Below, in pieces: positions 1 through 64,000 of a stretch of DNA of 64,000 nt; position 1 is the first letter of the stretch; each line of letters starts with the position of its first letter. The position numbers were made by a program, and so were the translations under genes. The DNA comes from Ruania zhangjianzhongii (lineage in GTDB: Bacteria; Actinomycetota; Actinomycetes; Actinomycetales; Beutenbergiaceae), in the NCBI RefSeq assembly GCF_008000995.1, contig NZ_CP042828.1, forward strand, positions 4,020,882-4,084,881, read 5' to 3'. The notes under the pieces were generated by a model that ran no database searches, was not told the DNA's origin, and was given only the letters and a program-made list of their open reading frames with translations.

Positions 1-300
1 CACCACCGAGACCACCACCACGGTGGCCAGAGCGGGCAACAGCCGGCGGGCACGGCGGGTCCAGAAGGAACGCAGGTCGAGCTTGTGGTTCTTCCGCAGC
101 TCGCGCACCAGCAACGTGGTGATCAGGAACCCGGAGATGACGAAGAAGACGTCCACGCCCAGGTAACCACCGGGCAGGCTGAGCGGGCGCAGGTGGAACA
201 CCAGCACAGCCAGGATCGCCACGGAACGCAGTCCGTCCAGGCCGTGGATGTGACCAGACTGTGCTGTCGAGCTCTCGGCCGCCCCATCCCTAGGGGTCAC
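1..300 (-). CDS. Acyltransferase family 3 membrane protein (partial, N-terminal 100 residues)
   Basis: Only the first 100 codons are in the window; the gene continues beyond the left edge. The translation contains GLDGLRSVAILAVLVFH followed by GYLGVDVFFVISGFLIT, the typical start of the acyltransferase-3 (OafA/YrhL-like) family, multipass membrane enzymes that move acyl groups onto cell-envelope sugars. The start is a GTG at position 300, preceded by a purine-rich GGAAGGGG ribosome site about six bases upstream. A basic stretch (ARRLLPAL) leads into the next membrane helix at the window edge. The substrate cannot be told from this fragment. Confidence 0.8.
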   Translation of the reverse strand, partial: MTPRDGAAESSTAQSGHIHGLDGLRSVAILAVLVFHLRPLSLPGGYLGVDVFFVISGFLITTLLVRELRKNHKLDLRSFWTRRARRLLPALATVVVVSVV

Positions 301-399
301 ACCGTTCCCCTTCCTCGAGAATGACCACCAGCCTCAGGATACGGTCCAGCGCCCGCCAGGCTGCGGGCACACGCCGGAGCGCGCCTGAGCCGCTGCGCC

Positions 400-1917
400 T
401 CAGCTGCCCTGCGCCACGGTGAGCAGACTCGGCTGCTCCTCGTTCTGCGAGCTGAGCACCGCAGCGGAGTCCGTGCTGGAGAGCCACCCGGCGGTGACGT
501 CCTGCCGGTCGATCTCCTCCCCGGTGCTGGTGTCGATGCGCAGCAGCTGCCCCTGCGGCCCATCCGGTGAGGTGACCACAGCGGTCAGCACACCGGCCTC
601 GCTGACATGCCCGAGGGTCAGAAAGCCCGCGCCCTCTCCGTCACCGGCCACCCACAGCTCCTCACCGGTCTGGGCGTCCAGGGCGGTGAGCAGGTCGTCG
701 CCCGTGGAGACTACCCACGCGTTCCGCTCGCCGGCAGGGATCGGATCCACCTGAGCAGGCACCTCCATGTCCAGGCCGGACTGACCGGGCACGCTCCAAC
801 GCTCCTCGCCGTCAAATCCGAGGGACTGCACCGGTGCGTCCTCGGTGGAGAGGTCCACCCGCAGGCACCCGTCGACGGCGGCGTCCGGGGCCGCGAGTCC
901 GTCACCGAAGCAGGGCGCTACGTCGTCTGCGGGCTGCAGCAGGGTCTCCGGATCGTCCTCGCTGGTCCAGTCCAGCAGGGCCGACGCGCTGACGCCCTCA
1001 GTGCCCCAGAGCTGCAGGATGGCCAGATCGGCTGTCACCTGGCTGACCCGGAGCTCCTCGTTCTCGTTCTCCGGCCGCAGTTCCTCCGCTGCTGGAACCT
1101 GCCAGCCGATCTCCCGGGCATCGACCTCGCCGCTGGCCGGGTCGAACCGTTGCACGGTGAGCGCCTCGTCGGTCACCTCGGCGCTCCACACCTCATCGGT
1201 AGCCAGGGCATCGGTGGTCTGCACGGTGCCGGCGCTGGGCAGGTGCTCCTCGCGCACCTCGCCGCTGGCGGCGTCCAGGGTGATGACCCCGGCACGGTCC
1301 GGTTCAGTACCCGCGCACGGCGGCCCGTCGGACGTCATCGACACCACCTCCGCGGCCGGAAGAGCGCTGAACCGCCACGGATCACAGCCGCCCAGGTCCT
1401 CGGCGGACAGGCTCCACAGCTCCTCACCGGAGGCCCAGTCCAGCATCGTCAGCGCGCTGCTGTCCCCGTCCGGAGTGAGCACAGCGACCCCTGCCTCGGT
1501 GGCGAGCGTGGTCGGCTCGTAGTAGTCCTCGATCACCCCGGGGTAGGTCCACAGCTCTTCACCGGCGGCGTCGTACGCGGCGACGTCCCGGGTCGTCCCG
1601 TCGTCGCTGTTCTCGGGTTCGCCGACGGCCAGCACCGCGGTGCCGGGTGTGGACGCCACCACGATGGCGCCAGCAGGCACCTCGACCCAGTCCCCTAGCT
1701 CCACTGAGGGCTGCGTCGGATCCTGGCTCGGGTCCGCGCCGCCGTCGGAGTCCGCGCTGCCGTCGGAGTCCGAGCCGCCGGCCGCAGCGTCGCCGCCGCC
1801 GGGATCTTGACCCTCGGTGCCACAGGCCGTGGCGAGCAGGGCCAGGCCCAGCCCAGCGGCCGTCACCACCGTGCTGCGGATCAGGCGATGCTGGTTGCGA
1901 ATACGACTGATGGACAT
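400..1917 (-). CDS. Lipoprotein with PQQ-type beta-propeller repeats
   Basis: A 505-residue exported lipoprotein. The N-terminus has a basic stretch, a hydrophobic core and a lipobox (LLATAC), so it should be anchored to the outer face of the membrane. An acidic Gly/Ser/Asp linker follows (about residues 35-70). The rest carries repeated blade motifs of the quinoprotein/WD-like type, for example LDAQTGEELW and YDAAGEELWTY, which suggest a PQQ-like beta-propeller. No catalytic residues are evident, so it may be a binding or scaffold protein rather than a dehydrogenase. It lies divergent from the secreted peptidase gene that begins at 2189. Confidence 0.75.
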   Translation of the reverse strand: MSISRIRNQHRLIRSTVVTAAGLGLALLATACGTEGQDPGGGDAAAGGSDSDGSADSDGGADPSQDPTQPSVELGDWVEVPAGAIVVASTPGTAVLAVGEPENSDDGTTRDVAAYDAAGEELWTYPGVIEDYYEPTTLATEAGVAVLTPDGDSSALTMLDWASGEELWSLSAEDLGGCDPWRFSALPAAEVVSMTSDGPPCAGTEPDRAGVITLDAASGEVREEHLPSAGTVQTTDALATDEVWSAEVTDEALTVQRFDPASGEVDAREIGWQVPAAEELRPENENEELRVSQVTADLAILQLWGTEGVSASALLDWTSEDDPETLLQPADDVAPCFGDGLAAPDAAVDGCLRVDLSTEDAPVQSLGFDGEERWSVPGQSGLDMEVPAQVDPIPAGERNAWVVSTGDDLLTALDAQTGEELWVAGDGEGAGFLTLGHVSEAGVLTAVVTSPDGPQGQLLRIDTSTGEEIDRQDVTAGWLSSTDSAAVLSSQNEEQPSLLTVAQGS

Positions 1918-2188
1918 CTTCCCCCTCAGGTAGATGTGATCTCACGCCTGGCCCCCACCGGACGCTTCGACATTCAGGTCGGCCGGGGCCGTCCCCTCGA
2001 GTGCAGTGGACTCTGCCACAGTCCGGCCACGAGTGCACGCATGAATTCGGCTACGTCCAAATCTCCCCCACGCGGTGGAGACACATCGGCCGGAGGGAGT
2101 ACACCGCTCGTCCGCGCCGTCCGCCGCTGTGGTGAACCTCACGCTGAACCCTTGTCCAGCCTGAGACCGAATTGTTACGAAGGGGTGC

Positions 2189-3865
2189 ATGAGACGCAAA
2201 GAGAGGGTCCTCAGATCAGCACCAGCAGCCGCGATCGCCGCCGCCGCGATCGTGATGGTCGGAGCCGTAGTCCCTGCGGCCGCCACACCTGCTCCGACCG
2301 GTGGCGGATCGGCAGGTGCCGAACGAACCCAGGTAGACGCCCCCGTGCCCGACGTGAACTGGGGTGACTGTGGCGAGGGCCTGGAGCAGTTCGACTGCAC
2401 CAGCGTGGAGGTGCCCAGCGACTACGACGAGCCGAACGGGTCGACCACCGAGATCGCGATGACCCGGATGCCGGCCACCGATCCGGAGAACAAGATCGGG
2501 TCGCTGTTCCTGAACTTCGGCGGCCCCGGCGGCCCGGGCGTGCAGAACCTGCAACTGATGGGTGATGCCCTGTTCACCGACGAGGTTCGCGCCCAGTTCG
2601 ACATCATCGGCTTCGACCCGCGCGGCGTCGGTCAGTCCGATCCGGCGACCTGCTTCCCGGACCAGGAGACGGAGAACGAGTTCCTCGCCGGGATGGATGC
2701 CTTCCCGATCACCCAACGCGAGGAGAGGCGGATGATCGCGCAGTCCGCCGCCCTCGGTATCTCCTGCACCGCGGTCTCCGGGGACCGGATCTCCACCTCG
2801 TCGACGGCGAACGTTGCCCGGGACATGGACCTGCTCCGCCAGGCCGTGGGCGATGAGGAGCTGAACTACGTGGGCTACTCCTACGGCACCTTCCTCGGCG
2901 CCACCTATGGTCAGCTGTTCCCGGACCGGATCCGCACCATGGTGCTGGACGGCACCGTGGACCCGGAGGCGTACGTCGGTGAGGGCGACGACCGCACCAT
3001 GGGCCGGCGGATGGGCCAGCACGTGGCCACTGACGAGACCTACCAGCAGTTCCTGCAGCTGTGCGAAGAGGCGGGACGCCAGCAGTGTGCACTGGCCGGG
3101 CTAGGTGACCCGGAGCAGGTGGTCGAGGATCTGTTCGACCAGCTCAAGGAGAACCCGGTGGACCTGGAGCTGCCGGACGGGTCGACGATGGAGTACGGCT
3201 ACGACGACGCCGTGATGACCATCTTCCAGGCGATGTACTCGCCTATGCAGTGGGGCGACCTGGCCGCCACCCTGGCGGCGCTGGTCGAGCCGGCAGAGGC
3301 CAACCGCGCCTTCTCCACCCAGTCCGGTGGGGTGGACTCGATCCGGGACTTCCTCCGCGCGATCGGGTTCTTCCAGGACTACGCCTCGGTCGGCGGGGCG
3401 ATCGCGAGCACCTGTGTCGATGCCGAGCACCCGGGCACCCTGGCCGACTACCCTGCGCAGGCCGACGCCGCCGAGGAGGAGGCCGAGCATTTCGGTGCGG
3501 CCCGCGCCTGGGTCGGTTCGCAGTGCGAGACCATCAGGGCCAATGACGAGGACGCCTTCACCGGCCCCTGGGAGCAGACCACCGACGCCTCCGTGCTGGT
3601 GATCGGCACCCGGTACGACCCGGCGACGCCGTACGCGTTCACCGAGCCGTATGCGGACCTCTGGCCGAATGCGAGCATGCTGACCGTCGAGGGCTACGGG
3701 CACACCACGATGATGACCCCGAGCGCATGTGCGAACACGGCGATCGAGGACTACCTCATCGACCTCGAGGCCACCGACGGGGCGACCTGCACGCAGGACG
3801 TTGCCCCGTTCGCCCCGGCCGCCCAGTCCGAGCAACCGGAGGTGGCCCCGGCCACGATCGGCTGA
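2189..3865 (+). CDS. Secreted alpha/beta-hydrolase, tripeptidyl aminopeptidase (TAP) type
   Basis: A 558-residue secreted serine hydrolase of the TAP/SlpD-like group known from Streptomyces and relatives, which removes N-terminal peptides outside the cell. A signal peptide covers about the first 33 residues (basic start, alanine-rich core). The nucleophile elbow is GYSYG with Ser231; an oxyanion-region motif FGGPGGPG lies before it. The C-terminal TAP-like domain contains GTRYDPATPY with the likely acid, and GYGHTTM with the catalytic His. A GAAGGGG ribosome site sits just before the ATG. It converges with the helicase gene, with a long hairpin in between. Confidence 0.85.
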   Translation: MRRKERVLRSAPAAAIAAAAIVMVGAVVPAAATPAPTGGGSAGAERTQVDAPVPDVNWGDCGEGLEQFDCTSVEVPSDYDEPNGSTTEIAMTRMPATDPENKIGSLFLNFGGPGGPGVQNLQLMGDALFTDEVRAQFDIIGFDPRGVGQSDPATCFPDQETENEFLAGMDAFPITQREERRMIAQSAALGISCTAVSGDRISTSSTANVARDMDLLRQAVGDEELNYVGYSYGTFLGATYGQLFPDRIRTMVLDGTVDPEAYVGEGDDRTMGRRMGQHVATDETYQQFLQLCEEAGRQQCALAGLGDPEQVVEDLFDQLKENPVDLELPDGSTMEYGYDDAVMTIFQAMYSPMQWGDLAATLAALVEPAEANRAFSTQSGGVDSIRDFLRAIGFFQDYASVGGAIASTCVDAEHPGTLADYPAQADAAEEEAEHFGAARAWVGSQCETIRANDEDAFTGPWEQTTDASVLVIGTRYDPATPYAFTEPYADLWPNASMLTVEGYGHTTMMTPSACANTAIEDYLIDLEATDGATCTQDVAPFAPAAQSEQPEVAPATIG

Positions 3866-3890
3866 CCCACCCCAACCGCGAACGCGTCAG

Positions 3891-3952
3891 CCGCGAGGGT
3901 CGCCTTGATGTCGCAAATCCACCGGATCCCGACATCAAGGCCACCCTCGCGG
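3891..3952. terminator. Long near-perfect hairpin between convergent genes
   Basis: Two 23-base arms (3891-3913 and 3930-3952) pair with a single mismatch around a 16-base loop. The hairpin lies between the convergent stops of the peptidase and the helicase, so it could stop transcription from both sides. There is no T-run. The arm length is unusual for a terminator and may mark a dispersed palindromic element. Confidence 0.5.
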
Positions 3953-3974
3953 ACTGATCAGTGCCAGTGAACGC

Positions 3975-6422
3975 TCAGAGTTTGGTGACCGGGGAGTAGC
4001 GCAGCAGCAGGCGCTTGGTGCCGCTCTCGCCGAAGTCGATCTTCGCCACGGAGTTGTTCCCCGAGCCTTCCAGGGCCACTACCCGGCCCATCCCGTAGGC
4101 GTCGTGGGTGACCCGGTCGCCGATGTCCAGGCTGGGCACGTCCGCGCGCGGGGTCGCTGAACCGAACGACGGCGCAGCCTCGCCTCGCGTGGTGCGCGCC
4201 GCCGGGCGGGACGGTCCTCGGGAGCCGCGCCGCCCGGTACCCGACCCGATCGCCCCGCCGACGAACGACCCGCCCCGCAGCGTGGCCGAGGATGCCTCGG
4301 CGCGCTCGTAGTGCACCAGCTCCTCGGGAACGTCGGCGAGGAACCGGCTGGCCGGGAACTCGTTCGGCAGGCCGAAGGTGGTGCGCACCGCGGCGCGGGT
4401 GAGGTAGAGCCGCTCCCGCGCCCGGGTGAGCGCGACGTAGGCGAGCCGGCGCTCCTCAGCGAGCTCGCTGGAGTCGGCCAGGGACCGTTGGTGCGGGAAG
4501 GTGCCGTCCTCGAGGCCGGTGACGAACACCACCGGGAACTCCAGCCCCTTGGCGGTGTGCACGGTCATCAGCGTGACCATGCCCTTACCGTCGTCGTTCT
4601 CCGGGATCTGGTCAGCATCGGCGACCAAGGCGACCCGCTCCAGGAAGGCGCCCAGATCGCCGTCCGGCTCGGCGGTGGTGAACTCGGCGGCCACCGCGTG
4701 CAGCTCGGCCAGGTTCTCCACCCGGGAGGCGTCCTGCGGGTCGTTGCTGGCGCGCAGCTCGGCGAGGTAGCCGGAGCGGTCCAGGGCAGCGTCGAGCACC
4801 TCCGCCGGCGTGGCATCGCCCTCGGCGAGCTCGCGCAGCCCGGTGATCATTTCGGCGAAGGACTGCACGTTGGCCATCGACCGGGTGGCCAGGCCGAGCA
4901 CGTTCTCGTGGTCGTCCACGGCAGCGCCGAAGGAGATCCGCTCCCGTTCGGCGTGCGCGGCGAGCATTGCCTCCGCGCGGTCCCCCAGACCGCGCTTGGG
5001 CACGTTCAGGATGCGTCGGATACTCACCGAGTCGTCCGGGTTGATCACCGCGCGCAGGTAGGCGATCGCGTCCTTGATCTCGCGCCGCTCGTAGAACCGG
5101 GTACCGCCGACCACCTTGTACGGCAGCCCCACCCGGATCAACACTTCTTCCAGCGCGCGGGACTGGGCGTTGGTGCGATAGAAGATCGCCACCTCGCCGG
5201 GCACGATCTTCCCGGCGTCCACGAGCCGGTCGATCTCCGTCGCGATGTACCGGGCTTCCTCGTGCTCGTTGTCCGCCACGTAGCCAACGATCTGCGGCCC
5301 CGCACCGGAGTCGGTCCACAGGTTCTTCGCCCGCCGGTCCGGATTGCGGGAGATCACCGAGTTCGCCGCCGTCAGGATGGTCTGTGTGGAGCGGTAGTTC
5401 TGCTCGAGCAGGATGGTGCGCGCCTGCGGATAGTCGGTCTCGAACTCGACGATGTTGCGGATCGTCGCACCCCGGAAGGCATAGATGGACTGGTCGGCAT
5501 CGCCGACCACAGTGAGCTCGGCGGGCGGAAGCGAAGGCGCTGAGTCCTCGGCAGGTGAGGCTCCGCCGTCGGGCTCAACCCCGGTGAGCTCACGGACCAG
5601 CACGTACTGCGCCTGGTTGGTGTCCTGGTACTCGTCCACCAGGATGTGCCGGAATCGGCGCCGGTAGTGCTCGGCCACTGCGGGGAAGGCCTGCAGCAGG
5701 TTCACCGTGGTCATGATCAGGTCGTCGAAGTCGAGCGCATTCGCCTGCCGGAGCCGTTCGGCGTAGAGCCGGTAGGCAGCGGACAGATTCTGCTCGAAGG
5801 GGTTCGACTCGGAGACGGACGCGGAGTAGGCGTCCGGATCAGCTCGTTCTTCAGGTCGGAGACCCGGTGGCTGAACATCTTCGGTGGGTAGCGCTTCGGG
5901 TCCAGGTCGAGCTCGCGGCAGACTAGGGTCATCAGCCGCTGGGAGTCGGCGGCGTCGTAGATGGAGAACGAGGAGCGCAGTCCGAGGGTTTTCGCCTCCC
6001 GGCGCAGGATCCGCACGCACGCCGAGTGGAACGTGGACACCCACCATGGTCCGGGCCCGGTCGCCGACCAGCTCGGCCACCCGTTCGCGCATCTCCGCCG
6101 CGGCCTTGTTGGTGAACGTGATCGCGAGGATCTGCCCGGGCCGGGCGCGGCCGGTGGCGAGCAGGTAGGCGATCCGGTGGGTGAGCACCCGGGTCTTGCC
6201 CGAGCCGGCGCCGGCGATGATCAGCAGCTGCCCGCCTTCGTGCTCCACGGCGGCGCGCTGCTGCGGGTTCAGGCCCTCGAGCAGCGCTTCGGCGGCCAAC
6301 GACGGCGGAGCGTGCGTCCCGCTCTCGGCCTCCTCGGCCGCGGGTGCGGTGGGCAGGTGGGAGTTGGAGCCCAGCGGGGGTGCGCCGTCGAACATGGGCA
6401 GGTCATCGAACAGTGAGGTCAT
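3975..6422 (-). CDS. pcrA: ATP-dependent DNA helicase PcrA/UvrD (two compensating frame shifts)
   Basis: An 815-codon superfamily-1 helicase that unwinds DNA 3' to 5' in repair and replication restart. The start chosen is the ATG reading MTSLFDDLPMFDG; an in-frame upstream start lacks family resemblance. Visible motifs: Q-motif LNPQQRAAV, Walker A GAGSGKT (residues 71-77), Walker B LVDEYQDTN, VVGDADQSIYAFRGA, and the C-terminal MTVHTAKGLEF and ALTRARERLYL. Between residues about 127 and 194 the open frame gives a sequence unlike the family, while the neighbouring frame gives the expected STFHSACVRILRREA and FSIYDAADSQRL. An extra base near 6044 and a missing base near 5838 would explain this. 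The C-terminal tail has the actinobacterial GDRVTHDAYGMGRVV motif. Confidence 0.85.
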   Translation of the reverse strand: MTSLFDDLPMFDGAPPLGSNSHLPTAPAAEEAESGTHAPPSLAAEALLEGLNPQQRAAVEHEGGQLLIIAGAGSGKTRVLTHRIAYLLATGRARPGQILAITFTNKAAAEMRERVAELVGDRARTMVGVHVPLGVRADPAPGGENPRTALLVLHLRRRRLPAADDPSLPRARPGPEALPTEDVQPPGLRPEERADPDAYSASVSESNPFEQNLSAAYRLYAERLRQANALDFDDLIMTTVNLLQAFPAVAEHYRRRFRHILVDEYQDTNQAQYVLVRELTGVEPDGGASPAEDSAPSLPPAELTVVGDADQSIYAFRGATIRNIVEFETDYPQARTILLEQNYRSTQTILTAANSVISRNPDRRAKNLWTDSGAGPQIVGYVADNEHEEARYIATEIDRLVDAGKIVPGEVAIFYRTNAQSRALEEVLIRVGLPYKVVGGTRFYERREIKDAIAYLRAVINPDDSVSIRRILNVPKRGLGDRAEAMLAAHAERERISFGAAVDDHENVLGLATRSMANVQSFAEMITGLRELAEGDATPAEVLDAALDRSGYLAELRASNDPQDASRVENLAELHAVAAEFTTAEPDGDLGAFLERVALVADADQIPENDDGKGMVTLMTVHTAKGLEFPVVFVTGLEDGTFPHQRSLADSSELAEERRLAYVALTRARERLYLTRAAVRTTFGLPNEFPASRFLADVPEELVHYERAEASSATLRGGSFVGGAIGSGTGRRGSRGPSRPAARTTRGEAAPSFGSATPRADVPSLDIGDRVTHDAYGMGRVVALEGSGNNSVAKIDFGESGTKRLLLRYSPVTKL
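5838..6045 (-). other. Frame-shifted segment inside the helicase gene
   Basis: Within these limits the helicase homology is in a different frame from the rest of the gene. Upstream, the strand reads ATGGTGGGTGTCC where family members have ATG TGG GTG TCC (residues MWVSTFH), that is one extra G. At the other end NELI runs into PDAYSAS only if one base is added. The two changes cancel, so the frame stays open but the conserved TFHS region is scrambled. Confidence 0.75.
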
Positions 6423-6618
6423 GGCGGGTCCGAGCCTACGTGCTGGCGCCGACATCGTGGCGCGGTGTCCACCGGGCTCCGGCCGCTCGGCGCAGTGGAG
6501 AGTTATCCACAAGCCGGTGCCAGGGGTGCGGCTCGGCCGTAGACTCCGTAGGCATGGCGGACCACCTTGCTGGAACAGGACCGGCCCGACACCGACTGAC
6601 GCGCTACGGCAAGGAGCG

Positions 6619-7752
6619 TCAGTTGGGCAGCCAGCGGTCCGTGTCCTGATCGAAGGTCCACGCCCGGGGAGCGCCTACCTGAACCGAGGTGAGCCAGTGG
6701 GTCGCGTCCGGGCCCCAGCCGGCGATCATCGTGGCGCTGTGGTCATCAACGGGCAGAGGGCGGGTGGCGCCGGCGAGATAGGCGGCAGTGGTCAGGTGCA
6801 CCGCGTCGTGCCGCTCGGCAACCGCGGCCCAGTCCGGGATGACCCAGCGCCCGTCCCGGCCGGTGACCCGGTACCAGTCGTGCCGGCGGGAGTCGGTTAC
6901 CTCGAGTGGATGCGACCGGCACAGGTCGGCCCAGACCTGCGGGTGGTCGATCTCCAGCACGCGGGCACCAGCGGGCACCTGCACCTCGAAGGCGCGCGCC
7001 TGGTCGTCGCCGGCGTCCTCGGTGAGGTCCAGCCCGGCGGGCACACCGTCGATCGCGCGGGTGGAGTCCACGCCGTCCGGGAAGGACCACCATTCACCGC
7101 TGATCGGGGCGTCGATCTCCGCTGGCCGTAGGCCGGGGGTCGGGGACCAGCCCTCCTTCGGATACTCGACCCGGTTCTTGCGGCGCAGGGTAGCCGCTCG
7201 GTGCTCCTCGGCGAGCGTCTGCTTCCGCCACTCGGCGAGGTTCGGAGACTTCCCTTCGCGTGGGTCGTGGCCCCACCAGCTGACGGCCCACTGCTCCGGT
7301 GCCATCGGCGCGATCCACCAGTCGGGAACATGCGGGGCGAGCCAGGTGGCGATCCGGGCGAGACCGTGATCCAGCTCCTGGTGACCGGCGAGTATGTCCT
7401 CGCCGTGCGGCGCCTGCCAGTACATCGCGGTGGAGACGGACTCGACCAACGCCTCGGCGACCCGGGTGGGTGCCGCGCCGCCCGCAGGCAGGTCGACCTG
7501 CTCCAGGAGCCGGGCCACATCGCCGACCGTCGGGATCGCACGCGCCGCCTCGGCCGCCCGTGCCGCGTCCATCTCTTCTTGCGTGGACCCCGGCGAGAAC
7601 GCCATCGCCCGGTGTAGTGACGTGCCCTTGCCGGGGTCCAGCTCGTAACCGCGATCGAACACGGCCAGGCGAAGGGCCTCGTCCAGCACGCAGGCGAGGC
7701 TCAGGCAGAGCCGCCGCCCCCTCGGGCCGATCGTCAGCAGCTCAGGGTGCAT
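6619..7752 (-). CDS. Conserved hypothetical protein, Trp-rich
   Basis: A 377-residue cytoplasmic protein that I do not recognise. It has no signal peptide or membrane helix. It is rich in tryptophan and acidic residues, with segments such as HVPDWWIAPMAPEQWAVSWWGHDP and a C-terminal part resembling a small substrate- or ADP-ribose-like fold (HPQVWADLCRSHPLEV, DWYRVTGRDGRWVIPDW) that cannot be assigned. The start is taken as the ATG at 7752; a GTG immediately before it is equally possible and the ribosome site is weak. It follows the surface-protein gene on the same strand, separated from it by a strong hairpin, so it is probably transcribed on its own. Confidence 0.55.
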   Translation of the reverse strand: MHPELLTIGPRGRRLCLSLACVLDEALRLAVFDRGYELDPGKGTSLHRAMAFSPGSTQEEMDAARAAEAARAIPTVGDVARLLEQVDLPAGGAAPTRVAEALVESVSTAMYWQAPHGEDILAGHQELDHGLARIATWLAPHVPDWWIAPMAPEQWAVSWWGHDPREGKSPNLAEWRKQTLAEEHRAATLRRKNRVEYPKEGWSPTPGLRPAEIDAPISGEWWSFPDGVDSTRAIDGVPAGLDLTEDAGDDQARAFEVQVPAGARVLEIDHPQVWADLCRSHPLEVTDSRRHDWYRVTGRDGRWVIPDWAAVAERHDAVHLTTAAYLAGATRPLPVDDHSATMIAGWGPDATHWLTSVQVGAPRAWTFDQDTDRWLPN

Positions 7753-7841
7753 CACGCGAACCTAGCAGCCGTCAGCTCCCGGACTCAGACGTGGGAGCAG
7801 GGCCGCGGATCAAGGCCGTGGAATCAGTGGGAAACGCGAGT

Positions 7842-7868
7842 GGCCGGGCACCTGGTGGGTGCCCGGCC
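7842..7868 (-). terminator. Hairpin terminator of the giant surface-protein gene
   Basis: A perfect 11-base GC stem (7842-7852 with 7858-7868) around a 5-base loop begins 20 bases past the stop codon of the surface-protein gene. On the minus strand it is followed by a short T-containing stretch. Its position, directly after a long gene and before an unrelated one, fits a factor-independent terminator. Confidence 0.65.
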
Positions 7869-7887
7869 GTTCGCGCTGGTGGGTGGT

Positions 7888-10800
7888 TCAGGCGTGCTGT
7901 CGGCGTGCCCGGGTTGCGATACCGGTACCGACCAGGAGTAGGAGTGCGGCCAGGGCGGCCAGCACACCGACGTCGGCTCCGGTGGTGGGCAGGTCGCCAC
8001 CGGTGGACCCCTCGGTAGGTGCCTCACTCGAACCAGTTGGCTGCTCGCCTGGGCCGGTGGAGTCCTCGCCTGGGTCGGTGGGGTCCTGGCCCGGGTCGGT
8101 CGGGTCCGCACCCGGGTCGGTGGGCGCCTCCTGGCCGGCGGTGCTGAACTCGAAGGTCCACTCCGTGGTTGCACCCTCCGGTAGCACGTAACCCTCAGCT
8201 GCCCGGGCAATGATCGTCACCGAACCCTGCGCCGCATAGGTCCCTGGTTCCAACACCTCATCCGGGGTAGGCACCAACGCCGTAGCCAGGGACCGCCCGA
8301 GCACCGACCGCGACCCCGCCACACCAGGACTCCCCCCGGCGCTCTCACCGAGCAGGACATACTCCACACCCTCGACCTCAGGGATCGTGAACGCATCATC
8401 CTCGGTACCGGGTTCGTCGGTGAAGACCACCTCTTCCGGGGTCACCTCCACCAGTTCCCCCGGCCCACCGGTGGCATCGAAGGTGTGCGACCACTCCACC
8501 GTCGCACCCTCCGCGAGCTCATAACCCTCCACGGCCTGCGCGGTCACCGTCACCGTGCCTTCACCGGGGTGGGTCCCAGCCTCGATCACGTCACCACCGG
8601 CCAGGTACTGCACACCCTCGACCTCAGGAACCACGAACGAATCGGAGTCCGTACCGGGCTCGTCGGTGAACGTCACCTCCTCCGGAGTGACCTGCACCGG
8701 TTCCTCGGGTTCGGGCTGCCCAGCTTCGATGCCGGTCAGGTACTCAAACCCCGACGTCGCGAAGGACTCCCCATCGCCAGCCATGTCGTACTCCAACGCG
8801 TAATACGCGATCGGAGCCTCCTGCGCGGCAGCGAGGATCTCCTGCAACGCCATCTCGCCCTCACCCAGATTCGTGAACGTCGGACCATCCGCACCACCCA
8901 GGTCGGTGGCGTCCTTGATGTGCAGCAACTCGACCCGATCCCCATAGGTACCGATCAGCTCGACCACATCCACACCCGCATGCGCAGCCCAGGCCACATC
9001 CAGCTCGAACGTCACATACTCCGGGTTCGTCTCAGCCACCAGGATCTCCCACGCCGACAACTGCTCACCCTCATGCTCATACATGGTCGTGAACTCACCA
9101 TCATGGTTATGACCGAAGAACTTCCCCACCCCGGCCTCCACCGAAAGCTGACCCAGCCGGTTCATCGTCTCCGCAGTCGCCAACGTGTCCTCATACGAGC
9201 CGATACCCGGAGCAGCGAAACCACCCGAACCCACATACTCCTGACCCAACGTGTCCACGAACTCCAACGTCTCACCGAAAGAGTCCTCATCGACGTTGTA
9301 ATGCGAGGACGGAACACTCAACCCATACCCCGCAGCCAGCTCACGAAACTCCTGCGCCGTGTAGCCCTCGAAATTGCCACCAAAAGGCTCAATATTGACA
9401 AACCCGATCTCACCCAGGCGCTCCAACACCGCCTCCAGACCAACCTCATCCACCCACGGAATCAGAGAGAACATCTGCAACGAGACATCCTCCACCGGAA
9501 CAGCCAACCGCTCCGGATCAATGTTCGTGAACACGAACGACCACTCCGCCGTCGCACCCTCAGCGAGCTCATAACCCTCACCTGCTTGGGCAGTGATGGT
9601 GACCGTGCCCTCGCCCGGGTGGGTACCAGCCCCGATCACGTCCTCACCGGCCAGGTACTGCACACCCTCGACCTCAGGAACCATGAACGAATCATCCTCG
9701 GTGCCGGGTTCGTCGGTGAACGTCACCTCCTCCGGAGTGACCTCGACCGGCTCCGCCGGTTCCTCGTCCAGTGCCTTGATCTGCACGTCGCGGTAGTAGA
9801 GGGTTTCCCCGCCACCGTGGTTCTGCAGGCCGATGAATCCCTGGCTCAGGTCCCGCGCGGGGTCGGTGCTGGTGAAGTCATTGATCAGCACCCCATTGAG
9901 GTAGATCAGGACGTTGTCTCCCTCGACGCGGATGTCGTAGGAGTTCCATTCACCCACCGGGTGGAGCGCGGCATCCCGGGCCTCTTCGTCGGCGCCCTGG
10001 AAGGTGTAGATGGCACCGGTCGTCCGGTCCGGTTCGTCCGAAGCGTCGATCTGCACCTCGTATCCCTGGTCGACGGCAACCCACGGATCGTCACCGGGAT
10101 CGGGGAAGCCGATGAACACCCCACCGTTGTCGTCCTTCACCATCTTCCAATCCAGGGTGAGGCTGTAGTCGCCCACGTGTTCGTCGGCGTGCCACAACAG
10201 ACCCATGCCGCCGCTGGTCCGCAACGTGCAGTTCTCGTCGCGTCCGAACGAGCCGTCACCGGCCAGGCTCCAGTCCTCGAAGCTGGCGAGAGTTCCGTCG
10301 AACAACGAGGAATAGCCGGCTTCTGGCTCGACCGGTGTGCAGATGTCCGGTTGGTTGATGGAGAGGACGTCGAGGTTGACGTTGCCATCATCTCCTTCGT
10401 CGTACCGCAGCGACACGTCGTTGGTTCCGGCGTCGAGCTCCAGATCACGGCTGACGGTGTCCCAGCTCTGCCAGGATCCTGTGCTCGGCAGCTCCCATGG
10501 ACCGACTCGTTCGCCATTGACGTACAAGGACACGGTCTTGGGCCCGTCGAACGGATTCGGACCGTTGGCGTACCGCAGGAACGTGGGATAGGTGCCCGCT
10601 TCTTCCACCGTGACATCGAAGCTGACCCCGGCACCGACCTCTTGGATGGCATCGGCGAAGCCGGCACCCGAGTAGCCGCTGTGCTCGGTGTCGATGTCGG
10701 CGCCACCGCTCAGCGTCGCCTGCTCGGCCTCGTAGAAGCCACGGTCGGCCGGGCCGACATATCCGGGCAGCTGGTTCAGCGTGTACCACGCCTCGGTGCT

Positions 10801-12801
10801 CCAGAGCTGCTCGCCTCCCTCGGACTCGAACGGCTGTGGATCGTGCGGGGAGCGAATGTGCACGACTCGGTCGGGCCGGAGGCCGTCGATCTTCAGCGTC
10901 ACGGTGGTGCGATCCGCTGAGGCCTCAGCACTCACCACGGGGAGTACCTCTTCGCCGACCTTCGGGCCGCCGTAGGAGGAGGTGGGCACATAACGCCACT
11001 GCGAGACGTCGTAGGCGTCCGCGAGGTTGTCGACAGTCGCTTCGGACAGCGGCTCGGTGTAGGTGATCTCGAAGCCGTCCTCGACGAGGTTGACCGAATG
11101 CATGTCGAAGGTGTCCTCGTTCACCGGAACGAGCTTCTGCAGCCCGTAGTCCAGCTTGCCCGGCTCGCTCCAGTTGCCGGCTTCGCCGATTCCGCCGACG
11201 TAGACAGAGCCGTCCGGACCGACGATCGTCCGGTTGACACCGGCCTCGAGGCCCGCGCTGTGCCGGAAGACCGCACCTTGGTATTCACCCTCGACCTCTT
11301 CGAGCGCGATGCGCTGCAGCCCGCCGTAGGTGACGTCTCCGAAGAGCATCTGGCCGGCGAAGGGTCCCGTCTCCATCGTGATGGGAGCACTCGGCGAGTT
11401 TCCGATGGCGTTCTGCGGGATCCAGACGGCCGGCGGGGTCACCGGCTGATCGTCGAACGGACCGGCCGGCTGGTTGTAGTGGTTGAAGAAGCGGTCCTGC
11501 TCGATGTGCACGAGCTTCGAGCTCGGCAGCCAGTCGCCCTGATTGTCCATCACGAACAGGTCCTCGTTCGGACCCCAGGCAATGCCGTTCGGGGTACGCA
11601 GTCCGCCCGCGATGTAGCTCACTTCGCCCGTCTCGCGATCGACCTTGATGGTCGTCCCCCGGTTCTCGGCAGGCTGCGGTTCGGTCGAGGCACCACCCTG
11701 ATCGATGGCCACCGACAGGCTCAGGTAGAAGTAGTCCTCGTCGTGGATCAGGCCGAACGCGAACTCGTGGAAGTTCTCTCCGAACGGCCAGGTGGCGATC
11801 TGCTCGCGTTGGTCGTACTGACCGTCACCATCAGGGTCTGTCAGCTCGGTCAGACCGTCCCGTTCGGAGACGAAGATGGAGTCGTCGATGATGTCGACGC
11901 CCATCGGGTTGAACAGTTCGGAGGCGACCAGTGTGGCGGTGACGTCCTCCGGGCCGGTGGCGTCCTGGACACCTTCGAGGAGGTACACCTCGCCGGAATG
12001 TGGATCGTCGGTCCAGCCCCCGGGGCTCACATTGCCCGAGGTGACGACGACCATGTCGCCCTCCGCGGTGAAGTCCAGTGCCGAGACCATCGGCTCGAAG
12101 CCCTCGGGACGGAGGTCGACCAGCTCGTAGTTGGGGTTTACGTCGAAGAGCGGGAGGCCGTCTCCGGCGGTGTCACTGTCACCCACGCAGTTCTTGATCC
12201 CCGGTGCGGTCACCCGCACCACTCCCGCCTCGGTGCTCAGCACGTCGTTGGGTACGGTGACGAACTCGCTGGTTCCCGGGACCTTCCACTCCAGGGTCAA
12301 CCGCTGATCGTTCGTACCGTCGAAGTGCTCGATGCGCAGTGCGTGGAAACCGGCCTCCAGGGTCACCGTGCCGGTCACGGAGGTGGAGTCCTGGGGACCA
12401 TCGTTCTCCAGGATCAGCTCGTCGTCGAGGTAGAACAGCGCACCGTCGTCATTGGTCATCCGGAACTCGTAGTCGCCTGCTTCGGCAACGTCCAAGTTGG
12501 CGAGGGCATGGGTGACGAAGTGGTCACCAAGGCCGAACTGCTCCTGGGAGTCCCAGTCGATGGTCTCCATCACCTTGTCGACGTTGGGTGTGGTCCCCGG
12601 CACCAGCTCGCAGACCGCCTCAGGAGCGCGGCCCAGCTGGAACGTTCGCAGGGTGACACCGGCCTCCTGCTCCGGGAGGGCATTCGGAGGCACCGGAGCA
12701 GCGCTCACCCCGGCAATAGTCAGCGGCATCAGCACTGCGGCGGACAACGCAGCAACGGCCCCTCGGGCCAGCCAGCGGCCGCCTCTGGAAGGTCTGGACA
12801 C
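7888..12801 (-). CDS. Giant wall-anchored multidomain sugar-processing protein (PA14, propeller, CBM, DUF1080, TIM barrel, LPxTG)
   Basis: A 1637-residue surface protein. The start is a GTG with an AAGGAGGA ribosome site; a signal peptide covers about residues 1-35. Domains in order: PA14-like (about 48-175); a sugar-dehydrogenase-like beta-propeller (about 215-560, with GLRTPNGIAWGP and MDNQGDW); an Ig-like linker (560-685); a CBM6/35 carbohydrate-binding module (about 686-815, starting FYEAEQATLSGG); a DUF1080/3-keto-disaccharide hydrolase domain (about 830-1010, LFDGTLASFEDW, NGGVFIGF, EWNSYDIRVEG); a repeat module; a sugar isomerase/epimerase TIM barrel (about 1100-1358, with FVNIEPFGG, FELDVAWAAHAG, LLHIKDA, ALEYD); two further repeat modules; a Pro/Thr/Asp-rich spacer; and LPTTG (1604-1608), a hydrophobic segment and a basic end, a sortase signal. 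DUF1080 proteins cleave 3-keto-glycosides; the combination suggests extracellular glycoside breakdown, but catalysis by each domain is inferred. Confidence 0.85.
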   Translation of the reverse strand: MSRPSRGGRWLARGAVAALSAAVLMPLTIAGVSAAPVPPNALPEQEAGVTLRTFQLGRAPEAVCELVPGTTPNVDKVMETIDWDSQEQFGLGDHFVTHALANLDVAEAGDYEFRMTNDDGALFYLDDELILENDGPQDSTSVTGTVTLEAGFHALRIEHFDGTNDQRLTLEWKVPGTSEFVTVPNDVLSTEAGVVRVTAPGIKNCVGDSDTAGDGLPLFDVNPNYELVDLRPEGFEPMVSALDFTAEGDMVVVTSGNVSPGGWTDDPHSGEVYLLEGVQDATGPEDVTATLVASELFNPMGVDIIDDSIFVSERDGLTELTDPDGDGQYDQREQIATWPFGENFHEFAFGLIHDEDYFYLSLSVAIDQGGASTEPQPAENRGTTIKVDRETGEVSYIAGGLRTPNGIAWGPNEDLFVMDNQGDWLPSSKLVHIEQDRFFNHYNQPAGPFDDQPVTPPAVWIPQNAIGNSPSAPITMETGPFAGQMLFGDVTYGGLQRIALEEVEGEYQGAVFRHSAGLEAGVNRTIVGPDGSVYVGGIGEAGNWSEPGKLDYGLQKLVPVNEDTFDMHSVNLVEDGFEITYTEPLSEATVDNLADAYDVSQWRYVPTSSYGGPKVGEEVLPVVSAEASADRTTVTLKIDGLRPDRVVHIRSPHDPQPFESEGGEQLWSTEAWYTLNQLPGYVGPADRGFYEAEQATLSGGADIDTEHSGYSGAGFADAIQEVGAGVSFDVTVEEAGTYPTFLRYANGPNPFDGPKTVSLYVNGERVGPWELPSTGSWQSWDTVSRDLELDAGTNDVSLRYDEGDDGNVNLDVLSINQPDICTPVEPEAGYSSLFDGTLASFEDWSLAGDGSFGRDENCTLRTSGGMGLLWHADEHVGDYSLTLDWKMVKDDNGGVFIGFPDPGDDPWVAVDQGYEVQIDASDEPDRTTGAIYTFQGADEEARDAALHPVGEWNSYDIRVEGDNVLIYLNGVLINDFTSTDPARDLSQGFIGLQNHGGGETLYYRDVQIKALDEEPAEPVEVTPEEVTFTDEPGTEDDSFMVPEVEGVQYLAGEDVIGAGTHPGEGTVTITAQAGEGYELAEGATAEWSFVFTNIDPERLAVPVEDVSLQMFSLIPWVDEVGLEAVLERLGEIGFVNIEPFGGNFEGYTAQEFRELAAGYGLSVPSSHYNVDEDSFGETLEFVDTLGQEYVGSGGFAAPGIGSYEDTLATAETMNRLGQLSVEAGVGKFFGHNHDGEFTTMYEHEGEQLSAWEILVAETNPEYVTFELDVAWAAHAGVDVVELIGTYGDRVELLHIKDATDLGGADGPTFTNLGEGEMALQEILAAAQEAPIAYYALEYDMAGDGESFATSGFEYLTGIEAGQPEPEEPVQVTPEEVTFTDEPGTDSDSFVVPEVEGVQYLAGGDVIEAGTHPGEGTVTVTAQAVEGYELAEGATVEWSHTFDATGGPGELVEVTPEEVVFTDEPGTEDDAFTIPEVEGVEYVLLGESAGGSPGVAGSRSVLGRSLATALVPTPDEVLEPGTYAAQGSVTIIARAAEGYVLPEGATTEWTFEFSTAGQEAPTDPGADPTDPGQDPTDPGEDSTGPGEQPTGSSEAPTEGSTGGDLPTTGADVGVLAALAALLLLVGTGIATRARRQHA
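8472..8693 (-). repeat. Long direct repeat encoding a 65-70-residue surface module (one of three copies)
   Basis: Three modules of the pattern EVTPEEVxFTDEPGT..., VPEVEGVxYL..., GTVTxTAQA.EGYELAEGA, EWS are encoded at about 9540-9750, 8472-8693 and 8150-8455. The first two copies are nearly identical in DNA over more than 150 bases. The third copy, nearest the wall anchor, carries an extra stretch of about 24 residues after EGVEYVLLGE. Recent duplication within the gene is the simplest explanation. Confidence 0.8.
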
Positions 12802-12960
12802 AGTCTCCTCCTTGAGTTCTCCCGGCAGACCGGGCGCGATCGGCGTGCACCGACTACCGATGTCGTGCTGCCCTCGTCGATCAGCCCGTGGGTGAGGGCG
12901 CGCGACAAAAGCCTTGGTTCGAGGTGTCGCTGGCAAGGTGCTGCCTTACACCGCACAGGG

Positions 12961-12988
12961 ACCCTAGCAGAACTTTCGCTCTCGACAA
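12961..12988 (-). promoter_or_regulatory. Candidate promoter of the giant surface-protein gene
   Basis: On the minus strand a -35-like TTGTCG (12983-12988) and a -10-like TAGGGT (12961-12966) are 16 bases apart. Transcription would begin near 12954, giving a leader of about 150 bases before the GTG. The match to sigma-70 consensus is moderate. Confidence 0.4.
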
Positions 12989-12997
12989 CACAAAAGT

Positions 12998-13013
12998 AGT
13001 GCATCAATGCACT
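12998..13013. promoter_or_regulatory. Candidate operator: AGTGCAT-CA-ATGCACT dyad
   Basis: Two perfect 7-base arms flank a 2-base spacer. The dyad sits ten bases upstream of the candidate -35 box of the surface-protein gene, where an activator would bind. The bound factor is unknown; no regulator gene is adjacent. Confidence 0.45.
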
Positions 13014-13087
13014 GGGTTACGTCAGCGAATCCGCAATTCGCAGCGACGGCGGTGCGTGCCGCGCGGCGCCAGGAGTGGTAGCGACGC

Positions 13088-13205
13088 GAGGCATCGAGGC
13101 ATCGAGGCATCGAGGCATCGAGGCATCGAGGCATCGAGGCATCGAGGCATCGAGGCATCGAGGCATCGAGGCATCGAGGCATCGAGGCATCGAGGCATCG
13201 AGGCA
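13088..13205. repeat. Tandem 8-bp repeat GAGGCATC, about 14.75 perfect copies
   Basis: Fourteen uninterrupted copies of GAGGCATC plus a partial one (GAGGCA) run without a single mismatch. They lie about 290 bases upstream of the surface-protein start and about 150 bases after the stop of the small membrane protein gene. Perfect arrays of this kind change length by slipped-strand mispairing. Confidence 0.95.
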
Positions 13206-13355
13206 AGCGTGCACCGAATGAGGACGCACGGAATCGCGGTCGGCCGAACATACAACTGGACACAGCCGCCCCGCGACGGGGCAACCGGGGCTCAGGAGCC
13301 GCCGGAGAACCGCGCCAATACTGCCGGTTCGCGCGGCAGCCGGAGTCGGCTCAGC

Positions 13356-13697
13356 TCACCAGAGAACGGCGATGGCGACGTTGACCACGGTCAGGCCGGC
13401 GATGCCGCCGAGGAACCCCTTGGACACCTTCTCGCGGCGACCGCCCACGATCACCAGCGCGGTCACCACCAGGGCGATCACCAGTTTGATGCCCATCTTG
13501 ATGTTGTCCGGTTCCGGTCCAGCCACCCCGGAGGACCCCAGGCCCATCATGATGATGCCCGCGATCAGCGCGGTGAGGATGCCGTGCAGCATGCCCTTGT
13601 TCATCTTGCTCTCACGCAGGCCGTACACCGCGCCGCCGAGAACGAGGGCCCAGCCGATCAGATGCAGGATGAGGACGATCCCGTAGACGATTTCCAT
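13356..13697 (-). CDS. Small integral membrane protein, four predicted helices
   Basis: A 113-residue, very hydrophobic protein with about four membrane helices (residues about 4-26, 38-56, 68-85 and 95-112) separated by short basic or acidic loops such as RESKMNKG and GGRREKVSKG. I recognise it only as the type of small conserved membrane protein common in Micrococcales; no function can be assigned. It is transcribed in the same direction as the NAD(P)-binding gene behind it, with a 19-base gap, so the two may be co-transcribed. Confidence 0.7.
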   Translation of the reverse strand: MEIVYGIVLILHLIGWALVLGGAVYGLRESKMNKGMLHGILTALIAGIIMMGLGSSGVAGPEPDNIKMGIKLVIALVVTALVIVGGRREKVSKGFLGGIAGLTVVNVAIAVLW

Positions 13698-13716
13698 GTT
13701 CCTGACACTACGTCAG

Positions 13717-14388
13717 TTACGGGGCGTCGGGCGACCTCCGAGCGACCACCTCGTCCAGGGCAGCTGTGATGCTGGTCTCACCGTTCACGAACGGGATCGT
13801 GGTGCTGGCAGTATCCGGGCGGGCGAGCGCCTCGGCAGCCACCTGAGCGACGTCGTCGCGGGTGATATCACCGCGATCCTCGGCAAGCGTGATGTGGCCC
13901 GTGCCAGGGTCGTCGGTGAGCTTGCTCGGCTGCAGGATGGTCCAGTGCAGCGAGGTGCCGCGCAGGTGCTCGTCGGCGGCAGCCTTGGCCTCGGCGTAGG
14001 GGAAGAAGGCGGAGTCCTCGGGGACGCCGTGGTCCGTGCGAGCGCCGAGGTAGGACACCATCACGAACCGCATCACCGCAGCGAGCTGCGCGGCGTCCAT
14101 GGAGCGGATGGCGGCGTCGCGGTCCACCGCGTAGGTGCGGTCCGGGTTGCCACCGCCAGCACCGGCGGACCAGACCACGGCGTCGTGCCCGGCGATCACC
14201 TCGGCGATCTGGGTGGCGGAGAGGTTCTCCACGTCGGCGACCACAGGGCGGGCGCCGGTGGCCTCGACGTCGGCGGTGTGGTCCGGGTTGCGGATCACCG
14301 CGGTGACCTCGTCGCCGCGGCCGGAGAGCAGGGATGCGAGCCGGAGGGCGATCTTGCCGTGGCCTCCGATGATGGCGATGCGTGTCAT
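13717..14388 (-). CDS. NAD(P)-binding Rossmann protein (atypical SDR, NAD(P)H-binding family)
   Basis: A 223-residue protein that begins MTRIAIIGGHGKIALRLASLL, a Rossmann nucleotide-binding turn of the GGxGxxG type seen in atypical short-chain dehydrogenases (YwnB/YhfK-like). Other family signs are VIRNPDH, a motif that contacts the cofactor, AVVWSAGAGGG, and VMVSYLGA. The classical YxxxK catalytic pair is not evident, as is usual for this subgroup, so it may be a redox sensor or quinone-type reductase. A perfect 6-2-6 dyad (14468-14481) lies about 80 bases upstream of its start. Confidence 0.75.
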   Translation of the reverse strand: MTRIAIIGGHGKIALRLASLLSGRGDEVTAVIRNPDHTADVEATGARPVVADVENLSATQIAEVIAGHDAVVWSAGAGGGNPDRTYAVDRDAAIRSMDAAQLAAVMRFVMVSYLGARTDHGVPEDSAFFPYAEAKAAADEHLRGTSLHWTILQPSKLTDDPGTGHITLAEDRGDITRDDVAQVAAEALARPDTASTTIPFVNGETSITAALDEVVARRSPDAP

Positions 14389-14449
14389 GTCCCCACGCTA
14401 ACCCGTTGGGGGTGGCGCGGCCAGGAGGCGTTGGCCACCCGTCTGAGCA

Positions 14450-14510
14450 CCATCTGAACACTGGAGTACCGAACTTTCGGTCCTCACATGTTCATCCGGT
14501 ACTCAGATGG
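14450..14510. promoter_or_regulatory. Nested inverted repeats upstream of the NAD(P)-binding gene
   Basis: The 61-base region can fold two ways. Long-range arms pair CCATCTGA with TCAGATGG (14450-14457, 14503-14510) and GAGTACCG with CGGTACTC (14464-14471, 14497-14504). Alternatively ACCGAA-CT-TTCGGT (14468-14481) forms a compact perfect dyad. It lies after the response-regulator stop and before the NAD(P)-binding gene, so it could be a terminator or an operator. Confidence 0.45.
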
Positions 14511-14544
14511 GCGTCTGGCCGCAGTGGCCGCCGCCCGCGCCACC

Positions 14545-15195
14545 TCAGAGGAGTCGGCGCACCGCCGCCCATCGGGTGAGCTCGTGCCGGGAGGACAGCT
14601 GCAGCTTGCGCAGCACGGCCGAGACATGCGTCTCCACGGTCTTGATGGAGATGAACAGCTCACTGGCCACCTCCCGGTAGGTGTACCCGCGGGCGATCAG
14701 CCGCATCACCTCCTGCTCCCGGGCGGAGAGTCGGTCCAGCTCGTCGTCAGCAGTGGCCACATCCGCCGGCGCAGTGCCGAATGCATCCAGCACGAAGCCG
14801 GCCAGCCGCGGCGAGAACACCGCGTCCCCACCGGCCACCCGGCGAATCGCATCGGACAGGTCCGGCCCGATGATCGCCTTGGTGACGTAGCCGCGGGCGC
14901 CGGCGCGGATCACCGAGACCACATCCTCAGCGGCATCGGAGACGGACAGGGCGAGGAACCGCACGTCCCCGAGGAGGTCGGCGCAGGCGCGGAGCACTTC
15001 GGCGCCGCCGCCACCCTGCCCACCCGGCAGGTGGACGTCCAGCAGCACCACATCGGGGCGCTGCTGGTGGGTGATCGAGATCGCCGAGGGCACATCGGCA
15101 GCCTCGCCTACCACTTCCAGGTCCGCCTCGAGCTCGCTGCGCACCCCGGTGCGGATCATCCGGTGATCGTCCACCAGTACGACTCGTAGTGTCAT
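14545..15195 (-). CDS. NarL/LuxR-family response regulator
   Basis: A 216-residue two-component response regulator. The receiver domain (about 1-120) has the acidic pocket VLVDDH, the phospho-acceptor Asp53 in VVLLDVHLPGG, and the conserved KA pair in GYVTKAIIG. The C-terminal LuxR helix-turn-helix (about 150-210) has LSAREQEVMRLIARG and ISIKTVETHVSAVLRKL. Its start overlaps the stop of the sensor kinase by four bases (ATGA), so kinase and regulator are translated together. Expected targets are the divergent PspC-domain genes, by analogy with similar loci. Confidence 0.93.
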   Translation of the reverse strand: MTLRVVLVDDHRMIRTGVRSELEADLEVVGEAADVPSAISITHQQRPDVVLLDVHLPGGQGGGGAEVLRACADLLGDVRFLALSVSDAAEDVVSVIRAGARGYVTKAIIGPDLSDAIRRVAGGDAVFSPRLAGFVLDAFGTAPADVATADDELDRLSAREQEVMRLIARGYTYREVASELFISIKTVETHVSAVLRKLQLSSRHELTRWAAVRRLL

Positions 15196-16520
15196 GGTTC
15201 CTCCGCTGTCGGGCTGGTCGTCCCTGATGGACTCGTCTCCGCTGATGGGCTGGTCGTCCCTGATGGGCTGGTCGTGTGCGGCATGGCCAGGTGCACCTCG
15301 GTGCCGCGCTCGGAGTCCGTGCGGATCGTCGCCCGTCCGCCGTGCCGATCCATCCGCTCATAGATCGAACCACGGATGCCGTGCCGGTCCTCGCCGATCG
15401 CGTCCAGGTCGAAGCCGGGCCCGCGGTCGCGCACGAACACTTCGGTGACCCCGGCCCCCACCTCCACGTAGACCGAGACCGGCGGCGCGCCGTGCGTCAC
15501 CGCATTGATCAGGGCTTCGCGGGTGGCAGCGATCAGGGCGGTGGTCCGCGCATCCGGCGTGGCATCGCCCGCGGTGACGACATCGATCGGCACCCCTCGG
15601 GAATCCTCCACCTCGGCGGCGGCGTCCCGCAGCGCCTGGGCGATCGAGTCGCCCTCCTCGGCGCGGTCGGTGTAGAGCCACTCGCGCAGCTCACGTTCCT
15701 GACCGCGGGCCATCTGCCGCACGAACTGCGGGTCGTCGGCGCGGGAGCGGATCAGAGATAGGGTCTGCAGCACCGAATCGTGCAGGTGAGCAGCGATATC
15801 GGCGCGCTCTGCCTCGCGCTCGCGAGCGGCGCGTTCGGACATCAGGTCCCGCCACAGCCGTAACCCCAGCGGTGCGAGCACGAACGCAGTACCGGCCAGG
15901 ATCGCCAGCCCGGCCAGCACGCCGGTGACCACATCACCAAGCGGACGGTCCCGCGCCACGAAGATCACCACACCGAGGATCGCCAGCGCCACCCCGCCTC
16001 CTACCCGCAGCACCACCGAGCGGCGGCGCACCCGCTGGCCGGCCAGATGCTGCTTCTCCACAGCGTCGAGCTGGCTCCAGGCCAGGGCGGCGCCGGCGAT
16101 CAGCACCAGCAGCGGGAGCACCCAGGCGATCCCGTCGTTGGCCCCGGTCTGCAGCAGGAGCAGCAAGGCGGCCACCACCAGCAGAGCGCCACCGACCACC
16201 AGATCGCCGGTGGGCCGAGAGGTGGTACCGGACCGTAACCGCGGCACCAGTCGGGTCAACCGGGTAGGCCGACTCTGGGCGGCGGCATCCTGCGGATCAC
16301 CCACCGGAACCGTCACGACGAACCAGAGGTAGAGCAGCAGCCCGGCGCCGAGCATCAGGGTGAGCACGCCGAACACCACCCGCATCACGTTCGCCCGTAC
16401 GCCCAGATGTGCGGCCAGACCCGCGCACACTCCGAGCAGCACGCGGCCGGACAGCGGCCGGCGCAGCGGGAGCGCTCCGACCGCCTGGCCGGTGCCCGCA
16501 CGGGCTGAAGGAGTGGTCAT
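15192..16520 (-). CDS. Sensor histidine kinase with N-terminal PspC domain
   Basis: A 442-residue membrane kinase. An N-terminal PspC domain (about 20-75, LSGRVLLGVCAGLAAHLGV followed by a helix ending in FVVTVPVG) is joined to further membrane segments (about 100-215), then a HisKA_3 dimerisation box with His247 in AHLHDSVLQTLS, and an HATPase_c domain (NAVTHG as N-box, DRGPGFD as G-box). The tail is an odd low-complexity Thr/Ser/Pro stretch with repeated TSPSGT units. The start used is MTTPSARAG; an ATG four codons upstream is also possible and neither has a clear ribosome site. It should sense membrane or envelope stress. Confidence 0.9.
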   Translation of the reverse strand: MTTPSARAGTGQAVGALPLRRPLSGRVLLGVCAGLAAHLGVRANVMRVVFGVLTLMLGAGLLLYLWFVVTVPVGDPQDAAAQSRPTRLTRLVPRLRSGTTSRPTGDLVVGGALLVVAALLLLLQTGANDGIAWVLPLLVLIAGAALAWSQLDAVEKQHLAGQRVRRRSVVLRVGGGVALAILGVVIFVARDRPLGDVVTGVLAGLAILAGTAFVLAPLGLRLWRDLMSERAAREREAERADIAAHLHDSVLQTLSLIRSRADDPQFVRQMARGQERELREWLYTDRAEEGDSIAQALRDAAAEVEDSRGVPIDVVTAGDATPDARTTALIAATREALINAVTHGAPPVSVYVEVGAGVTEVFVRDRGPGFDLDAIGEDRHGIRGSIYERMDRHGGRATIRTDSERGTEVHLAMPHTTSPSGTTSPSAETSPSGTTSPTAEEP

Positions 16521-16705
16521 CACGGTGCCCATCGTGGCACGTGCCGCCCGCAAGCAGCAGTGCCGGAGGCCACATTTTCGGCTCGGACACGCGGATTTCA
16601 GGGTTGTTCCGGATCTATCGGCGGCGAGTGGACCGGTGAGGATCAGGGACGGGTCAGGGTGTCCCCGGATACCGTTCTGCCCGCTGGCGGAGTTGACTTC
16701 TGGGT

Positions 16706-18586
16706 ATGACTTCGACTCCTCCCCCACCGCGGCCGGCCGGCACCGGCGCGGCCAACGGGTTCTTCGACTCCCTGCGCCGGCTGAACATGCCGCGCGGCCA
16801 GGAGCGATGGATCGGTGGCGTCGCCAGCGGTATCGCCTCCCGGTTGGGCATCGATCCGTTGATCGTGCGCGGTGTGTTCCTGGTGATCACGATCTTCGGC
16901 GGCTTCGGACTGCTCGTCTACGGGATCGCCTGGGCTCTCCTGCCGGAAGCCGCCGACGGCCGGATCCACTTGCAGGAGGCCATCCGTGGCCGGTTCGATG
17001 CGGCCCTCGTGGGCGCCGCCGTCTTCGCGGTGATCGGCCTGTCCCGGGTCGGGTTCTGGTGGGACGGCTGGGTGGGCATCCCGTTCATGGTCGGGATGAT
17101 CGCCTTGGTCGCGCTGGCGGTGGTCGTGGTCACCGCGATCCGCAACTCCTCCACTTCCACTCCGCCAGGCGGCACACCCCCGCCCGGAGGCGGTACGCCG
17201 CCTGGGGGCGGCACTCCCCCGCCGACGGCGCAGCCCAGCTCGGGCGGGCATGTCCCCTTTCCGACGGCGCAGTCCGGCTCGGGCGGGCATGTCCCGTTCC
17301 CGACGGCGCACCCTCAGCAGAGCGGGTCCGCCGGGTTCACTACAGGGCCGGGCACGCAGACCCCTCAGATCACCTCGGGCGAGCCGGGCGGTCAGGCCGG
17401 TGCCGGCCCTTGGTCCGAGGCGCACGCCGGCGGGCCCTGGTCCGACGAACCGTCCGGCTCGGTGACCTCGACCGGCACTGCCAAGGCCGCCGAGCCGGAC
17501 GGCGACGAGCGAGCGGCCGACGAGGACACCACGGCGGCCGCGGCAGGTACGGGCACCACCACGGAGTCGGAATCCGAGACCGATCCTGCCGGGAAGACCG
17601 AGGTCTCAGCAGATCCCGCCACGGCCCACCTGGCCACGGATGCCACGCCTACTGTCGCCTACCCAGGCGCCGCCACGGACGCCATGCCTCCTGCCTCCCA
17701 CCCGGATGCCCCCACGGACGCTGCCTACAGCTCGACCACGCACGCGGATCAGACCTCCACCTGGCCCGGGCACAAGGATGCCGGTGGCGGGACTGCCTGG
17801 GCCACCGGTGCGAGCTCTGCGCCACCGGCCACGCCGCCACCCCCACCGGCCGGCGAGCCTCCGCCGCAGCCCCCCAAGCCGCGGCGGGGTCGACCTGGCC
17901 CGGGCAGCGTGCTGGTGCGGGTCACCTTCGGTCTGGCGCTGCTGGTGATCGCTGCCCTGGTGCTGGCCGCGCACTACTTCGAGTGGCAGACCAGCCCCTG
18001 GTTGGTGGCCCTCGGCGGCGGCCTAGTGATATTCGGGCTCGGCGCCACCCTGGCCGGACTCCTCGGGCGCCGGTCCGGCTCCCTCGGTGTGATCGGCACG
18101 CTGCTGGCCATCGTGCTGGTGCCGTGGGCGGTCAGTGAGCCGTGGCTCACCCAGTACAACATCACCGACTCCAGTAACTACGGCGACCGCTACTGGTCCC
18201 CGCAGAGCGCGGACGAGGCCGCAGACGGCTACAACCTGGCCGCCGGAACAGTCCAAGTCGACCTGAGCGACCTGGCCGACGAGCAGATCAGCTCCCCGAT
18301 CGACATCGAGCTCGGCGCCGGAGAGGTCGACCTGCGGATCCCCGACGGTATGCCCGTGATCGTCGAGTCCACCCTGACGGGCGAGATGACCGTCATCAAC
18401 CTCACCGAGTGGTCCGCCGAGTTGAACGGCGAGCCGGTCAACCTCAGCGAACGCACCGACCTCGGCTGGAACATGGGCAACTCGACCGAGTTGCTGCTCA
18501 CCTCACCCGAAGCAGAGGAGAGCGACCCGATCACGGTGACCGTCGACGTCGGCTTCGGCGCCATCGAGGTGCGTGAGCTGCGATGA
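16706..18586 (+). CDS. PspC-domain membrane protein with LiaF-like C-terminus
   Basis: A 626-residue membrane protein divergent from the PspC-kinase. The N-terminal PspC domain (about 28-85) has QERWIGGVASGIASRLGI and FGGFGLLVYGIAWALLP. Two more helices follow, then a long Pro/Gly/Thr-rich region (about 150-395) with near-identical repeats around SGGHVPFPTAQ, then three helices (about 405-480), and an extracytoplasmic beta-rich domain that resembles the LiaF/YvqF C-terminus (ELGAGEVDLRIPD, VDVGFGAIEVREL). In Firmicutes such proteins hold back an envelope-stress kinase; the same role toward the neighbouring kinase is inferred. No ribosome site is clear. Confidence 0.8.
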   Translation: MTSTPPPPRPAGTGAANGFFDSLRRLNMPRGQERWIGGVASGIASRLGIDPLIVRGVFLVITIFGGFGLLVYGIAWALLPEAADGRIHLQEAIRGRFDAALVGAAVFAVIGLSRVGFWWDGWVGIPFMVGMIALVALAVVVVTAIRNSSTSTPPGGTPPPGGGTPPGGGTPPPTAQPSSGGHVPFPTAQSGSGGHVPFPTAHPQQSGSAGFTTGPGTQTPQITSGEPGGQAGAGPWSEAHAGGPWSDEPSGSVTSTGTAKAAEPDGDERAADEDTTAAAAGTGTTTESESETDPAGKTEVSADPATAHLATDATPTVAYPGAATDAMPPASHPDAPTDAAYSSTTHADQTSTWPGHKDAGGGTAWATGASSAPPATPPPPPAGEPPPQPPKPRRGRPGPGSVLVRVTFGLALLVIAALVLAAHYFEWQTSPWLVALGGGLVIFGLGATLAGLLGRRSGSLGVIGTLLAIVLVPWAVSEPWLTQYNITDSSNYGDRYWSPQSADEAADGYNLAAGTVQVDLSDLADEQISSPIDIELGAGEVDLRIPDGMPVIVESTLTGEMTVINLTEWSAELNGEPVNLSERTDLGWNMGNSTELLLTSPEAEESDPITVTVDVGFGAIEVRELR

Positions 18587-18654
18587 CTGAACCGACTCCA
18601 CCGATCGAACCGAACCAGAATCCCCGTCCCGACGAGAACCCCACGGAGGAAGCG

Positions 18655-19005
18655 ATGACTACCCCCACCACGTCCAGTCCACCCGAGGGTGACTTCTTCA
18701 CCCAGATGGGCGGCCCGGCCACGTCCGAGCCCGTCGGCGCTGAGTCCACCGATGCCCGGACCGAAGGCGGCGCTTCCGGTGCGCCCACGATGACCTACTC
18801 CGGCCCGCAGGAACCCGCACCGCCCAAGGGTCCCCGGATGCGCAGCGTGGCCTGGGGTCTGGTGCTCGCCCTGCTCGGCGCCGTGGTGATCGCAGTCGGC
18901 TTCGGCGTCCGCCTGGACCTGGAGCTGGTGTTCATCGGCATCCTCGCAGTGGCCGGTCTGACCCTGCTGGTCGGCTCGCTGGTGTCCAGCAGCCGCAAAC
19001 GCTGA
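18655..19005 (+). CDS. Small membrane protein of the PspC locus
   Basis: A 116-residue protein with a Pro/Thr/Ser-rich N-terminal half and two membrane helices (about residues 65-87 and 90-108), ending in SSSRKR. The start chosen has a strong GGAGGAAGCG ribosome site. An upstream in-frame ATG at 18583 overlaps the stop of the PspC gene (ATGA) and would add 24 low-complexity residues; both may be used. It is the second gene of the PspC transcription unit. Function unknown. Confidence 0.7.
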   Translation: MTTPTTSSPPEGDFFTQMGGPATSEPVGAESTDARTEGGASGAPTMTYSGPQEPAPPKGPRMRSVAWGLVLALLGAVVIAVGFGVRLDLELVFIGILAVAGLTLLVGSLVSSSRKR

Positions 19006-19114
19006 CCTCTCCGATGGTCCGGGCAGCCGGTCGGGTTCTCCCGGCCGGCTGCCGCGCTGTTGCATGGCCTGCCACAGTGAAATGACCGGGCACCGCTACA
19101 CCGCAAGGATTCTG

Positions 19115-19918
19115 ATGCCGACACTGAAGGTGAACGACACCACCATCGCCTATGAAACCAGCGGTGACGGGCCACCACTGGTCTTCGCTCATGGTCTCGG
19201 CCTGAGCCGGGAGATGTGGCGCGGGCAGATCGAGCACTTCAGCGCCACCAACCGGGTGATCGCTTTCGACGCGAGGGGCGCGGGTGAATCAGGCCAGCTG
19301 GCCCGGGGTGAGGATGTGCTTCCGCGCCAGGCCGCCGACCTCGAGTCCCTGCTGGACCAGCTGGACGTATCCCGGGCGGTGCTCTGCGGAGTCAGCTACG
19401 GCGGTGTGCTCGCCCAGGAGTTCGCCACTACCTCTGCGGACCGGCTCGCCGGCCTCGTGATCGTCGACTCGTTCCCGGACTCCCGGTTGGCGAATCCGAT
19501 GCAGCGGATCGGGCTGCGGGTGAGCGCCGCGCTGGCCGGGCCGATGCTGTTGCTGCCGCCGGCCCTCATGCTTCCGGCCGTCCGGCAGGCGTACGCGCAG
19601 TGGCCGCTCGCCCGCGAGGTGGTGACCGACGGGTACGCGACGATGCGGCGGGTGGAGACTGCTCGGGTGCGGCGTGCGATCAACCGGGCCGACTACGTTC
19701 CGCGGTTGGCGCAGGTCTCCGTGCCGACGCGGGGCATCGTCGGTGACACCTCACCGGTGCTGGTGGAGCTGATGCACCGGTTGATCGATGCTGTGCCGAA
19801 CGCTTCGCTCGATGTCGTGCCCGAGTCATTCGATCCCACCAACCTGTGTCAGCCGGAGCGGTTCAACGCACTGCTGGAGGGATTTCTCGCGGAACTGGGG
19901 TGGACGGCGCACAGCTGA
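19115..19918 (+). CDS. Alpha/beta-hydrolase
   Basis: A 267-residue cytoplasmic hydrolase of the esterase/3-oxoadipate-lactonase type. It shows the strand-turn VFAHGLGLSREMW (oxyanion region), FDARGAGESG, and the nucleophile elbow CGVSYGGVLAQEF with Ser in GVSYG. The usual C-terminal His is less clear: the end reads QPERFNALLEGFLAELG without an obvious HxxxxE motif, and DVVPESFDPTN stands where the His loop is expected, so activity is uncertain. The start MPTLKVNDTTI was preferred over an upstream ATG because of its AAGGA ribosome site and the family N-terminus. Confidence 0.8.
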   Translation: MPTLKVNDTTIAYETSGDGPPLVFAHGLGLSREMWRGQIEHFSATNRVIAFDARGAGESGQLARGEDVLPRQAADLESLLDQLDVSRAVLCGVSYGGVLAQEFATTSADRLAGLVIVDSFPDSRLANPMQRIGLRVSAALAGPMLLLPPALMLPAVRQAYAQWPLAREVVTDGYATMRRVETARVRRAINRADYVPRLAQVSVPTRGIVGDTSPVLVELMHRLIDAVPNASLDVVPESFDPTNLCQPERFNALLEGFLAELGWTAHS

Positions 19919-19991
19919 CATTCACTACCCGCGGCTGCGCACGCTCGCCCGAGACAGCTCCGCCGGCCCCGAGCAATGAGAAGATCACAGC

Positions 19992-21131
19992 GTGCGCATC
20001 ACCCACGTCACCGACTCCTACCTGCCCCGGCTGGGCGGGATCGAGGCTCAGGTGCACGGACTGGCGATCCGCCAGGCGCGGGCAGGGCACGAGGTGCACG
20101 TCCTCACCACCACCCCCCGCGAACCGGGCGATCACGGCCAGAGCACTGAGCACGACGGTCCGCTGACCGTGCACCGCCTCGCCGCGCGGCTGCCGATGAA
20201 CCTACCGGTGCACCCGCGCGGACCCCAGCACTTCGACGCGCTACTCGCCCGGCTGCGTCCGGACGTGGCGCACCTGCACTCGGGCATCGTCGCCCCGGTC
20301 ACCCAGGCGATGTTCGGCACTCTGGTCCGCCACCGGGTGCCCACCGTCTTCACCCAGCACAGTGTGATCGGCCGCTACCAGGGTGCCTTTGCCGCCCTGG
20401 ACCGCCTGACCGGCTGGTCCCGCTGGCCGGTGCTGTGGACGTCGGTCAGCGAGATGGCCGCGTCCCCGCTGCGGCGCGTGGTCGGCGACCGGGGCCAGGT
20501 GTGGGTGCTGAACAACGGGGTGGACCTGACCGAGTGGCAGGTACCGCGCACCGAGCGCACCGGCCGCGCCGACACCCGGGTGCACGCGGTGGCCGCGACC
20601 CGGTTCATGCCCCGCAAACGCGTGCTGCCGATGCTGCACAGCTGCGCCGCCGCGGTCCAGCAGCTGCCCACCGACAGCCTGCGCGTGACCATCGCCGGCG
20701 ACGGCCCCCAACGGGCTGCCGCCACCCGATTCGTGGAGCGCAGCGGTCTGGATGAGACGGTCCTTTTCCCGGGCCGGCTGACCCGGGAACAGCTGCAGGA
20801 CCTGTACGGCCAGGCGGACATCTTCCTCGCGCCCGGCGTGGCCGACTCGTTCTCGATCGGCGTGCTGGAGGCACAGGCCGCCGGCCTGGCCATCCTGTGC
20901 CGGTCCCAGTCCGGTGCCGCCGAGCGGATCGAGCCTGAGGTCAGCGGTCTGCTCGCCGCAGATGACGAGTCGTTCACGGCCGCGCTGGTGCGCCTGGTCC
21001 GCGAACCGGACCTACTGGCCGCGATCACCGACCACAACCAGGCGGTTCCGCCGACTTCCGGATGGCCACAGGTGCTGGCCCAGGTGGAGGCGGCCTACGC
21101 TGAGGCGATCCGGATCACTGCCCGCACCTGA
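19992..21131 (+). CDS. GT4-family glycosyltransferase
   Basis: A 379-residue GT-B glycosyltransferase with a GTG start. The acceptor half opens with MRITHVTDSYLPRLGGIEAQV (glycine-rich GGIE loop) and the donor half has VAATRFMPRKRVLPML, IAGDGPQ and FLAPGVADSFSIGVLEAQAAGLAI, where the E-x7-E motif typical of GT4 enzymes is visible as the DSFSIGVLEA region. It likely transfers a sugar from a nucleotide donor to a lipid or glycan at the inner membrane face. Neighbours give no pathway hint. Confidence 0.85.
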   Translation: MRITHVTDSYLPRLGGIEAQVHGLAIRQARAGHEVHVLTTTPREPGDHGQSTEHDGPLTVHRLAARLPMNLPVHPRGPQHFDALLARLRPDVAHLHSGIVAPVTQAMFGTLVRHRVPTVFTQHSVIGRYQGAFAALDRLTGWSRWPVLWTSVSEMAASPLRRVVGDRGQVWVLNNGVDLTEWQVPRTERTGRADTRVHAVAATRFMPRKRVLPMLHSCAAAVQQLPTDSLRVTIAGDGPQRAAATRFVERSGLDETVLFPGRLTREQLQDLYGQADIFLAPGVADSFSIGVLEAQAAGLAILCRSQSGAAERIEPEVSGLLAADDESFTAALVRLVREPDLLAAITDHNQAVPPTSGWPQVLAQVEAAYAEAIRITART

Positions 21132-21185
21132 CCGCACCGCGGCCACTCTCGCCCGATTGTCGGTACCCGGCGCTACGTTCGGCAG

Positions 21186-21587
21186 ATGAGCGAGCAACGG
21201 CACTGGGTGATCGTCGCCTCCCGTGACCATGCCCGGCGCGGCCTGGCCCACGGCTTCGTGATGGCCAACCACGGCAAGCGGGCACCGCTGGCACGGATGT
21301 CGGCCGGTGACGGCGTGCTCGTCTACTCCCCGACCACCACCTACCCGCGCGGTGAGCCGCTCCGGGCGATCACCATCCTCGGCGAGATCACCGGGCTCGA
21401 GCCGGAGGAGAGCGAGGTGATCGCGGGCGGGTTCCGCCGAGCGGCTGCACTCCGCGAGATCGAGCCACTACCGCTCGCGGCGATCCGCCAGCATCTGCCG
21501 GTCTCCCGCCTCCGGTTCGGCTTCTTCGAACTCGATGCCGCCGACGCTCAGGCCATCCGGGAGCTCGCAGCCCAACGGCCAGTCTGA
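21186..21587 (+). CDS. EVE-domain protein
   Basis: A 133-residue protein that matches the EVE fold throughout: HWVIVASRDHARRGLAHGF at the start, the pocket-forming PLARMSAGDGVLVYSP, a central AITILGEITG, and a C-terminal SRLRFGFFEL. EVE domains resemble PUA/YTH domains and are thought to bind modified bases in nucleic acids; many are found near restriction systems. Here the gene stands alone, converging on guaA with a gap of seven bases, so no partner is evident. Confidence 0.8.
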   Translation: MSEQRHWVIVASRDHARRGLAHGFVMANHGKRAPLARMSAGDGVLVYSPTTTYPRGEPLRAITILGEITGLEPEESEVIAGGFRRAAALREIEPLPLAAIRQHLPVSRLRFGFFELDAADAQAIRELAAQRPV

Positions 21588-21594
21588 GCCGGGC

Positions 21595-23184
21595 TCACTC
21601 CCACTCGATGGTGCCGGGCGGCTTGCTGGTCACGTCCAGCGCCACGCGGTTCACCTCGGGCACCTCGTTGGTGATCCGGGTGGAGACGCGGGCGAGCAGG
21701 TCGTAGGGCAGCCGGCTCCAGTCCGCGGTCATCGCGTCCTCGGAGGAGACCGGTCGGAGCACGATCGGGTGACCGTAGGTGCGGCCGTCGCCCTGCACGC
21801 CCACTGAGCGCACATCGGCGAGCAGCACGACCGGGCACTGCCAGATCTCCCGGTCCAGGCCCGCTGCGGTGAGCTCCTCTCGGACGATCAGGTCCGCGGC
21901 GCGGAGGGTCTCCAGCCGCTCAGCGGTCACCTCACCGACGATCCGGATGCCCAGGCCGGGCCCGGGGAACGGCTGACGCCAGACGATGGTCTCCGGCACG
22001 CCGAGTTCGAGGCCGACCGCGCGCACCTCGTCCTTGAACAGGTCCCGCAACGGTTCGATCAGCTCGAACTGCAGGTCGTCCGGCAGACCGCCGACGTTGT
22101 GGTGGGACTTGATGTTCGCCGCACCTTCGCCGCCGCCGGACTCCACCACGTCCGGGTAGAGCGTGCCCTGCACCAGGAACCGGACCTCCTCGGCCTGGCT
22201 GCCGGCGCTCTGGTGCGCCTCGGCCACCACAGCACGCGCAGCGTCCTCAAAGACCCGGATGAACTCTCGGCCGATGATCTTGCGTTTGGTCTCCGGGTCG
22301 CTCACCCCAGCCAGTGCGGACAGGAACCGCTCCCGGGCGTCGACCACCTTCAGCTGCACCCCGGTGGCGGCGACGAAGTCGGTCTCCACCTGCTCCACCT
22401 CACCGGCGCGGAGCAGACCGTGGTCCACGAACACGCAGGTGAGCTGGTCACCGATGGCGCGCTGCACCAGTGCGGCAGCGACCGAGGAGTCCACCCCACC
22501 GGAGAGTGCGCAGATCACCCGGGCGCCACCGACCCGGTCCTGGATCGCGGCCACCTGGTCGGCGATCACGTTGCCTGAGGTCCACTGTGGGGCCAGGCCG
22601 GCGCCGCGGTAGAGGAAATTCTCCAGAGCCTGCTGACCGCGCTCGGAGTGCTTGACCTCCGGGTGCCACTGCATCCCGAACAGGCGGCGCTCGGCGTGCT
22701 CGAACGCGGCCACCGGAGAGGCCGCAGAGGTGGCCAGCACCTCGAAGCCTTCCGGGGCGGCGTGTACCGCGTCACCGTGGGACATCCACACGGTCTCTCC
22801 GCCTGGGGAGCCCTGCAGCAGCGTGCCCGCGTCATCCACGCTCACGCTGGTGCCGCCGTACTCGCGGGCCCCCGTGTGCGCCACCACACCACCGAGGGCG
22901 CTGGCCATGGCCTGGAAGCCGTAGCAGATGCCGAGCACCGGGACGCCGGAGTCGAACAGCGCCGGATCCACCGCCGGGGCACCCGGGGCGTAGACCGAGG
23001 CCGGCCCACCGGAGAGGATGATCGCGGCCGGGTTCTTCGCGAGCATGTCCGCCACCGGCATCGTGTGCGGGACGATCACGGAATACACCCGCGCCTCCCG
23101 CACCCGCCGGGCGATCAGCTGCGCGTACTGCGCGCCGAAGTCGACGACGAGGACGGGGCTGGGATGTGCGTGGTGATTCACCAC
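21595..23184 (-). CDS. guaA: GMP synthase (glutamine-hydrolysing)
   Basis: A 529-residue bifunctional enzyme converting XMP to GMP with glutamine as amino donor, the last step of guanine nucleotide synthesis. The class-I amidotransferase domain (about 10-200) has nucleophile Cys87 in GICYGFQ and the His/Glu pair in [10 protein letters not shown]. The ATP-pyrophosphatase domain has the SGGVDSS loop near residue 230, and the C-terminal dimerisation domain ends in KPPGTIEWE, the invariant GMP synthase terminus. Start is a GTG. Two identical 18-base repeats lie upstream (23207-23286). Confidence 0.97.
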
Positions 23185-23206
23185 TCAAGGATACGCAGCG
23201 CGGACG

Positions 23207-23286
23207 GGTGAGCTGCGCCGTCGCGAATCTCCAGTGCAGCATTTCGGGTGGTGAGACGAGGCGAGCCCGGTGAGCTGCGCCGTCGC
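23207..23286. repeat. 18-base direct repeat upstream of guaA
   Basis: GGTGAGCTGCGCCGTCGC occurs at 23207-23224 and again at 23269-23286, with starts 62 bases apart, in the region before guaA and after the DUF3817 gene. The match is perfect. It may be a duplicated regulatory site or the result of a small duplication. Confidence 0.7.
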
Positions 23287-23304
23287 CCTCCTGGCGGAGA
23301 ACCC

Positions 23305-23694
23305 TCAGCGCTCGGTAGCAGCCTCGCCACGCCGGGCCGCGAGCGTGGTCTCGGTCCAGCCCTGCGCTTTCTGCTCCATCACGAAGGACAGCACGGGGAT
23401 CACCCCACCGGCGATCAGTACCACGATCCGACCGAAGCTCCACCGCATCCGGCTCCACAGGTCGAACACGGTGACCGCGTAGACCACGTAGATCCAGCCG
23501 TGCACGAACGCGATCCACGAGCCGAGTACCGGCTCACCGGAGCCGTTCACCTGCACCACGTACTTCAGCAGCATCTCCAGGCACAGCAGCAGCAGCATCC
23601 CGCCGGTCACGAAAGCCATCACCCGGTAGCGGGTGAAGGCACCCCGGTCCTTCATCTCCTGGGCATCGCTGACCGGTGCGTCGCTCTCACTCAT
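23305..23694 (-). CDS. DUF3817 integral membrane protein
   Basis: A 129-residue membrane protein of the DUF3817 (YdzA-like) family with three helices: YRVMAFVTGGMLLLLCLEML, WIAFVHGWIYVVYAVTVFDL and IVVLIAGGVIPVLSFVME. The HGWIYVVY segment is the family hallmark. Genes of this family are commonly found directly next to guaA in actinobacteria, as here. The ATG reading MSESDAP was chosen; a GTG six codons upstream is possible. Function unknown. Confidence 0.85.
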   Translation of the reverse strand: MSESDAPVSDAQEMKDRGAFTRYRVMAFVTGGMLLLLCLEMLLKYVVQVNGSGEPVLGSWIAFVHGWIYVVYAVTVFDLWSRMRWSFGRIVVLIAGGVIPVLSFVMEQKAQGWTETTLAARRGEAATER

Positions 23695-23756
23695 CCCCCC
23701 ATTCTCACCCACGGCGCTACCTGCCCAGCACCGATCCCTCGGTTACTCTGACCGGC

Positions 23757-24488
23757 ATGCGCAGGTGGGTGATCGTGGCGGTGGTGTTGGTGCTGGCGGC
23801 CGCTGGCGTGACGATGGCGCTCACCCGGGATGCTGGCGGGGACAACGCCGCCGCTGCCGATTGGCAGGCTGACCTGACTGGCTGGGAGGGCGAGCAGGCG
23901 CAGGCTCTGGTGCCGCCGGACGGGCCGGCGCTCAGCGCCGTGGTCACCGGAGAGGCGATGTCGCCGCTCGGCGGGGACGGCACTGAGGAGTCCGTCGACG
24001 AGGTGAATGCGGCCTGTACGAGGCTGACCGCGTTCGCCGACCAGGTCCGCGACACCCCCGGCCCGCCGGCGGTTCCCGCGCAGGTGCAGGTCAGCGAGGA
24101 GCAGACCGCGGCGTTCGAGTCCGACCTCGCTGCGCTGACCACGTTCCAGCAAGCAGTGCAGGAGCCCGCCGCGACACTGCGCCAGTTCTGCGGCACCTAC
24201 CCGGTGTTGATCGGTGCGCACCAGAGCGACGGTGACGCCGACGAGGCCCGGCAGACGTTCGCGCAGGCGCTGGACGCCCAGTGTCCACTTCCCGACCTGG
24301 CCGACGCCTGCAGTGCGCTGAGCGCCGGTGCGCAGCAAGGCGGTGAGGGATCAGGCGGTGAGCCAGGGTCGCCGCCGGCGATCGAGCCGGCACGAATCCG
24401 CCAGGTGATCGTCGCCGAGCTCACCGCAACCGAGGAAGCGATCGACGACGCGGCCACGGCTTTCGCGGCAGAGCTCGCCTCGGCCTGA
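23757..24488 (+). CDS. Secreted or membrane-tethered hypothetical protein
   Basis: A 243-residue protein with a short basic start and one N-terminal hydrophobic segment (RRWVIVAVVLVLAAAGVTMA), then an Ala/Asp/Glu-rich, mostly helical extracytoplasmic domain. Four Cys residues (near 82, 143, 180 and 189) could form disulfide bonds. I do not recognise the family. The start was placed at the ATG just before the basic stretch, since upstream residues would bury the signal segment. It is divergent from the DUF3817 gene and converges with the SURF1 gene. Confidence 0.65.
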   Translation: MRRWVIVAVVLVLAAAGVTMALTRDAGGDNAAAADWQADLTGWEGEQAQALVPPDGPALSAVVTGEAMSPLGGDGTEESVDEVNAACTRLTAFADQVRDTPGPPAVPAQVQVSEEQTAAFESDLAALTTFQQAVQEPAATLRQFCGTYPVLIGAHQSDGDADEARQTFAQALDAQCPLPDLADACSALSAGAQQGGEGSGGEPGSPPAIEPARIRQVIVAELTATEEAIDDAATAFAAELASA

Positions 24489-24501
24489 CGTCACCCGCCC
24501 T

Positions 24502-24523
24502 GGCCGCCGGGACTCAGGCGGCC
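24502..24523. terminator. Hairpin between convergent genes
   Basis: GGCCGCC (24502-24508) pairs perfectly with GGCGGCC (24517-24523) around an 8-base loop. It starts 13 bases after the stop of the secreted-protein gene and covers the last codons of the SURF1 gene, so it could stop transcription from either side. Confidence 0.45.
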
Positions 24524-25326
24524 GTCGCCACTGCCGAGCGCTCCTGGCGGATGTGCCGTACCTCGTCGCGCACCATCCGCCACCAGAGGAACAGCGCGAA
24601 GCCACCGAAGATCCACCATTCGGCGGCATAGGCGAGGTTGCGGATGTTCAGCCCGGCGTCCTCGATCACCGGTGGACCGACCGGCTCGATCGCCGGCAGT
24701 GCCCCGGTAGCCGGCGCCGGCTCCTGGGCTTGCAGCCGCAACTGCCCGGAGTACATCGGCCCGCCCCAGACATTGACCAGCTGCGCCGGGCTGATCAGCC
24801 CGATCTCCGCCCCGGTCGGCAGACCCGGATCCAGACCGGAGGTCGCCGCCTCGGACCCTGCCACGAAGCCGGTCAGCTGTACCTCACCGTCGGGGACCTC
24901 GAGGTACGCGGGATCGGGTTCGCTGACCCAGCCGCGGACCACCGGCAACACGGCGTCATCGGCGTCTGCCACGGCGAAGGCGCTGAGCAGGTAGTAACCC
25001 TCGACGCCCTCGTGCTCCCGGGCGTCGATGAAGAACTGCTGGTCCGGGACGTACTGCCCGGTCACCGTGACGTGGCTGCCGACCATGTTCTGGGTGAAGC
25101 TGGTCTGGGGGGCGACCACGTCCCCGAGCGGTACCGGGTTGCCGTCTACCCGGGCGGCCTGCTCCAGCGCGGCGGCCTGGTCGCCGCGCTCCTGGGCGCG
25201 GTCCAGCTGCCAGGCACCGAGCCGGATGCACAGTGCGGCACCAGCGAGCAGGATCACCAGGATCCCGAGCAGCCGGGGCCGGGTGCCCGCCCGCAGCCAG
25301 TCGCTGAAACCACCACCAGTCGCCAC
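24514..25326 (-). CDS. SURF1-family cytochrome oxidase assembly protein
   Basis: A 270-residue membrane protein. One helix lies near the N-terminus (PRLLGILVILLAGAALCIRLGAWQLDRAQER, with the conserved G-x-W-Q-L-D-R) and one near the C-terminus (LAYAAEWWIFGGFALFLWWRMV). The periplasmic part contains VTVTGQYVPDQQFFI, VVRGWVSEP and RNLAYAAEW, all SURF1 landmarks. SURF1 helps insert haem a into the aa3 oxidase. Start is a GTG. The gene is divergent from pta across a region full of dyads. Confidence 0.88.
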   Translation of the reverse strand: MATGGGFSDWLRAGTRPRLLGILVILLAGAALCIRLGAWQLDRAQERGDQAAALEQAARVDGNPVPLGDVVAPQTSFTQNMVGSHVTVTGQYVPDQQFFIDAREHEGVEGYYLLSAFAVADADDAVLPVVRGWVSEPDPAYLEVPDGEVQLTGFVAGSEAATSGLDPGLPTGAEIGLISPAQLVNVWGGPMYSGQLRLQAQEPAPATGALPAIEPVGPPVIEDAGLNIRNLAYAAEWWIFGGFALFLWWRMVRDEVRHIRQERSAVATAA

Positions 25327-25380
25327 TCCTCCAGCCTACGTGCTCGCCGCTGTGCCGCCGGCCCGCCACCTCTCCCGGCA

Positions 25381-25466
25381 GACGATCGTCTGAGCACCGA
25401 ACCGCAGGCTGAGGTCCGACATGTTGGTGGTCAGCCTGCAGTCCGGTGTTCAGACACCTGACCACC
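25381..25466. promoter_or_regulatory. Cluster of overlapping dyads between the SURF1 gene and pta
   Basis: Four perfect dyads occur in 86 bases: palindrome GACGATCGTC (25381-25390); GCAGGCTGA pairing with TCAGCCTGC (25404-25412, 25431-25439); GGTGGTCAG pairing with CTGACCACC (25426-25434, 25458-25466); and GGTGT-TCAG-ACACC (25445-25458). The second and third share TCAG and cannot form together. They lie about 120 bases before the pta start. Confidence 0.5.
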
Positions 25467-25583
25467 CCGGGGGCGCGCAGGTGAACCCACCCTGCGGGAC
25501 CTTTGGCCCTGCTCCCGCACCCCACCGGCGGGTAGCGTTCATCCTGGTGCGCAGCCGCGCGCCCGGACGCAGGAGCAGAGCAG

Positions 25584-27653
25584 ATGACCACCAGTGTGTA
25601 CGTGGCCTCCGCGGAGGGGCACACCGGGAAGTCCTCCGTGGCCCTCGGGCTGGTAGAAGCCTTCGCCCGCCGCGTGCAACGGGTCGGGGTGTTCCGCCCG
25701 GTCAGCCGCGGCAACGCCGGCGAGCCGGACTCGGTACTCAGCCTGCTGGTCAGCCGTGCCACCGCCCGGATCCCGGAGGCCGAGTGCGTGGGGGTGGACT
25801 ACGACGCCGTGCACACCGACCCGGACGCCGCGCTGGCCACGATCGTGGCCCGCTACCGGGAGATCGCCAGCCGGTGCGACGCCGTGGTGATCGTCGGCTC
25901 GGACTACACCGACGTGGCCGGCCCCACTGAGCTCACGTTCAACGCACGCGTGGCCGCGAACCTGGGCTCCGCCGTCGTGCTGGTGGTCTCGGCGCGCGAG
26001 CGCGAGGCCGCTGAGGTGCGCCAGATGGTGGATATCGCCTCCGCGGAGCTGTCCGCCGCGCACGCCTCCCTGGTCGCGGTGGTCGCCAACCGGTGCCCTT
26101 CCGAGCACCTGGCCGAGGCGTCGTCCGCGCTGGCCGACCTGACGGTGCCGGCCTGGGTGATGCCGGACCTGCCGCTGCTGTCCGCACCGAGCGTGCGCGA
26201 GCTGATGGCGGCCGTCGATGGCACGCTCACCGCCGGCGACCCGGAGCTGCTCGACCGCGAGGCGGAGGCACTGATCGTCGGCGGGATGACAATGGAGCAC
26301 ATCCTCACCCGGCTCGCCGAGGGTGCGGTGGTGATCGTGCCCGGGGACCGGTCCGATGTGATCCTGGCGGTGCTCGCCGCCCACGCCGCCGATACTTTCC
26401 CCTCACTCGCCGCACTGATCCTGAACGGCGGCTTCACGCCGGCGGAACAGGTCAGCCGGCTCGTGGAGGGGCTCAGCCAGCGGCTGCCGGTGATCGCCAC
26501 CGAGCACGGCACCTTCGAGACCGCCAGCGCTGCCGCCCGCACCCGCGGACTGCTCTCCACCGGCTCCCAGCGCAAGCTGGACCTGGCCCGATCCACGTTC
26601 GAGAACGCCGTCGACATCGAAGCGTTGATGGATGCGGTGAACGTGCCCCGCAGCCAGGTGACCACCCCACTGATGTTCGCCCACGATCTGCTCGAACGGG
26701 CCCGCGCCGACCGCAAGCACATCGTGCTGCCCGAAGGTGGCGACGACCGCATCCTGCGCGCGGCGAGCACGCTGCTGTCCCGCGACGTGGTGGACCTGAC
26801 CCTGCTCGGCGACGCCACAGCGATCCGCGCCCGCGCCGCCGAGTTGGGCCTGGACGTGAGCGCCGCGCAGATCATCGACCCGGCTACCTCGGAGCTGCAC
26901 GAGAAGTTCGCCACCCGCTACACGCAGCTGCGTGCGCACAAGGGGATGACCACCGAGCGGGCCCGGGAAGTACTCACCGATGTCTCCTACTTCGGCACGA
27001 TGATGGTGGCCGAGAACCTCGCGGACGGGATGGTCTCCGGCGCTCAGCACACCACGGCGCACACGATCAAGCCCTCGTTCGAGATCATCAAGACCACACC
27101 GGGGACCTCGATCGTGTCCTCGGTGTTCTTCATGTGCCTGGAGGACCGGGTGCTGGTCTACGGCGACTGCGCGGTCAACCCCGACCCAGATGCCACCCAG
27201 CTCGCCGACATCGCGATCTCTTCGGCCGCCACCGCCGCCCAGTTCGGGGTGGACCCGCGGATCGCGATGCTGTCCTACTCCACCGGGGAGTCCGGCTCGG
27301 GTGCGGACGTGGACAAGGTACGCACGGCCACTGCGGAGGTCCGCGAGCGCGCCGGGGATCTGGTGGTGGAGGGCCCGATCCAGTACGACGCTGCCGTGGA
27401 CGCTGCAGTGGCCCGGGCGAAGATGCCGGACTCGCAGGTGGCCGGGCGGGCGACCGTGCTGATCTTCCCGGACCTGAACACCGGCAACAACACCTACAAG
27501 GCGGTGCAGCGCAGCGCCGGCGCGGTCGCGGTCGGGCCGGTGCTGCAGGGCCTGCGTCGCCCGGTGAACGACCTGTCCCGCGGGGCCCTCGTGCAGGACA
27601 TCGTCAACACGGTGGCGATCACTGCCATCCAGGCCCAACAAGGAGTCCGATGA
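25584..27653 (+). CDS. pta: Phosphate acetyltransferase, long form
   Basis: A 689-residue enzyme interconverting acetyl-CoA and acetyl phosphate. The N-terminal regulatory half (about 1-360) has a P-loop-like GHTGKSS motif of the dethiobiotin-synthase fold, followed by a DRTGG-like domain; the catalytic PTA domain (about 370-685) contains VLPEGGDDRILRAAS, MVSGAQHTTAHTIKP and MLSYSTGESGSG. An AGGAG site lies before the ATG. The stop overlaps the ackA start by four bases, so both are made together for overflow acetate production or acetate uptake. Confidence 0.96.
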   Translation: MTTSVYVASAEGHTGKSSVALGLVEAFARRVQRVGVFRPVSRGNAGEPDSVLSLLVSRATARIPEAECVGVDYDAVHTDPDAALATIVARYREIASRCDAVVIVGSDYTDVAGPTELTFNARVAANLGSAVVLVVSAREREAAEVRQMVDIASAELSAAHASLVAVVANRCPSEHLAEASSALADLTVPAWVMPDLPLLSAPSVRELMAAVDGTLTAGDPELLDREAEALIVGGMTMEHILTRLAEGAVVIVPGDRSDVILAVLAAHAADTFPSLAALILNGGFTPAEQVSRLVEGLSQRLPVIATEHGTFETASAAARTRGLLSTGSQRKLDLARSTFENAVDIEALMDAVNVPRSQVTTPLMFAHDLLERARADRKHIVLPEGGDDRILRAASTLLSRDVVDLTLLGDATAIRARAAELGLDVSAAQIIDPATSELHEKFATRYTQLRAHKGMTTERAREVLTDVSYFGTMMVAENLADGMVSGAQHTTAHTIKPSFEIIKTTPGTSIVSSVFFMCLEDRVLVYGDCAVNPDPDATQLADIAISSAATAAQFGVDPRIAMLSYSTGESGSGADVDKVRTATAEVRERAGDLVVEGPIQYDAAVDAAVARAKMPDSQVAGRATVLIFPDLNTGNNTYKAVQRSAGAVAVGPVLQGLRRPVNDLSRGALVQDIVNTVAITAIQAQQGVR

Positions 27654-28858
27654 GCATGAGCACGACGGCGGAGCACGTGTTGGTCATCAATGCCGGCTCT
27701 TCTTCGCTCAAGTATCAGGTGGTGGACGAGAGCACCGGTGCGGCCACGGCCACCGGTCTGGTCGAACGCGTCGGGCAGGCCAGCGGGCACCTGACGCACA
27801 CCACTGACGACGGCGAGTTCGACCGCGACCTGGAGGTGCCGGACCACACGGCGGCGATGAAGGCGATGAGCGCTGCGTTCGAGGAGCACGGCCCGGACCT
27901 GGCCGCCGCCAATCTCGTGGCCGTGGGCCACCGGGTGGTACAGGGCGGCGCCCGGTTCGGGCACTCGGTGCTGATCGACGACGAGGCCGAGCGCATCATC
28001 GACGAACTCTCCGATCTGGCACCGCTGCACAACCCGCCGAACCTGGCCGGGATCCGTGCGGCCCGCGAACTGTTCGCGGACCTGCCGCACGTGGCGGTCT
28101 TCGACACCTCCTTCCACCTGAGCATGCCGGAGCGGGCCGCCACCTATGCCCTGGACCGGGAGGTTGCCGACCGGTACCGGGTGCGCCGGTACGGGGCGCA
28201 TGGCACCTCGCACCAGTACGTGGCCCGGGAGGCGTCCCACTTCCTCGGCCGGGATCCGGCCGAGACCAACCTCATCGTGCTGCACCTGGGCAATGGCGCC
28301 TCGGCCACAGCGGTGGCGAATGGCAGGTCGGTGGACACCTCGATGGGTCTGACCCCGCTGGAAGGGCTGGTGATGGGCACCCGCACCGGGGACATCGACC
28401 CGGCGGTGGTGTTCCACCTGTCCCGGCAGGCGGGGATGAGCATCGACGAGATCGACAACCTGATGAATCGCCGCTCCGGGATGTACGGGCTGACCGGGAT
28501 GATCGATATGCGGGACATCACCGCTGCTGCCGATCAGGGCGATGACGCAGCGGTTCTGGCGCTGGAGATCTACTGCTACCGGCTACGCAAGTACATCGGG
28601 GCCTACACCGCCGTGCTCGGCCGCGTGGACGCGATCGCGTTCACCGCCGGCATCGGGGAGAACAGCGCCCCGGTGCGCGCCGGGGTGCTCACGGACCTGG
28701 CGCACCTCGGTGTGCGGCTGGACGCCGCCGCGAACGAGGAGCGCTCAGACCGGGCGCGGCGGATCTCTACCCCGGACTCCCCGGTGGCGGCACTGGTGGT
28801 ACCCACCAACGAGGAGTGGGAGATTGCCCGCGAGGCCGTGGCGATCACCGCCGGCTGA
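27650..28858 (+). CDS. ackA: Acetate kinase
   Basis: A 402-residue enzyme making ATP and acetate from acetyl phosphate, the partner of Pta. It has the ASKHA signatures INAGSSSLKYQV near the N-terminus, FDTSFHLSMP, RYGAHGTSHQYV and MGTRTGDIDP, and FTAGIGENS near the C-terminus. The ATG overlaps the pta stop (ATGA) and has AGGAG nine bases upstream; a second in-frame ATG follows two codons later. The last codons (ITAG) are echoed in a repeat just after the stop. Confidence 0.97.
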   Translation: MSMSTTAEHVLVINAGSSSLKYQVVDESTGAATATGLVERVGQASGHLTHTTDDGEFDRDLEVPDHTAAMKAMSAAFEEHGPDLAAANLVAVGHRVVQGGARFGHSVLIDDEAERIIDELSDLAPLHNPPNLAGIRAARELFADLPHVAVFDTSFHLSMPERAATYALDREVADRYRVRRYGAHGTSHQYVAREASHFLGRDPAETNLIVLHLGNGASATAVANGRSVDTSMGLTPLEGLVMGTRTGDIDPAVVFHLSRQAGMSIDEIDNLMNRRSGMYGLTGMIDMRDITAAADQGDDAAVLALEIYCYRLRKYIGAYTAVLGRVDAIAFTAGIGENSAPVRAGVLTDLAHLGVRLDAAANEERSDRARRISTPDSPVAALVVPTNEEWEIAREAVAITAG

Positions 28859-28882
28859 GCGGGCTGAGGCGGTCACCGCCGG

Positions 28883-28915
28883 CTGAGCGGACTGAGCGGA
28901 CTGAGCGGACTGAGC
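28883..28915. repeat. Short tandem repeat after ackA (CTGAGCGGA units)
   Basis: About 3.6 copies of the 9-base unit CTGAGCGGA follow the ackA stop. The preceding bases (28874-28890) repeat the last ackA codons and stop with one base change, so the array seems to have grown from the gene end. Confidence 0.7.
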
Positions 28916-28951
28916 AGCGCGCCCGCGCTGTGGGCGCCCGGAGTCCTGCGC

Positions 28952-29518
28952 TCAGGCTGAGCTTCTTGCCCAGGTGATGCTCGCCCGTGCGGCTCGGACG
29001 CGGCTGGTACTCGGAGCACTGACCCCAGCCAGAGCAGCCGTGCCGAGAACGGTGATCGAGGTGGCCTCCCAGTGCGGCGGAACGGCGAATTCGCACGCAA
29101 GGCCGTCGCGGTCAAACCCGCGAATCTGGTGGGCGGCCAACCCCAGGGCCAGTCCCTGGAATGTCATATGGGCCACCGCCTGGCCGAGGTCGTACCGGGC
29201 GAACTCCGAGTACTCCTGACCGGGTGTGCCTTCGACGCTGATCTGGGCCAGGTTCACCACGAGCAGTGAGGCATCGGGGGCCCAGCTCGACGAGCTCCGC
29301 GCGAGGTGCCGCACGATCCGCCTATGGTTCACGTCGCTTCGATGGCCGACGATAAACATCCACGGTTGAGAGTTGCCTGCCGATGGTGCCAGTCGGGCGG
29401 CGTCCAGCAGCAGGTCCACCTGCCCGGGCGTGACCACGGCGCTGCCGTCGAACCGGATCGGGCTGAACCGGTGCGCCAATGCGGTGCTGACCTTCAGGGA
29501 CGACCGATCCCCCGTCAT
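28952..29518 (-). CDS. Nitroreductase-family protein
   Basis: A 188-residue FMN-dependent nitroreductase-like protein. Family signs are HRFSPIRFDGSAVV, the FMN-binding RLAPSAGNSQPWMFIVG, YDLGQAVAHMTFQGLALGLAAHQIRGF and FAVPPHWEATSITVLG. It would reduce quinones, nitro groups or enones with NAD(P)H. The start MTGDRSS overlaps the stop of the gene before it by four bases, so it is the last member of the TetR-controlled run. A much longer open frame upstream is a shadow of that neighbour. Confidence 0.85.
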   Translation of the reverse strand: MTGDRSSLKVSTALAHRFSPIRFDGSAVVTPGQVDLLLDAARLAPSAGNSQPWMFIVGHRSDVNHRRIVRHLARSSSSWAPDASLLVVNLAQISVEGTPGQEYSEFARYDLGQAVAHMTFQGLALGLAAHQIRGFDRDGLACEFAVPPHWEATSITVLGTAALAGVSAPSTSRVRAARASITWARSSA

Positions 29519-30486
29519 CGTGCCGGGCCGGGTAGCGGCAGATCGGCCGGATGCTTCACCGCTGACGCAGACAGACGCCGCGCGGCCCGGTTCAGCATCG
29601 CGCGGACCAGGACCGGATGGAGCCGGCGCACCAACGCCACGCGGGCACGGCCCCGTGGGTTGCGCCGCTGCACGGTCGTCGTCAGCACGACCCGGTCGGA
29701 TTCGCGGCGCACGGATGCACGCAGGTCCAGGTGCCGCCCGCGAGCGCCGAGCAGCACCTCGTCGTCGCTGTGGGCAAGCGTCTTGGCAGCGCCGGCCCCG
29801 CTGCGGTGGATCCCCGTCACCAGGTGCCATCCGCCGGCGGCCACCGTCGGCGAGCGTGGCCAGTCGCGGAAGATGGCCTCCGCCCAGGTCTGCGGGTCTT
29901 GCGGCATGCCGGGCAGGACCTCGAGACTCTGCGCGTCAGCCCAGTCGACGCCGGGCAGCGTGCCGGCGAGCAGCGAGGCGACGGGGATGGCTGCGGCGCG
30001 TGCGCGCGGCGATTCCGACAGCCGCAACAGCCCCACCCCCAGCGACCGCCGCGGTGACCGCTGCGGTTCGTTCCCGACCATGCGTTCAGCGTTGTCGAGC
30101 AGTTCCTCCACCACGGCGTCGTGTGCCCATCGGACCGCCAACGGCCAGGCCAGCACCATGACACCGCTGAGCTGAGCCTCGGCCACAGCCCGTACCAGGG
30201 TGTGGGTGAGACCTGACGGTTCCGCAGTGATCCTGAACCACCCATCGAGCCCCTGTCCGGGAGCAAACTCGACCTCGACCTGACGACCGGGCTGATGCAC
30301 TGTGACGCGGTAGCGAATCGAGCCGTGACCGCCGGCAGCGCCTACGCCCATCGGTCGGTCGAGCACCATCGGCTGCCAGGCCGGTGACGGCCACAGCATG
30401 TCGTTCGGCCCACCGAGCCGGTCGAGTAGTGGCCCGACCCACTCGATCGGCGCGGCCACCAGCCGCTCGTGCGCGTTACGCGTCAT
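29515..30486 (-). CDS. SRPBCC/DUF2867-type two-domain protein
   Basis: A 323-residue protein of two domains. The N-terminal half resembles an SRPBCC/polyketide-cyclase fold (MTRNAHERLVAAPIEWV, GSIRYRVTVHQPGRQVEVEF, GWFRITAEPSGLTHTLVRAV). The C-terminal half (about 165-320) resembles DUF2867 proteins, which often accompany NAD-dependent epimerases (DWADAQSLEVLPGMPQDP, TGIHRSGAGAAKTL). It overlaps the nitroreductase gene by four bases and follows two epimerase genes, a grouping that supports this reading. Substrate unknown. Confidence 0.65.
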   Translation of the reverse strand: MTRNAHERLVAAPIEWVGPLLDRLGGPNDMLWPSPAWQPMVLDRPMGVGAAGGHGSIRYRVTVHQPGRQVEVEFAPGQGLDGWFRITAEPSGLTHTLVRAVAEAQLSGVMVLAWPLAVRWAHDAVVEELLDNAERMVGNEPQRSPRRSLGVGLLRLSESPRARAAAIPVASLLAGTLPGVDWADAQSLEVLPGMPQDPQTWAEAIFRDWPRSPTVAAGGWHLVTGIHRSGAGAAKTLAHSDDEVLLGARGRHLDLRASVRRESDRVVLTTTVQRRNPRGRARVALVRRLHPVLVRAMLNRAARRLSASAVKHPADLPLPGPAR

Positions 30487-30621
30487 CGTGGATACCTCTA
30501 TCCCGAATCTGTCCGAAACTGTTTCCGAGGGCGAGGCGGGCGAACACTGTCACGCCTCCCCAGAGGTGCGCACCACCGGCCGTGCCTACGGGTGGCTGCG
30601 GGGCTGAGGATCTGTAGGTGG

Positions 30622-31590
30622 TCACGAGCTGCCCATAGCGATAGCGGTCCCGCCGTCCGGGGCCGGGCCTTCCAGCCCGAGGCCGGTGCGAAGGTCCGGA
30701 ATCGTCGGCGTCCAGCCGAGCTGTTCGGTGGCTTTGGCGTGTGAGGCTCGGAGCCGGGTGTCCACCAGCAGGCAGCCCAGGTAAGGCACCATCAGCCGGA
30801 TGACCCAGCCGGGGACGGAGAGCGGCCGCGGGGTGCGGTGAGCCTCGGCGACGGCATCGATGAACTCCTGCCAGGTCGCAGGAGTGTCATCGACGATGTT
30901 GTACGCCTGGCCGGCCCTGCCGCGCGCGAGCGCCGCCACCGTTGCCGCGGCCGCGTCGTCGACATGGATGAAGCAGTTCGAGCCGGCCCCGCCCAATGGG
31001 CGGATGGGGAAGTGCTTGCGGAGCAGTCCCGCGAACATGTCGCTGAAGGCGTTCGGCCCGTAGAACATGCCGTACCGCAACGCGATCCCGTCGATGCCGT
31101 CCGCGGCGAACACCTGCCGCTCGGTGGCCACGCAGCCCGCGGCGACCAGGTCGCCGACACTGCCGACCGGCTCACCGAACGGATCGTTCTCGGTCAACGG
31201 CCGCTCGCCGTGATCCCGATAGCCGTAGCCGGTGATCAGCGATTGGGTGACGAACCGGCGAGCGCCCACCGCTCGCGCCATCGCCAGCAGGTGCCGGGTG
31301 CCGGCTTCTCGCAGGGCGTTGGTCGGATCGTCCGGCCCGAGCGTGCGCTTCGCCGTCCGCAGTGCGGTGGCCTGGTGCAGCACTGCGTCGGCGGTCAGTC
31401 CCTCGGCCGCGGACAGCAGCGAGTCTTGGTCCATCACGTCGGCGATCACCGGGGTGGCGCCGAGATCTTCCACCAGCTGCCAGTGTGCCGGGTTGCGGAT
31501 GAGCGCATGGACCTGGTGGCCGGCGGTGGACAGGGCAGCCAGTAGTGGCCGTCCGATGGCGCCCGTGGCGCCGGCAAGGATGACCCTCAT
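30622..31590 (-). CDS. NAD(P)-dependent epimerase/dehydratase-like protein (paralogue 2)
   Basis: A 322-residue extended short-chain dehydrogenase. It begins MRVILAGATGAIGRPLL, the Rossmann GATGxIG loop, and continues with DAVLHQATALR, SLITGYGYRDHG and ALRYGMFYGP, where RYGxxYGP is the usual substrate-side motif. The catalytic Tyr sits in GYGYRDH, but the usual Lys four residues on is not evident, so activity is uncertain. It overlaps the upstream paralogue by four bases (ATGA). The two share most of these segments and arose by tandem duplication. Confidence 0.85.
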   Translation of the reverse strand: MRVILAGATGAIGRPLLAALSTAGHQVHALIRNPAHWQLVEDLGATPVIADVMDQDSLLSAAEGLTADAVLHQATALRTAKRTLGPDDPTNALREAGTRHLLAMARAVGARRFVTQSLITGYGYRDHGERPLTENDPFGEPVGSVGDLVAAGCVATERQVFAADGIDGIALRYGMFYGPNAFSDMFAGLLRKHFPIRPLGGAGSNCFIHVDDAAAATVAALARGRAGQAYNIVDDTPATWQEFIDAVAEAHRTPRPLSVPGWVIRLMVPYLGCLLVDTRLRASHAKATEQLGWTPTIPDLRTGLGLEGPAPDGGTAIAMGSS

Positions 31591-32513
31591 GGCGCCATCG
31601 CCGTCAGTCCGTCGTGGATCGACGGGTAGGCGGGGTGCCAACCCAGATCCCGTTTCGCTTTGTCGCAGTTGAGCCGGATCCTCGAGACGGCCATCAGGCT
31701 GTGCAAGTACGGCAGTGGCTTGAGCAGCCACGCCGGCACGGTTCTCGGCGGTCCGGCCCCGACGCTCGCGGCCAAGGCGGTCAGGAACTCGGTGAACTCG
31801 ACCGGCTGGTTGTCGGCGATGTTGTAGGCGTGGCCGGCCCGACCGCGCTCGAGGGCTGCAACGGCGGCGCTCGCGGCGTCGTGGAGGTGGATGGGCGAAG
31901 TGAGGCCGCTCGGACGGACGGCGGGCAGTAGCCGCCGTCGGGTCAGGTCGGCCATTCGCTGTGTCATCGGCTCGGGGCCGTAGAACATGCCGTAGCGCAG
32001 GGCGATGCCGTCTATGCCGTCGGTCTGCAGGACCTGGTCCTCGCAGGCGCGCATGGAGCGCATGTGTCGGTCGGTCTTCCGGTGTCCGGTCAGGGTGGCG
32101 AAGGGCTGGTCTTCGGTCACCGGCGTGGGCCCGTGGTCGTGGTACCCGTACCCGAGGAAGAACGACTGGGCGACGAATCGGCCGGCGCCGATCAGCGCGG
32201 CGGCGTCGAGCAGGTGCGCGGTGCCCTCATCCCGCAAGGCATCGGTGGGGTACAGGTCGCGATGGAGCATGGGAGGGCGAGCGATCGCGGTGGCTTGGTG
32301 CACCACTGCGTCCGCACTGTGTCCATCGAGCGCACGGAGCAGTTCGTCGCGGTTCATCAGATCCGCCAGCACGGGCTCGACGCCGGCCTCGCGGAGCTCG
32401 TCCGCACCACGGCCGGACCTGGTCAGCCCAAGGATCGAGTGGCCGGCCTCATGCAGCTGCGGCACCAGTTCCCGCCCGATAACCCCGGTCGCCCCAGCCA
32501 GCAGCACTCTCAT
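31587..32513 (-). CDS. NAD(P)-dependent epimerase/dehydratase-like protein (paralogue 1)
   Basis: A 308-residue extended short-chain dehydrogenase starting MRVLLAGATGVIGRELV. It has DAVVHQATAIARP, FFLGYGYHDHGPTPVTEDQ, DGIDGIALRYGMFYGP and RGRAGHAYNIADNQPVEF, closely matching the next gene. Like that gene it lacks an obvious YxxxK pair. Its start overlaps the stop of the DoxX-like membrane protein gene and its stop overlaps the start of its paralogue, so the three are co-translated. The longer open frame upstream is not supported by homology. Confidence 0.85.
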   Translation of the reverse strand: MRVLLAGATGVIGRELVPQLHEAGHSILGLTRSGRGADELREAGVEPVLADLMNRDELLRALDGHSADAVVHQATAIARPPMLHRDLYPTDALRDEGTAHLLDAAALIGAGRFVAQSFFLGYGYHDHGPTPVTEDQPFATLTGHRKTDRHMRSMRACEDQVLQTDGIDGIALRYGMFYGPEPMTQRMADLTRRRLLPAVRPSGLTSPIHLHDAASAAVAALERGRAGHAYNIADNQPVEFTEFLTALAASVGAGPPRTVPAWLLKPLPYLHSLMAVSRIRLNCDKAKRDLGWHPAYPSIHDGLTAMAP

Positions 32514-32920
32514 CGGGCCTTCTCCTCGACGCGTTCGCCCTTCGTGTCCGCAGCGCGGTGCCGCCGGGTCCACCGCAACCGGGCCACGAGCCCGACTCCC
32601 GCGAGGGCCGATATCGCCAGGAGCCCCCAACTGTCTGCGGCGTGGCCACCGTGGGCGAGGTCGAGCGCGTGGTTCAGCGCGTGGAAGGAGTTGGTGAAGA
32701 TGAAGCCGGTCAACACCACCCCGATCACGTCCCGCCACCACAGCCCCAGCAACATCATCAGAGCGATGCCGATCTGGAAGACACCGGCGTCATGCAGGAA
32801 ATGGACATGGTTCGGCCAGTTTGCCCACACGGCGAATCCCGCTGGGTCCACCCGTGCCCAAATCCCGGTCGTGAGCATGGACAGTGCCGCGAGCACCACG
32901 ATGACCCTGACGACGCGCAT
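32510..32920 (-). CDS. Four-helix membrane protein, first gene of the TetR-controlled unit
   Basis: A 136-residue membrane protein with four hydrophobic helices (about 3-20, 35-60, 63-85 and 95-113), including FLHDAGVFQIGIALMMLLGLWWRD and FTNSFHALNHALDLAHGG. The histidine-rich NSFHALNH segment is notable and could bind a metal or haem, but this is inference. The overall size is like DoxX-type proteins. Two dyads for a TetR repressor lie directly upstream, between it and the divergent regulator, and four downstream genes follow closely. Confidence 0.7.
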   Translation of the reverse strand: MRVVRVIVVLAALSMLTTGIWARVDPAGFAVWANWPNHVHFLHDAGVFQIGIALMMLLGLWWRDVIGVVLTGFIFTNSFHALNHALDLAHGGHAADSWGLLAISALAGVGLVARLRWTRRHRAADTKGERVEEKAR

Positions 32921-32941
32921 GGGAAGCCTTCCACTTTGATG

Positions 32942-32963
32942 GGGAACGATCCGGTTCGTTCCC
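32942..32963. promoter_or_regulatory. TetR operator 1
   Basis: GGGAACGA (32942-32949) and TCGTTCCC (32956-32963) form perfect arms around TCCGGT. It sits 22 bases upstream of the membrane-protein start and resembles the second dyad 57 bases further on, with the shared core GGAA-ACG/CCGGTTCGTTCC. Confidence 0.7.
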
Positions 32964-32998
32964 TCAGGGCGCGACGCTAGCAGATTATCGCCGCTACA

Positions 32999-33020
32999 GG
33001 AAACGGACCGGTTCGTTTCC
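32999..33020. promoter_or_regulatory. TetR operator 2
   Basis: GGAAACGGACCGGTTCGTTTCC is a near-perfect 22-base dyad (20 of 22 symmetric) ending 20 bases before the TetR start. Together with operator 1 it suggests one repressor controls both divergent units, including itself. Confidence 0.7.
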
Positions 33021-33040
33021 CCGTGCCGTAGGCTGTCCGG

Positions 33041-33661
33041 ATGGCGAAAGCACCCGATCAGACCCGACGCAACCCACACTCCACCGAGGCGATCCTGCGG
33101 GCCTCCCTGGAACTGGCGCAGGAGCACGGCTGGGCGAAGGTCAGCATCGACGGCATCGCGGCCCGGGCGGGGGTGAGCAAACGGACCATCTATCGGTGGT
33201 GGCCGTCCAAGGGCGCGGTCGTCCTCGATGCCTATGTGCAGCGGATCCAGCACACCCCCCTGATGACCCCACAGCCCACGCCGCACGGGGACATCCGCAC
33301 CGATCTGGTGCGCCTGGTCAAGGACGGCTGGATCCAGACCGTGGGCGACTCGGCCACCTTGGTCGCTTCGCTGATCGGGGAAGCGCAACACGACCCGCAC
33401 CTCGGCACCCAGCTGTGGGAGCACTTCATCACCCCCGCGAACAAGAGCGTGATGGAACGCATCTCGCTCGGCCAGGACGAGGGGGAACTGGCGCCCGGAG
33501 TCGATCCCTACCGCGCGACAGAACTGATCTACGGGCAGATCTTCGTGCGGCTGCTCCAGACGCCCGACGCCGTCGACGCCCCATTTTTGGAGAACTGCGT
33601 CGACCTTGCCCTCAGCGGACTCAGCCCCAGCCGGCCCGCGCCGGAGAGCGAGTCTTCGTAA
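33041..33661 (+). CDS. TetR/AcrR-family regulator
   Basis: A 206-residue repressor with the N-terminal TetR helix-turn-helix (STEAILRASLELAQEHGWAKV, then GIAARAGVSKRTIYRWWPSK, residues about 12-60) and a C-terminal ligand domain of the TetR_C type (GDIRTDLVRLVKD). It is divergent from the five-gene unit 32920-28952, with two matching dyads in the shared promoter region, so it likely represses both. The inducer is unknown; reductases and epimerases in the unit suggest an electrophilic or hydrophobic small molecule. Confidence 0.92.
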   Translation: MAKAPDQTRRNPHSTEAILRASLELAQEHGWAKVSIDGIAARAGVSKRTIYRWWPSKGAVVLDAYVQRIQHTPLMTPQPTPHGDIRTDLVRLVKDGWIQTVGDSATLVASLIGEAQHDPHLGTQLWEHFITPANKSVMERISLGQDEGELAPGVDPYRATELIYGQIFVRLLQTPDAVDAPFLENCVDLALSGLSPSRPAPESESS

Positions 33662-33691
33662 GGCGACTGCAGCCCGGACGAGGTCTCCGGC

Positions 33692-34558
33692 CTACTTGCT
33701 CAAGTTCTTGAACTGCTGCACGGCCAGCGGCAGGAACACGGCCATGATCAGCGCGGGCCAGATCACCGCCCCGGCGATCGCGTGGCCGTCGATCCAGTAG
33801 CTGGCCTCCCCCACCCCGGCGCCCGGGGTCTGGAACAGCTCACGGATCGCGTTCGCCGTCGAGGACACCGGGTTCCAGGCCGCTACCGCACCCAGCCAGC
33901 CCGGCATCATCTCCGGGGGCGCAAACACTGAGGAGATGAAGCCCAGCGGGAACGCGACGGCGAACAGCGAGCCCGCCACCTCGGTGTTCTTGATCATCAG
34001 CCCCAGGAAGATGCCGACGAAGATCAACGCTAGCCGCAGCCACAGCAGCAGGGCGAAGGCGAACAGGGTTGCCGCGAGGCTGCCGCCAGTACGCCAGCCG
34101 ACGATCAGTGCGATCCCGCCGATGACGGCGAGGTCGAGGGCTGCCTGGATGATGTCGGAGACACCGCGGCCGGTCACGACTGCCGAGGGGGACATCGGCA
34201 TCGACCGGAAGCGGTCCATGAACCCCTTCTCCTTGTTCAGGGTGACCGCGAACGCCGTGTTCATGAACCCGAACGCCATCGTCATCGCGAACAGTCCGGG
34301 CATCGCGTAGTCGATGTAGCCCTCGCCGGCGCCCTGGCCGGTGACGTCCATCGCCGAACCGAACACGTAGACGAACATCAGCACCATCACTACGGGCATG
34401 CCGAGCTGCCACGCGAAGGTGGAGGGTTGGCGCGCCACGTGGGTGAACTCCTGCATCACGATGGTCCAGCAGTCCTTGATCGCCCAGCCGACCCGCGAGG
34501 CAAGAGAGTCCAGATCGGGCGGTCCAGGTGCCGCGGCGGTCTGCTCGGTGGTGGTCAT
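33692..34558 (-). CDS. ABC-2 transporter permease (DrrB-like)
   Basis: A 288-residue membrane protein with six helices, the ABC-2 type permease of the daunorubicin-resistance DrrB family. The signature region is LGFISSVFAPPEMMPGWLGAVAAWNP with VSSTANAIRELFQ, and an early GLFAMTMAFGFMNTAFAVT. It pairs with the ATPase encoded just upstream (the ATPase stop and permease start share a base) and should export a hydrophobic drug or lipid. It converges with the TetR gene at 33661. Confidence 0.92.
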   Translation of the reverse strand: MTTTEQTAAAPGPPDLDSLASRVGWAIKDCWTIVMQEFTHVARQPSTFAWQLGMPVVMVLMFVYVFGSAMDVTGQGAGEGYIDYAMPGLFAMTMAFGFMNTAFAVTLNKEKGFMDRFRSMPMSPSAVVTGRGVSDIIQAALDLAVIGGIALIVGWRTGGSLAATLFAFALLLWLRLALIFVGIFLGLMIKNTEVAGSLFAVAFPLGFISSVFAPPEMMPGWLGAVAAWNPVSSTANAIRELFQTPGAGVGEASYWIDGHAIAGAVIWPALIMAVFLPLAVQQFKNLSK

Positions 34559-35520
34559 CAGGCGGCCTCCGTCATCGTTCGGGACGTGGTCAGGTGCAGG
34601 AATGCTTCGTCGAGGGTGGGTCGGCGCAGCCCGATATCGGCGATCTCCAGACCGCGAGCGCGGATCTCGGCCGCCACCTCGGTCAGTGCCCGGACGCCGT
34701 CGGGCACCGGGACGCTGATACTGCCTGCGGCCTCGTCCACGGCCACCTCGAGCCCGGTGACCTGCTCGACCACGGCAGCGACGCTGCGCAGCACCGCGGG
34801 GTCGGCCGCGGCAACCTCCAGGCGTTCGTCCCCGATCCGTCGCTTCAGGCCGGTCGGGGTGTCCTCGACGAAGTTGCGGCCATGGTCGATCACCGTGATC
34901 CGGTCACAGAGCTTGTCCGCCTCGTCCAAGTAGTGGGTGGTGAGGAGCACTGTGGTGCCCTGCGCGGCGAGGTCACGCACCGCATGCCAGACCTCGCGCC
35001 GACCGGCCGGGTCCAGTCCGGTGGTCGGCTCGTCCAGGAACAGCACCTGCGGGGCAAGGATCATGCTGGCTGCGAGATCGAGCCGGCGGCGCATCCCACC
35101 GGAGAACTTCTTCGGGGTGCGGTCGGCCGAATCCTGGAGTCCGAAGAGCTCCAGCAGCTCATCGGCACGACGGCGGGCGGCCGGCTTGTCCAGTCGGAAG
35201 AGCCTGCCGAACGTGGTCAGGTTCTGCCGGGCGCTGAGCAGATCGTCGACGGCGGTCTGCTGACCGGCGAGGCCGATGCTGGCCCGGACGTGCCGAGGCT
35301 GGGTCCGCACGTCGAATCCGGCTACGGCGGCGTTGCCGTGGTCGAGTCGGGTGAGCGTGGTCAAGATGCGCACCATCGTGGTCTTCCCGGCGCCGTTCGG
35401 GCCGAGGAGGCCGTGCACGGTGCCACGGGGCACGGCGAGGTCGACGTCGTCGAGGGCGAGCTTCTCCTTGTAGCGCTTCGTCACGCTGGTGGCCTGGACT
35501 GCGAACTCTGGTGGTCCCAC
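34558..35520 (-). CDS. ABC transporter ATPase (DrrA-like)
   Basis: A 320-residue ATPase with Walker A GPNGAGKTT, signature FSGGMRRRLDLA, Walker B VLFLDEPTTGLDP and H-loop LLTTHYLDEAD, plus the C-terminal DrrA-type extension that ends ADIGLRRPTLDEAFLHLT. The GTG at 35520 was chosen: it has TAAGGAG six bases upstream, while the longer frame reads through the operator region. With the permease it forms a drug-type exporter, probably repressed by the divergent TetR protein. Confidence 0.94.
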   Translation of the reverse strand: MGPPEFAVQATSVTKRYKEKLALDDVDLAVPRGTVHGLLGPNGAGKTTMVRILTTLTRLDHGNAAVAGFDVRTQPRHVRASIGLAGQQTAVDDLLSARQNLTTFGRLFRLDKPAARRRADELLELFGLQDSADRTPKKFSGGMRRRLDLAASMILAPQVLFLDEPTTGLDPAGRREVWHAVRDLAAQGTTVLLTTHYLDEADKLCDRITVIDHGRNFVEDTPTGLKRRIGDERLEVAAADPAVLRSVAAVVEQVTGLEVAVDEAAGSISVPVPDGVRALTEVAAEIRARGLEIADIGLRRPTLDEAFLHLTTSRTMTEAA

Positions 35521-35543
35521 GAGAATCTCCTTACTGGGTGCGG

Positions 35544-35566
35544 CGTACGCAGAACGATAGCGTACG
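35544..35566. promoter_or_regulatory. TetR operator of the exporter
   Basis: CGTACGC (35544-35550) and GCGTACG (35560-35566) are perfect arms with a 9-base spacer, located between the exporter genes and the divergent TetR gene. It lies 24 bases upstream of the GTG of the ATPase gene. Confidence 0.65.
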
Positions 35567-35606
35567 GTGTGCGCAGAAGGCAACAGTGAAGAAGGCAGGA
35601 CTGAAG

Positions 35607-36353
35607 ATGGCCGAGGACAACCCGCTCGCGCACAGTCATCGGCTGCTCTGGGAGGGGCTGCCGGAGTCGCGGAAGGGTCCCCGACCGACTCTGACGCTGG
35701 AGCAGATCGTCACCGCGGGGATCGCGCTCGCTGACGCCGAGGGGGTGGACGCGCTCTCCATGCGTAAGCTCTCCGCCGAGCTCGGCGTGGGCACGATGTC
35801 CCTCTACCGGTACGTGCCGAACAAGCATGAGCTGCTCAACCTGATGCTCGACCAGGTCCTCGGCACGCAGATCGGCCGGACCGAGCCGGGCGCACCGTGG
35901 CGGGAGACCCTCACCGCGATGGCGGAGCACGGCCGGGCGATGTACCTGAGGCACCCGTGGCTGCTCCAGGTGAACTGGAGCCGACCGGTGCTCGGCCCGA
36001 ACGCGATCGCTCAGATGGAGGAGACCGTGGCCGGGCTGACCGAGCTACCGTTCGGCGACCAGGAGACGATGATGGTCGTCTCCGCACTGGATGCGTACGT
36101 GACCGGCTCGGTGCGTGAGGAGATCCTCTACTCCCAGGCGGCTGCCGAGAGCGGCCTGACCGAGGAGGAGTTCTGGAACTATCAGCTCCCCGTGCTGGTC
36201 CGCGCGATGGAGTCCGGCCAGTTTCCGGCGATGGCAGCGCTGAGCGAGGACGTGTTCGACGCGGGCTGGGAGAGCTCGTTCACCCTCGGGCTGCAGTTCC
36301 TGCTGGACGGGATCGAGCAGCAGGTGGTCCGCCGCACCGGCGCGAAACAGTAG
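35607..36353 (+). CDS. TetR-family regulator with TetR_C_1 domain
   Basis: A 248-residue regulator of the TetR group whose ligand domain is the true TetR_C type. It starts MAEDNPLAHSHRLLWEG, then the helix-turn-helix LTLEQIVTAGIALADAEGVD and LSMRKLSAELGVGTMSLYRYV. The ATG was preferred over a GTG seven codons upstream because of the GCAGGA ribosome site. It is divergent from the DrrAB-like exporter, with a dyad between, so it likely controls export of its own ligand. Confidence 0.92.
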   Translation: MAEDNPLAHSHRLLWEGLPESRKGPRPTLTLEQIVTAGIALADAEGVDALSMRKLSAELGVGTMSLYRYVPNKHELLNLMLDQVLGTQIGRTEPGAPWRETLTAMAEHGRAMYLRHPWLLQVNWSRPVLGPNAIAQMEETVAGLTELPFGDQETMMVVSALDAYVTGSVREEILYSQAAAESGLTEEEFWNYQLPVLVRAMESGQFPAMAALSEDVFDAGWESSFTLGLQFLLDGIEQQVVRRTGAKQ

Positions 36354-36402
36354 CCGGGCCGCTCGGGCAGGTCTCGCTCGGGCCGACCCCGGTTCGATCT
36401 GG

Positions 36403-37368
36403 TCAGCGGTCGCGGTCGGTAGCAGCGAGCAGCCGCGCGCCGAATTCTCGGAAGGGAGCCGCTAGCTCGGCCTCGCTGCTGACCGTGAAGTCTGCGTCCA
36501 GGAACGCGAGGCCGAGGACGAGGCGTTGCCAGGTATCGATCGCCACCGTGAGACGGGTGCGGACCTCGTCGATCTGCTGGACCTCGACGTCGTCGTAGCC
36601 GAACACCTCCAGCACGCGTCCGGTCGGTGCCTCGACTACGACGCAGACCTCTCGGCGATCACGATGCAGCCCCTGACGCAGGTACTCCAACGCAGACTCG
36701 GCCGGGAGCGGGCGCGGCGCGAAGTGCTTCGCGGTCCGCCGCAGGTCGTCGACCCGGTCGAGGCGGAACACCCGCCAGGCGGACCGGCCGATGTCCCAGG
36801 CGAGCAGGTACCAGCGCAGCAGATGGTGCACGTGCCGGTACGGTTCGACGCGGCGTGCGGTGCCCGCCCCCTGTGCGTCGGTATACCCGAAGGTGACCAC
36901 CTCGCGCGCAACGATGGCCTCGCCGAGGACAGCCAGCTGCTCGGCGCTCACCGGTGGGGTACCGGCGGCGGAGGTCTCCAGGCTGGATCGCAGGGCCGCA
37001 AGCCGCGGGCGTAGCCGCGCCGGGAGGAACTGGTCCAGGGTGGCGTAGGCCCGGGTCGCGGCGTCCTGGACGGCTCCCGTGGCCAGCGGGCCGCCGCCGG
37101 CGAACGCGGCCAGCGCCACCAGGGTCGCCACCGCCTCGTCGTCGTCGAAGGTCAGCGGGGGCAGCGCAGCACCAGCAGCGAGCAGGTAGTGCCCGCCCGG
37201 TCCGGGCTGCGTGCGCACCGGGTAGCCGTACCCACGCAGCCGGCTGATGTCCCGGCGCAGGGTCCGCCCGCTCACCCCGAGGCGGTCGGCCAGCTCCGGC
37301 CCGGAGAACGAACGACCGGACTGCAAGGTCGCGAGCAGCGCGAGCATCCGTTCGGTGACATCGGCCAT
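36403..37368 (-). CDS. WYL-domain HTH regulator (YafY/DeoR type)
   Basis: A 321-residue regulator with an N-terminal winged helix (RMLALLATLQSGRSFSGPELADRL, then VSGRTLRRDISRLRGYGYPV) and a central WYL domain (about 140-220) with VEPYRHVHHLLRWYLLAWD and FRLDRVDDLR, then a WCX-type C-terminal region. WYL domains sense nucleic acids or small ligands. It is divergent from the UvrA-like gene, 63 bases between starts, and probably controls it. The start could also be nine bases upstream. Confidence 0.85.
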   Translation of the reverse strand: MADVTERMLALLATLQSGRSFSGPELADRLGVSGRTLRRDISRLRGYGYPVRTQPGPGGHYLLAAGAALPPLTFDDDEAVATLVALAAFAGGGPLATGAVQDAATRAYATLDQFLPARLRPRLAALRSSLETSAAGTPPVSAEQLAVLGEAIVAREVVTFGYTDAQGAGTARRVEPYRHVHHLLRWYLLAWDIGRSAWRVFRLDRVDDLRRTAKHFAPRPLPAESALEYLRQGLHRDRREVCVVVEAPTGRVLEVFGYDDVEVQQIDEVRTRLTVAIDTWQRLVLGLAFLDADFTVSSEAELAAPFREFGARLLAATDRDR

Positions 37369-37431
37369 AGCGTTCATGCTGGCAGAAGATGCGGTCAGGA
37401 TCAGGCCACATCTGGTCGTAGCGTGCCGGTC

Positions 37432-39666
37432 ATGACCGAACGCGCGATGACTTTCCGTGGTGTCCACGTCAACAACCTCGTCGATCTGGATCTGGACATT
37501 CCCCGAGGACAGCTGGTGGTGGTCATCGGCCGATCCGGGTCGGGCAAGACCTCGCTGGTGTTCGACACGCTGGCCGCGGAGGCCGGATATCAACTGAACG
37601 AGACGTTCCCTCCGTTCACCCGCAACCGGCTGCCGAAGTGGACCCGTCCGCAGGCCGACCGGATCACCGGGCTGTCTCCAGTGATCGTCATCGACCAACG
37701 CCGGATCGGCGGCAACGCCCGCTCGACCGTCGGCACCAGCACCGAGATCTGGACCTACCTGCGGCTGCTGTTCTCCCGGCTGAGCACACCGCAGGTGGGT
37801 GAGTCGGGCCGCTTCTCCTTCAACGACCCGTCCGGGATGTGTCCCACCTGCTCCGGGCTGGGCGAGGTGGTGGTCAGTGCCGTGGAGGAGTTCCTCGATC
37901 TGGACAAGTCCCTGGCGGAGGGGGCGATCCGGCTACCCGGATTCGGTCACGGCGGCTACTGGTACTCCCAGTACGCCGATATCGGCACCTTCGAGGCCGA
38001 TACCCCGCTGCGGGAGTGGAGCCCGGCACAGCGCCACGCGCTCCTCTACGGCGGGGAGGCGGCAGCAGCGCTGGGCACCCGGCCGCCGGAGGGTTACGAG
38101 GGGGTGGTGGACCGGTTCGAACGCATCTACCTGCACACCTCCGACCACCTCTCGGAGAAGAAGCAGGCCACGATCGCCGAGTTCACCCGGGCCCAGACCT
38201 GCCCGGCCTGTGACGGTGACCGGCTGAACGAGGCCGCCCGGGCCGCGACCGTGAACGGCCACACCATCACCGAGCTGGCCCGGCTGGAGATCACCGACCT
38301 GGCCGAGGCGGTCCGCGGCGTCGAGGCCCCTCAGGTCGCGCCGGTGACGGAGGCGTTGACCGAACGCCTGGCAGCGATGATCACCATCGGGCTGGGCTAC
38401 CTGACGCTGTCCCGGACCAGCACCACGCTCTCCGGCGGCGAGTCCCAGCGGATCAAGACGGTGAAACACCTGGCGTCCAGCCTGACCACGATGACCTACG
38501 TCGTCGACGAACCGACCGTGGGCCTGCACCCGGCCGATGTCACCACGATGCTCGACCTGCTCGCCCGGCTGCGCGATCGGGGCAACAACGTGATCGTCGT
38601 CGAGCATGATCCTGCGGTGATGGCCCGCGCCGATCAGATCATCGAGATCGGCCCGGGCGCCGGCGCCGACGGCGGCACGCTGGTCTATCAGGGCCCGTGG
38701 GCGCAGTTGCAGCACTCAAGCACGCCCACCGCCCGCGCGCTCGCTCGGCGCCGGCCCACCAGCACCTCACCCCGCCGGGCGACCGGCCAGCTGACCGTGC
38801 GAGAAGCGGACCGGAACAACCTGCGCCGCCTCACCGTGGACATCCCCACCGGAGTGCTGACCGTGCTCACCGGCGTCGCAGGATCCGGCAAGTCCAGCCT
38901 CGCCGCCGAACTGGTCGACCAGCACGGCGCCACCGTGATCGACCAGCGACCCGTGGCAGCCAACCGGCGCTCCACCCCGATCACCTACACCGGTATTGCC
39001 GCGCCGATCCGCACCCTGTTCGCCAAGCGCAACGGCGTCTCCGCCCGGCTGTTCTCGGCCAACTCCGCCGGCAGCTGCCCGCACTGCCGTGGGCTCGGGG
39101 TGATCTACACCGACCTGGCGTTCCTGGACGGTCAGGAGCTGACCTGCCAGACCTGCCAGGGCCGGCGGTTCACTGCCGAGGTGCTGGGCTACACGGTGAA
39201 CGGGCTGACCATCGCCGACGTCAACGACCTCACCGTCGAGCAGGCGGCGGAGCAGCTGGACGAGCCGGGGATCACCCGCCGGCTCGTCCGGCTGCGCGAG
39301 GTCGGCCTCGGCTACCTACGCCTGGGCCAGTCGCTGACCACCCTCTCCGGCGGGGAGTGCCAACGGCTGAAGATCGCCCGTGAGCTCGACGAGGCTGACG
39401 AGCCGCATACCTATGTGCTCGACGAGCCCACCACCGGACTGCATCTGGACGATATCGAGGTACTGGTCGCGGTCCTCGACGGCCTCCTCGCCCGCGGGCA
39501 CACCGTGGTGGTGATCGAGCACAACCTGGACGTCATCCGCCACGCGGACTGGCTGATCGACCTCGGCCCCGGTCCCGGCCGGCACGGCGGCCGGGTGCTC
39601 TACCAGGGCCGGGTGGGCGACTACTCCGGCGCCAGCACCCCGACCGGTGCAGCGCTCGGCCACTGA
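37432..39666 (+). CDS. Short UvrA-like ABC ATPase (excinuclease A paralogue)
   Basis: A 744-residue UvrA-like protein with two ABC units, about 200 residues shorter than true UvrA. First unit: Walker A GRSGSGKTSL, zinc motif CPTCSGLGEV, CPACDGDRLNEAA, signature TLSGGESQRIK, and VVDEPTVGLHPAD. Second unit: GVAGSGKSSL, CPHCRGLGV and CQTCQGRRF, TLSGGECQRLK, and VLDEPTTGLHLDD. Relatives in producers give resistance to DNA-binding drugs such as daunorubicin (DrrC). It adjoins a drug-type exporter and a WYL regulator, which fits a resistance role. Confidence 0.9.
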   Translation: MTERAMTFRGVHVNNLVDLDLDIPRGQLVVVIGRSGSGKTSLVFDTLAAEAGYQLNETFPPFTRNRLPKWTRPQADRITGLSPVIVIDQRRIGGNARSTVGTSTEIWTYLRLLFSRLSTPQVGESGRFSFNDPSGMCPTCSGLGEVVVSAVEEFLDLDKSLAEGAIRLPGFGHGGYWYSQYADIGTFEADTPLREWSPAQRHALLYGGEAAAALGTRPPEGYEGVVDRFERIYLHTSDHLSEKKQATIAEFTRAQTCPACDGDRLNEAARAATVNGHTITELARLEITDLAEAVRGVEAPQVAPVTEALTERLAAMITIGLGYLTLSRTSTTLSGGESQRIKTVKHLASSLTTMTYVVDEPTVGLHPADVTTMLDLLARLRDRGNNVIVVEHDPAVMARADQIIEIGPGAGADGGTLVYQGPWAQLQHSSTPTARALARRRPTSTSPRRATGQLTVREADRNNLRRLTVDIPTGVLTVLTGVAGSGKSSLAAELVDQHGATVIDQRPVAANRRSTPITYTGIAAPIRTLFAKRNGVSARLFSANSAGSCPHCRGLGVIYTDLAFLDGQELTCQTCQGRRFTAEVLGYTVNGLTIADVNDLTVEQAAEQLDEPGITRRLVRLREVGLGYLRLGQSLTTLSGGECQRLKIARELDEADEPHTYVLDEPTTGLHLDDIEVLVAVLDGLLARGHTVVVIEHNLDVIRHADWLIDLGPGPGRHGGRVLYQGRVGDYSGASTPTGAALGH

Positions 39667-39704
39667 CGCCAACCATCGTGGCACTCTCAGTGGCACGGAC
39701 TGCG

Positions 39705-40703
39705 CTACAAGCCCTTTGCCGCGAAGAGCTCTTGCGCCGTCACCTCGTCAATGATCAGTTCGGAGATGTGCCCACCACGAAGCGCACCATTGACCGCATC
39801 GGTCTTATGGGTGCCGGAGACCACGCAGATCCGGTGCGCAATATGTTTCATCTTCGCCAGGTCCGGGCCGGTGCTTCGATCATTGATGCGGATCGCCCGG
39901 TACTCACCATTCTCGTCGAAGAAGGTGGTTCCGATATCGCCGACCGCCCCGTCCTCTTCCAGCTGGGCAAAATCATGGTCGGTCAGGAATGAGCCGTACA
40001 GGTGCGGGGAGCTCGGCACACCGGTGCTCACGGTGCCGATGCTGAAGAGCATCACCCCCGCCTTCTCGCCCAGCTGCCGGACGTGCGCGAAGATGCTCTC
40101 CGCCATGGACAGGCGTTTCAGATGAGCTGAGTCGAAAAAGATCGGCGCCGGGAACTGCTGGACATTGGCCCGGAACGCCTCCGCATACCGGTTCATCATC
40201 GCGTGCGCATAGTGCACCCCGATACCGCTACCGTGACCGATCCCGTTGAGCTGGACCAGCTTGCAGTTGGTCACCGCCTTCGGCTTGAGCTGGTAGCTGA
40301 TCGCATTGACCATCGTGCCCCAGGCGACCGCCAACACCGTGTCGTGCCCGACGACCTCGCGAAGATGCTCAGCAGCGTATGCCGCGGTCCGCGCGTGCCG
40401 CTCCTCCGGACCGGTGCCCTCCGGCATCGTGACCACGGTGGCCTCGACGCCGTAGGCCCGCTGCAGCCGACGCTCGATCGCCGTGGCACGCAGCTCGGGG
40501 CGGGCAACTTTGATCTCGACCAGGCCGACGTCCCGGGCGTGCGAGAGCAGCCGGGAGACCGTCGACCGGGAGACGTCGAGCTCGCGTGCGATCGCCTCCA
40601 TGGTCTTGTCCTCGGAGTAGTACGCGACCGCGGCGGTCAGAGCTTTCCGGAACTGGCGACCCCGCGCTCCGTCCTCGACGGAACGGTCCGAGAGACCAGC
40701 CAC
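39705..40703 (-). CDS. SorC/DeoR-family sugar-binding regulator
   Basis: A 332-residue SorC-type regulator. The N-terminal helix-turn-helix reads DKTMEAIARELDVSRSTVSRLLSHARDVGLV; the effector domain has the family signature GTHKTDAVNGALRGGHISELIIDE near the C-terminus. The GTG at 40703 (GGAGGAGG region upstream) is favoured over an ATG at 40736, because the longer start would lie inside the dyad 40722-40735, which matches the operators at the operon promoter. It likely senses a phosphorylated sugar and controls itself, the transporter operon and the alpha-galactosidase. Confidence 0.88.
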   Translation of the reverse strand: MAGLSDRSVEDGARGRQFRKALTAAVAYYSEDKTMEAIARELDVSRSTVSRLLSHARDVGLVEIKVARPELRATAIERRLQRAYGVEATVVTMPEGTGPEERHARTAAYAAEHLREVVGHDTVLAVAWGTMVNAISYQLKPKAVTNCKLVQLNGIGHGSGIGVHYAHAMMNRYAEAFRANVQQFPAPIFFDSAHLKRLSMAESIFAHVRQLGEKAGVMLFSIGTVSTGVPSSPHLYGSFLTDHDFAQLEEDGAVGDIGTTFFDENGEYRAIRINDRSTGPDLAKMKHIAHRICVVSGTHKTDAVNGALRGGHISELIIDEVTAQELFAAKGL

Positions 40704-40721
40704 GGCCGTCCTACCTCCTCC

Positions 40722-40735
40722 TGCATATGCGTGCA
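40722..40735. promoter_or_regulatory. Candidate SorC operator upstream of its own gene
   Basis: TGCATATGCGTGCA matches the pattern TGCAC-N4-GTGCA in nine of ten defined positions. It ends 19 bases upstream of the GTG start, just before the ribosome site. Confidence 0.5.
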
Positions 40736-40895
40736 TAGACTCGCTCTTCCGGCCTGGAAAGTATCAGATCGACCTCCCGGACCGGACGCACATTGGTGCA
40801 GCGCGCCGACCGGCTGTCTACTTAGACCTATCAGCGCGAGTTGAACGTTGAGCAACCGAGGGGTGTCGTGATCGTGCGCAGTGGGCCCTTGGCCT

Positions 40896-40913
40896 CCGCA
40901 GCCACGGCTGCGG
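40896..40913 (-). terminator. Candidate terminator of the transport operon
   Basis: CCGCAGCC and GGCTGCGG form a perfect 8-base stem around AC, with further flanking complementarity TGGCC/GGCCA. It starts 49 bases after the last stop of the seven-gene operon on the minus strand. Confidence 0.5.
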
Positions 40914-40961
40914 CCACGCTGCCCGTTCAGCTGGTGGAGCGCTTCGATGTCCCGGTAGCAC

Positions 40962-42032
40962 TCAGCCGCTGACGCTCAGCCCGGCGGCCGGCCGCACCAG
41001 CACGGTGGGCACACCGGCAGCGTCGCTGGCCGACCAGGCCGCGCCGCACGCTGCACGGAGCTCGTCCAGGCTGAGCCGGCCGCCATCTCCGAGGTCGTGG
41101 TCCGCACCGGCCCGGCGCAACCGGACCGTTCCCTCGTGGATGCTCGCGACGGCGTCGCGGCAGGTCCACCAGCCGTTCTCACCCTGGGTGGGGGCCGGGT
41201 GGGTCTCGGCGAGCGCGCGCAGGTCCAAGCCGAGATAGTGCGGCCGGTCCGGGGGTCGGGCGCAGAGCAGGTCGGCTGGGCCGTCCACGCCGGTCAGCAC
41301 GTGCAGACCGGCATAGCCTGCGGCCCGCGCGCCGGCGATGTCGCCGCTGAGCCGGTCACCCACCACCAGCGGGTGGCGCGCACCACTGCGGCGAGCAGCC
41401 TGGTGAAAGATCCACGGCTCGGGTTTGCCGGCGTCGCGAGGCACGCGCCCGGTCGCGTGCGTCACGGCTGCCACCATCGCGCCGTTCGCCAGCACCACGC
41501 CTCGGTCCGTGGGCACGCTCGCGTCCAGGTTGGTGGCGATGTGATCCGCCCCGGCATTGATCGCATAGACGGCCTCGGCGAGGTCGCGCCAGCTCAGCGA
41601 GGGGTGCATTCCCTGCACGACGACGGTGGGCGCCTCGTCCGCGCTCGTCACCACGGTCAGTCCTGCTGCGATCAGGGCGGCGCGCAGAGCATCGCTACCG
41701 ATCGCCAGGACCCGGGTCGTGGCCTCGCCCTGATGGGCGATCAGGCTCGCTGCCGCCTGCGCCGAGGTGACGATCTGCTCCGGCGTGGTCGGGATCGCCA
41801 GCGTTGTCAGCCGCTGCGCTACGTCATCCGGGGAGCGGGAGGCGTTGTTCGTCACGAACATCATCGCCATCCCGCTGCCGCACGCTCCCTCGATCGCGTC
41901 GGCAGCGTGCGGCACGGCCTGTGGGCCCCGGTAGACGACGCCGTCGAGATCGAGCAGCGCCGCATCGAATTCCTGCTGGAGCGGACCTGATGTACGACGG
42001 AGGATCCCGAGGCTGTCCTCTGGCCCGGTCAC
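40962..42032 (-). CDS. HAD-IIA family phosphatase (NagD-like)
   Basis: A 356-residue HAD hydrolase of the NagD/PNPase (type IIA) group. The catalytic DxD motif is LLDLDGVVYRG with Asp28 and Asp30; FVTNNASRSPDD is motif II and PLVVGDRLSGDIAGARAAGYA is motif IV, near residues 225-245. It should remove phosphate from a small phosphosugar or polyol phosphate. A C-terminal extension of about 80 residues (from LAETHPAPTQG) is unusual. It is the last gene of the operon and overlaps the FAD enzyme gene by four bases. Confidence 0.88.
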   Translation of the reverse strand: MTGPEDSLGILRRTSGPLQQEFDAALLDLDGVVYRGPQAVPHAADAIEGACGSGMAMMFVTNNASRSPDDVAQRLTTLAIPTTPEQIVTSAQAAASLIAHQGEATTRVLAIGSDALRAALIAAGLTVVTSADEAPTVVVQGMHPSLSWRDLAEAVYAINAGADHIATNLDASVPTDRGVVLANGAMVAAVTHATGRVPRDAGKPEPWIFHQAARRSGARHPLVVGDRLSGDIAGARAAGYAGLHVLTGVDGPADLLCARPPDRPHYLGLDLRALAETHPAPTQGENGWWTCRDAVASIHEGTVRLRRAGADHDLGDGGRLSLDELRAACGAAWSASDAAGVPTVLVRPAAGLSVSG

Positions 42033-43423
42033 TGGGCTGCGGAGTGCGTGGAGCCCAGGTAGGCGCCACGACCAAGAAGCTCAGCCTGCACCCGCGGCAG
42101 ATCCACGCTCCGCAGTTCTCCACCGGCCGCGGCCGCCTGTGCCGCAGCGATCCCGGCTGCCTCTCCCATCGCGAACGACGGCGGCATCACCCGCACGGCA
42201 GCCAGTGCCTCATGGGTGGCGGAGATGCACCGCCCGGTCACGAGCAGACCGTCCACCTCGGCCGGAACAAGGCTTCGATAGGGGATCTCGTACTCGTTCG
42301 CTGTCGGCGGGATTCCGTCGTCGAAGGGACCCTGATCACTGGACGGGCTGTGGATGTCGACGGGATATCCGGCGACGGCGATCACATCGTCGAAGTGCCG
42401 GCCGGTGACGAGATCATCCAGAGTGAGCTGGTACTCACCGGTGATCCGCCGGGACTCCCGGACGCCGATCGTGGCGGCGGTATCGATGAGCTTGCAGTCG
42501 GCCAGTCCGGGCAGCTCCCTTTGGAAGAAGTCCATCAACACGTCCACCTGTCGGCGAGCGTCGATCTCTCCGCGGGTCAGGTCTGCGGCATCGGTTCCAT
42601 CGAGACCGAGCACCCGAGTGGTGTTGATCCGCCAGACTCCCGGCTCCAGCGTCTTGAACAGTTGCACGCCGCGGCGAGGCAACGTGTAGCGGCCGGTACG
42701 AGTGGCTTCTTCCACGATGCTCTGGAACGGGAAGAGCTCCTCCGGGTGCTCACGCTTGTACTGCTCCACCGCCGCATCGTCGACGTTGCCGATCCGGAAG
42801 AACAGCGTCATCGGCTGCATCAGTCCATCGCTGTCCCTGCCCATAGCGAACTCGGCACCGGAGAGCGCAGCGATATCGCCGTCGCCGGTGGCGTCGATGA
42901 CCGCCTTCGCACCCAGGTAGGACATACCGGACTTGTTGACGACGACGACCCCCTGGATCGCGCCGTCCTCGACGACGGTATCGACCGCCCAGGTGTGCAG
43001 CAGGAGATCGACGTTCTCTTCCAGCACCATCTCCTGGGCGACACGCTTGGCTGCCTCGGGATCGAACGGGGTGACCGCGTCATGTCCGTAGCGGATGAAG
43101 CCCGAGTAGGGGGTGCCTCCCTTGGTCTGGGAGGGATGGACGGCGCCGCCTCTTGCTTCCATCCGCCGGATGAACTCGTCGAAGACCCCGCGCACGAGCT
43201 GGGTCTGGCCGTCGAGCGAGAAGGAGGTCATGCACGGGCCGACGAGTCCGGCGGTGAGGTTCCCGCCGAGGAAGCCGAACCGTTCGACCAGTCGAACCGA
43301 CGCTCCGCTGCGGGCCGCCGCCACGGCGGCAGCCAAACCTGCTGGGCCACTGCCGACGACGAGGACGTCGGTGGGTTCTGCCACTGGAATCGTTCGGGTA
43401 TAGGTTCTCGTGCTCACTGTCAT
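42029..43423 (-). CDS. FAD-dependent oxidoreductase (FAD_oxidored type)
   Basis: A 464-residue flavoprotein. The FAD-binding fold starts DVLVVGSGPAGLAAAVAAA (GxGxxG at about 24-29) with VERFGFLGGNLTAG, and a second cofactor-side motif VIDATGDGDIAALSGAEF. The C-terminal GRCISATHEALAAVRVMP region closes the FAD site. Members of this group occur in sugar-use clusters, where substrate is usually unknown. An oxidation of a sugar or polyol unit is plausible here. The start is the ATG reading MTVSTRTYTR; it lies 34 bases after the M14 gene. Confidence 0.85.
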   Translation of the reverse strand: MTVSTRTYTRTIPVAEPTDVLVVGSGPAGLAAAVAAARSGASVRLVERFGFLGGNLTAGLVGPCMTSFSLDGQTQLVRGVFDEFIRRMEARGGAVHPSQTKGGTPYSGFIRYGHDAVTPFDPEAAKRVAQEMVLEENVDLLLHTWAVDTVVEDGAIQGVVVVNKSGMSYLGAKAVIDATGDGDIAALSGAEFAMGRDSDGLMQPMTLFFRIGNVDDAAVEQYKREHPEELFPFQSIVEEATRTGRYTLPRRGVQLFKTLEPGVWRINTTRVLGLDGTDAADLTRGEIDARRQVDVLMDFFQRELPGLADCKLIDTAATIGVRESRRITGEYQLTLDDLVTGRHFDDVIAVAGYPVDIHSPSSDQGPFDDGIPPTANEYEIPYRSLVPAEVDGLLVTGRCISATHEALAAVRVMPPSFAMGEAAGIAAAQAAAAGGELRSVDLPRVQAELLGRGAYLGSTHSAAQ

Positions 43424-43457
43424 CTCTCTGTTGTGTCGGTACGAGCTCTGCTGCCGG

Positions 43458-44630
43458 TCACCTGTTCGAGGTCGGCACCCGCCTGCGCAGATAGCGCTCG
43501 ATTGCTTGGGCTAGGTCGGCGCCGAAGGCGCGGGAGGTGGTGGCGTTCACCTCGGCTCCCTCGGCGTTGGCATAGGGAAATTCGAGAATCGCGTGCATTC
43601 CCGCCGCAGGCTCGTCATCGAGGAACCAACCGATCGACTGCTGCGGGACAGCGCGTTCGTCTCGGGTGACGAAGTTTCCGGCGACGTTCCAGGCGGTGCC
43701 GAAGGGCAGGTCGTTGGCACGCCGATAAGGCAGCGGCCCCACGGCCGCCTGTTCCAGCTCTTCGGCGAGCAGCTGCACCGCCGCCCAGTTGTCGGCGTCG
43801 GGAGAGCCGACGAAGTAGATCCGCTCGCTGGTCCGGCCGACGATGTTCGGGCAGTGCAGATCGAGCACCACATCGAATGGGCGAACCTGCGGTTCCCGGA
43901 GCAGGTCGCGAATCGCACGCACCGAGGCATACCTGCCCTCTGCCGGACCGTAATCCCGGCCGTGATCGTGCGGTGCCCGGTTCTTGCCCTGGTCGCCGGC
44001 CTCCACGCCGTCGGTATCGACGAAGGGCACGACCACGAACTCGACATGCTCGAACAGCCATCGAGAGGCCGGGTCGTCGGCAGCGAGAATGCGCTCCATC
44101 GCCCCTTCGAGCACGTGGCTCGCCATCATCTCGCAGGCGTGGTGCCGGCAGGTGAGCAGCACTCTTGCCTCGGCACCGCCATCGATGCGGCCGAACTGCA
44201 GCATCTCCACCCGCCGCCCCTGCTCGGAGCGGGTCAGCTCGTGGCGCACCACCCCTGCCCGCCCGGCACACCGGGCAAGGAAGGCGTCCAGATTCGCAGC
44301 GGTGTACGGCATCCCCAACGAGAACCGCACGTCATCGCAGTCCTGGGGAACGGTGAACGCGAACTCCCCGTCGTGCACCTCAGCAGCGCCCAGCCACCGC
44401 CAGCTCCGACCGGCGTCCACGCTCACTGTTGGCCCGCGGCCAGCCACGGGGGTGCGCGGTTCGCCCGCGACCTGCACCGTGAGCCGGCGCCCCGCAGCCC
44501 CCCGCACCCGGAAGTACCAGTAGAACCAGTTGCCGATGGTGTCGCGCAGATCGGGGCGGACCGCGATCTGCCCGTCGCCGAGGATCTCGGTCAGGGCGTT
44601 GCCGCCCGGGATGTCAGTGTCAACCTGCAT
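43458..44630 (-). CDS. M14-family zinc carboxypeptidase-like protein
   Basis: A 390-residue enzyme with the M14 zinc-site pattern: HHACEMMASH gives the HxxE pair (His-Ala-Cys-Glu), VVLDLHCPN gives the third ligand His, and ILEFPYAN holds the likely catalytic Glu. An N-terminal beta domain (about 1-125, with WFYWYFRVRGAAGRRL) is typical of the cytosolic-carboxypeptidase branch. It could remove an amide-linked group from an imported glycoconjugate, but its substrate is not predictable. It starts inside the last codons of the phosphodiesterase gene, an 11-base overlap. Confidence 0.8.
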   Translation of the reverse strand: MQVDTDIPGGNALTEILGDGQIAVRPDLRDTIGNWFYWYFRVRGAAGRRLTVQVAGEPRTPVAGRGPTVSVDAGRSWRWLGAAEVHDGEFAFTVPQDCDDVRFSLGMPYTAANLDAFLARCAGRAGVVRHELTRSEQGRRVEMLQFGRIDGGAEARVLLTCRHHACEMMASHVLEGAMERILAADDPASRWLFEHVEFVVVPFVDTDGVEAGDQGKNRAPHDHGRDYGPAEGRYASVRAIRDLLREPQVRPFDVVLDLHCPNIVGRTSERIYFVGSPDADNWAAVQLLAEELEQAAVGPLPYRRANDLPFGTAWNVAGNFVTRDERAVPQQSIGWFLDDEPAAGMHAILEFPYANAEGAEVNATTSRAFGADLAQAIERYLRRRVPTSNR

Positions 44631-45492
44631 CAACGGTCCCGCGCAAGCTCTTCCCGCGGTAGCGCTCGGGGGCCGGAATCCCCAGGTGGGTCAGGATGGT
44701 CGGCGCGATATCGACGTTCTCGGCGTCCTCGGCCCACTGCGCTTGACCGCCGAGCACTCCGGCGACGACGAAGGACTGCCGTTCCTGCCACGATCCACCG
44801 CCGTGCCCACCCTCATCGAGGTGACCGTGATCGGTGGTGACCATCACGAGCCACTCCTCGTCGGCAAAGCTCGGCCGGCTGCGGAGGCAGTCGATCAGCC
44901 GGGCGAGCCGGGCGTCCTGGCGCGCGATCGCCCCCTCGTACTCCACACCGGTACCGAAGTCGTGGGCGATCTGGTCGGTCTCACCGAGGTAGACGAACGC
45001 GAGATCGGGATCCTCCTCGCGCAGCTGACGCTCGGCCGCCTCCTGAATCAGCGGATCTGTTTCGGTGAACTTGCCCGGATAGTGGCGCCGGTCCACCCAG
45101 TCCACTGTGCGGACGCCGGGGCCGAACAGCGGGCCGGGCCCGAACGTGGTGCCGAAGATCAGCGCCGACGCGGCACCGTAGGTGGCCAACGTCGGTCGCT
45201 CACAGAAGGCGGTGGTCAGCACTTCCGGGTAGCGGTGCAGCCGGTTCAGCTCTTCTTCATTGGCCAGTACGCCGTGGTCGCCGGGCCACACCCCGGTGAG
45301 GATCGTGGACCAGCCCACGGCCGTGACCGTCGGTGCGACGTCCACGTCCGGTAGCGTCGTGGTCCACCAACGGCCAGCGTCCGCGACCTCGGTCAGTGCC
45401 GGCAGCGCCAGTCGTCGCGCCGTGTCATCGCGGACACCGTCCCACCCCACGAGCAGCACCTTGCGCCGCTTCATCTGTCCTTCATCCCGCAT
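44620..45492 (-). CDS. Type I phosphodiesterase/nucleotide pyrophosphatase-like protein
   Basis: A 290-residue alkaline-phosphatase-superfamily enzyme. The first metal ligand is in VLLVGWDGVRDD; the nucleophile Thr lies in APTVTAVGWSTILTGVWPG; the other metal ligands are in FVYLGETDQIAHDFG and TTDHGHLDEGGHGG. Such enzymes split phosphodiesters. No signal peptide is present, so the substrate is cytoplasmic, likely after import by the adjacent permeases. The start is one of three close ATGs; 45492 has GAAGGG nine bases upstream, while MKRRKVLL (45474) may be the family start. Confidence 0.85.
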   Translation of the reverse strand: MRDEGQMKRRKVLLVGWDGVRDDTARRLALPALTEVADAGRWWTTTLPDVDVAPTVTAVGWSTILTGVWPGDHGVLANEEELNRLHRYPEVLTTAFCERPTLATYGAASALIFGTTFGPGPLFGPGVRTVDWVDRRHYPGKFTETDPLIQEAAERQLREEDPDLAFVYLGETDQIAHDFGTGVEYEGAIARQDARLARLIDCLRSRPSFADEEWLVMVTTDHGHLDEGGHGGGSWQERQSFVVAGVLGGQAQWAEDAENVDIAPTILTHLGIPAPERYRGKSLRGTVDAG

Positions 45493-45497
45493 CCGTC

Positions 45498-46325
45498 TCA
45501 TCCCTTCACTGCGCCGGCAGCCAAGCCGGCTTTGAGTTGCCGTTGCCCCAACACGAGCACCACAGTGGTGGCGGCCATCACCATCACGGTCGCCGCCATC
45601 ACCAGTGGCCACGCTGTGGTGGCGACGCCCTGCATCGCCTTCAAACCGATCTGGACCGTGCGGACCTCCTCGCCACTGGCGACGAGCAATGGCCACAGGT
45701 ACTTGTTCCACGTCGTGATGAAGCTGTACACCGCGAGCGTGGCCAGCATCGGACGGGAGAGCGGGAGCACCATCGAGATGAAGAAGCGGAACCGCGAAGC
45801 GCCGTCGATCTGCATGGCCTCGTGCAGCTCCGTCGGGAGGGTGCGGAACGCCTGCCGCAGCAGGAAGATCCCGAACGCCATCGCGAACGACGGCACGCTC
45901 AGTCCCTGGAACGTGTTCAGCCAGCCGAGGTCCCGGATGGTCTGGAAGTTGACGATGATCGTCGCTTCCCACGGAATCATCAAGGTCGACAGCACGATGC
46001 CGAACAAGATGCCTCGCCCGCGAAACGGTATGAACGTGAACGCGAAGGCGGCCAACGAGCTCGTCACCAACAGGGCGACTGTGACCAGCGCGGACATCAC
46101 TAAAGAGTTCTTCAGATAGTGAAAGAGCGGAAACTTTCCGAACGCCTCCGCATAGTTGCCGAAGCTCAGCGGCCAGGACGGAAGCACTGCGCCAGAATTG
46201 AATTCTGCCTGCGACATCAGGCTCGCCGAAATAGCGTAGAGCACGGGAAAGGTGGCAAGTAGGGTCGCCGCCAACAGTGCGACCCAGACAAGGATACGCG
46301 AAGTTCTCCCTTGAATAAGTTTCAC
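45498..46325 (-). CDS. ABC sugar transporter permease (MalG/UgpE type)
   Basis: A 275-residue inner-membrane permease with six helices. The EAA loop near the C-terminal half reads ELHEAMQIDGASRFRFFISMVLPLSRP, where the ABC ATPase docks. Its start overlaps the partner permease stop by four bases. With the upstream permease and the lipoprotein it forms an importer; no ATPase gene is in the operon, so a shared MsmK-like ATPase elsewhere must drive it. Confidence 0.93.
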   Translation of the reverse strand: MKLIQGRTSRILVWVALLAATLLATFPVLYAISASLMSQAEFNSGAVLPSWPLSFGNYAEAFGKFPLFHYLKNSLVMSALVTVALLVTSSLAAFAFTFIPFRGRGILFGIVLSTLMIPWEATIIVNFQTIRDLGWLNTFQGLSVPSFAMAFGIFLLRQAFRTLPTELHEAMQIDGASRFRFFISMVLPLSRPMLATLAVYSFITTWNKYLWPLLVASGEEVRTVQIGLKAMQGVATTAWPLVMAATVMVMAATTVVLVLGQRQLKAGLAAGAVKG

Positions 46326-47278
46326 TGGTAATGCACCTTCCGCTCTCCGACCCGGTACTGCACCACCGAGAGGACCACCACGATCAGGAAGAGGATCACA
46401 GTTTGTGCGCTGGCGTAGCCGACGCGGTTATGCACGAACGCATTTTGGTAGATCTCGTACACGATCAAATTGGTGGCGTCCGCTGGGCCGCCTTCGGTGA
46501 GGATATCGATCTGGCCGAACGACTGGAACGAGTCGATCACCAGCACAATACTGACGAAGAACAGCACCGGAGAGAGCAGCGGCAGGGTGATGTGCCGCAA
46601 CTGGCGCATCCGTCCAGCGCCATCGAGAGCGGCACTTTCGTAGAGCTCTGTCGGCAGTGACTGCATCCCGCCCAAGAGCACGATGAAGTTGAAGCCGAGA
46701 TGCATCCATATCGTGGTCAGAGCTACCGCGAACAGCGCGAAACTGGGATTGGTGAGCCACCCGATGGGGTCTATCCCCACTAGGCCGAGCATGGCGTTGA
46801 GAATGCCCTGACTCGGGTGGAATATGAGCCGCCAGACCACAGCGGCGGCCGCTGCCGAGACTGCTAGAGGCAAGGCGTAGACGGTGCGGAAGAATGCCGA
46901 ACCACGCACCTTCTCGTTGGCCAGGATCGCCAGGACCAAGGCAATCACGATCGTGACCGGCACGACCATCACGGCAAACTTCAGGGTATTCCAGAGACTG
47001 GTCCTGAACGCATCGGAGGTCAGGTTACTGATGTAGTTTTCCAGCCCGATGAATACGGTCGGCTTTCCGAGCACGTTCGTGTGGAAGGCGCTGAGCCATC
47101 CGGTCTTGATGGCCGGATAGAACAGGAAGATGGCAAAGATCAGCAGTGCGGGGGCCAGGTAGGCGAGCCCGCTGAACGCGTTCCGGACCTCACGGCGGCG
47201 CTGGGCGCGCCGCCGTGAGGTGCCCGCAGGTCGGGCGCTGGACGTACGCGCCGTCACTTCGGTCTTGACTGGTGCCAT
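46322..47278 (-). CDS. ABC sugar transporter permease (MalF/UgpA type)
   Basis: A 318-residue permease with a basic cytoplasmic N-terminus and six helices. The EAA motif is TELYESAALDGAGRMRQLRHITLPLL, and LNTLKFAVMVVPVTIVIAL-like helices precede it. It starts on the last base of the binding-protein gene, so the three transport genes are co-translated. Confidence 0.93.
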   Translation of the reverse strand: MAPVKTEVTARTSSARPAGTSRRRAQRRREVRNAFSGLAYLAPALLIFAIFLFYPAIKTGWLSAFHTNVLGKPTVFIGLENYISNLTSDAFRTSLWNTLKFAVMVVPVTIVIALVLAILANEKVRGSAFFRTVYALPLAVSAAAAAVVWRLIFHPSQGILNAMLGLVGIDPIGWLTNPSFALFAVALTTIWMHLGFNFIVLLGGMQSLPTELYESAALDGAGRMRQLRHITLPLLSPVLFFVSIVLVIDSFQSFGQIDILTEGGPADATNLIVYEIYQNAFVHNRVGYASAQTVILFLIVVVLSVVQYRVGERKVHYQ

Positions 47279-48603
47279 CAGTTGGCCTCGCTGTAGGTCT
47301 CCAACAGTGAGGTGACCTCGTCGGCAGCACCATCGAGAGCGGTCTGTGGATCAGCGCCGCCGTAGATGGCTTCCCAGGTGTCCGCAATCGGCGAGGAGAT
47401 GTCCACACTGGACAGGACACTGAGGCCACCGGCCTCGCCGTCGGCGGCCTGAGCCTGCTCGTTCGCCGAGGCTAGCGCCGGCAGCTCGTCCATCGCGTCG
47501 ATCAGCACCTGCTCCTCATAGGCACCGTCGTTCACCGGGAAGTACCCGGTGTTCGCCGCCCAGCGTGCCTGGATCTCGGGGGAGACGAGGAACTTGACGA
47601 ACTCGTAGGCGGCCTGCTGGGTTTCGTCAGGGCTGTCCTCGAGCATGAAGACTCCGGCCCCGCCAGTAGGAGACTGGCCGGGCTCGACACCGTTGGGCAC
47701 CGGGGTCGGCATCGAGTCGAACTCGAAGTCGGCCGCCTCCTCGTGCATGATCGTGGCCGCGGTGGTGTCGACGATCATGCCGATCTGTCCCGTGTACCAC
47801 GGCTGGCGCATATCGTCGTGGCTGCGGCCGTAGTTACCGATCAGGCCCTCATCGAACATTTCCTGCAGCCACGTCATGATCTCCACACCGGTATCGCTGT
47901 TGAATACCGCTTCGGTGGCAGGTGCAGAGTGGCCATTGTCATTGTTGACCATCGGCTCGCCGCTCCGGCTCATCATCGAGTGGAACCCGGAGTTATTGAT
48001 AAGGAATGCCCCGCCCTGGTCCATCCCGAGCTCTTCCTGCAGAGTCCGAGCAGCGTTCTCGAAGTCATCGAAGGTGACCAGTGGCTCGTCCGGGTCAAGG
48101 CCTGCCTCGCGGAAAGCATCGACATTGTAGAAGACGACTTCCATCGAGGCCGCCTGAGGCATGTACTGCAATTCTCCATCGACGGCGTAGGAGTCGCGGA
48201 CGACCGGCAGGAGAGATTCAATGTCGAACTCATCATCAGCATCGATGAACTGCTGCATCGGAGCGACGATCCCAGCGTCGACAGTTTCCTGGACGCGCCC
48301 AGAGTTGATCTGCATCAGGTCGGGAGCCTCATCGGTACCCACCACTTGCATGAGCTTGGTGTACGCCTCGTCATACATCCCGTGTTCGGATGCGTCGATG
48401 AAGATCTCTGACTGACTGTCGTTGAACTCTTCGATGTACTCTTGCAGCTGCTCGCCGTTATTTCCCCGCATCGAGTGCCAGAAGGTGACGACGGTCCTGC
48501 CTTCATCGTCGGTCGCCGGTTCATTACCCGAACAACCACTCAGTATCAGAGCAGCAACACCGACGGCCGCCAGCCCGGTCAGCCCTTTTCGTGCTCGTCT
48601 CAT
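47278..48603 (-). CDS. Extracellular sugar/phosphodiester-binding lipoprotein (UgpB-like)
   Basis: A 441-residue substrate-binding lipoprotein with lipobox ILSGC (Cys24) after a short signal. The mature part has VTFWHSMRGNNGEQLQEYIE, EEFNDSQSEI and SMEVVFYNVDAFREAGLDP, which resemble UgpB, the binder of sn-glycerol-3-phosphate and its diesters, more than maltose binders. It is the first gene of the operon that ends at 40962, with a GGAGG ribosome site. A promoter with two operators lies upstream. Confidence 0.9.
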   Translation of the reverse strand: MRRARKGLTGLAAVGVAALILSGCSGNEPATDDEGRTVVTFWHSMRGNNGEQLQEYIEEFNDSQSEIFIDASEHGMYDEAYTKLMQVVGTDEAPDLMQINSGRVQETVDAGIVAPMQQFIDADDEFDIESLLPVVRDSYAVDGELQYMPQAASMEVVFYNVDAFREAGLDPDEPLVTFDDFENAARTLQEELGMDQGGAFLINNSGFHSMMSRSGEPMVNNDNGHSAPATEAVFNSDTGVEIMTWLQEMFDEGLIGNYGRSHDDMRQPWYTGQIGMIVDTTAATIMHEEAADFEFDSMPTPVPNGVEPGQSPTGGAGVFMLEDSPDETQQAAYEFVKFLVSPEIQARWAANTGYFPVNDGAYEEQVLIDAMDELPALASANEQAQAADGEAGGLSVLSSVDISSPIADTWEAIYGGADPQTALDGAADEVTSLLETYSEAN

Positions 48604-48645
48604 CCCTCGCGCCTCCAGTGCTTTGGGTATTCGCGTGATAGTCGT

Positions 48646-48673
48646 CGAATAGACGGATTCGGAACAGCGTCAA
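48646..48673 (-). promoter_or_regulatory. Promoter of the transporter operon
   Basis: On the minus strand TTGACG (48668-48673) and TATTCG (48646-48651) lie 16 bases apart, about 45 bases upstream of the binding-protein start. The -35 match is strong and the -10 moderate. Confidence 0.55.
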
Positions 48674-48705
48674 CGTACCCCGCCTGCCCGAGCCTGCCGA
48701 CGCTG

Positions 48706-48719
48706 TGCACGTACGTGCA
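48706..48719. promoter_or_regulatory. Candidate SorC operator A
   Basis: TGCACGTACGTGCA is a perfect 14-base palindrome, 32 bases upstream of the operon's -35 box. Its centre is 53 bases, close to five helix turns, from operator B. Confidence 0.6.
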
Positions 48720-48758
48720 GGTAGTTCTGCGGTATTCTCCGGACCGTCATGCTCTGTT

Positions 48759-48772
48759 TGCACCAACGTGCA
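48759..48772. promoter_or_regulatory. Candidate SorC operator B
   Basis: TGCACCAACGTGCA has perfect 5-base arms around a 4-base spacer, the same layout as operator A. It lies nearer the alpha-galactosidase gene. Confidence 0.55.
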
Positions 48773-48915
48773 TCTGCTTTCTTGCCATCCGGACAGGAGC
48801 GTTGACCGGCGGGGCTGGAGTGCTGCACCCGGCGGCCTGACCCGGGCTTGCATCCATATCCGCGATGCTGAAGGCTCGAACCGGCGGCCCAGCACGAGCA
48901 CCCTCAAGGAGAACC

Positions 48916-51087
48916 GTGACCCTCGATCAGTTCGCCACGCCCGACGGCGGTACTCGCCTTCATCTGCGAGCCGGCGGTGTCGCGGTGGTGCTCGACGTCC
49001 CCGCCGCCGGCCTGCCGCGGATCCGGCACTGGGGCACCGATCTCGGTGCGCTGGGCGAAGCGGGGCTGGATGCGCTGGTGGCCACCGGGCACGAGCAACA
49101 GCTGACCGACCTGCCCGGTGACGGCGTGCCGCTGGCACTGCTGCCCTCCCCGGCCGACGGCTGGTTGTGGACGCCCGGGCTGACCGGCCACCGAGGCGGA
49201 GCACACTTCTCCCCGGCATTCACCGGCACACAGGCCCAGGTGACCGACCCGGACCGCCCGGAGATCGCCCACCAGCTGAGCGTCACCGCTACCGATGCGG
49301 TGGCCGGTCTGGAGGTGGCGATCGAGATCACCCTCGCCCACAGCGGGCTGCTCGGTACTCGGGTGAGGGTGACCAACACGGCCGAGAGTAGCTATGACCT
49401 GGCCAGCCTGGAGGTCGCCCTGCCGGTCCCGGATGAGGCCCGGGAGCTGGTGGACATGACCGGGCGGCAGCTGCGGGAACGTTCGTTGCAGCGGGCCGCG
49501 CTGACCATCGGCACCCACCTGCGCGAGTCGCGCCGAGCCTCGGCCCACGAGGCCAGCCTGCTCACCGCCGTCGGTACGCCCGGATTCTCCTGGCGCAGCG
49601 GCCAGGTCTGGGCGATGCACGTGGCCTTCTCCGGCAACACCCGCAGTTATGCCGAACGCACCAATACCGGCGCCCGGCTGCTCGGCGGGGGCGAGCTGCT
49701 GCTACCCGGGGAGGTCCGGCTGGCAGCGGGTGAGTCCTACACCTCACCGTGGGTCTACGGCTCCGCCGGTACCGGCCTGGACGAGGTGGCCACGCGGTTC
49801 CACGAGTTCCTCCGAGCCCGCCCGGAGCACCCGCGCTCACCCCGGCCGGTGACGTTGAACGTGTGGGAGGCGGTGTACTTCGACCACCGGCTGGACCGTC
49901 TCGTCCAGCTCGCGGACCGGGCCGCCCGGGTGGGCGTGGAACGGTACGTGCTCGACGACGGCTGGTTCCGGCATCGCCGGGACGATACCGCAGGTCTGGG
50001 CGACTGGTACGTGGACGAGGAGGTCTGGCCGGACGGCCTCGGCCCGCTGGTGACGGCCGTCCGCGAGCGCGGTATGCAGTTCGGGCTGTGGTTCGAGCCG
50101 GAGATGATCAACGAGGACTCCGATCTTGCCCGAGCCCACCCGGACTGGATCATGGGCCCCGGCGAGCGGCTGCCGATCCGGCACCGCCACCAGCAGGTAC
50201 TGAACCTCACCGTGCCCGCGGCGTATGTCTACCTGCGCGAGCGGATCAGTGCGCTGGTCTCCGAGTACGCCATCGACTACCTCAAGTGGGACCACAACCG
50301 GTCCCTGGTGGAAGCTGGCACCCGGTCCACCGCCCGCCCGGCGGTCCACCAGCAGACGCTGGCGCTGTACCGGTTGATCGACGAGCTGAAGGCGGCCCAC
50401 CCGGGGCTGGAGATCGAGTCCTGCGCCAGCGGCGGGGGCCGGATCGACCTGGGCATCCTGGCGCGCACGGACCGGGTCTGGGCTTCAGACTGCAACGATC
50501 CCACCGAACGTCAGCTGATCGAGTCCGGCACCCGGCTGCTGCTGCCACCCGAGCTGATCGGCTCGCACGTGGCCAGCCCCACCTCGCACACCACTGGCCG
50601 CACGCACACCCTGGCCTACCGGGTCGGGACGGCGTTCTTCTCCCACCTGGGCATCGAGTGGGACCTGACCGCGGCATCCGCGGAGGACCTGGACCAGCTC
50701 GCGAACTGGATCAGGGTGCACAAGCAGCACCGCCACCTGCTGCACACCGGCACTGTCGTGCGCGCCGACCACGCACCCGAGGGCGGCTGGTGCCACGGCG
50801 TCGTGGCGAGCGACCAGCGCGAGGCGATCTACGCCGTCGTGAATCTGCAGAGTTCGGCTACCGCACCGGGTGGCCGGATCCGCCTGCCCGGCCTCGACCC
50901 GGAGGCCAGCTACCGGCTGCGCCCGCTGGCCCCGGGCGACGGGTCCGAGCTGTTCAACAACCACGGCACACCGTCATGGTGGACCGAGGGACTGACCGTT
51001 CCGGGCCGCGTGCTGACCGAGCGGGGCGTGCAGCCGCCGGCGCTGAACCCGGAGCGGCTCGCGCTGCTGCACCTCGAGCGAGTCTGA
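48916..51087 (+). CDS. Alpha-galactosidase, GH36 family
   Basis: A 723-residue cytoplasmic glycoside hydrolase that removes terminal alpha-galactose. The N-terminal beta-sandwich (about 1-300) precedes the catalytic TIM barrel, which has YVLDDGWFRHRRDD, FGLWFEPEMINEDSDL, the nucleophile Asp459 in DYLKWDHNRSL and the acid/base Asp525 in WASDCNDPTERQ. A C-terminal beta domain follows. The start is GTG with AAGGAG four bases upstream; the longer frame is not supported. It diverges from the transporter operon and shares its operators, so the imported compound probably carries alpha-galactose. Confidence 0.93.
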   Translation: MTLDQFATPDGGTRLHLRAGGVAVVLDVPAAGLPRIRHWGTDLGALGEAGLDALVATGHEQQLTDLPGDGVPLALLPSPADGWLWTPGLTGHRGGAHFSPAFTGTQAQVTDPDRPEIAHQLSVTATDAVAGLEVAIEITLAHSGLLGTRVRVTNTAESSYDLASLEVALPVPDEARELVDMTGRQLRERSLQRAALTIGTHLRESRRASAHEASLLTAVGTPGFSWRSGQVWAMHVAFSGNTRSYAERTNTGARLLGGGELLLPGEVRLAAGESYTSPWVYGSAGTGLDEVATRFHEFLRARPEHPRSPRPVTLNVWEAVYFDHRLDRLVQLADRAARVGVERYVLDDGWFRHRRDDTAGLGDWYVDEEVWPDGLGPLVTAVRERGMQFGLWFEPEMINEDSDLARAHPDWIMGPGERLPIRHRHQQVLNLTVPAAYVYLRERISALVSEYAIDYLKWDHNRSLVEAGTRSTARPAVHQQTLALYRLIDELKAAHPGLEIESCASGGGRIDLGILARTDRVWASDCNDPTERQLIESGTRLLLPPELIGSHVASPTSHTTGRTHTLAYRVGTAFFSHLGIEWDLTAASAEDLDQLANWIRVHKQHRHLLHTGTVVRADHAPEGGWCHGVVASDQREAIYAVVNLQSSATAPGGRIRLPGLDPEASYRLRPLAPGDGSELFNNHGTPSWWTEGLTVPGRVLTERGVQPPALNPERLALLHLERV

Positions 51088-51140
51088 GCTGCCACCGCCG
51101 GCACCCTGCTGTGCGGCACCCCGATCCCCTCTGACCCGAC

Positions 51141-51174
51141 CCCTCGGAATCTGGTTGCAACTGGATTCCGAGGG
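51141..51174. terminator. Bidirectional terminator between alpha-galactosidase and the SARP-AAA gene
   Basis: CCCTCGGAATC and GATTCCGAGGG are perfect 11-base arms (51141-51151, 51164-51174); the loop can extend the stem further around GTTGCAAC. A third partial copy of the arm follows at about 51179-51192. It lies between two convergent genes. Confidence 0.65.
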
Positions 51175-51232
51175 CCGAACTGGATTCCGTGGGACCGGTG
51201 GGGCCGGGCCGGAGCACGTGCGCGGCGGGCCC

Positions 51233-54200
51233 TCAGGCCGAGTGGCGGAGTTGTTCGGCCCACCGGATGTCGCCAGATCGCCCGCGGCTCTCCAGCGTCC
51301 GGGCGAGAGAGTCCCGCATCATCTGCAGGTCGAGGAACGCGTGCACCGCCTCGTGGCCGGCGATCGCCGACTCGAACAGCTCGACCGCACGGTCCAGGTC
51401 GCCGAGCTTCTCGTAGCACCAGGCGAGTACGCCGTCGGCACTGCCCCAGTACTGGCCGAACCGGAAGAGACCGTGCTCGCCACGATGGGGCAGCAGATGC
51501 GTCACGCACTGGTTGATAGCGCTCTGCTCGCCGGACCGGATGCAGACCCGGCCCAGCAGCAGCAGCCGGGGCACGATGTCGCTGTCCGGGATGTCCTGGT
51601 CGCGGACCTCCTCAAGCAGGTCGGCGCACCGGTCACGCGTCTCCTCCAGCGGTGCCGAGCCGGAGCGCAGGTAGGCGCTGACGTAGCGCATGATCGGGTG
51701 CCTGCTGGCCCAGCTGGGGTTGCTCAGCAGGGGCGAGCGGCGGGCGGCCTCCACATCGCCGGAGACCATCGCCAGATAGGTGCGCTGACCGTAGAAGCTC
51801 GCTGCGCGGCGGGCGTTCTCCGCCGGGTCGAGGTGCGGTGGTGCGGCGAGTGCCTCGTCGATGAGCCGGTGCCCGCGCTCGATCTGGCCAGTGGCGATCG
51901 TGGTGGTGATCCGCCACTGGGTCAGGTCGAACCGGGTCTGGTCGTCCGCCTCGGTGATCGGCACCGGGCAGGCCGGCTGATCGTCCATGGCCCGGACTCC
52001 GGCGGCGACCTCGCTGACCCACAGCCGCAGCCAAGATCCGACCGGGTCGGCCGTCGGGTCCTGGACCAGCTGGCGGGCGGTGGCCAGCTGGTCCGGTACC
52101 GTCTGGTGCTCCCAGACGGCCGTGCGCAACCGGCCGGTCAGGGCGGGTTCGACCTCAGTGGCGGCAGCCAGCAGTTCCGCGGCGCGGCCGGGCCGGTAGA
52201 CCTGGATCGCCGCGAGCGCGTCCCCGGCCAGCTCCGGCAGGTTCGCGATCACCCCGGTGCTGCTGGCCTGCGCCACTGCCGCGACCAGCGGGTCGGTGAC
52301 CTCGGGGCCCACTCGTCGGGCATAGTGCGTGCGCAGGTTGCCGAGCGCCGCGAACAGCTGCCATCGGGGCATCCCGGCGGTGCGCGCCAGCTGCAGCTGG
52401 GACTGGTACAGCTCGTTCGCGGACTGGGTCTGCCCGGCGGCGGCGCACGCTCCGGCAGCGGCACCGAGCAGCTGGGCGGTGTCCTCGTCCGGCGAGTGCT
52501 CCGGATCCATCGCCAGATAGTCGAGCCCGGCCCGGTAGTGCGCGGCGGCCTGGGTGAAGTCGAGCTGGGCGGCGGCGGCCCGGCCGGCGGCGGTGAGGTG
52601 GTCGACCACCTCACGGGTACTGGTGTGCGGCCAGCCACGCATGTAGTGGTGCGCGAGCAGGTCCGCCGGGCACGGCCGGCTGAGGGCGAGCCGGCTCAAC
52701 GCCCGGCCGATCCCGGCGTGGGTGCGGGTCTGCTCCTCCGCGGCGAGCTGCTGGTAGAGGTGCTCCCGAATGAGCGTGTGCACGAACTCGTGCGACCCCG
52801 CCCCGGCGGCCTCGCGGATCAGCCCGTGACTGGCAGCCACGGTGAGGTGGTCGCGCCAGGTGGGCAGGTCCTGCCGGAGCTCACCGGCCAGCGCCGCCAG
52901 GGTCATGATGGTGAAGCTGTCGCCCACGGCGGCGGCGATCCGCAACGTGACCAGCACCTCCTCGGAGACGATCTGCAGGTGCGCGTCGATGGCGGCGCGC
53001 AGATCGTCCGGCCGGTCCGCGGTGATCACGGTTCCGGCCTGGTGGAGCTGGTGCAGGTACAACGGGTTCCCGCCGGTCAGCCGCTGCATCGCCGCAGCAC
53101 GGTCGGGGTCACCGCCGGCACCGATGAGCTCGGCGACCGCCTCATGGTCCAGACCCGTCAACCGGATCCGCCGGGTGATCCACGGGGCCAGCTGCCTGCC
53201 CGCCGTGCGGCGCCGGGTGGTCAGCACCACCGCCATCGGCAGCGGCCCGGCGCGATCGAGCAGCGCCGCCAGTGCTTCTGCCGTGCCGGGCGGCGCCCAG
53301 TGCAGGTCCTCGACCACCAGCACCAGCCCAGCGGGCGAGGCGATCGCCCGCAGCCGCCGGGACAGCTCCTCATGCAGGACGTCAGTACTCACTGCCGGTT
53401 CGGCACTCGCGTCACCACCGAGGAGCCGCGCCAGCGGTGATGCGCTGTCCTCGTCCGGGACGAGCGGGGCGAACAGGGCGTACGGGAGGGTCCGGCGGGG
53501 GTCGCACGGCAAGATCAGGGCGCGGGGCGCCCCTTCGGCGGCCAGGCGTGTCAGCGCCGCGCGCACCAACACGCTCTTTCCGATACCTGCCTCACCGGAG
53601 ATCACGACGGCGGCCGGTCGCCCCGTGCGGATCGCCGTCGCCGCCGTATCGGCGACAGCCTCCAGATCGGCCGTGCGACCGACCAGTGCTGCACGGTCAT
53701 CGGTCGGGGTGGCCTCGGCTGCCCGGACGGCGACCGCGGGGTGCCGAGGTCCGCTCGAGTGACCGGGGCTGGCCACCTGGCCACCCGGGCGAGCGGGCGA
53801 AGGTGCGCTGGCAGCGGCGTCGCCGAGCCGCTCGATCGCGCGGGACAGCTCGGGCCCGGGCTCGATGCCCTGGTCGATCAGCGCGCGCCGGGCCCGGTCG
53901 CAGACCCGGTGGGCGTCGGCAGGGTTTCCGAGCTCAAGGTGGCAGCCGATCAGCAGCGCCTGACTGTGCTCCCACTCCGGCCGCGCGGCCGCCACCGGCT
54001 CGAGCAGCTCGATCGCTTCGCTCGTGCGCGCGTCAGCGGCGAGCAGCTCGGCAAGTCGTTCCATCGCCCCCAGGCGCAGCTCGGTCAACCGGTTCGCTTC
54101 GGTGGCCGGCAGGTGCGGCGGGGGCTCCTCGGTGCCGCGCCACATGGACAACGCTTGCCCGAACGCGGCGGTGGCAGCGGGCCGGTCGCCGGCCCGATCC

Positions 54201-54604
54201 AGCGCACTGCCGCGCAGCAGCAGCGCCTCAAAGTCCGCGGCATCGATCCGGCACCGTGCGGTGACCAGCCAGTACCCGTACGGGTCGGAATCGATGACGC
54301 GGGCACCCCACTTCTTCCGGAGCCGCCACACCAACGTCGCGAGCGATCGACGGGGCCGGGGCGGGAGCTCACCGGCGTAGACGGTATCGACGAGCTCGGC
54401 GATCGGCAGCCGCGCCTCACGTCGCGCGGCGACGGCAAGTGCCGCGATCAGACGCCGCTGGGTGGGTCCGCGCGGGGTGACATCCTCACCGTCGACAGCC
54501 ACGGACAGCTGCCCCAGGATCCCGATTCGGACGACGGCGTCGGCCCCGTCGTCCGCTGCCGGCACGCGCGCGGGCGCACTCCGTCCAGACTCCGTCGCCG
54601 ACAT
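51233..54604 (-). CDS. Large SARP-type regulator: BTAD, AAA ATPase and TPR domains
   Basis: A 1123-residue regulator of the AfsR class. An OmpR-like DNA-binding domain (about 27-110, VRIGILGQLSVAVDGEDVTPRGP and SLATLVWRLRKKW) and a BTAD domain (about 115-260, RLGAMERLAELLAADARTSEAIELLEP) are followed by an AAA_16 ATPase (about 310-600; Walker A GEAGIGKSVL, Walker B LVLVVEDLHWAPPG) and a long TPR-like region to the end. These proteins are activators of secondary metabolism or surface genes. A candidate CRP/GlxR site overlaps its promoter. It converges on the alpha-galactosidase gene. Confidence 0.88.
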   Translation of the reverse strand: MSATESGRSAPARVPAADDGADAVVRIGILGQLSVAVDGEDVTPRGPTQRRLIAALAVAARREARLPIAELVDTVYAGELPPRPRRSLATLVWRLRKKWGARVIDSDPYGYWLVTARCRIDAADFEALLLRGSALDRAGDRPAATAAFGQALSMWRGTEEPPPHLPATEANRLTELRLGAMERLAELLAADARTSEAIELLEPVAAARPEWEHSQALLIGCHLELGNPADAHRVCDRARRALIDQGIEPGPELSRAIERLGDAAASAPSPARPGGQVASPGHSSGPRHPAVAVRAAEATPTDDRAALVGRTADLEAVADTAATAIRTGRPAAVVISGEAGIGKSVLVRAALTRLAAEGAPRALILPCDPRRTLPYALFAPLVPDEDSASPLARLLGGDASAEPAVSTDVLHEELSRRLRAIASPAGLVLVVEDLHWAPPGTAEALAALLDRAGPLPMAVVLTTRRRTAGRQLAPWITRRIRLTGLDHEAVAELIGAGGDPDRAAAMQRLTGGNPLYLHQLHQAGTVITADRPDDLRAAIDAHLQIVSEEVLVTLRIAAAVGDSFTIMTLAALAGELRQDLPTWRDHLTVAASHGLIREAAGAGSHEFVHTLIREHLYQQLAAEEQTRTHAGIGRALSRLALSRPCPADLLAHHYMRGWPHTSTREVVDHLTAAGRAAAAQLDFTQAAAHYRAGLDYLAMDPEHSPDEDTAQLLGAAAGACAAAGQTQSANELYQSQLQLARTAGMPRWQLFAALGNLRTHYARRVGPEVTDPLVAAVAQASSTGVIANLPELAGDALAAIQVYRPGRAAELLAAATEVEPALTGRLRTAVWEHQTVPDQLATARQLVQDPTADPVGSWLRLWVSEVAAGVRAMDDQPACPVPITEADDQTRFDLTQWRITTTIATGQIERGHRLIDEALAAPPHLDPAENARRAASFYGQRTYLAMVSGDVEAARRSPLLSNPSWASRHPIMRYVSAYLRSGSAPLEETRDRCADLLEEVRDQDIPDSDIVPRLLLLGRVCIRSGEQSAINQCVTHLLPHRGEHGLFRFGQYWGSADGVLAWCYEKLGDLDRAVELFESAIAGHEAVHAFLDLQMMRDSLARTLESRGRSGDIRWAEQLRHSA

Positions 54605-54649
54605 CCGCTCCCCCGGATCGTCATCCTGCCTCGTGCAGGCCGTAGCAAG

Positions 54650-54691
54650 TGTATAACCCTGGACGCCCGATCAACAGTGACTTGGATCACA
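54650..54691 (-). promoter_or_regulatory. Promoter with CRP/GlxR-like site for the large SARP gene
   Basis: The dyad AGTGACTTGGATCACA (54676-54691) differs from TGTGA-N6-TCACA at one base. On the minus strand a -10-like TATACA lies at 54655-54650. If transcription starts seven bases past it, the dyad centre is at about -40, the usual place for a class II activator, overlapping the -35 region. Confidence 0.5.
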
Positions 54692-54745
54692 GTTAAGGTG
54701 CTTCTCGGCTCGATCAACGCCGGACTGATGAGAGCGCCGGACTGA

Positions 54746-55498
54746 TCAGAGCGGATGGTCGTCCACGTCGATCACCGAGATCGACGCGACCTGGGGGTCC
54801 CGGTGCGCGATCAGGTCGGTCAAGCGCTGGGAGACCGGGTGGCCGCCGAGCTCGGCGACCGCCTGCCGCAGCACAGCCAGCGCATCTGCCTGGCGGTCGA
54901 GCAGGTGCAGCGCCCGTGCCAGCAGCAGCCGGAAGCCGAGCCGGTCCGGATGTGCGGCCACCAGCTGACGTAGCTGGGCGACGGTGGTGAAGTCCACCCC
55001 GGACTCCATGGCGAGCTCCTGCTGCATCTCCAGCACGGCGAGCCGAGTCCGGCTGAGCGCCTCGATCGCGGGCATCGCATCGAGGAGGTGAGCCAGCTCG
55101 GGATAGGGATCGGAGCGCCACAGAGCCAGCGCGCGCTCGACGTCCTCGGCGACGCGCTCGTGGTCCCCCTCACGCCAGTGCTGACGCGCGTCGGCCGCCA
55201 GGGTGGCGAACCGGGCGGCGTCGATCACCTGATCGTCGGCGGTGAGCCGGGCGCTTGCCGGTTCCAGGGTGAGTACACCCGGGAGGTCGGCGGCCAGCCC
55301 ACGCAGCACGGCGCGGGCGCGTTGGTCGGGGTCGGACGGACCGTCATCGGCCAGCAGCTGAGCGAGGTCGGCGATCCGCACCGGCCGGTTCGCGTGCATC
55401 ACCAGCCAGCCGAGCACCACGCTCGCCTGCCCACCGACCCCGACCGGACCGTTCGCGGTCTGGACCTGGAGCGGCCCGAGAACCCGTATCTGCATCAT
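54746..55498 (-). CDS. SARP-family regulator (BTAD, short form)
   Basis: A 250-residue SARP-type activator without an ATPase. It has a winged-helix start (MMQIRVLGPLQVQTANGPV, then ASVVLGWLVMHANRPVRIADL) and the BTAD region (SRTRLAVLEMQQELAMESG, about 150-240). The start chosen has GGAGGA just upstream; the long frame before it is not supported. It is divergent from the exosortase cassette with only 252 bases between starts, where three GGTGACC heptamers lie. It is the best candidate regulator of the cassette. Confidence 0.85.
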   Translation of the reverse strand: MMQIRVLGPLQVQTANGPVGVGGQASVVLGWLVMHANRPVRIADLAQLLADDGPSDPDQRARAVLRGLAADLPGVLTLEPASARLTADDQVIDAARFATLAADARQHWREGDHERVAEDVERALALWRSDPYPELAHLLDAMPAIEALSRTRLAVLEMQQELAMESGVDFTTVAQLRQLVAAHPDRLGFRLLLARALHLLDRQADALAVLRQAVAELGGHPVSQRLTDLIAHRDPQVASISVIDVDDHPL

Positions 55499-55623
55499 TC
55501 TCTTCCTCCAGGGCACCACCACCGGCGCCACACCGCGCCGGCGACTCCGGTTCAGCGTAGTCACGCGGGCGCACCTGCCGGTCACCACTCGGTCTCCGCC
55601 TCGAACCGCACTGTTGACCGGGC

Positions 55624-55662
55624 GGTGACCGAGCCACCAGGACAGGTGACCGGCCGGTGACC
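55624..55662 (+). promoter_or_regulatory. Three GGTGACC heptamers at 21- and 11-base spacing
   Basis: GGTGACC occurs at 55624-55630, 55645-55651 and 55656-55662, on the same strand, with starts 21 and 11 bases apart. SARP regulators bind directly repeated heptamers with an 11-base period. A copy in the other orientation is at 55580-55586. The array ends 88 bases before the mini-protein start. Confidence 0.6.
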
Positions 55663-55750
55663 CGCCCTCCCTCCCCGGTTGCCACCGTGATGGCTGCTGC
55701 GGCCGTGAGCCGCACCGCACAGACACCATCGAGGGGAGTTGCCGCAGGCC

Positions 55751-55906
55751 ATGTACACGAGCAGAGGTCCGGGGATCGGAGTAGCAGCCGGTCTCGCCTA
55801 CACCGGAGTCGCCACCGGCTTCTACCTGGTCGTGGCGCTGGTGGTCGTCGTGGCTGGCCTGCTGCTGGTCCGCGCGGCCAGGCTGCGGAAGGCCGAGCAC
55901 CGATGA
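55751..55906 (+). CDS. 51-residue membrane mini-protein with an LAYTG sorting-like tail
   Basis: A small gene, too short for routine ORF lists, that reads MYTSRGPGIGVAAGLAYTG, then a helix (about 20-40, GFYLVVALVVVVAGLLLV) and a basic end (RAARLRKAEHR). The order LAxTG, helix, positive tail is that of a cell-wall sorting signal recognised by class E sortases of actinobacteria, but here it makes up nearly the whole protein. Its TGA overlaps the ATG of the GT2 gene (ATGA), so the two are translated together. Function unknown; it may be a membrane anchor or assembly factor. Confidence 0.6.
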   Translation: MYTSRGPGIGVAAGLAYTGVATGFYLVVALVVVVAGLLLVRAARLRKAEHR

Positions 55907-57255
55907 TGCCGCTACTGATCGGCATCTCGCTGGCCATCGTGGTGATGTTCCTGTCCTACCTGACCACGATCGCCCGGGCGTTCTTCCGCCGTCGGCCGGA
56001 CCAGCCGGGTGAGGCAGCCGCGTTCGAGTGGCACATGTTCGTCCCCTGCCGGGACGAGGAGGTGGTCATCGGTGCCACGGTCGACGAGCTGCGGCGCTCC
56101 TTCGGCCAGGCGCATGTGTGGGTGATCGACGACGACAGCGACGACGCCACTGCGGAGGTGGTGACCGGCCGCGCGACGGGCGACGCGATGGTGCACCTGG
56201 TCCAGCGCCGTCGCCCACTCGCCCGCACCGGCAAAGGGGATGCACTGAACGCGGCCTACCAGCAGTTGAACGACTTCCTGCCGGCCGGTTGCGACCGCTC
56301 CCGGGTGATCGTCTGCGTGGTCGACGCGGACGGGCAGATGGCCGACGACGCCCTGGACCACGTGGCCGGAGCGGCAGTCTTCGGTGACCCCCAGGTGGGT
56401 GCGGCGCAGATCTCGGTGCGGATGCGCAACCGTGACGAACGCCTGCCCCGGCCGGCGAAGGGACGAGTAGCCAATGCGCTCTCCCGCTACCTGGTCCGGA
56501 TGCAGGACATCGAGTTCCGCACCTCGATCTGTGCGATGCAGGCGCTGCGCACCAAGACCCGGAGCGTGGGCCTGGGCGGTAACGGCCAGTTCACTCGGCT
56601 GACCGTGCTCGACGCGATCGCCGACCAGGCCGGGCAGCCGTGGCACGGCGCGCTGCTGGAGGACTTCGAGCTCGGCGTGCATGTGCTGCTGACCGGGTAC
56701 GAGGTGCGCTTCGTGGCCGATACGCACGTCTCGCAGGAGGGCCTGACCGACGTCAAGCGCCTGTTCACCCAACGGACCAGGTGGTCCCAGGGGAACGTGC
56801 AGTGCATCAGCTATCTGCCGCAGATCGTGCGGTCCCCACACTTCACCTCAGGCGCCGTGCTGGAGGCGGGCTACTACCTGCTGCTGCCGTTCATCCAGAT
56901 GGTCGGGCTGTTCCTCTGGCCGACGCTGCTGGTGCTCACCGTGTCCGGGATGCTGCAGCTACCGGTCGGCCTCGGCGAGCTGCTCGCCAACTCGTGGTGG
57001 TTGCTCGCCCTGTTCTTCCTGATGAGCGTGGTCCCGTTCGCGATGTGGGGCCCGATCTACCGGGCCAAGTGCGAACCCGCCTCCGGGCGCTGGCGCTCGA
57101 TCGGCTGGGGCCTGGGGCTGTGGCTCTACACCTACTACATGTACGTCTCGGTGACCCGAGCGTTCATCCGCCTCGCGCTGCGCCGCCGCGGCTGGGCGAA
57201 GACCCGGCGCAACGCCGAGAACCTCACCATCGGACTGACAGCGAAAGAAGCGTGA
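55903..57255 (+). CDS. Membrane GT2 glycosyltransferase, exosortase-cassette partner
   Basis: A 450-residue processive-type GT2 enzyme. An N-terminal helix (about 3-25) leads to the GT-A domain with FVPCRDEEVVIG, VWVIDDDSDDATAEV, VVDADGQM (DxD), LLEDFELGVHV and the QRTRW motif (Gln290-Trp294), which together fit a bcsA-like or poly-sugar synthase. Four C-terminal helices follow (about 325-430). The start was set at MMPLLIG, overlapping the mini-protein stop; the longer frame is unsupported. Its place just before the exosortase gene resembles exosortase-linked glycosyltransferases of Gram-positive bacteria. Confidence 0.88.
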   Translation: MMPLLIGISLAIVVMFLSYLTTIARAFFRRRPDQPGEAAAFEWHMFVPCRDEEVVIGATVDELRRSFGQAHVWVIDDDSDDATAEVVTGRATGDAMVHLVQRRRPLARTGKGDALNAAYQQLNDFLPAGCDRSRVIVCVVDADGQMADDALDHVAGAAVFGDPQVGAAQISVRMRNRDERLPRPAKGRVANALSRYLVRMQDIEFRTSICAMQALRTKTRSVGLGGNGQFTRLTVLDAIADQAGQPWHGALLEDFELGVHVLLTGYEVRFVADTHVSQEGLTDVKRLFTQRTRWSQGNVQCISYLPQIVRSPHFTSGAVLEAGYYLLLPFIQMVGLFLWPTLLVLTVSGMLQLPVGLGELLANSWWLLALFFLMSVVPFAMWGPIYRAKCEPASGRWRSIGWGLGLWLYTYYMYVSVTRAFIRLALRRRGWAKTRRNAENLTIGLTAKEA

Positions 57256-57259
57256 CCCG

Positions 57260-57817
57260 ATGACCTCAGTACCCACCACCTACCCGCGCTCGCGCAGGAT
57301 GGTGCGCATCGCCGTCGGGCTGGTCCTGCTCGCCGCGGCGACGGCGTTACTCACCTGGCAACCGCAGGTACGCGCGGGCGAGATGGGCCTGGCCGGCAGC
57401 TGGTTCCACCTGGTGCTGGCCGGAACCACCCACACCGCCGGGGACACCATCTACTTCAGCTGGACCGGCGGGCCGTTGATCGGCCTGCAGGACACCTGGG
57501 AGTGCACGGTCGCGCTGCTGGCGGCACCGCTGTGCGCCATCGGCGGAGCGCTGCTGGCGCTGACCCGAGTACCCGCGCACCGGCTCCTGACCGGGCTGGT
57601 GCTGGCGCTGGTGCTGGTGGTCGCCGTGAACCAGGTGCGCCTCGCGATGATCGCGATCTCGCTGCAGCGCTGGGGCCTGGACGGCTACGACCTCAGCCAC
57701 AAAGTTCTCGGATCGATCGTCGCCATCGCGGGCTTCGTCCTCGCCGCGATGGTCTTCCTGAAGATCGCCGGGGCATCCCCGAAGGGCCGGCACCGGCCGG
57801 TCGCACCACTCGGATAA
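57260..57817 (+). CDS. Exosortase/archaeosortase-like membrane cysteine protease
   Basis: A 185-residue protein with about five membrane helices. The three catalytic positions of the exosortase family are visible in order: Cys82 in DTWECTVALL, Arg127 in VNQVRLAMIA (NxxR), and His147 in YDLSHKVLGS. Exosortases cut a C-terminal PEP-type tail of surface proteins and attach them to the envelope, often with sugar transfer. At 185 residues it is short, near the length of the small Gram-positive exosortases. It starts four bases after the GT2 stop, and its likely substrate gene follows 24 bases later. Confidence 0.82.
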   Translation: MTSVPTTYPRSRRMVRIAVGLVLLAAATALLTWQPQVRAGEMGLAGSWFHLVLAGTTHTAGDTIYFSWTGGPLIGLQDTWECTVALLAAPLCAIGGALLALTRVPAHRLLTGLVLALVLVVAVNQVRLAMIAISLQRWGLDGYDLSHKVLGSIVAIAGFVLAAMVFLKIAGASPKGRHRPVAPLG

Positions 57818-57841
57818 CACCAAGGGAGAGGAAACACGGAA

Positions 57842-58891
57842 ATGAAGACACGAACACAGAGACACGGCGCGAGGCGGGCACTGACCGTGCTGGCCGGAGT
57901 GGCCATGGCCCTCGGGCTCGGAGCGGTTGCCGCCCCGGCTGCCCAGGCGGCTGATACCGATGCCGACCTGTCCCTCCTCAACAGCGGCCAAGGCCGTTGG
58001 GGCGAAACCGCTCCCGGTGCGTTCAGCATCGGAGCCCACAACCACGGACCGGCCGTGGCCACGAACTGGGTCGCAACCGCAACCTTCACTGACTTGGTCA
58101 CGATCGATCCGGCCAGCGTGACCTACGAGGGCGCAGTGACCTGCCCGGTGGTGACCGATCAGGAGATCATCTGCTCGGGCGATGCCTTGGCCGTCGACGA
58201 GGAAGCCGTAGTTCGATTTGAGGTCATCCCGAGCGGACCGGGCACCGGTTCATGGGAGGCGTCGGTCACCGCCGACGAGGTCGACCCGAATCCCGGGCCC
58301 AACTCCGTGTCCGGCCCCTTCGAGGTCACCCCGGTCGACGAGCCAGATCCCGCCGGCTCCGGCGACTGGGGCACCACCGGAAGCAATGTGATGGCGCCGG
58401 GAACGAGCGCGTTCTACGACCTGGCCTTCACCTGCCTCTCCACCGAGGGCTGCGACTACGGGCCAGGCGTGACCATCACCGACAAGGCGGTCAACGGCGC
58501 CACCTTCAACGCCGGCACCAACAACGTCTTCATCAACGGCGAGACGAGCATCGGCGACTGCGACGTGACCACCACCGACATCAGCTGCACGGTCACCGAG
58601 ACCGGGCATGCCGACCAGGGTGACGTGATCAGCTCGCAAAGCATCAGCTACAACGTCTCCGAGGACGCCCCGGCTGACTCTCAGGTGTTCGCCCAGACGA
58701 TCGCCTTCCCCGCCGGCTGGACCGGGAACGACCCGAGCAACGACGTCTACCCGATCTCCACCCCGCCCGAGGTACCAGGACCGATGGTCTCCTGGCAGGT
58801 CGGCGCCGGCCTCGGCGGGCTCGTTCTGCTCCTCGGCGGCGGCGCTCTGCTCTGGCGCCGGCAGCACAGCCCGCAACCAGTAGCGGCCTGA
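57842..58891 (+). CDS. Secreted surface protein with PEVP-type C-terminal sorting tail (exosortase substrate candidate)
   Basis: A 349-residue exported protein. The signal peptide covers about residues 1-36 (AAPAAQA-ADTD). The body is Asp/Thr-rich and beta-rich, with two DUF11-like immunoglobulin-type domains (about 38-150 and 165-300) and paired cysteines. The C-terminal tail reads TPPEVPGPMVSW, a helix (QVGAGLGGLVLLLGGGALLW) and RRQHS: the order Pro-Glu-Pro-like motif, helix, Arg cluster is that of an exosortase substrate. It directly follows the exosortase gene, so it is the natural target. An AGGGAGAGG ribosome site precedes its ATG. Confidence 0.82.
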   Translation: MKTRTQRHGARRALTVLAGVAMALGLGAVAAPAAQAADTDADLSLLNSGQGRWGETAPGAFSIGAHNHGPAVATNWVATATFTDLVTIDPASVTYEGAVTCPVVTDQEIICSGDALAVDEEAVVRFEVIPSGPGTGSWEASVTADEVDPNPGPNSVSGPFEVTPVDEPDPAGSGDWGTTGSNVMAPGTSAFYDLAFTCLSTEGCDYGPGVTITDKAVNGATFNAGTNNVFINGETSIGDCDVTTTDISCTVTETGHADQGDVISSQSISYNVSEDAPADSQVFAQTIAFPAGWTGNDPSNDVYPISTPPEVPGPMVSWQVGAGLGGLVLLLGGGALLWRRQHSPQPVAA

Positions 58892-58988
58892 CCGCCACAC
58901 AAGCCGCACCGCCGGGTGGATGCCTGCCCATACAACCCCACCCGGCGGTGCTACCCCACACAGCACGTTCAGAAGGGAGGGGTGAGCG

Positions 58989-60203
58989 ATGGCCACCCTG
59001 GCGCCTGAACCCGAGGCACCGATCGCCGTCGTGCTCGGGACCCGCCCGGAGATCATCAAGCTCGCCCCGGTGATCCGCGAGCTGGGCGAGCGCGCCTGGG
59101 TGATCCACACCGGGCAGCACTACGACCCGAACCTGGCCGACACCTTCTACACCGGCGCCGGTCTGGTGCCGCCCGAAACCCAGCTCGACGGTGTGGGCGG
59201 GCGGACCCGCACTGCGCAGATCGCCGGCATCCTCAGCCAGCTCGAGACCCTGTTCACCGCTCGCCGCCCGGCAGCGGTGATCGTGCAGGGCGACACCAAC
59301 TCCACCAACGCCGGCGCCCAGGCGGCCAGCTATCACGGCATCCCCCTGGTGCACGTGGAGGCCGGGCTGCGCAGCCACGACCGGGCGATGCCGGAGGAGC
59401 TGAACCGGCTGCTGGTCGGGGTGCTCGCCGATCTGCACTGCGCCGCGACCGAGCACAATGTGCGCAACCTGCAGCAGGTGGGCGTACCCGCTGAGCGGAT
59501 CGCACTCACCGGAAACACCATCGTGGCGGCCGTGGAGAACATCCTCGGCCAGGCCGACGACGGCGTCCGGGCGGGCCACGACGCTGCCGAACGCTTCGTG
59601 CTCGCCACCATCCACCGGCCGGAGAACACCGACGACCCGGCCCGGCTGGCCACAGTGCTGACCGAGCTGGCCGCCATCGAGCTCCCGGTCCTGCTGCCGC
59701 TGCATCCACGCACCCGCGCGCTGCTCGCCCGGCACCAGCTCGAGCACCTGCTCGAGCCGCTCATCGTGCTCGACCCGCTCGGCCATGCCGATTTCCTCAC
59801 CGCGGCCGCCAACGCCGCGCTGCTGATCTCCGATTCCGGAGGCGTGCAGGAGGAGTGCACCGTGTTGAAGAAGCCGCTGATCGTGGTGCGCAACTCGACC
59901 GAACGCCCGGAGTCCATCGACGCCGGCTTCGCTCACCTGGTGCCGCCCGGGCCGGCGATCCACACCCTCGCCGGTGACCTCCTCGCCGACGCCGACCTGG
60001 CCCGCCGGTTACGGGCCACCCCCAGCCCCTACGGCGACCAGCACGCCGCCGCCCGGATCGTGGCCGCGACGCTGCGCCTGGTCGGCGGGTCCGGCACCGC
60101 GCATTCGAACAACGAGGGAGCGGCAGCCCGGCGCCCGTTGGGCCGAGACCCCGACCGTGTAAAAATGGTTTCCGTCCCAACTGATTTCTACGTTGCTCGT
60201 TGA
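58989..60203 (+). CDS. wecB: UDP-N-acetylglucosamine 2-epimerase (non-hydrolysing)
   Basis: A 404-residue enzyme that converts UDP-GlcNAc to UDP-ManNAc, a precursor of cell-envelope glycans. Family motifs include VVLGTRPEIIKLAPVI, VIHTGQHYD, VQGDTNSTNAGAQAA, VEAGLRSHDRAMPEELNR, HRPENTDDPARL and the nucleotide-binding DSGGVQEECTVLKKPLIVVR. A GGGAGGGG site precedes the ATG. It ends with an atypical tail of about 38 residues after the usual end. Its position behind the exosortase genes suggests the ManNAc feeds glycosylation of the cassette's surface protein, which is inference. Confidence 0.93.
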   Translation: MATLAPEPEAPIAVVLGTRPEIIKLAPVIRELGERAWVIHTGQHYDPNLADTFYTGAGLVPPETQLDGVGGRTRTAQIAGILSQLETLFTARRPAAVIVQGDTNSTNAGAQAASYHGIPLVHVEAGLRSHDRAMPEELNRLLVGVLADLHCAATEHNVRNLQQVGVPAERIALTGNTIVAAVENILGQADDGVRAGHDAAERFVLATIHRPENTDDPARLATVLTELAAIELPVLLPLHPRTRALLARHQLEHLLEPLIVLDPLGHADFLTAAANAALLISDSGGVQEECTVLKKPLIVVRNSTERPESIDAGFAHLVPPGPAIHTLAGDLLADADLARRLRATPSPYGDQHAAARIVAATLRLVGGSGTAHSNNEGAAARRPLGRDPDRVKMVSVPTDFYVAR

Positions 60204-60228
60204 CGTAATGTGCCGGTCACGGCATAGT
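60200..60228 (+). promoter_or_regulatory. Promoter of the GH3 gene
   Basis: TTGACG (60200-60205) and CATAGT (60223-60228) are 17 bases apart, close to the sigma-70 pattern, and 38 bases upstream of the GTG start. The -35 box overlaps the last codon of wecB. Confidence 0.6.
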
Positions 60229-60266
60229 GTGGCCCACGCCACATCGAAGTGCTGGAGGGAACCGAC

Positions 60267-62288
60267 GTGCGTCTGCGCCGCGCCACTGTGACCGCGACTG
60301 CTGGACTTCTGTTCGCATCGCTGACCCCGATCACCGCTGGAGCAACCAGCCAGCCGGCCGAGGTCTCCACTGACATCGACGCCATCATCGAGGAGATGAC
60401 CCTCGAGGAGAAGGTGGGTCAGATGTTCGTCCCGTACATGTACGGCTCGACCATCGACGCGGAGGACTCCCGCAACCTCGCTGCCGCCGGTGTGCTCAGC
60501 ATCGGGGAGATGATCGAGGAGTTCCACCCAGGCGGGATCATCTACTTCGGCTGGTCGAACAACCTCGATTCTCCGGGGCAAGTGGCCCAGCTCTCCAACG
60601 ACATCCAGGACCGCTCGGTATCCACCGGCGGGGTACCGATGACGATTTCTATCGATCAGGAGGAGGGTGTGGTCCGGCGCCTGCCCGAGCCCTCGGCGCA
60701 ACTGCCCGGTGCGATGGCGCTCGGAGCAACCGGCAGCGCGGAGCACGCCCGCAACGCGGCACGGATCACCGCGGAGAAGCTCGCTGCCGTCGGCGTGACC
60801 CAGAACTACTCCCCGATCGTCGACGTCAACTCCAACGCGATGAACCCGGTCATCGGGGTGCGCGCGTTCGGTGGTCAGACCGATCTGGTCAGCGCACTGG
60901 GACAGGCGCAGGTGGCCGGCTTCCAGGACGACGGCGGGATCTCCGCCTCGGTCAAGCACTTCCCTGGCCACGGGGACACCGATGTGGATTCGCACTACGG
61001 CGTACCGTTGATCGACAAGTCCGAGGAGGAGTTCCGCGCCGAGGACCTCCCGCCATTCCAGGCCACGATCGACGCGGGTGCCGACTCGATCATGACGGCC
61101 CACATCGTCGTGCCGGCGCTCGATCCCTCCGGCCGGCCCGCGACCTTCTCCCACACGATCCTCACCGACCTGCTCCGTGACGAGATGGGCTTCGAGGGGG
61201 TGGTCGTCACTGACTCACTGAGCATGGACGGCGCTCGGGAGGAGTTCGGTGACGACCGCGTCGCGGTCGAGGCGATCCTCGCCGGCGCCGACCAGATGCT
61301 CATGCCCCCAAACCTGCGCGTCGCCTACGACGGGGTGATGGCCGCCGTCGCGGACGGGGAGATCAGCGAGGAACGGATCGAGGCCTCGGTGCGGCGCATC
61401 CTGGAACAGAAGCAGCAGCGAGGGGTGATAGCCGACCCGCTGGTCGACGTCAGTGCCGTGGACGGGGTGATGGCCACACCCGAGCACTACGCCACGGCGG
61501 CACAGATCGCCGACGACAGCGTCACGCTGCTGGAGAACCACGACGATCTGCTCCCGATCGCTGACGGGGAGGAGGTACTCCTCACCGGCTGGGGTGGCCA
61601 GGACCGCCTCGACACGATGGCAGCCGAGCTGACCAGCCACGGCGCGGCGGTCACGGTGCACCCTGCTTCGGATCCCAGCGATGAGCAGATCGCCGCGGCT
61701 GTGGCTGCCTCGGCCGACCATGACGTCGTCGTGGTGACCACCCAGTCCGGGACCTTCGCGCCGAGTGCGTCGCAGCAGGCTTTGGTGGCGGCGCTCGCCG
61801 GCGGTGACGTGCCGGTCGCTCAGGTCTCCCTCCGCAATCCCTACGACGTGGCTAGTACCGCACCGACGGAAGCGGCGCTCGCCGCCTACAGCTGGGCCGA
61901 CGTCTCCCTCGAGGCAACCGCACGGGCGCTGATGGGCGCAGTCAACCCCGTGGGCCAGCTCCCGGTGCGGATTCCGACCGCTTCCGGTGCCGGCACCGAG
62001 TTCGACTTCGGGCATGGCCTGCACTACCCCGTCACTCCAGAGCCGACGACCTTCACCGACCGGACTGGCCGCGGCCAGGACACCTACGAGATCCCGGCGG
62101 TCCAGGGGGTGGATTATCTCGTCGACGGCGAACCCGCCGAGGCCGGGACGTACCGGAGTCCCCAGGACGTGACCGTGACCGCCGTGCCCGCCGAGGGGTA
62201 CGAGCTGGTCGATGGGGCGGCGACCGAGTGGGCCTCAGACTTCACGCCGGGCATTCCCGGCGGGCCTCCGCCGGGGCACGCCGGGTAG
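60267..62288 (+). CDS. Secreted GH3 beta-N-acetylhexosaminidase
   Basis: A 673-residue exported GH3 enzyme. The GTG start has GGAGG upstream and is followed by a signal peptide (about 1-28, ending ITAGATS). The NagZ-type catalytic barrel (about 35-400) has ISIDQEEGVVRRL, the loop KHFPGHGDTDVDSHYGVP with the acid/base His of this family, and the nucleophile Asp316 in VVVTDSLSMDGA. A C-terminal sandwich domain (about 420-590) follows, and then one copy of the repeat module found in the giant surface protein (TFTDRTGRGQDTYEIPAVQG). No anchor is present, so it is secreted. It probably trims N-acetylhexosamine from cell-wall or surface glycans. Confidence 0.9.
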   Translation: MRLRRATVTATAGLLFASLTPITAGATSQPAEVSTDIDAIIEEMTLEEKVGQMFVPYMYGSTIDAEDSRNLAAAGVLSIGEMIEEFHPGGIIYFGWSNNLDSPGQVAQLSNDIQDRSVSTGGVPMTISIDQEEGVVRRLPEPSAQLPGAMALGATGSAEHARNAARITAEKLAAVGVTQNYSPIVDVNSNAMNPVIGVRAFGGQTDLVSALGQAQVAGFQDDGGISASVKHFPGHGDTDVDSHYGVPLIDKSEEEFRAEDLPPFQATIDAGADSIMTAHIVVPALDPSGRPATFSHTILTDLLRDEMGFEGVVVTDSLSMDGAREEFGDDRVAVEAILAGADQMLMPPNLRVAYDGVMAAVADGEISEERIEASVRRILEQKQQRGVIADPLVDVSAVDGVMATPEHYATAAQIADDSVTLLENHDDLLPIADGEEVLLTGWGGQDRLDTMAAELTSHGAAVTVHPASDPSDEQIAAAVAASADHDVVVVTTQSGTFAPSASQQALVAALAGGDVPVAQVSLRNPYDVASTAPTEAALAAYSWADVSLEATARALMGAVNPVGQLPVRIPTASGAGTEFDFGHGLHYPVTPEPTTFTDRTGRGQDTYEIPAVQGVDYLVDGEPAEAGTYRSPQDVTVTAVPAEGYELVDGAATEWASDFTPGIPGGPPPGHAG

Positions 62289-62312
62289 TCGCCGGGGCAC
62301 GCCCGGGTAATC
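62270..62312. repeat. Tandem duplication across the GH3 stop codon
   Basis: A 21-22 base unit GCCGGGGCACGCC(C)GGGTARTC occurs twice in a row, and the GH3 stop lies in the first copy. The second copy is in the short gap before fumC. Confidence 0.65.
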
Positions 62313-62363
62313 GCCGGCGGGCCGGGCCTCGCGCCGGTCGAGGCACCGGCGGCCCCGCGCTAC

Positions 62364-63755
62364 CTACGGGTGCGTCATCGACATCACGTCGAGCGCGGCA
62401 TCCAGCTGCTCGGCGGTGACCTCCCCACGCTCCACGTAGCCGAGGTCCTCCACAGCCTGGCGGATCGTGATGCCCTCGGCGATCGCGTGCTTGGCGATCT
62501 TCGCCGCCGCCTCGTAGCCGATGTAGCGGTTCAACGGGGTGACGATCGACGGTGAGGACTCCGCGAGCGCTCGCGCGTGCTCCACATTGGCACTGATCCC
62601 GTCCACGCACTTGGTGGCCAGGTGCTCCGACGCGGTGGCCAGCAGGGTGATCGACTCCAGGATGTTGCGGGCCATCACCGGCAGCATCACGTTCAGCTCG
62701 AACGAGCCGGAGGTGCCGGCGAAGGCGATCGCGGCGTCATTGCCGATCACCTGGGCACAGACCATCAGCGTGGCCTCCGGGATCACCGGGTTCACCTTGC
62801 CGGGCATGATCGAGGAACCAGGCTGCAGGTCCGGGATGGCGATCTCGCCGAGGCCGGTGCGCGGACCGGAACCCATCCAGCGCAGGTCGTTGCAGATCTT
62901 CACCAGGGAGACCGCGATCGTGCGCAGCTGCCCGGAGGCCTCCACCAGGGAGTCCTGCGCGCTCTGCGCCTCGAAGTGGTTCGGCGCCTCGGAGAGCGGC
63001 AGCCCGGTGCGCTCGGCGATCAGTTCGATCACCCGGGGGGCGAACCCGACCGGGGTGTTGATCCCGGTGCCTACGGCGGTGCCACCCAACGGAAGCTCGG
63101 CAAGCCGCGGCAGAGCAGCGGCGATCCGGTCGATGCCGTTGCGGACCTGCTGGGCGTACCCGCCGAACTCCTGGCCGAGGGTCACCGGGGTGGCGTCCAT
63201 CAGGTGGGTGCGGCCGGCCTTGACCACCTCCGCGTACTCGTCGGCCTTGCGCTGCAGCGAGGCGGCGAGCGTCTCCAGGCCCGGCAGCAGCTCAGACATC
63301 ACCGCCTGGGTGGCGGCGATGTGGATGGAGGCCGGGAAGGTGTCATTGGAGGACTGCGAGGCGTTCACGTGGTCGTTCGGGTGGACCTCGAGCGCGTCGG
63401 TGCTGGCCAGGGTCGCGATCACTTCGTTGGCGTTCATGTTCGAGGAGGTGCCCGAACCGGTCTGGAACACGTCGATCGGGAAGTCATGGTCGAACTCACC
63501 GGCGATCACCCGGTCGGCAGCGGCCTGGATCGCCGCCGCACGCTCGGCGTCGAGCACCCCGTGCTCGGTGTTCGCCTGCGCGGCGGCGCGCTTGATCTGC
63601 GCGAGGGCCGCGATGTGGTGGGCGGAGATGCCGCTCCCAGAGATCTGGAAGTTCTCCACCGCCCGCTGGGTCTGCGCCCGGTAGGTGGCGTCTTTGGGCA
63701 CCCGCACCTCGCCCATCGTGTCGTGCTCGATGCGGTAGGCGGTCTCGTCGTTCAT
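62364..63755 (-). CDS. fumC: Fumarate hydratase, class II
   Basis: A 463-residue homotetrameric fumarase that adds water to fumarate to give malate in the TCA cycle. The family signature [11 protein letters not shown] is present, holding the catalytic Ser loop, along with [29 protein letters not shown] and [17 protein letters not shown]. The start was set at [12 protein letters not shown]; the longer frame begins in unrelated sequence. It converges with the GH3 gene. Confidence 0.96.
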
Positions 63756-63887
63756 CAGCTGGTCATTGCTCCGGTTCGCTGGGTTTGTGGCCTGGGGCCA
63801 GTATCGCACCGGGCCACGGGCACCTAGCACCCGGTCGCTGACACTCGGCGACGGAACAGATCCTCGCTGTCCCAGGTTGCAGTGCAC

Positions 63888-64000
63888 ATGGCACAGAGCG
63901 GAATAGACCGACAGGACTACATCCAGCCCGCAGAGGGCTGGGTGCGCAAGCAGCTCGACGCGATCGACGGAGCCGGCGGGAACACCTCCGCCGCACAGGT
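63888..64000 (+). CDS. Deazaflavin-type nitroreductase-family protein (partial)
   Basis: The gene starts at an ATG near the right edge, so only about 37 codons are visible. The translation reads [20 protein letters not shown], then [17 protein letters not shown]. The GWVRxQ-x-GG pattern resembles the N-terminus of F420-dependent (Ddn-like) nitroreductases of actinobacteria. The ribosome site is weak, so both start and family are tentative. It is divergent from fumC. Confidence 0.5.

Follow-up and report, generated by a model that had tools for sequence, protein, structure and literature searches.

The 64,000-nucleotide stretch of the Ruania zhangjianzhongii genome analysed here (hereafter the window; NZ_CP042828.1) carries a compact cassette that we fairly confidently interpret as a one-enzyme, one-substrate exosortase system combined with a processive ManNAc-type polysaccharide synthase and a sortase-anchored peptide, because family scores, gene linkage, protein tails, a case of natural loss, mini-protein motifs and the co-occurrence of WecB all point in this direction. 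The cassette recurs across Actinobacteria. Its gene order and positions are those of the initial annotation: a gene for a SARP-family regulator (54746–55498, reverse strand) is divergent from five forward-strand genes encoding a mini-protein of 51 amino acids (55751–55906), a membrane family 2 glycosyltransferase (GT2; 55903–57255), an exosortase of 185 amino acids (57260–57817), a secreted protein (57842–58891) and the non-hydrolysing UDP-GlcNAc 2-epimerase WecB (58989–60203). The tight packing described for these genes was also recovered, with an ATGA overlap between the mini-protein and GT2 genes followed by gaps of 4 nt (GT2-exosortase), 24 nt (exosortase-substrate) and 97 nt (substrate-wecB). 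At the sequence level, the parts of the cassette, their co-occurrence, the conserved catalytic residues, the substrate tail and a putative operator are visible directly.

The protein encoded at 57260–57817 passes the exosortase superfamily model TIGR04178 (33.5 bits, 35.4 bits in the genome search; cut-off 23), as the initial annotation had anticipated, and is assigned to the exosortase/archaeosortase family with Cys82 as predicted nucleophile. It stays below the thresholds of the Pfam model Exosortase_EpsH (PF09721; 18 bits versus a gathering threshold of 25.7) and of the NCBIfam models for exosortases S (NF033767; 118 versus 145 bits), P (NF012139; 68 versus 200 bits) and R (NF012138; 66.7 versus 150 bits). 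The XrtS, XrtP and XrtR models match at E ≤ 1, XrtS being the nearest named subfamily, and no named subfamily model of NCBIfam is passed. XrtG systems had been proposed as the closest layout; this proposal was abandoned, no XrtG model being present among the nine NCBIfam families matched at E ≤ 1 (assuming that the library contains one). Two of the 10 relatives scanned, L106 (190 bits) and L122 (202 bits), pass NF033767. The AlphaFold2 model of the window exosortase (pLDDT 93.9) is mainly helical with three short strands; it matches no PDB structure in Foldseek (best E 0.14), and neither fold nor sequence searches retrieved a solved relative.

Related loci correspond to the best 80 of 403 confirmed ones, and the duplicates L067, L068 and L098 were removed before distinct loci were counted. 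The residues Cys82, Arg127 and His147, previously noticed to be in exosortase order, are invariant in 16 aligned exosortase sequences and are kept in 70/73, 73/73 and 70/73 exosortase loci, respectively (the window plus 72 distinct loci). The exceptions are L082, L084 and L085, in which Cys82 is replaced by Ser and His147 by Leu. These three enzymes form one clade nested among active enzymes in the tree, and their loci also lack both a substrate-like tailed neighbour and the mini-protein; this joint disappearance of catalytic residues, tailed neighbour and mini-protein represents a natural loss. No exosortase was detected in any of the 17 Streptomyces loci retrieved, nor in three of those genomes searched whole. 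High-scoring glycosyltransferases without exosortase (L036–L042, L044 and L054) adjoin kinase-like and response-regulator-like genes, as judged by eye, and were set aside as belonging to another system.

The secreted protein has a signal-like N-terminus, a beta-rich body (DUF11, 30.5 bits; cut-off 24.6) and a tripartite C-terminal tail composed of a proline-rich motif, a transmembrane helix and a basic end (PPEVPGPMVS-helix-RR), which confirms the previous reading and contains no LPXTG. Its structural model is all-beta, with a mean pLDDT of only 62 and values below 50 in the tail. No PEP-CTERM or PVV-CTERM model matches this tail at E ≤ 1 (the presence of the latter model in NCBIfam is confirmed, that of the former assumed), so that the suggested relationship with PEP-type tails is not recovered by profile search. 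The sole match to a CTERM-type model is GVDTG_CTERM (16 bits; cut-off 29), and the LPXTG_anchor model reaches 15.0 bits against a cut-off of 15.9, over profile positions 12–31 only, corresponding to the helix/RR part. The tail is kept in L032, L033 and L034 and is partly common to a different protein in L035, without match to the window substrate; P-x-E, S-x-Q and RR are invariant in the five tails. A tail-profile scan of the R. zhangjianzhongii genome returned one full match, the substrate itself, with 150 of the 201 initial candidates scored.

The conservation of such tails beside exosortase genes was borne out: a neighbouring gene on the same strand encodes a protein with a tripartite tail devoid of LPXTG in 53/72 exosortase loci versus 1/39 loci with the glycosyltransferase only, and such tails occur in 54/162 near genes versus 13/346 far genes. 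This count covers the window and 71 loci, L073, whose genes were not called, being omitted. In 19/72 exosortase loci, the filter found no tailed neighbour; at least one of these, L046, was wrongly missed, as its relative L045 passes. Among the 53 tailed neighbours, the 203-aa gene product in L070 is probably not a substrate. The substrates match different families in different clades. Based on tail and position, the protein encoded at 57842–58891 is the likely cognate substrate of the cassette exosortase.

The GT2 protein belongs to the XrtP-associated glycosyltransferase family (NF053846; 648.7 bits, cut-off 520), after which NCBIfam ranks polysaccharide synthases, PgaC among them (42.6 bits). 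The residues D76 D77, D141 D143, E253 D254 and Q290 R293 W294 are invariant in 12 sequences; this D,D..DxD..ED..QxxRW pattern is what we take to be the residue set of processive polysaccharide synthases. Most of the comparative loci were picked by their glycosyltransferase, making the linkage there partly a matter of construction, and only the search of 297 genomes of the order tests it freely: 17 of its 20 exosortase matches adjoin a match to the glycosyltransferase model (E ≤ 0.001, not all over the cut-off). Exosortase and glycosyltransferase distances are correlated (r 0.82, reached by 0/2000 permutations; L073, with no glycosyltransferase called, is omitted from the tree), a correlation that shared descent alone can produce. 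WecB passes TIGR00236 (299.3 bits; cut-off 210.15) and, from this assignment, is predicted to supply UDP-ManNAc. It is encoded in the retrieved stretch of 55/72 exosortase loci, within four genes in 45, and was not found in the retrieved stretch of the other 17, several of them full-length and including that of Occultella gossypii (L032).

In the mechanism that we favour, the SARP regulator would switch on a dedicated surface-display cassette. UDP-ManNAc from WecB would be polymerised by GT2, alone or as a GlcNAc/ManNAc mix, through the membrane, while the beta-rich protein would cross the membrane through Sec and remain anchored by its C-terminal helix. Cleavage by the exosortase would take place at the PPEVPGP-type motif, on the outer side close to the membrane, with Cys82 acting as nucleophile and Arg127 and His147 assisting. 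The C-terminus generated in this way could be passed to an acceptor, for which the membrane-held end of the GT2 glycan is the most likely candidate, and protein and polysaccharide would then arrive at the surface jointly. The mini-protein would insert with its N-terminus outside and be cut at LAYT|G by the single class E sortase of the genome, leaving on peptidoglycan a Tyr-headed, Gly-rich peptide of about 18 residues that would probably act as a tether in the wall or as a site for priming that material. The cleavage, the sugar identity and the role of the mini-protein are what we infer from the gene content, and transfer of the substrate to a glycan is proposed from the parallel with the exosortase/EPS and archaeosortase systems. 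To our knowledge, the attachment partner of exosortase substrates is unsettled in most systems, in part because the substrates can number dozens in the Gram-negative hosts that have been studied well. The present cassette groups a single exosortase with one apparent substrate, a single glycan synthase and a single enzyme of sugar-nucleotide supply, in a monoderm and under what appears to be an on-switch, so that the question of the acceptor becomes accessible to experiment.

The acceptor cannot be read from the sequence, and the exosortase could be only a C-terminal peptidase that frees the substrate, the GT2/WecB polysaccharide being co-regulated and not joined to it. The cassettes of families f8 and f14, which keep enzyme, glycosyltransferase and substrate, fit such a peptidase or a transfer reaction alike, but the close linkage between glycosyltransferase and exosortase (17/20) suggests a direct link between their two products, and we regard the peptidase-only explanation as unlikely. 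The initial annotation had seen a complete system that processes, and perhaps glycosylates, a surface protein. The enzyme, its likely substrate and a linked glycosyltransferase were all recovered, and glycosyltransferase and substrate indeed share a cassette in many loci; the glycosylating role, however, fared poorly. The processive-synthase residues (12/12 sequences) and the PgaC-type next matches do not have the look of a protein glycosyltransferase. Such synthases are expected to have their catalytic side in the cytoplasm, away from the exported substrate, and the substrate families differ between clades. Glycosylation of the exported protein by GT2 is therefore, in our opinion, highly improbable.

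The mini-protein is organised as an MY start, a Gly-rich N-terminal tail, LAYTG, one transmembrane helix and an Arg/Lys tail, with no separate signal peptide visible by eye. As judged from this sequence, it is a putative LAXTG signal for class E sortase and little else. Its sortase-type nature had escaped the initial annotation. A profile retrieved it in 60/73 exosortase loci; the set of 62 mini-proteins also includes those of L114 and L128, two loci without exosortase. LA/LP/IA/VAxTG is present in 58/62 and the MY start in 59/62, the mini-proteins without motif being those of L070, L099 (a truncated reading), L100 and L128. Of the 13 exosortase loci without mini-protein, nine belong to families f8 and f14, which keep enzyme and substrate, and the mini-protein is therefore not essential to the core. 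In Kitasatospora indigofera, WecB, mini-protein and glycosyltransferase genes are present in a genome without exosortase match. The R. zhangjianzhongii genome encodes one sortase, of class E, and other proteins with sortase-like tails (five LAxTG, five LPxTG and one MPxTG); the layout of class E sortase substrates, i.e., LAXTG, transmembrane helix and basic tail in a genome with such a sortase, is thus found here. The model LAXTG_small_WW (NF058583) was rejected as the mini-protein family: it gives 32.5 bits against a cut-off of 65, no genome of the order (0/297) is over this cut-off, and among the sub-cut-off matches listed (161/297 genomes had some) most lie in long open frames and not in small genes.

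PgaD is a small membrane subunit of PgaC, and the mini-protein could be a comparable subunit of GT2 with an incidental LAxTG. Its position directly before the glycosyltransferase gene in many loci, and the retention of both in L114 without any exosortase match, fit this idea, which we nevertheless hold to be doubtful: 58/62 of the set carry LA/LP/IA/VAxTG, among which LPxTG is an exchange characteristic of sortase signals, and a class E sortase is over the cut-off in 8/8 mini-protein-bearing genomes tested and absent from the four f8 genomes tested that lack the mini-protein, but present in four f14 genomes that also lack it. The motif-helix-Arg layout, the presence in 60/73 exosortase loci and the loss together with catalytic residues in L082, L084 and L085 could alternatively designate the mini-protein as a second exosortase substrate; this is very unlikely given its sortase motif, which differs from the P-rich tails of the neighbours, and its persistence in L114. 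A more elaborate version of the sortase-anchored peptide, to which we give little credence, is a wall tether: sortase E would fix the peptide, the GT2 polymer would be carried by the near-invariant Tyr2, and the exosortase would join the protein to the polymer. If true, two unrelated transpeptidases, a sortase and an exosortase, would build one wall-protein-glycan assembly. That a conserved protein consisting of hardly more than a sortase signal occurs in 60/73 exosortase loci hints that the two pathways meet.

The combination had initially been considered as not known to be described, which holds in part. The cassette components are known to NCBIfam curators as models (XrtP-associated glycosyltransferase, XrtS/P/R, PVV-CTERM); no experimental description of this cassette was found in the open-licence PMC literature, and it would seem to represent, in a soil-type actinobacterium, a means of cell-surface decoration that experiments have yet to address. 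The XrtS/PVV-CTERM systems of Paenarthrobacter and Microbacterium (NF033767, NF051874; L106 and L122) share the tailed secreted protein, the LAxTG mini-protein, the glycosyltransferase and the exosortase, with WecB in L122. They differ from the window, whose exosortase remains below the XrtS cut-off (118 versus 145 bits) and whose DUF11 substrate has no PVV-CTERM match; among the loci compared, the SARP regulator and its operator were seen only in Ruania and Occultella. The window glycosyltransferase passes the XrtP-associated model (649 versus 520 bits), whereas the exosortase next to it stays under the XrtP cut-off (68 versus 200 bits). In Firmicutes, XrtG systems also place an exosortase beside a glycosyltransferase in a Gram-positive, but the window has no XrtG model match and only a Firmicu-CTERM match of 10.4 bits (cut-off 50) on the mini-protein. 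A Cys-Arg-His enzyme, a tripartite tail and nearby polysaccharide genes are shared with the Gram-negative XrtA/EpsH-PEP-CTERM system (PMC1569441), from which the window differs by the absence of a PEP-CTERM match, a host without outer membrane and one cassette-encoded substrate versus many scattered ones. The mini-protein (LAYTG-TM-Arg, one class E sortase in the genome) resembles the LAXTG chaplins of Streptomyces (PMC5148588), but has no separate signal peptide seen, is almost signal only and is below the NF058583 cut-off.

SARP control of the cassette, proposed from gene order, now appears probable. The 250-aa SARP contains a BTAD domain (PF03704, 65.1 bits; cut-off 22.1), and its gene is divergent from the mini-protein gene in the window, L032, L033 and L034. 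A second large regulator, SARP-LAL-like (51233–54604, reverse strand; BTAD PF03704, 67.1 bits, and AAA_16 PF13191, 79 bits), is also beside the cassette in L032 and L033; the L034 contig ends before its position. Upstream of the mini-protein gene, a putative operator (55613–55662, forward strand) consists of the heptads GTTGACC, GGTGACC, GGTGACC and GGTGACC in steps of 11, 21 and 11, conserved in four genomes within a diverged intergenic region; 0/5000 base shuffles reach this array. A BTAD domain in the regulator and heptad repeats with 11-bp units at its predicted target are both present. Perfect GGTGACC-4-GGTGACC occurs at only two sites in 5.1 Mb, one in the putative operator; the second lies inside a gene and was set aside. 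A heptad pair facing the SARP gene (55580–55597, reverse strand; GGTCACC-4-GGTCTCC on the forward strand) is exact or has one mismatch in the window, L033 and L034 and is absent in L032. Heptad direct repeats with 4-nt spacers and 11-bp units resemble the operators of the SARP-LAL PimR (PMC5930380), unlike which the window has the heptad GGTGACC, two pairs with 21–22 bp between the second and third heptad starts, and surface genes instead of an antibiotic cluster as target. Neither the heptads nor the hairpin that precedes wecB had been noticed initially. This hairpin (58906–58951, forward strand), a 14-bp perfect inverted repeat in the 97-nt gap just 3′ of the substrate stop codon, sets wecB off from the otherwise packed set, and wecB may therefore be a separate transcript. 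A comparable hairpin follows the substrate gene in 4/4 genomes folded (z −3.6 in the window, −4.7 in L034, −5.2 in L033 and −2.2 in L032).

All six genes named in the initial annotation were located in the window where it had placed them: a SARP-family regulator (54746-55498, minus strand; Pfam BTAD, 65.1 bits) and, on the plus strand, a 51-aa mini-protein (55751-55906), a membrane GT2 enzyme passing the NCBIfam model of XrtP-associated glycosyltransferases (55903-57255; 648.7 bits, cut-off 520), the proposed exosortase, recognised by the exosortase/archaeosortase family model (57260-57817; NCBIfam, 33.5 bits, cut-off 23), a DUF11 secreted protein, the candidate substrate (57842-58891; Pfam, 30.5 bits, cut-off 24.6), and WecB (58989-60203; NCBIfam, 299.3 bits, cut-off 210). 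They form an intact, dedicated exosortase cassette, and the initial parts list was correct; the idea that the glycosyltransferase glycosylates the substrate protein is weak. Curators already recognise cassettes of this kind, of which this one is a variant; our searches found no description of it in open papers. The chief additions made here are a putative SARP operator and, as the main one, the sortase tag of the mini-protein.

The comparison covered 34 stretches around the best glycosyltransferases and 80 named loci (the best 80 of 403 in a scan of genome contigs with the glycosyltransferase alignment) from Microbacterium, Arthrobacter, Paenarthrobacter, Curtobacterium, Nocardioides, Leifsonia, Kitasatospora, Streptomyces, Frankia and others, with approximate gene calls from a purpose-built codon-usage caller. 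The host is close to Ruania and Occultella: the C-terminal 120 exosortase residues of Candidatus Ruania gallistercoris (L067) are the same as those of L034, from a genome (G285) listed under the window's genus, and Occultella gossypii was the next nearest named locus among these best 80 of 403. Since these loci were selected by their glycosyltransferase, its linkage to the exosortase is freely tested only by our survey of 297 genomes of the order, where the glycosyltransferase model was exceeded in 14 genomes and 20 exosortase matches were found in 19. By coordinates, 17 of the 20 adjoin a glycosyltransferase match (not always above cut-off); the three without one all come from a single genus (g40).

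The mini-protein consists of an LAYTG motif, a transmembrane helix and an arginine-rich tail preceded by just 14 residues, a layout that, judged from sequence, is a predicted sortase signal. Profile searches detected it in 60 of 73 exosortase loci. Among 62 mini-proteins (including two from loci without exosortase, L114 and L128), 59 start with MY and the motif reads LAxTG in 51, LPxTG in three, IAxTG in three and VAxTG in one, with none in four; as one seed was chosen by motif and the others by similarity, a slight bias is possible. The window mini-protein passes no NCBIfam family model (32.5 of 65 bits), and none of nine others scanned reached the NF058583 cut-off, two passing the general LPXTG_anchor model. 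LAXTG is described as the substrate motif of class E sortases (PMC5148588). The genome's single Pfam sortase match belongs to class E (266.7 bits, cut-off 160), and the 11 readable sortase-like tails comprise five LAxTG, five LPxTG and one MPxTG. One of the five LPxTG tails, LPTTG-TM-Arg, ends a 1615-aa protein of the window (7888-12735, minus strand), though the only sortase is of class E. In a test given 20 genomes, class E sortases exceeded the cut-off in all eight mini-protein-bearing genomes and, among eight exosortase genomes lacking the mini-protein, in four (family f14) and in none of the other four (family f8). The mini-protein could alternatively be a substrate of the exosortase itself, with which it so often occurs; however, Kitasatospora indigofera (L114:6504-9344) retains WecB, the glycosyltransferase and a mini-protein that bears HHHH and has LAATG as its motif, and a genome-wide search gave no exosortase match, which argues against such a role. 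In four Microbacterium loci (L078, L081, L086, L096), the cassette also encodes a protein of 687-710 aa that ends in an LAQTG sortase tail, just upstream of wecB and 3-4 genes away from the exosortase.

The exosortase is the only match in its genome and scores below the NCBIfam subfamily cut-off of XrtS (118, cut-off 145), as well as those of XrtP (68) and XrtR (66.7); among ten relatives whose enzymes were scanned, L106 and L122 exceed the XrtS cut-off. Its AlphaFold2 model is confident (pLDDT 93.9); a PDB fold search with it gave no convincing match (best E 0.14), and a PDB sequence search gave a single 0.03 match to an unrelated 61-residue chain. Cys82, Arg127 and His147, previously read as lying in exosortase order, are kept in 70, 73 and 70 of 73 enzymes (the window and 72 distinct loci), as is Asn124 in all 73. 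The three exceptions (L082, L084, L085; Microbacterium) have Ser in place of Cys and Leu in place of His and form one clade in the tree, beside the residue-keeping L086 and L096. No mini-protein (profile) or tailed neighbour (fixed tail filter) was detected in these three loci; this joint loss ties Cys and His to the presence of both. The changes look like a single natural loss, and the enzymes may be degenerate or repurposed. The glycosyltransferase and WecB adjoin them. Locus L066 (genome G049) has a larger exosortase (525-aa frame), with a gene that resembles GT2 by eye on one side and, on the other, a secreted protein of 179 aa with the tail PAEVPEAG-TM-RSR.

The last ~45 residues of the candidate substrate, STPPEVPGPMVSWQ-helix-RRQ, are kept in three relatives (L032, L033, L034); the N-terminal halves of these proteins resemble each other less. 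P-x-E, S-x-Q and RR stand unchanged in all five tails aligned, the fifth of which belongs to an L035 protein of 363 aa without a match to the window substrate; PGPxVSxQ is common to the window, L034 and L035. In an NCBIfam scan of ten tailed neighbours, two matched choice-of-anchor G plus PVV-CTERM (L106, L122), two choice-of-anchor P, two tandem-95 below cut-off, one gave weak tail matches only and three no match, so the tripartite tail persists on bodies that vary. With a fixed filter, a tailed same-strand neighbour within three genes occurs in 53/72 exosortase loci versus 1/39 glycosyltransferase-only loci (Fisher 2.5e-14), and by gene in 54/162 near versus 13/346 far (1e-18), p-values that overstate independence because the loci are related. 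Searched against its own genome, the tail profile fully matched the substrate itself, seven others at E<=1 being partial, and the full-length profile found no second complete copy; its two weak partial matches both lie in a single 1284-residue frame. The substrate model is all-beta, with low confidence (62). In L045-L053 (two other families), the cassette lacks the mini-protein and opens with an uncharacterised gene of ~290-350 aa that directly adjoins the exosortase; the substrate candidates (266-304 aa) end in NAVVVPTPALP-TM-RR or similar.

The glycosyltransferase residues D,D, DxD, ED and QxxRW, which are those of processive GT2 synthases, are invariant in 12 sequences. WecB makes UDP-ManNAc, so a ManNAc-containing polymer is a likely product. 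Of 72 exosortase loci, 55 have a WecB-like gene in the stretch fetched, at most four genes away in 45. Gram-negative exosortase genes adjoin exopolysaccharide genes (PMC1569441), and exosortases, archaeosortases and rhombosortases seem to leave their substrates at the cell surface, which suggests that these are joined to a new moiety by transpeptidation (PMC11980579). By analogy with these systems, we favour transfer of the substrate to a glycan as the proposed step. A GH3 enzyme (60249-62288, plus strand; beta-N-acetylhexosaminidase model, 179.6 bits, cut-off 207) lies between wecB and a fumarase-like gene, which directly follows wecB in L033 and L034.

Four heptads, one GTTGACC and three copies of GGTGACC at steps of 11, 21 and 11 (22 for 21 in L034), stand out in the otherwise diverged region between the SARP and mini-protein genes; all four genomes keep them, L032 with a single base change. 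Operators of SARPs consist of heptads separated by 4-nt spacers (PMC5930380), and the four heptads would form a putative SARP operator. The exact heptad pair has two copies in 5.1 Mb, the second intragenic; with at most one mismatch, three of the 26 sites listed fall in the 250-bp intergenic region, and a control pattern (the pair read backward) has seven genome sites. In three of the four genomes a reverse pair faces the SARP gene, which suggests autoregulation. In the loci examined by profile, SARP genes were seen only in the window's clade. A large SARP-LAL-like regulator (BTAD and AAA_16; 51233-54604, minus strand) adjoins the short SARP, likewise in L032 and L033, and the two may act in series. 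The substrate gene is followed by a hairpin (58906-58951) whose stem of 14 bp is perfect; the hairpin is present in the four genomes folded, with a U-A to C-G change in L033 (by eye), and it also occurs in L032, where no wecB follows.
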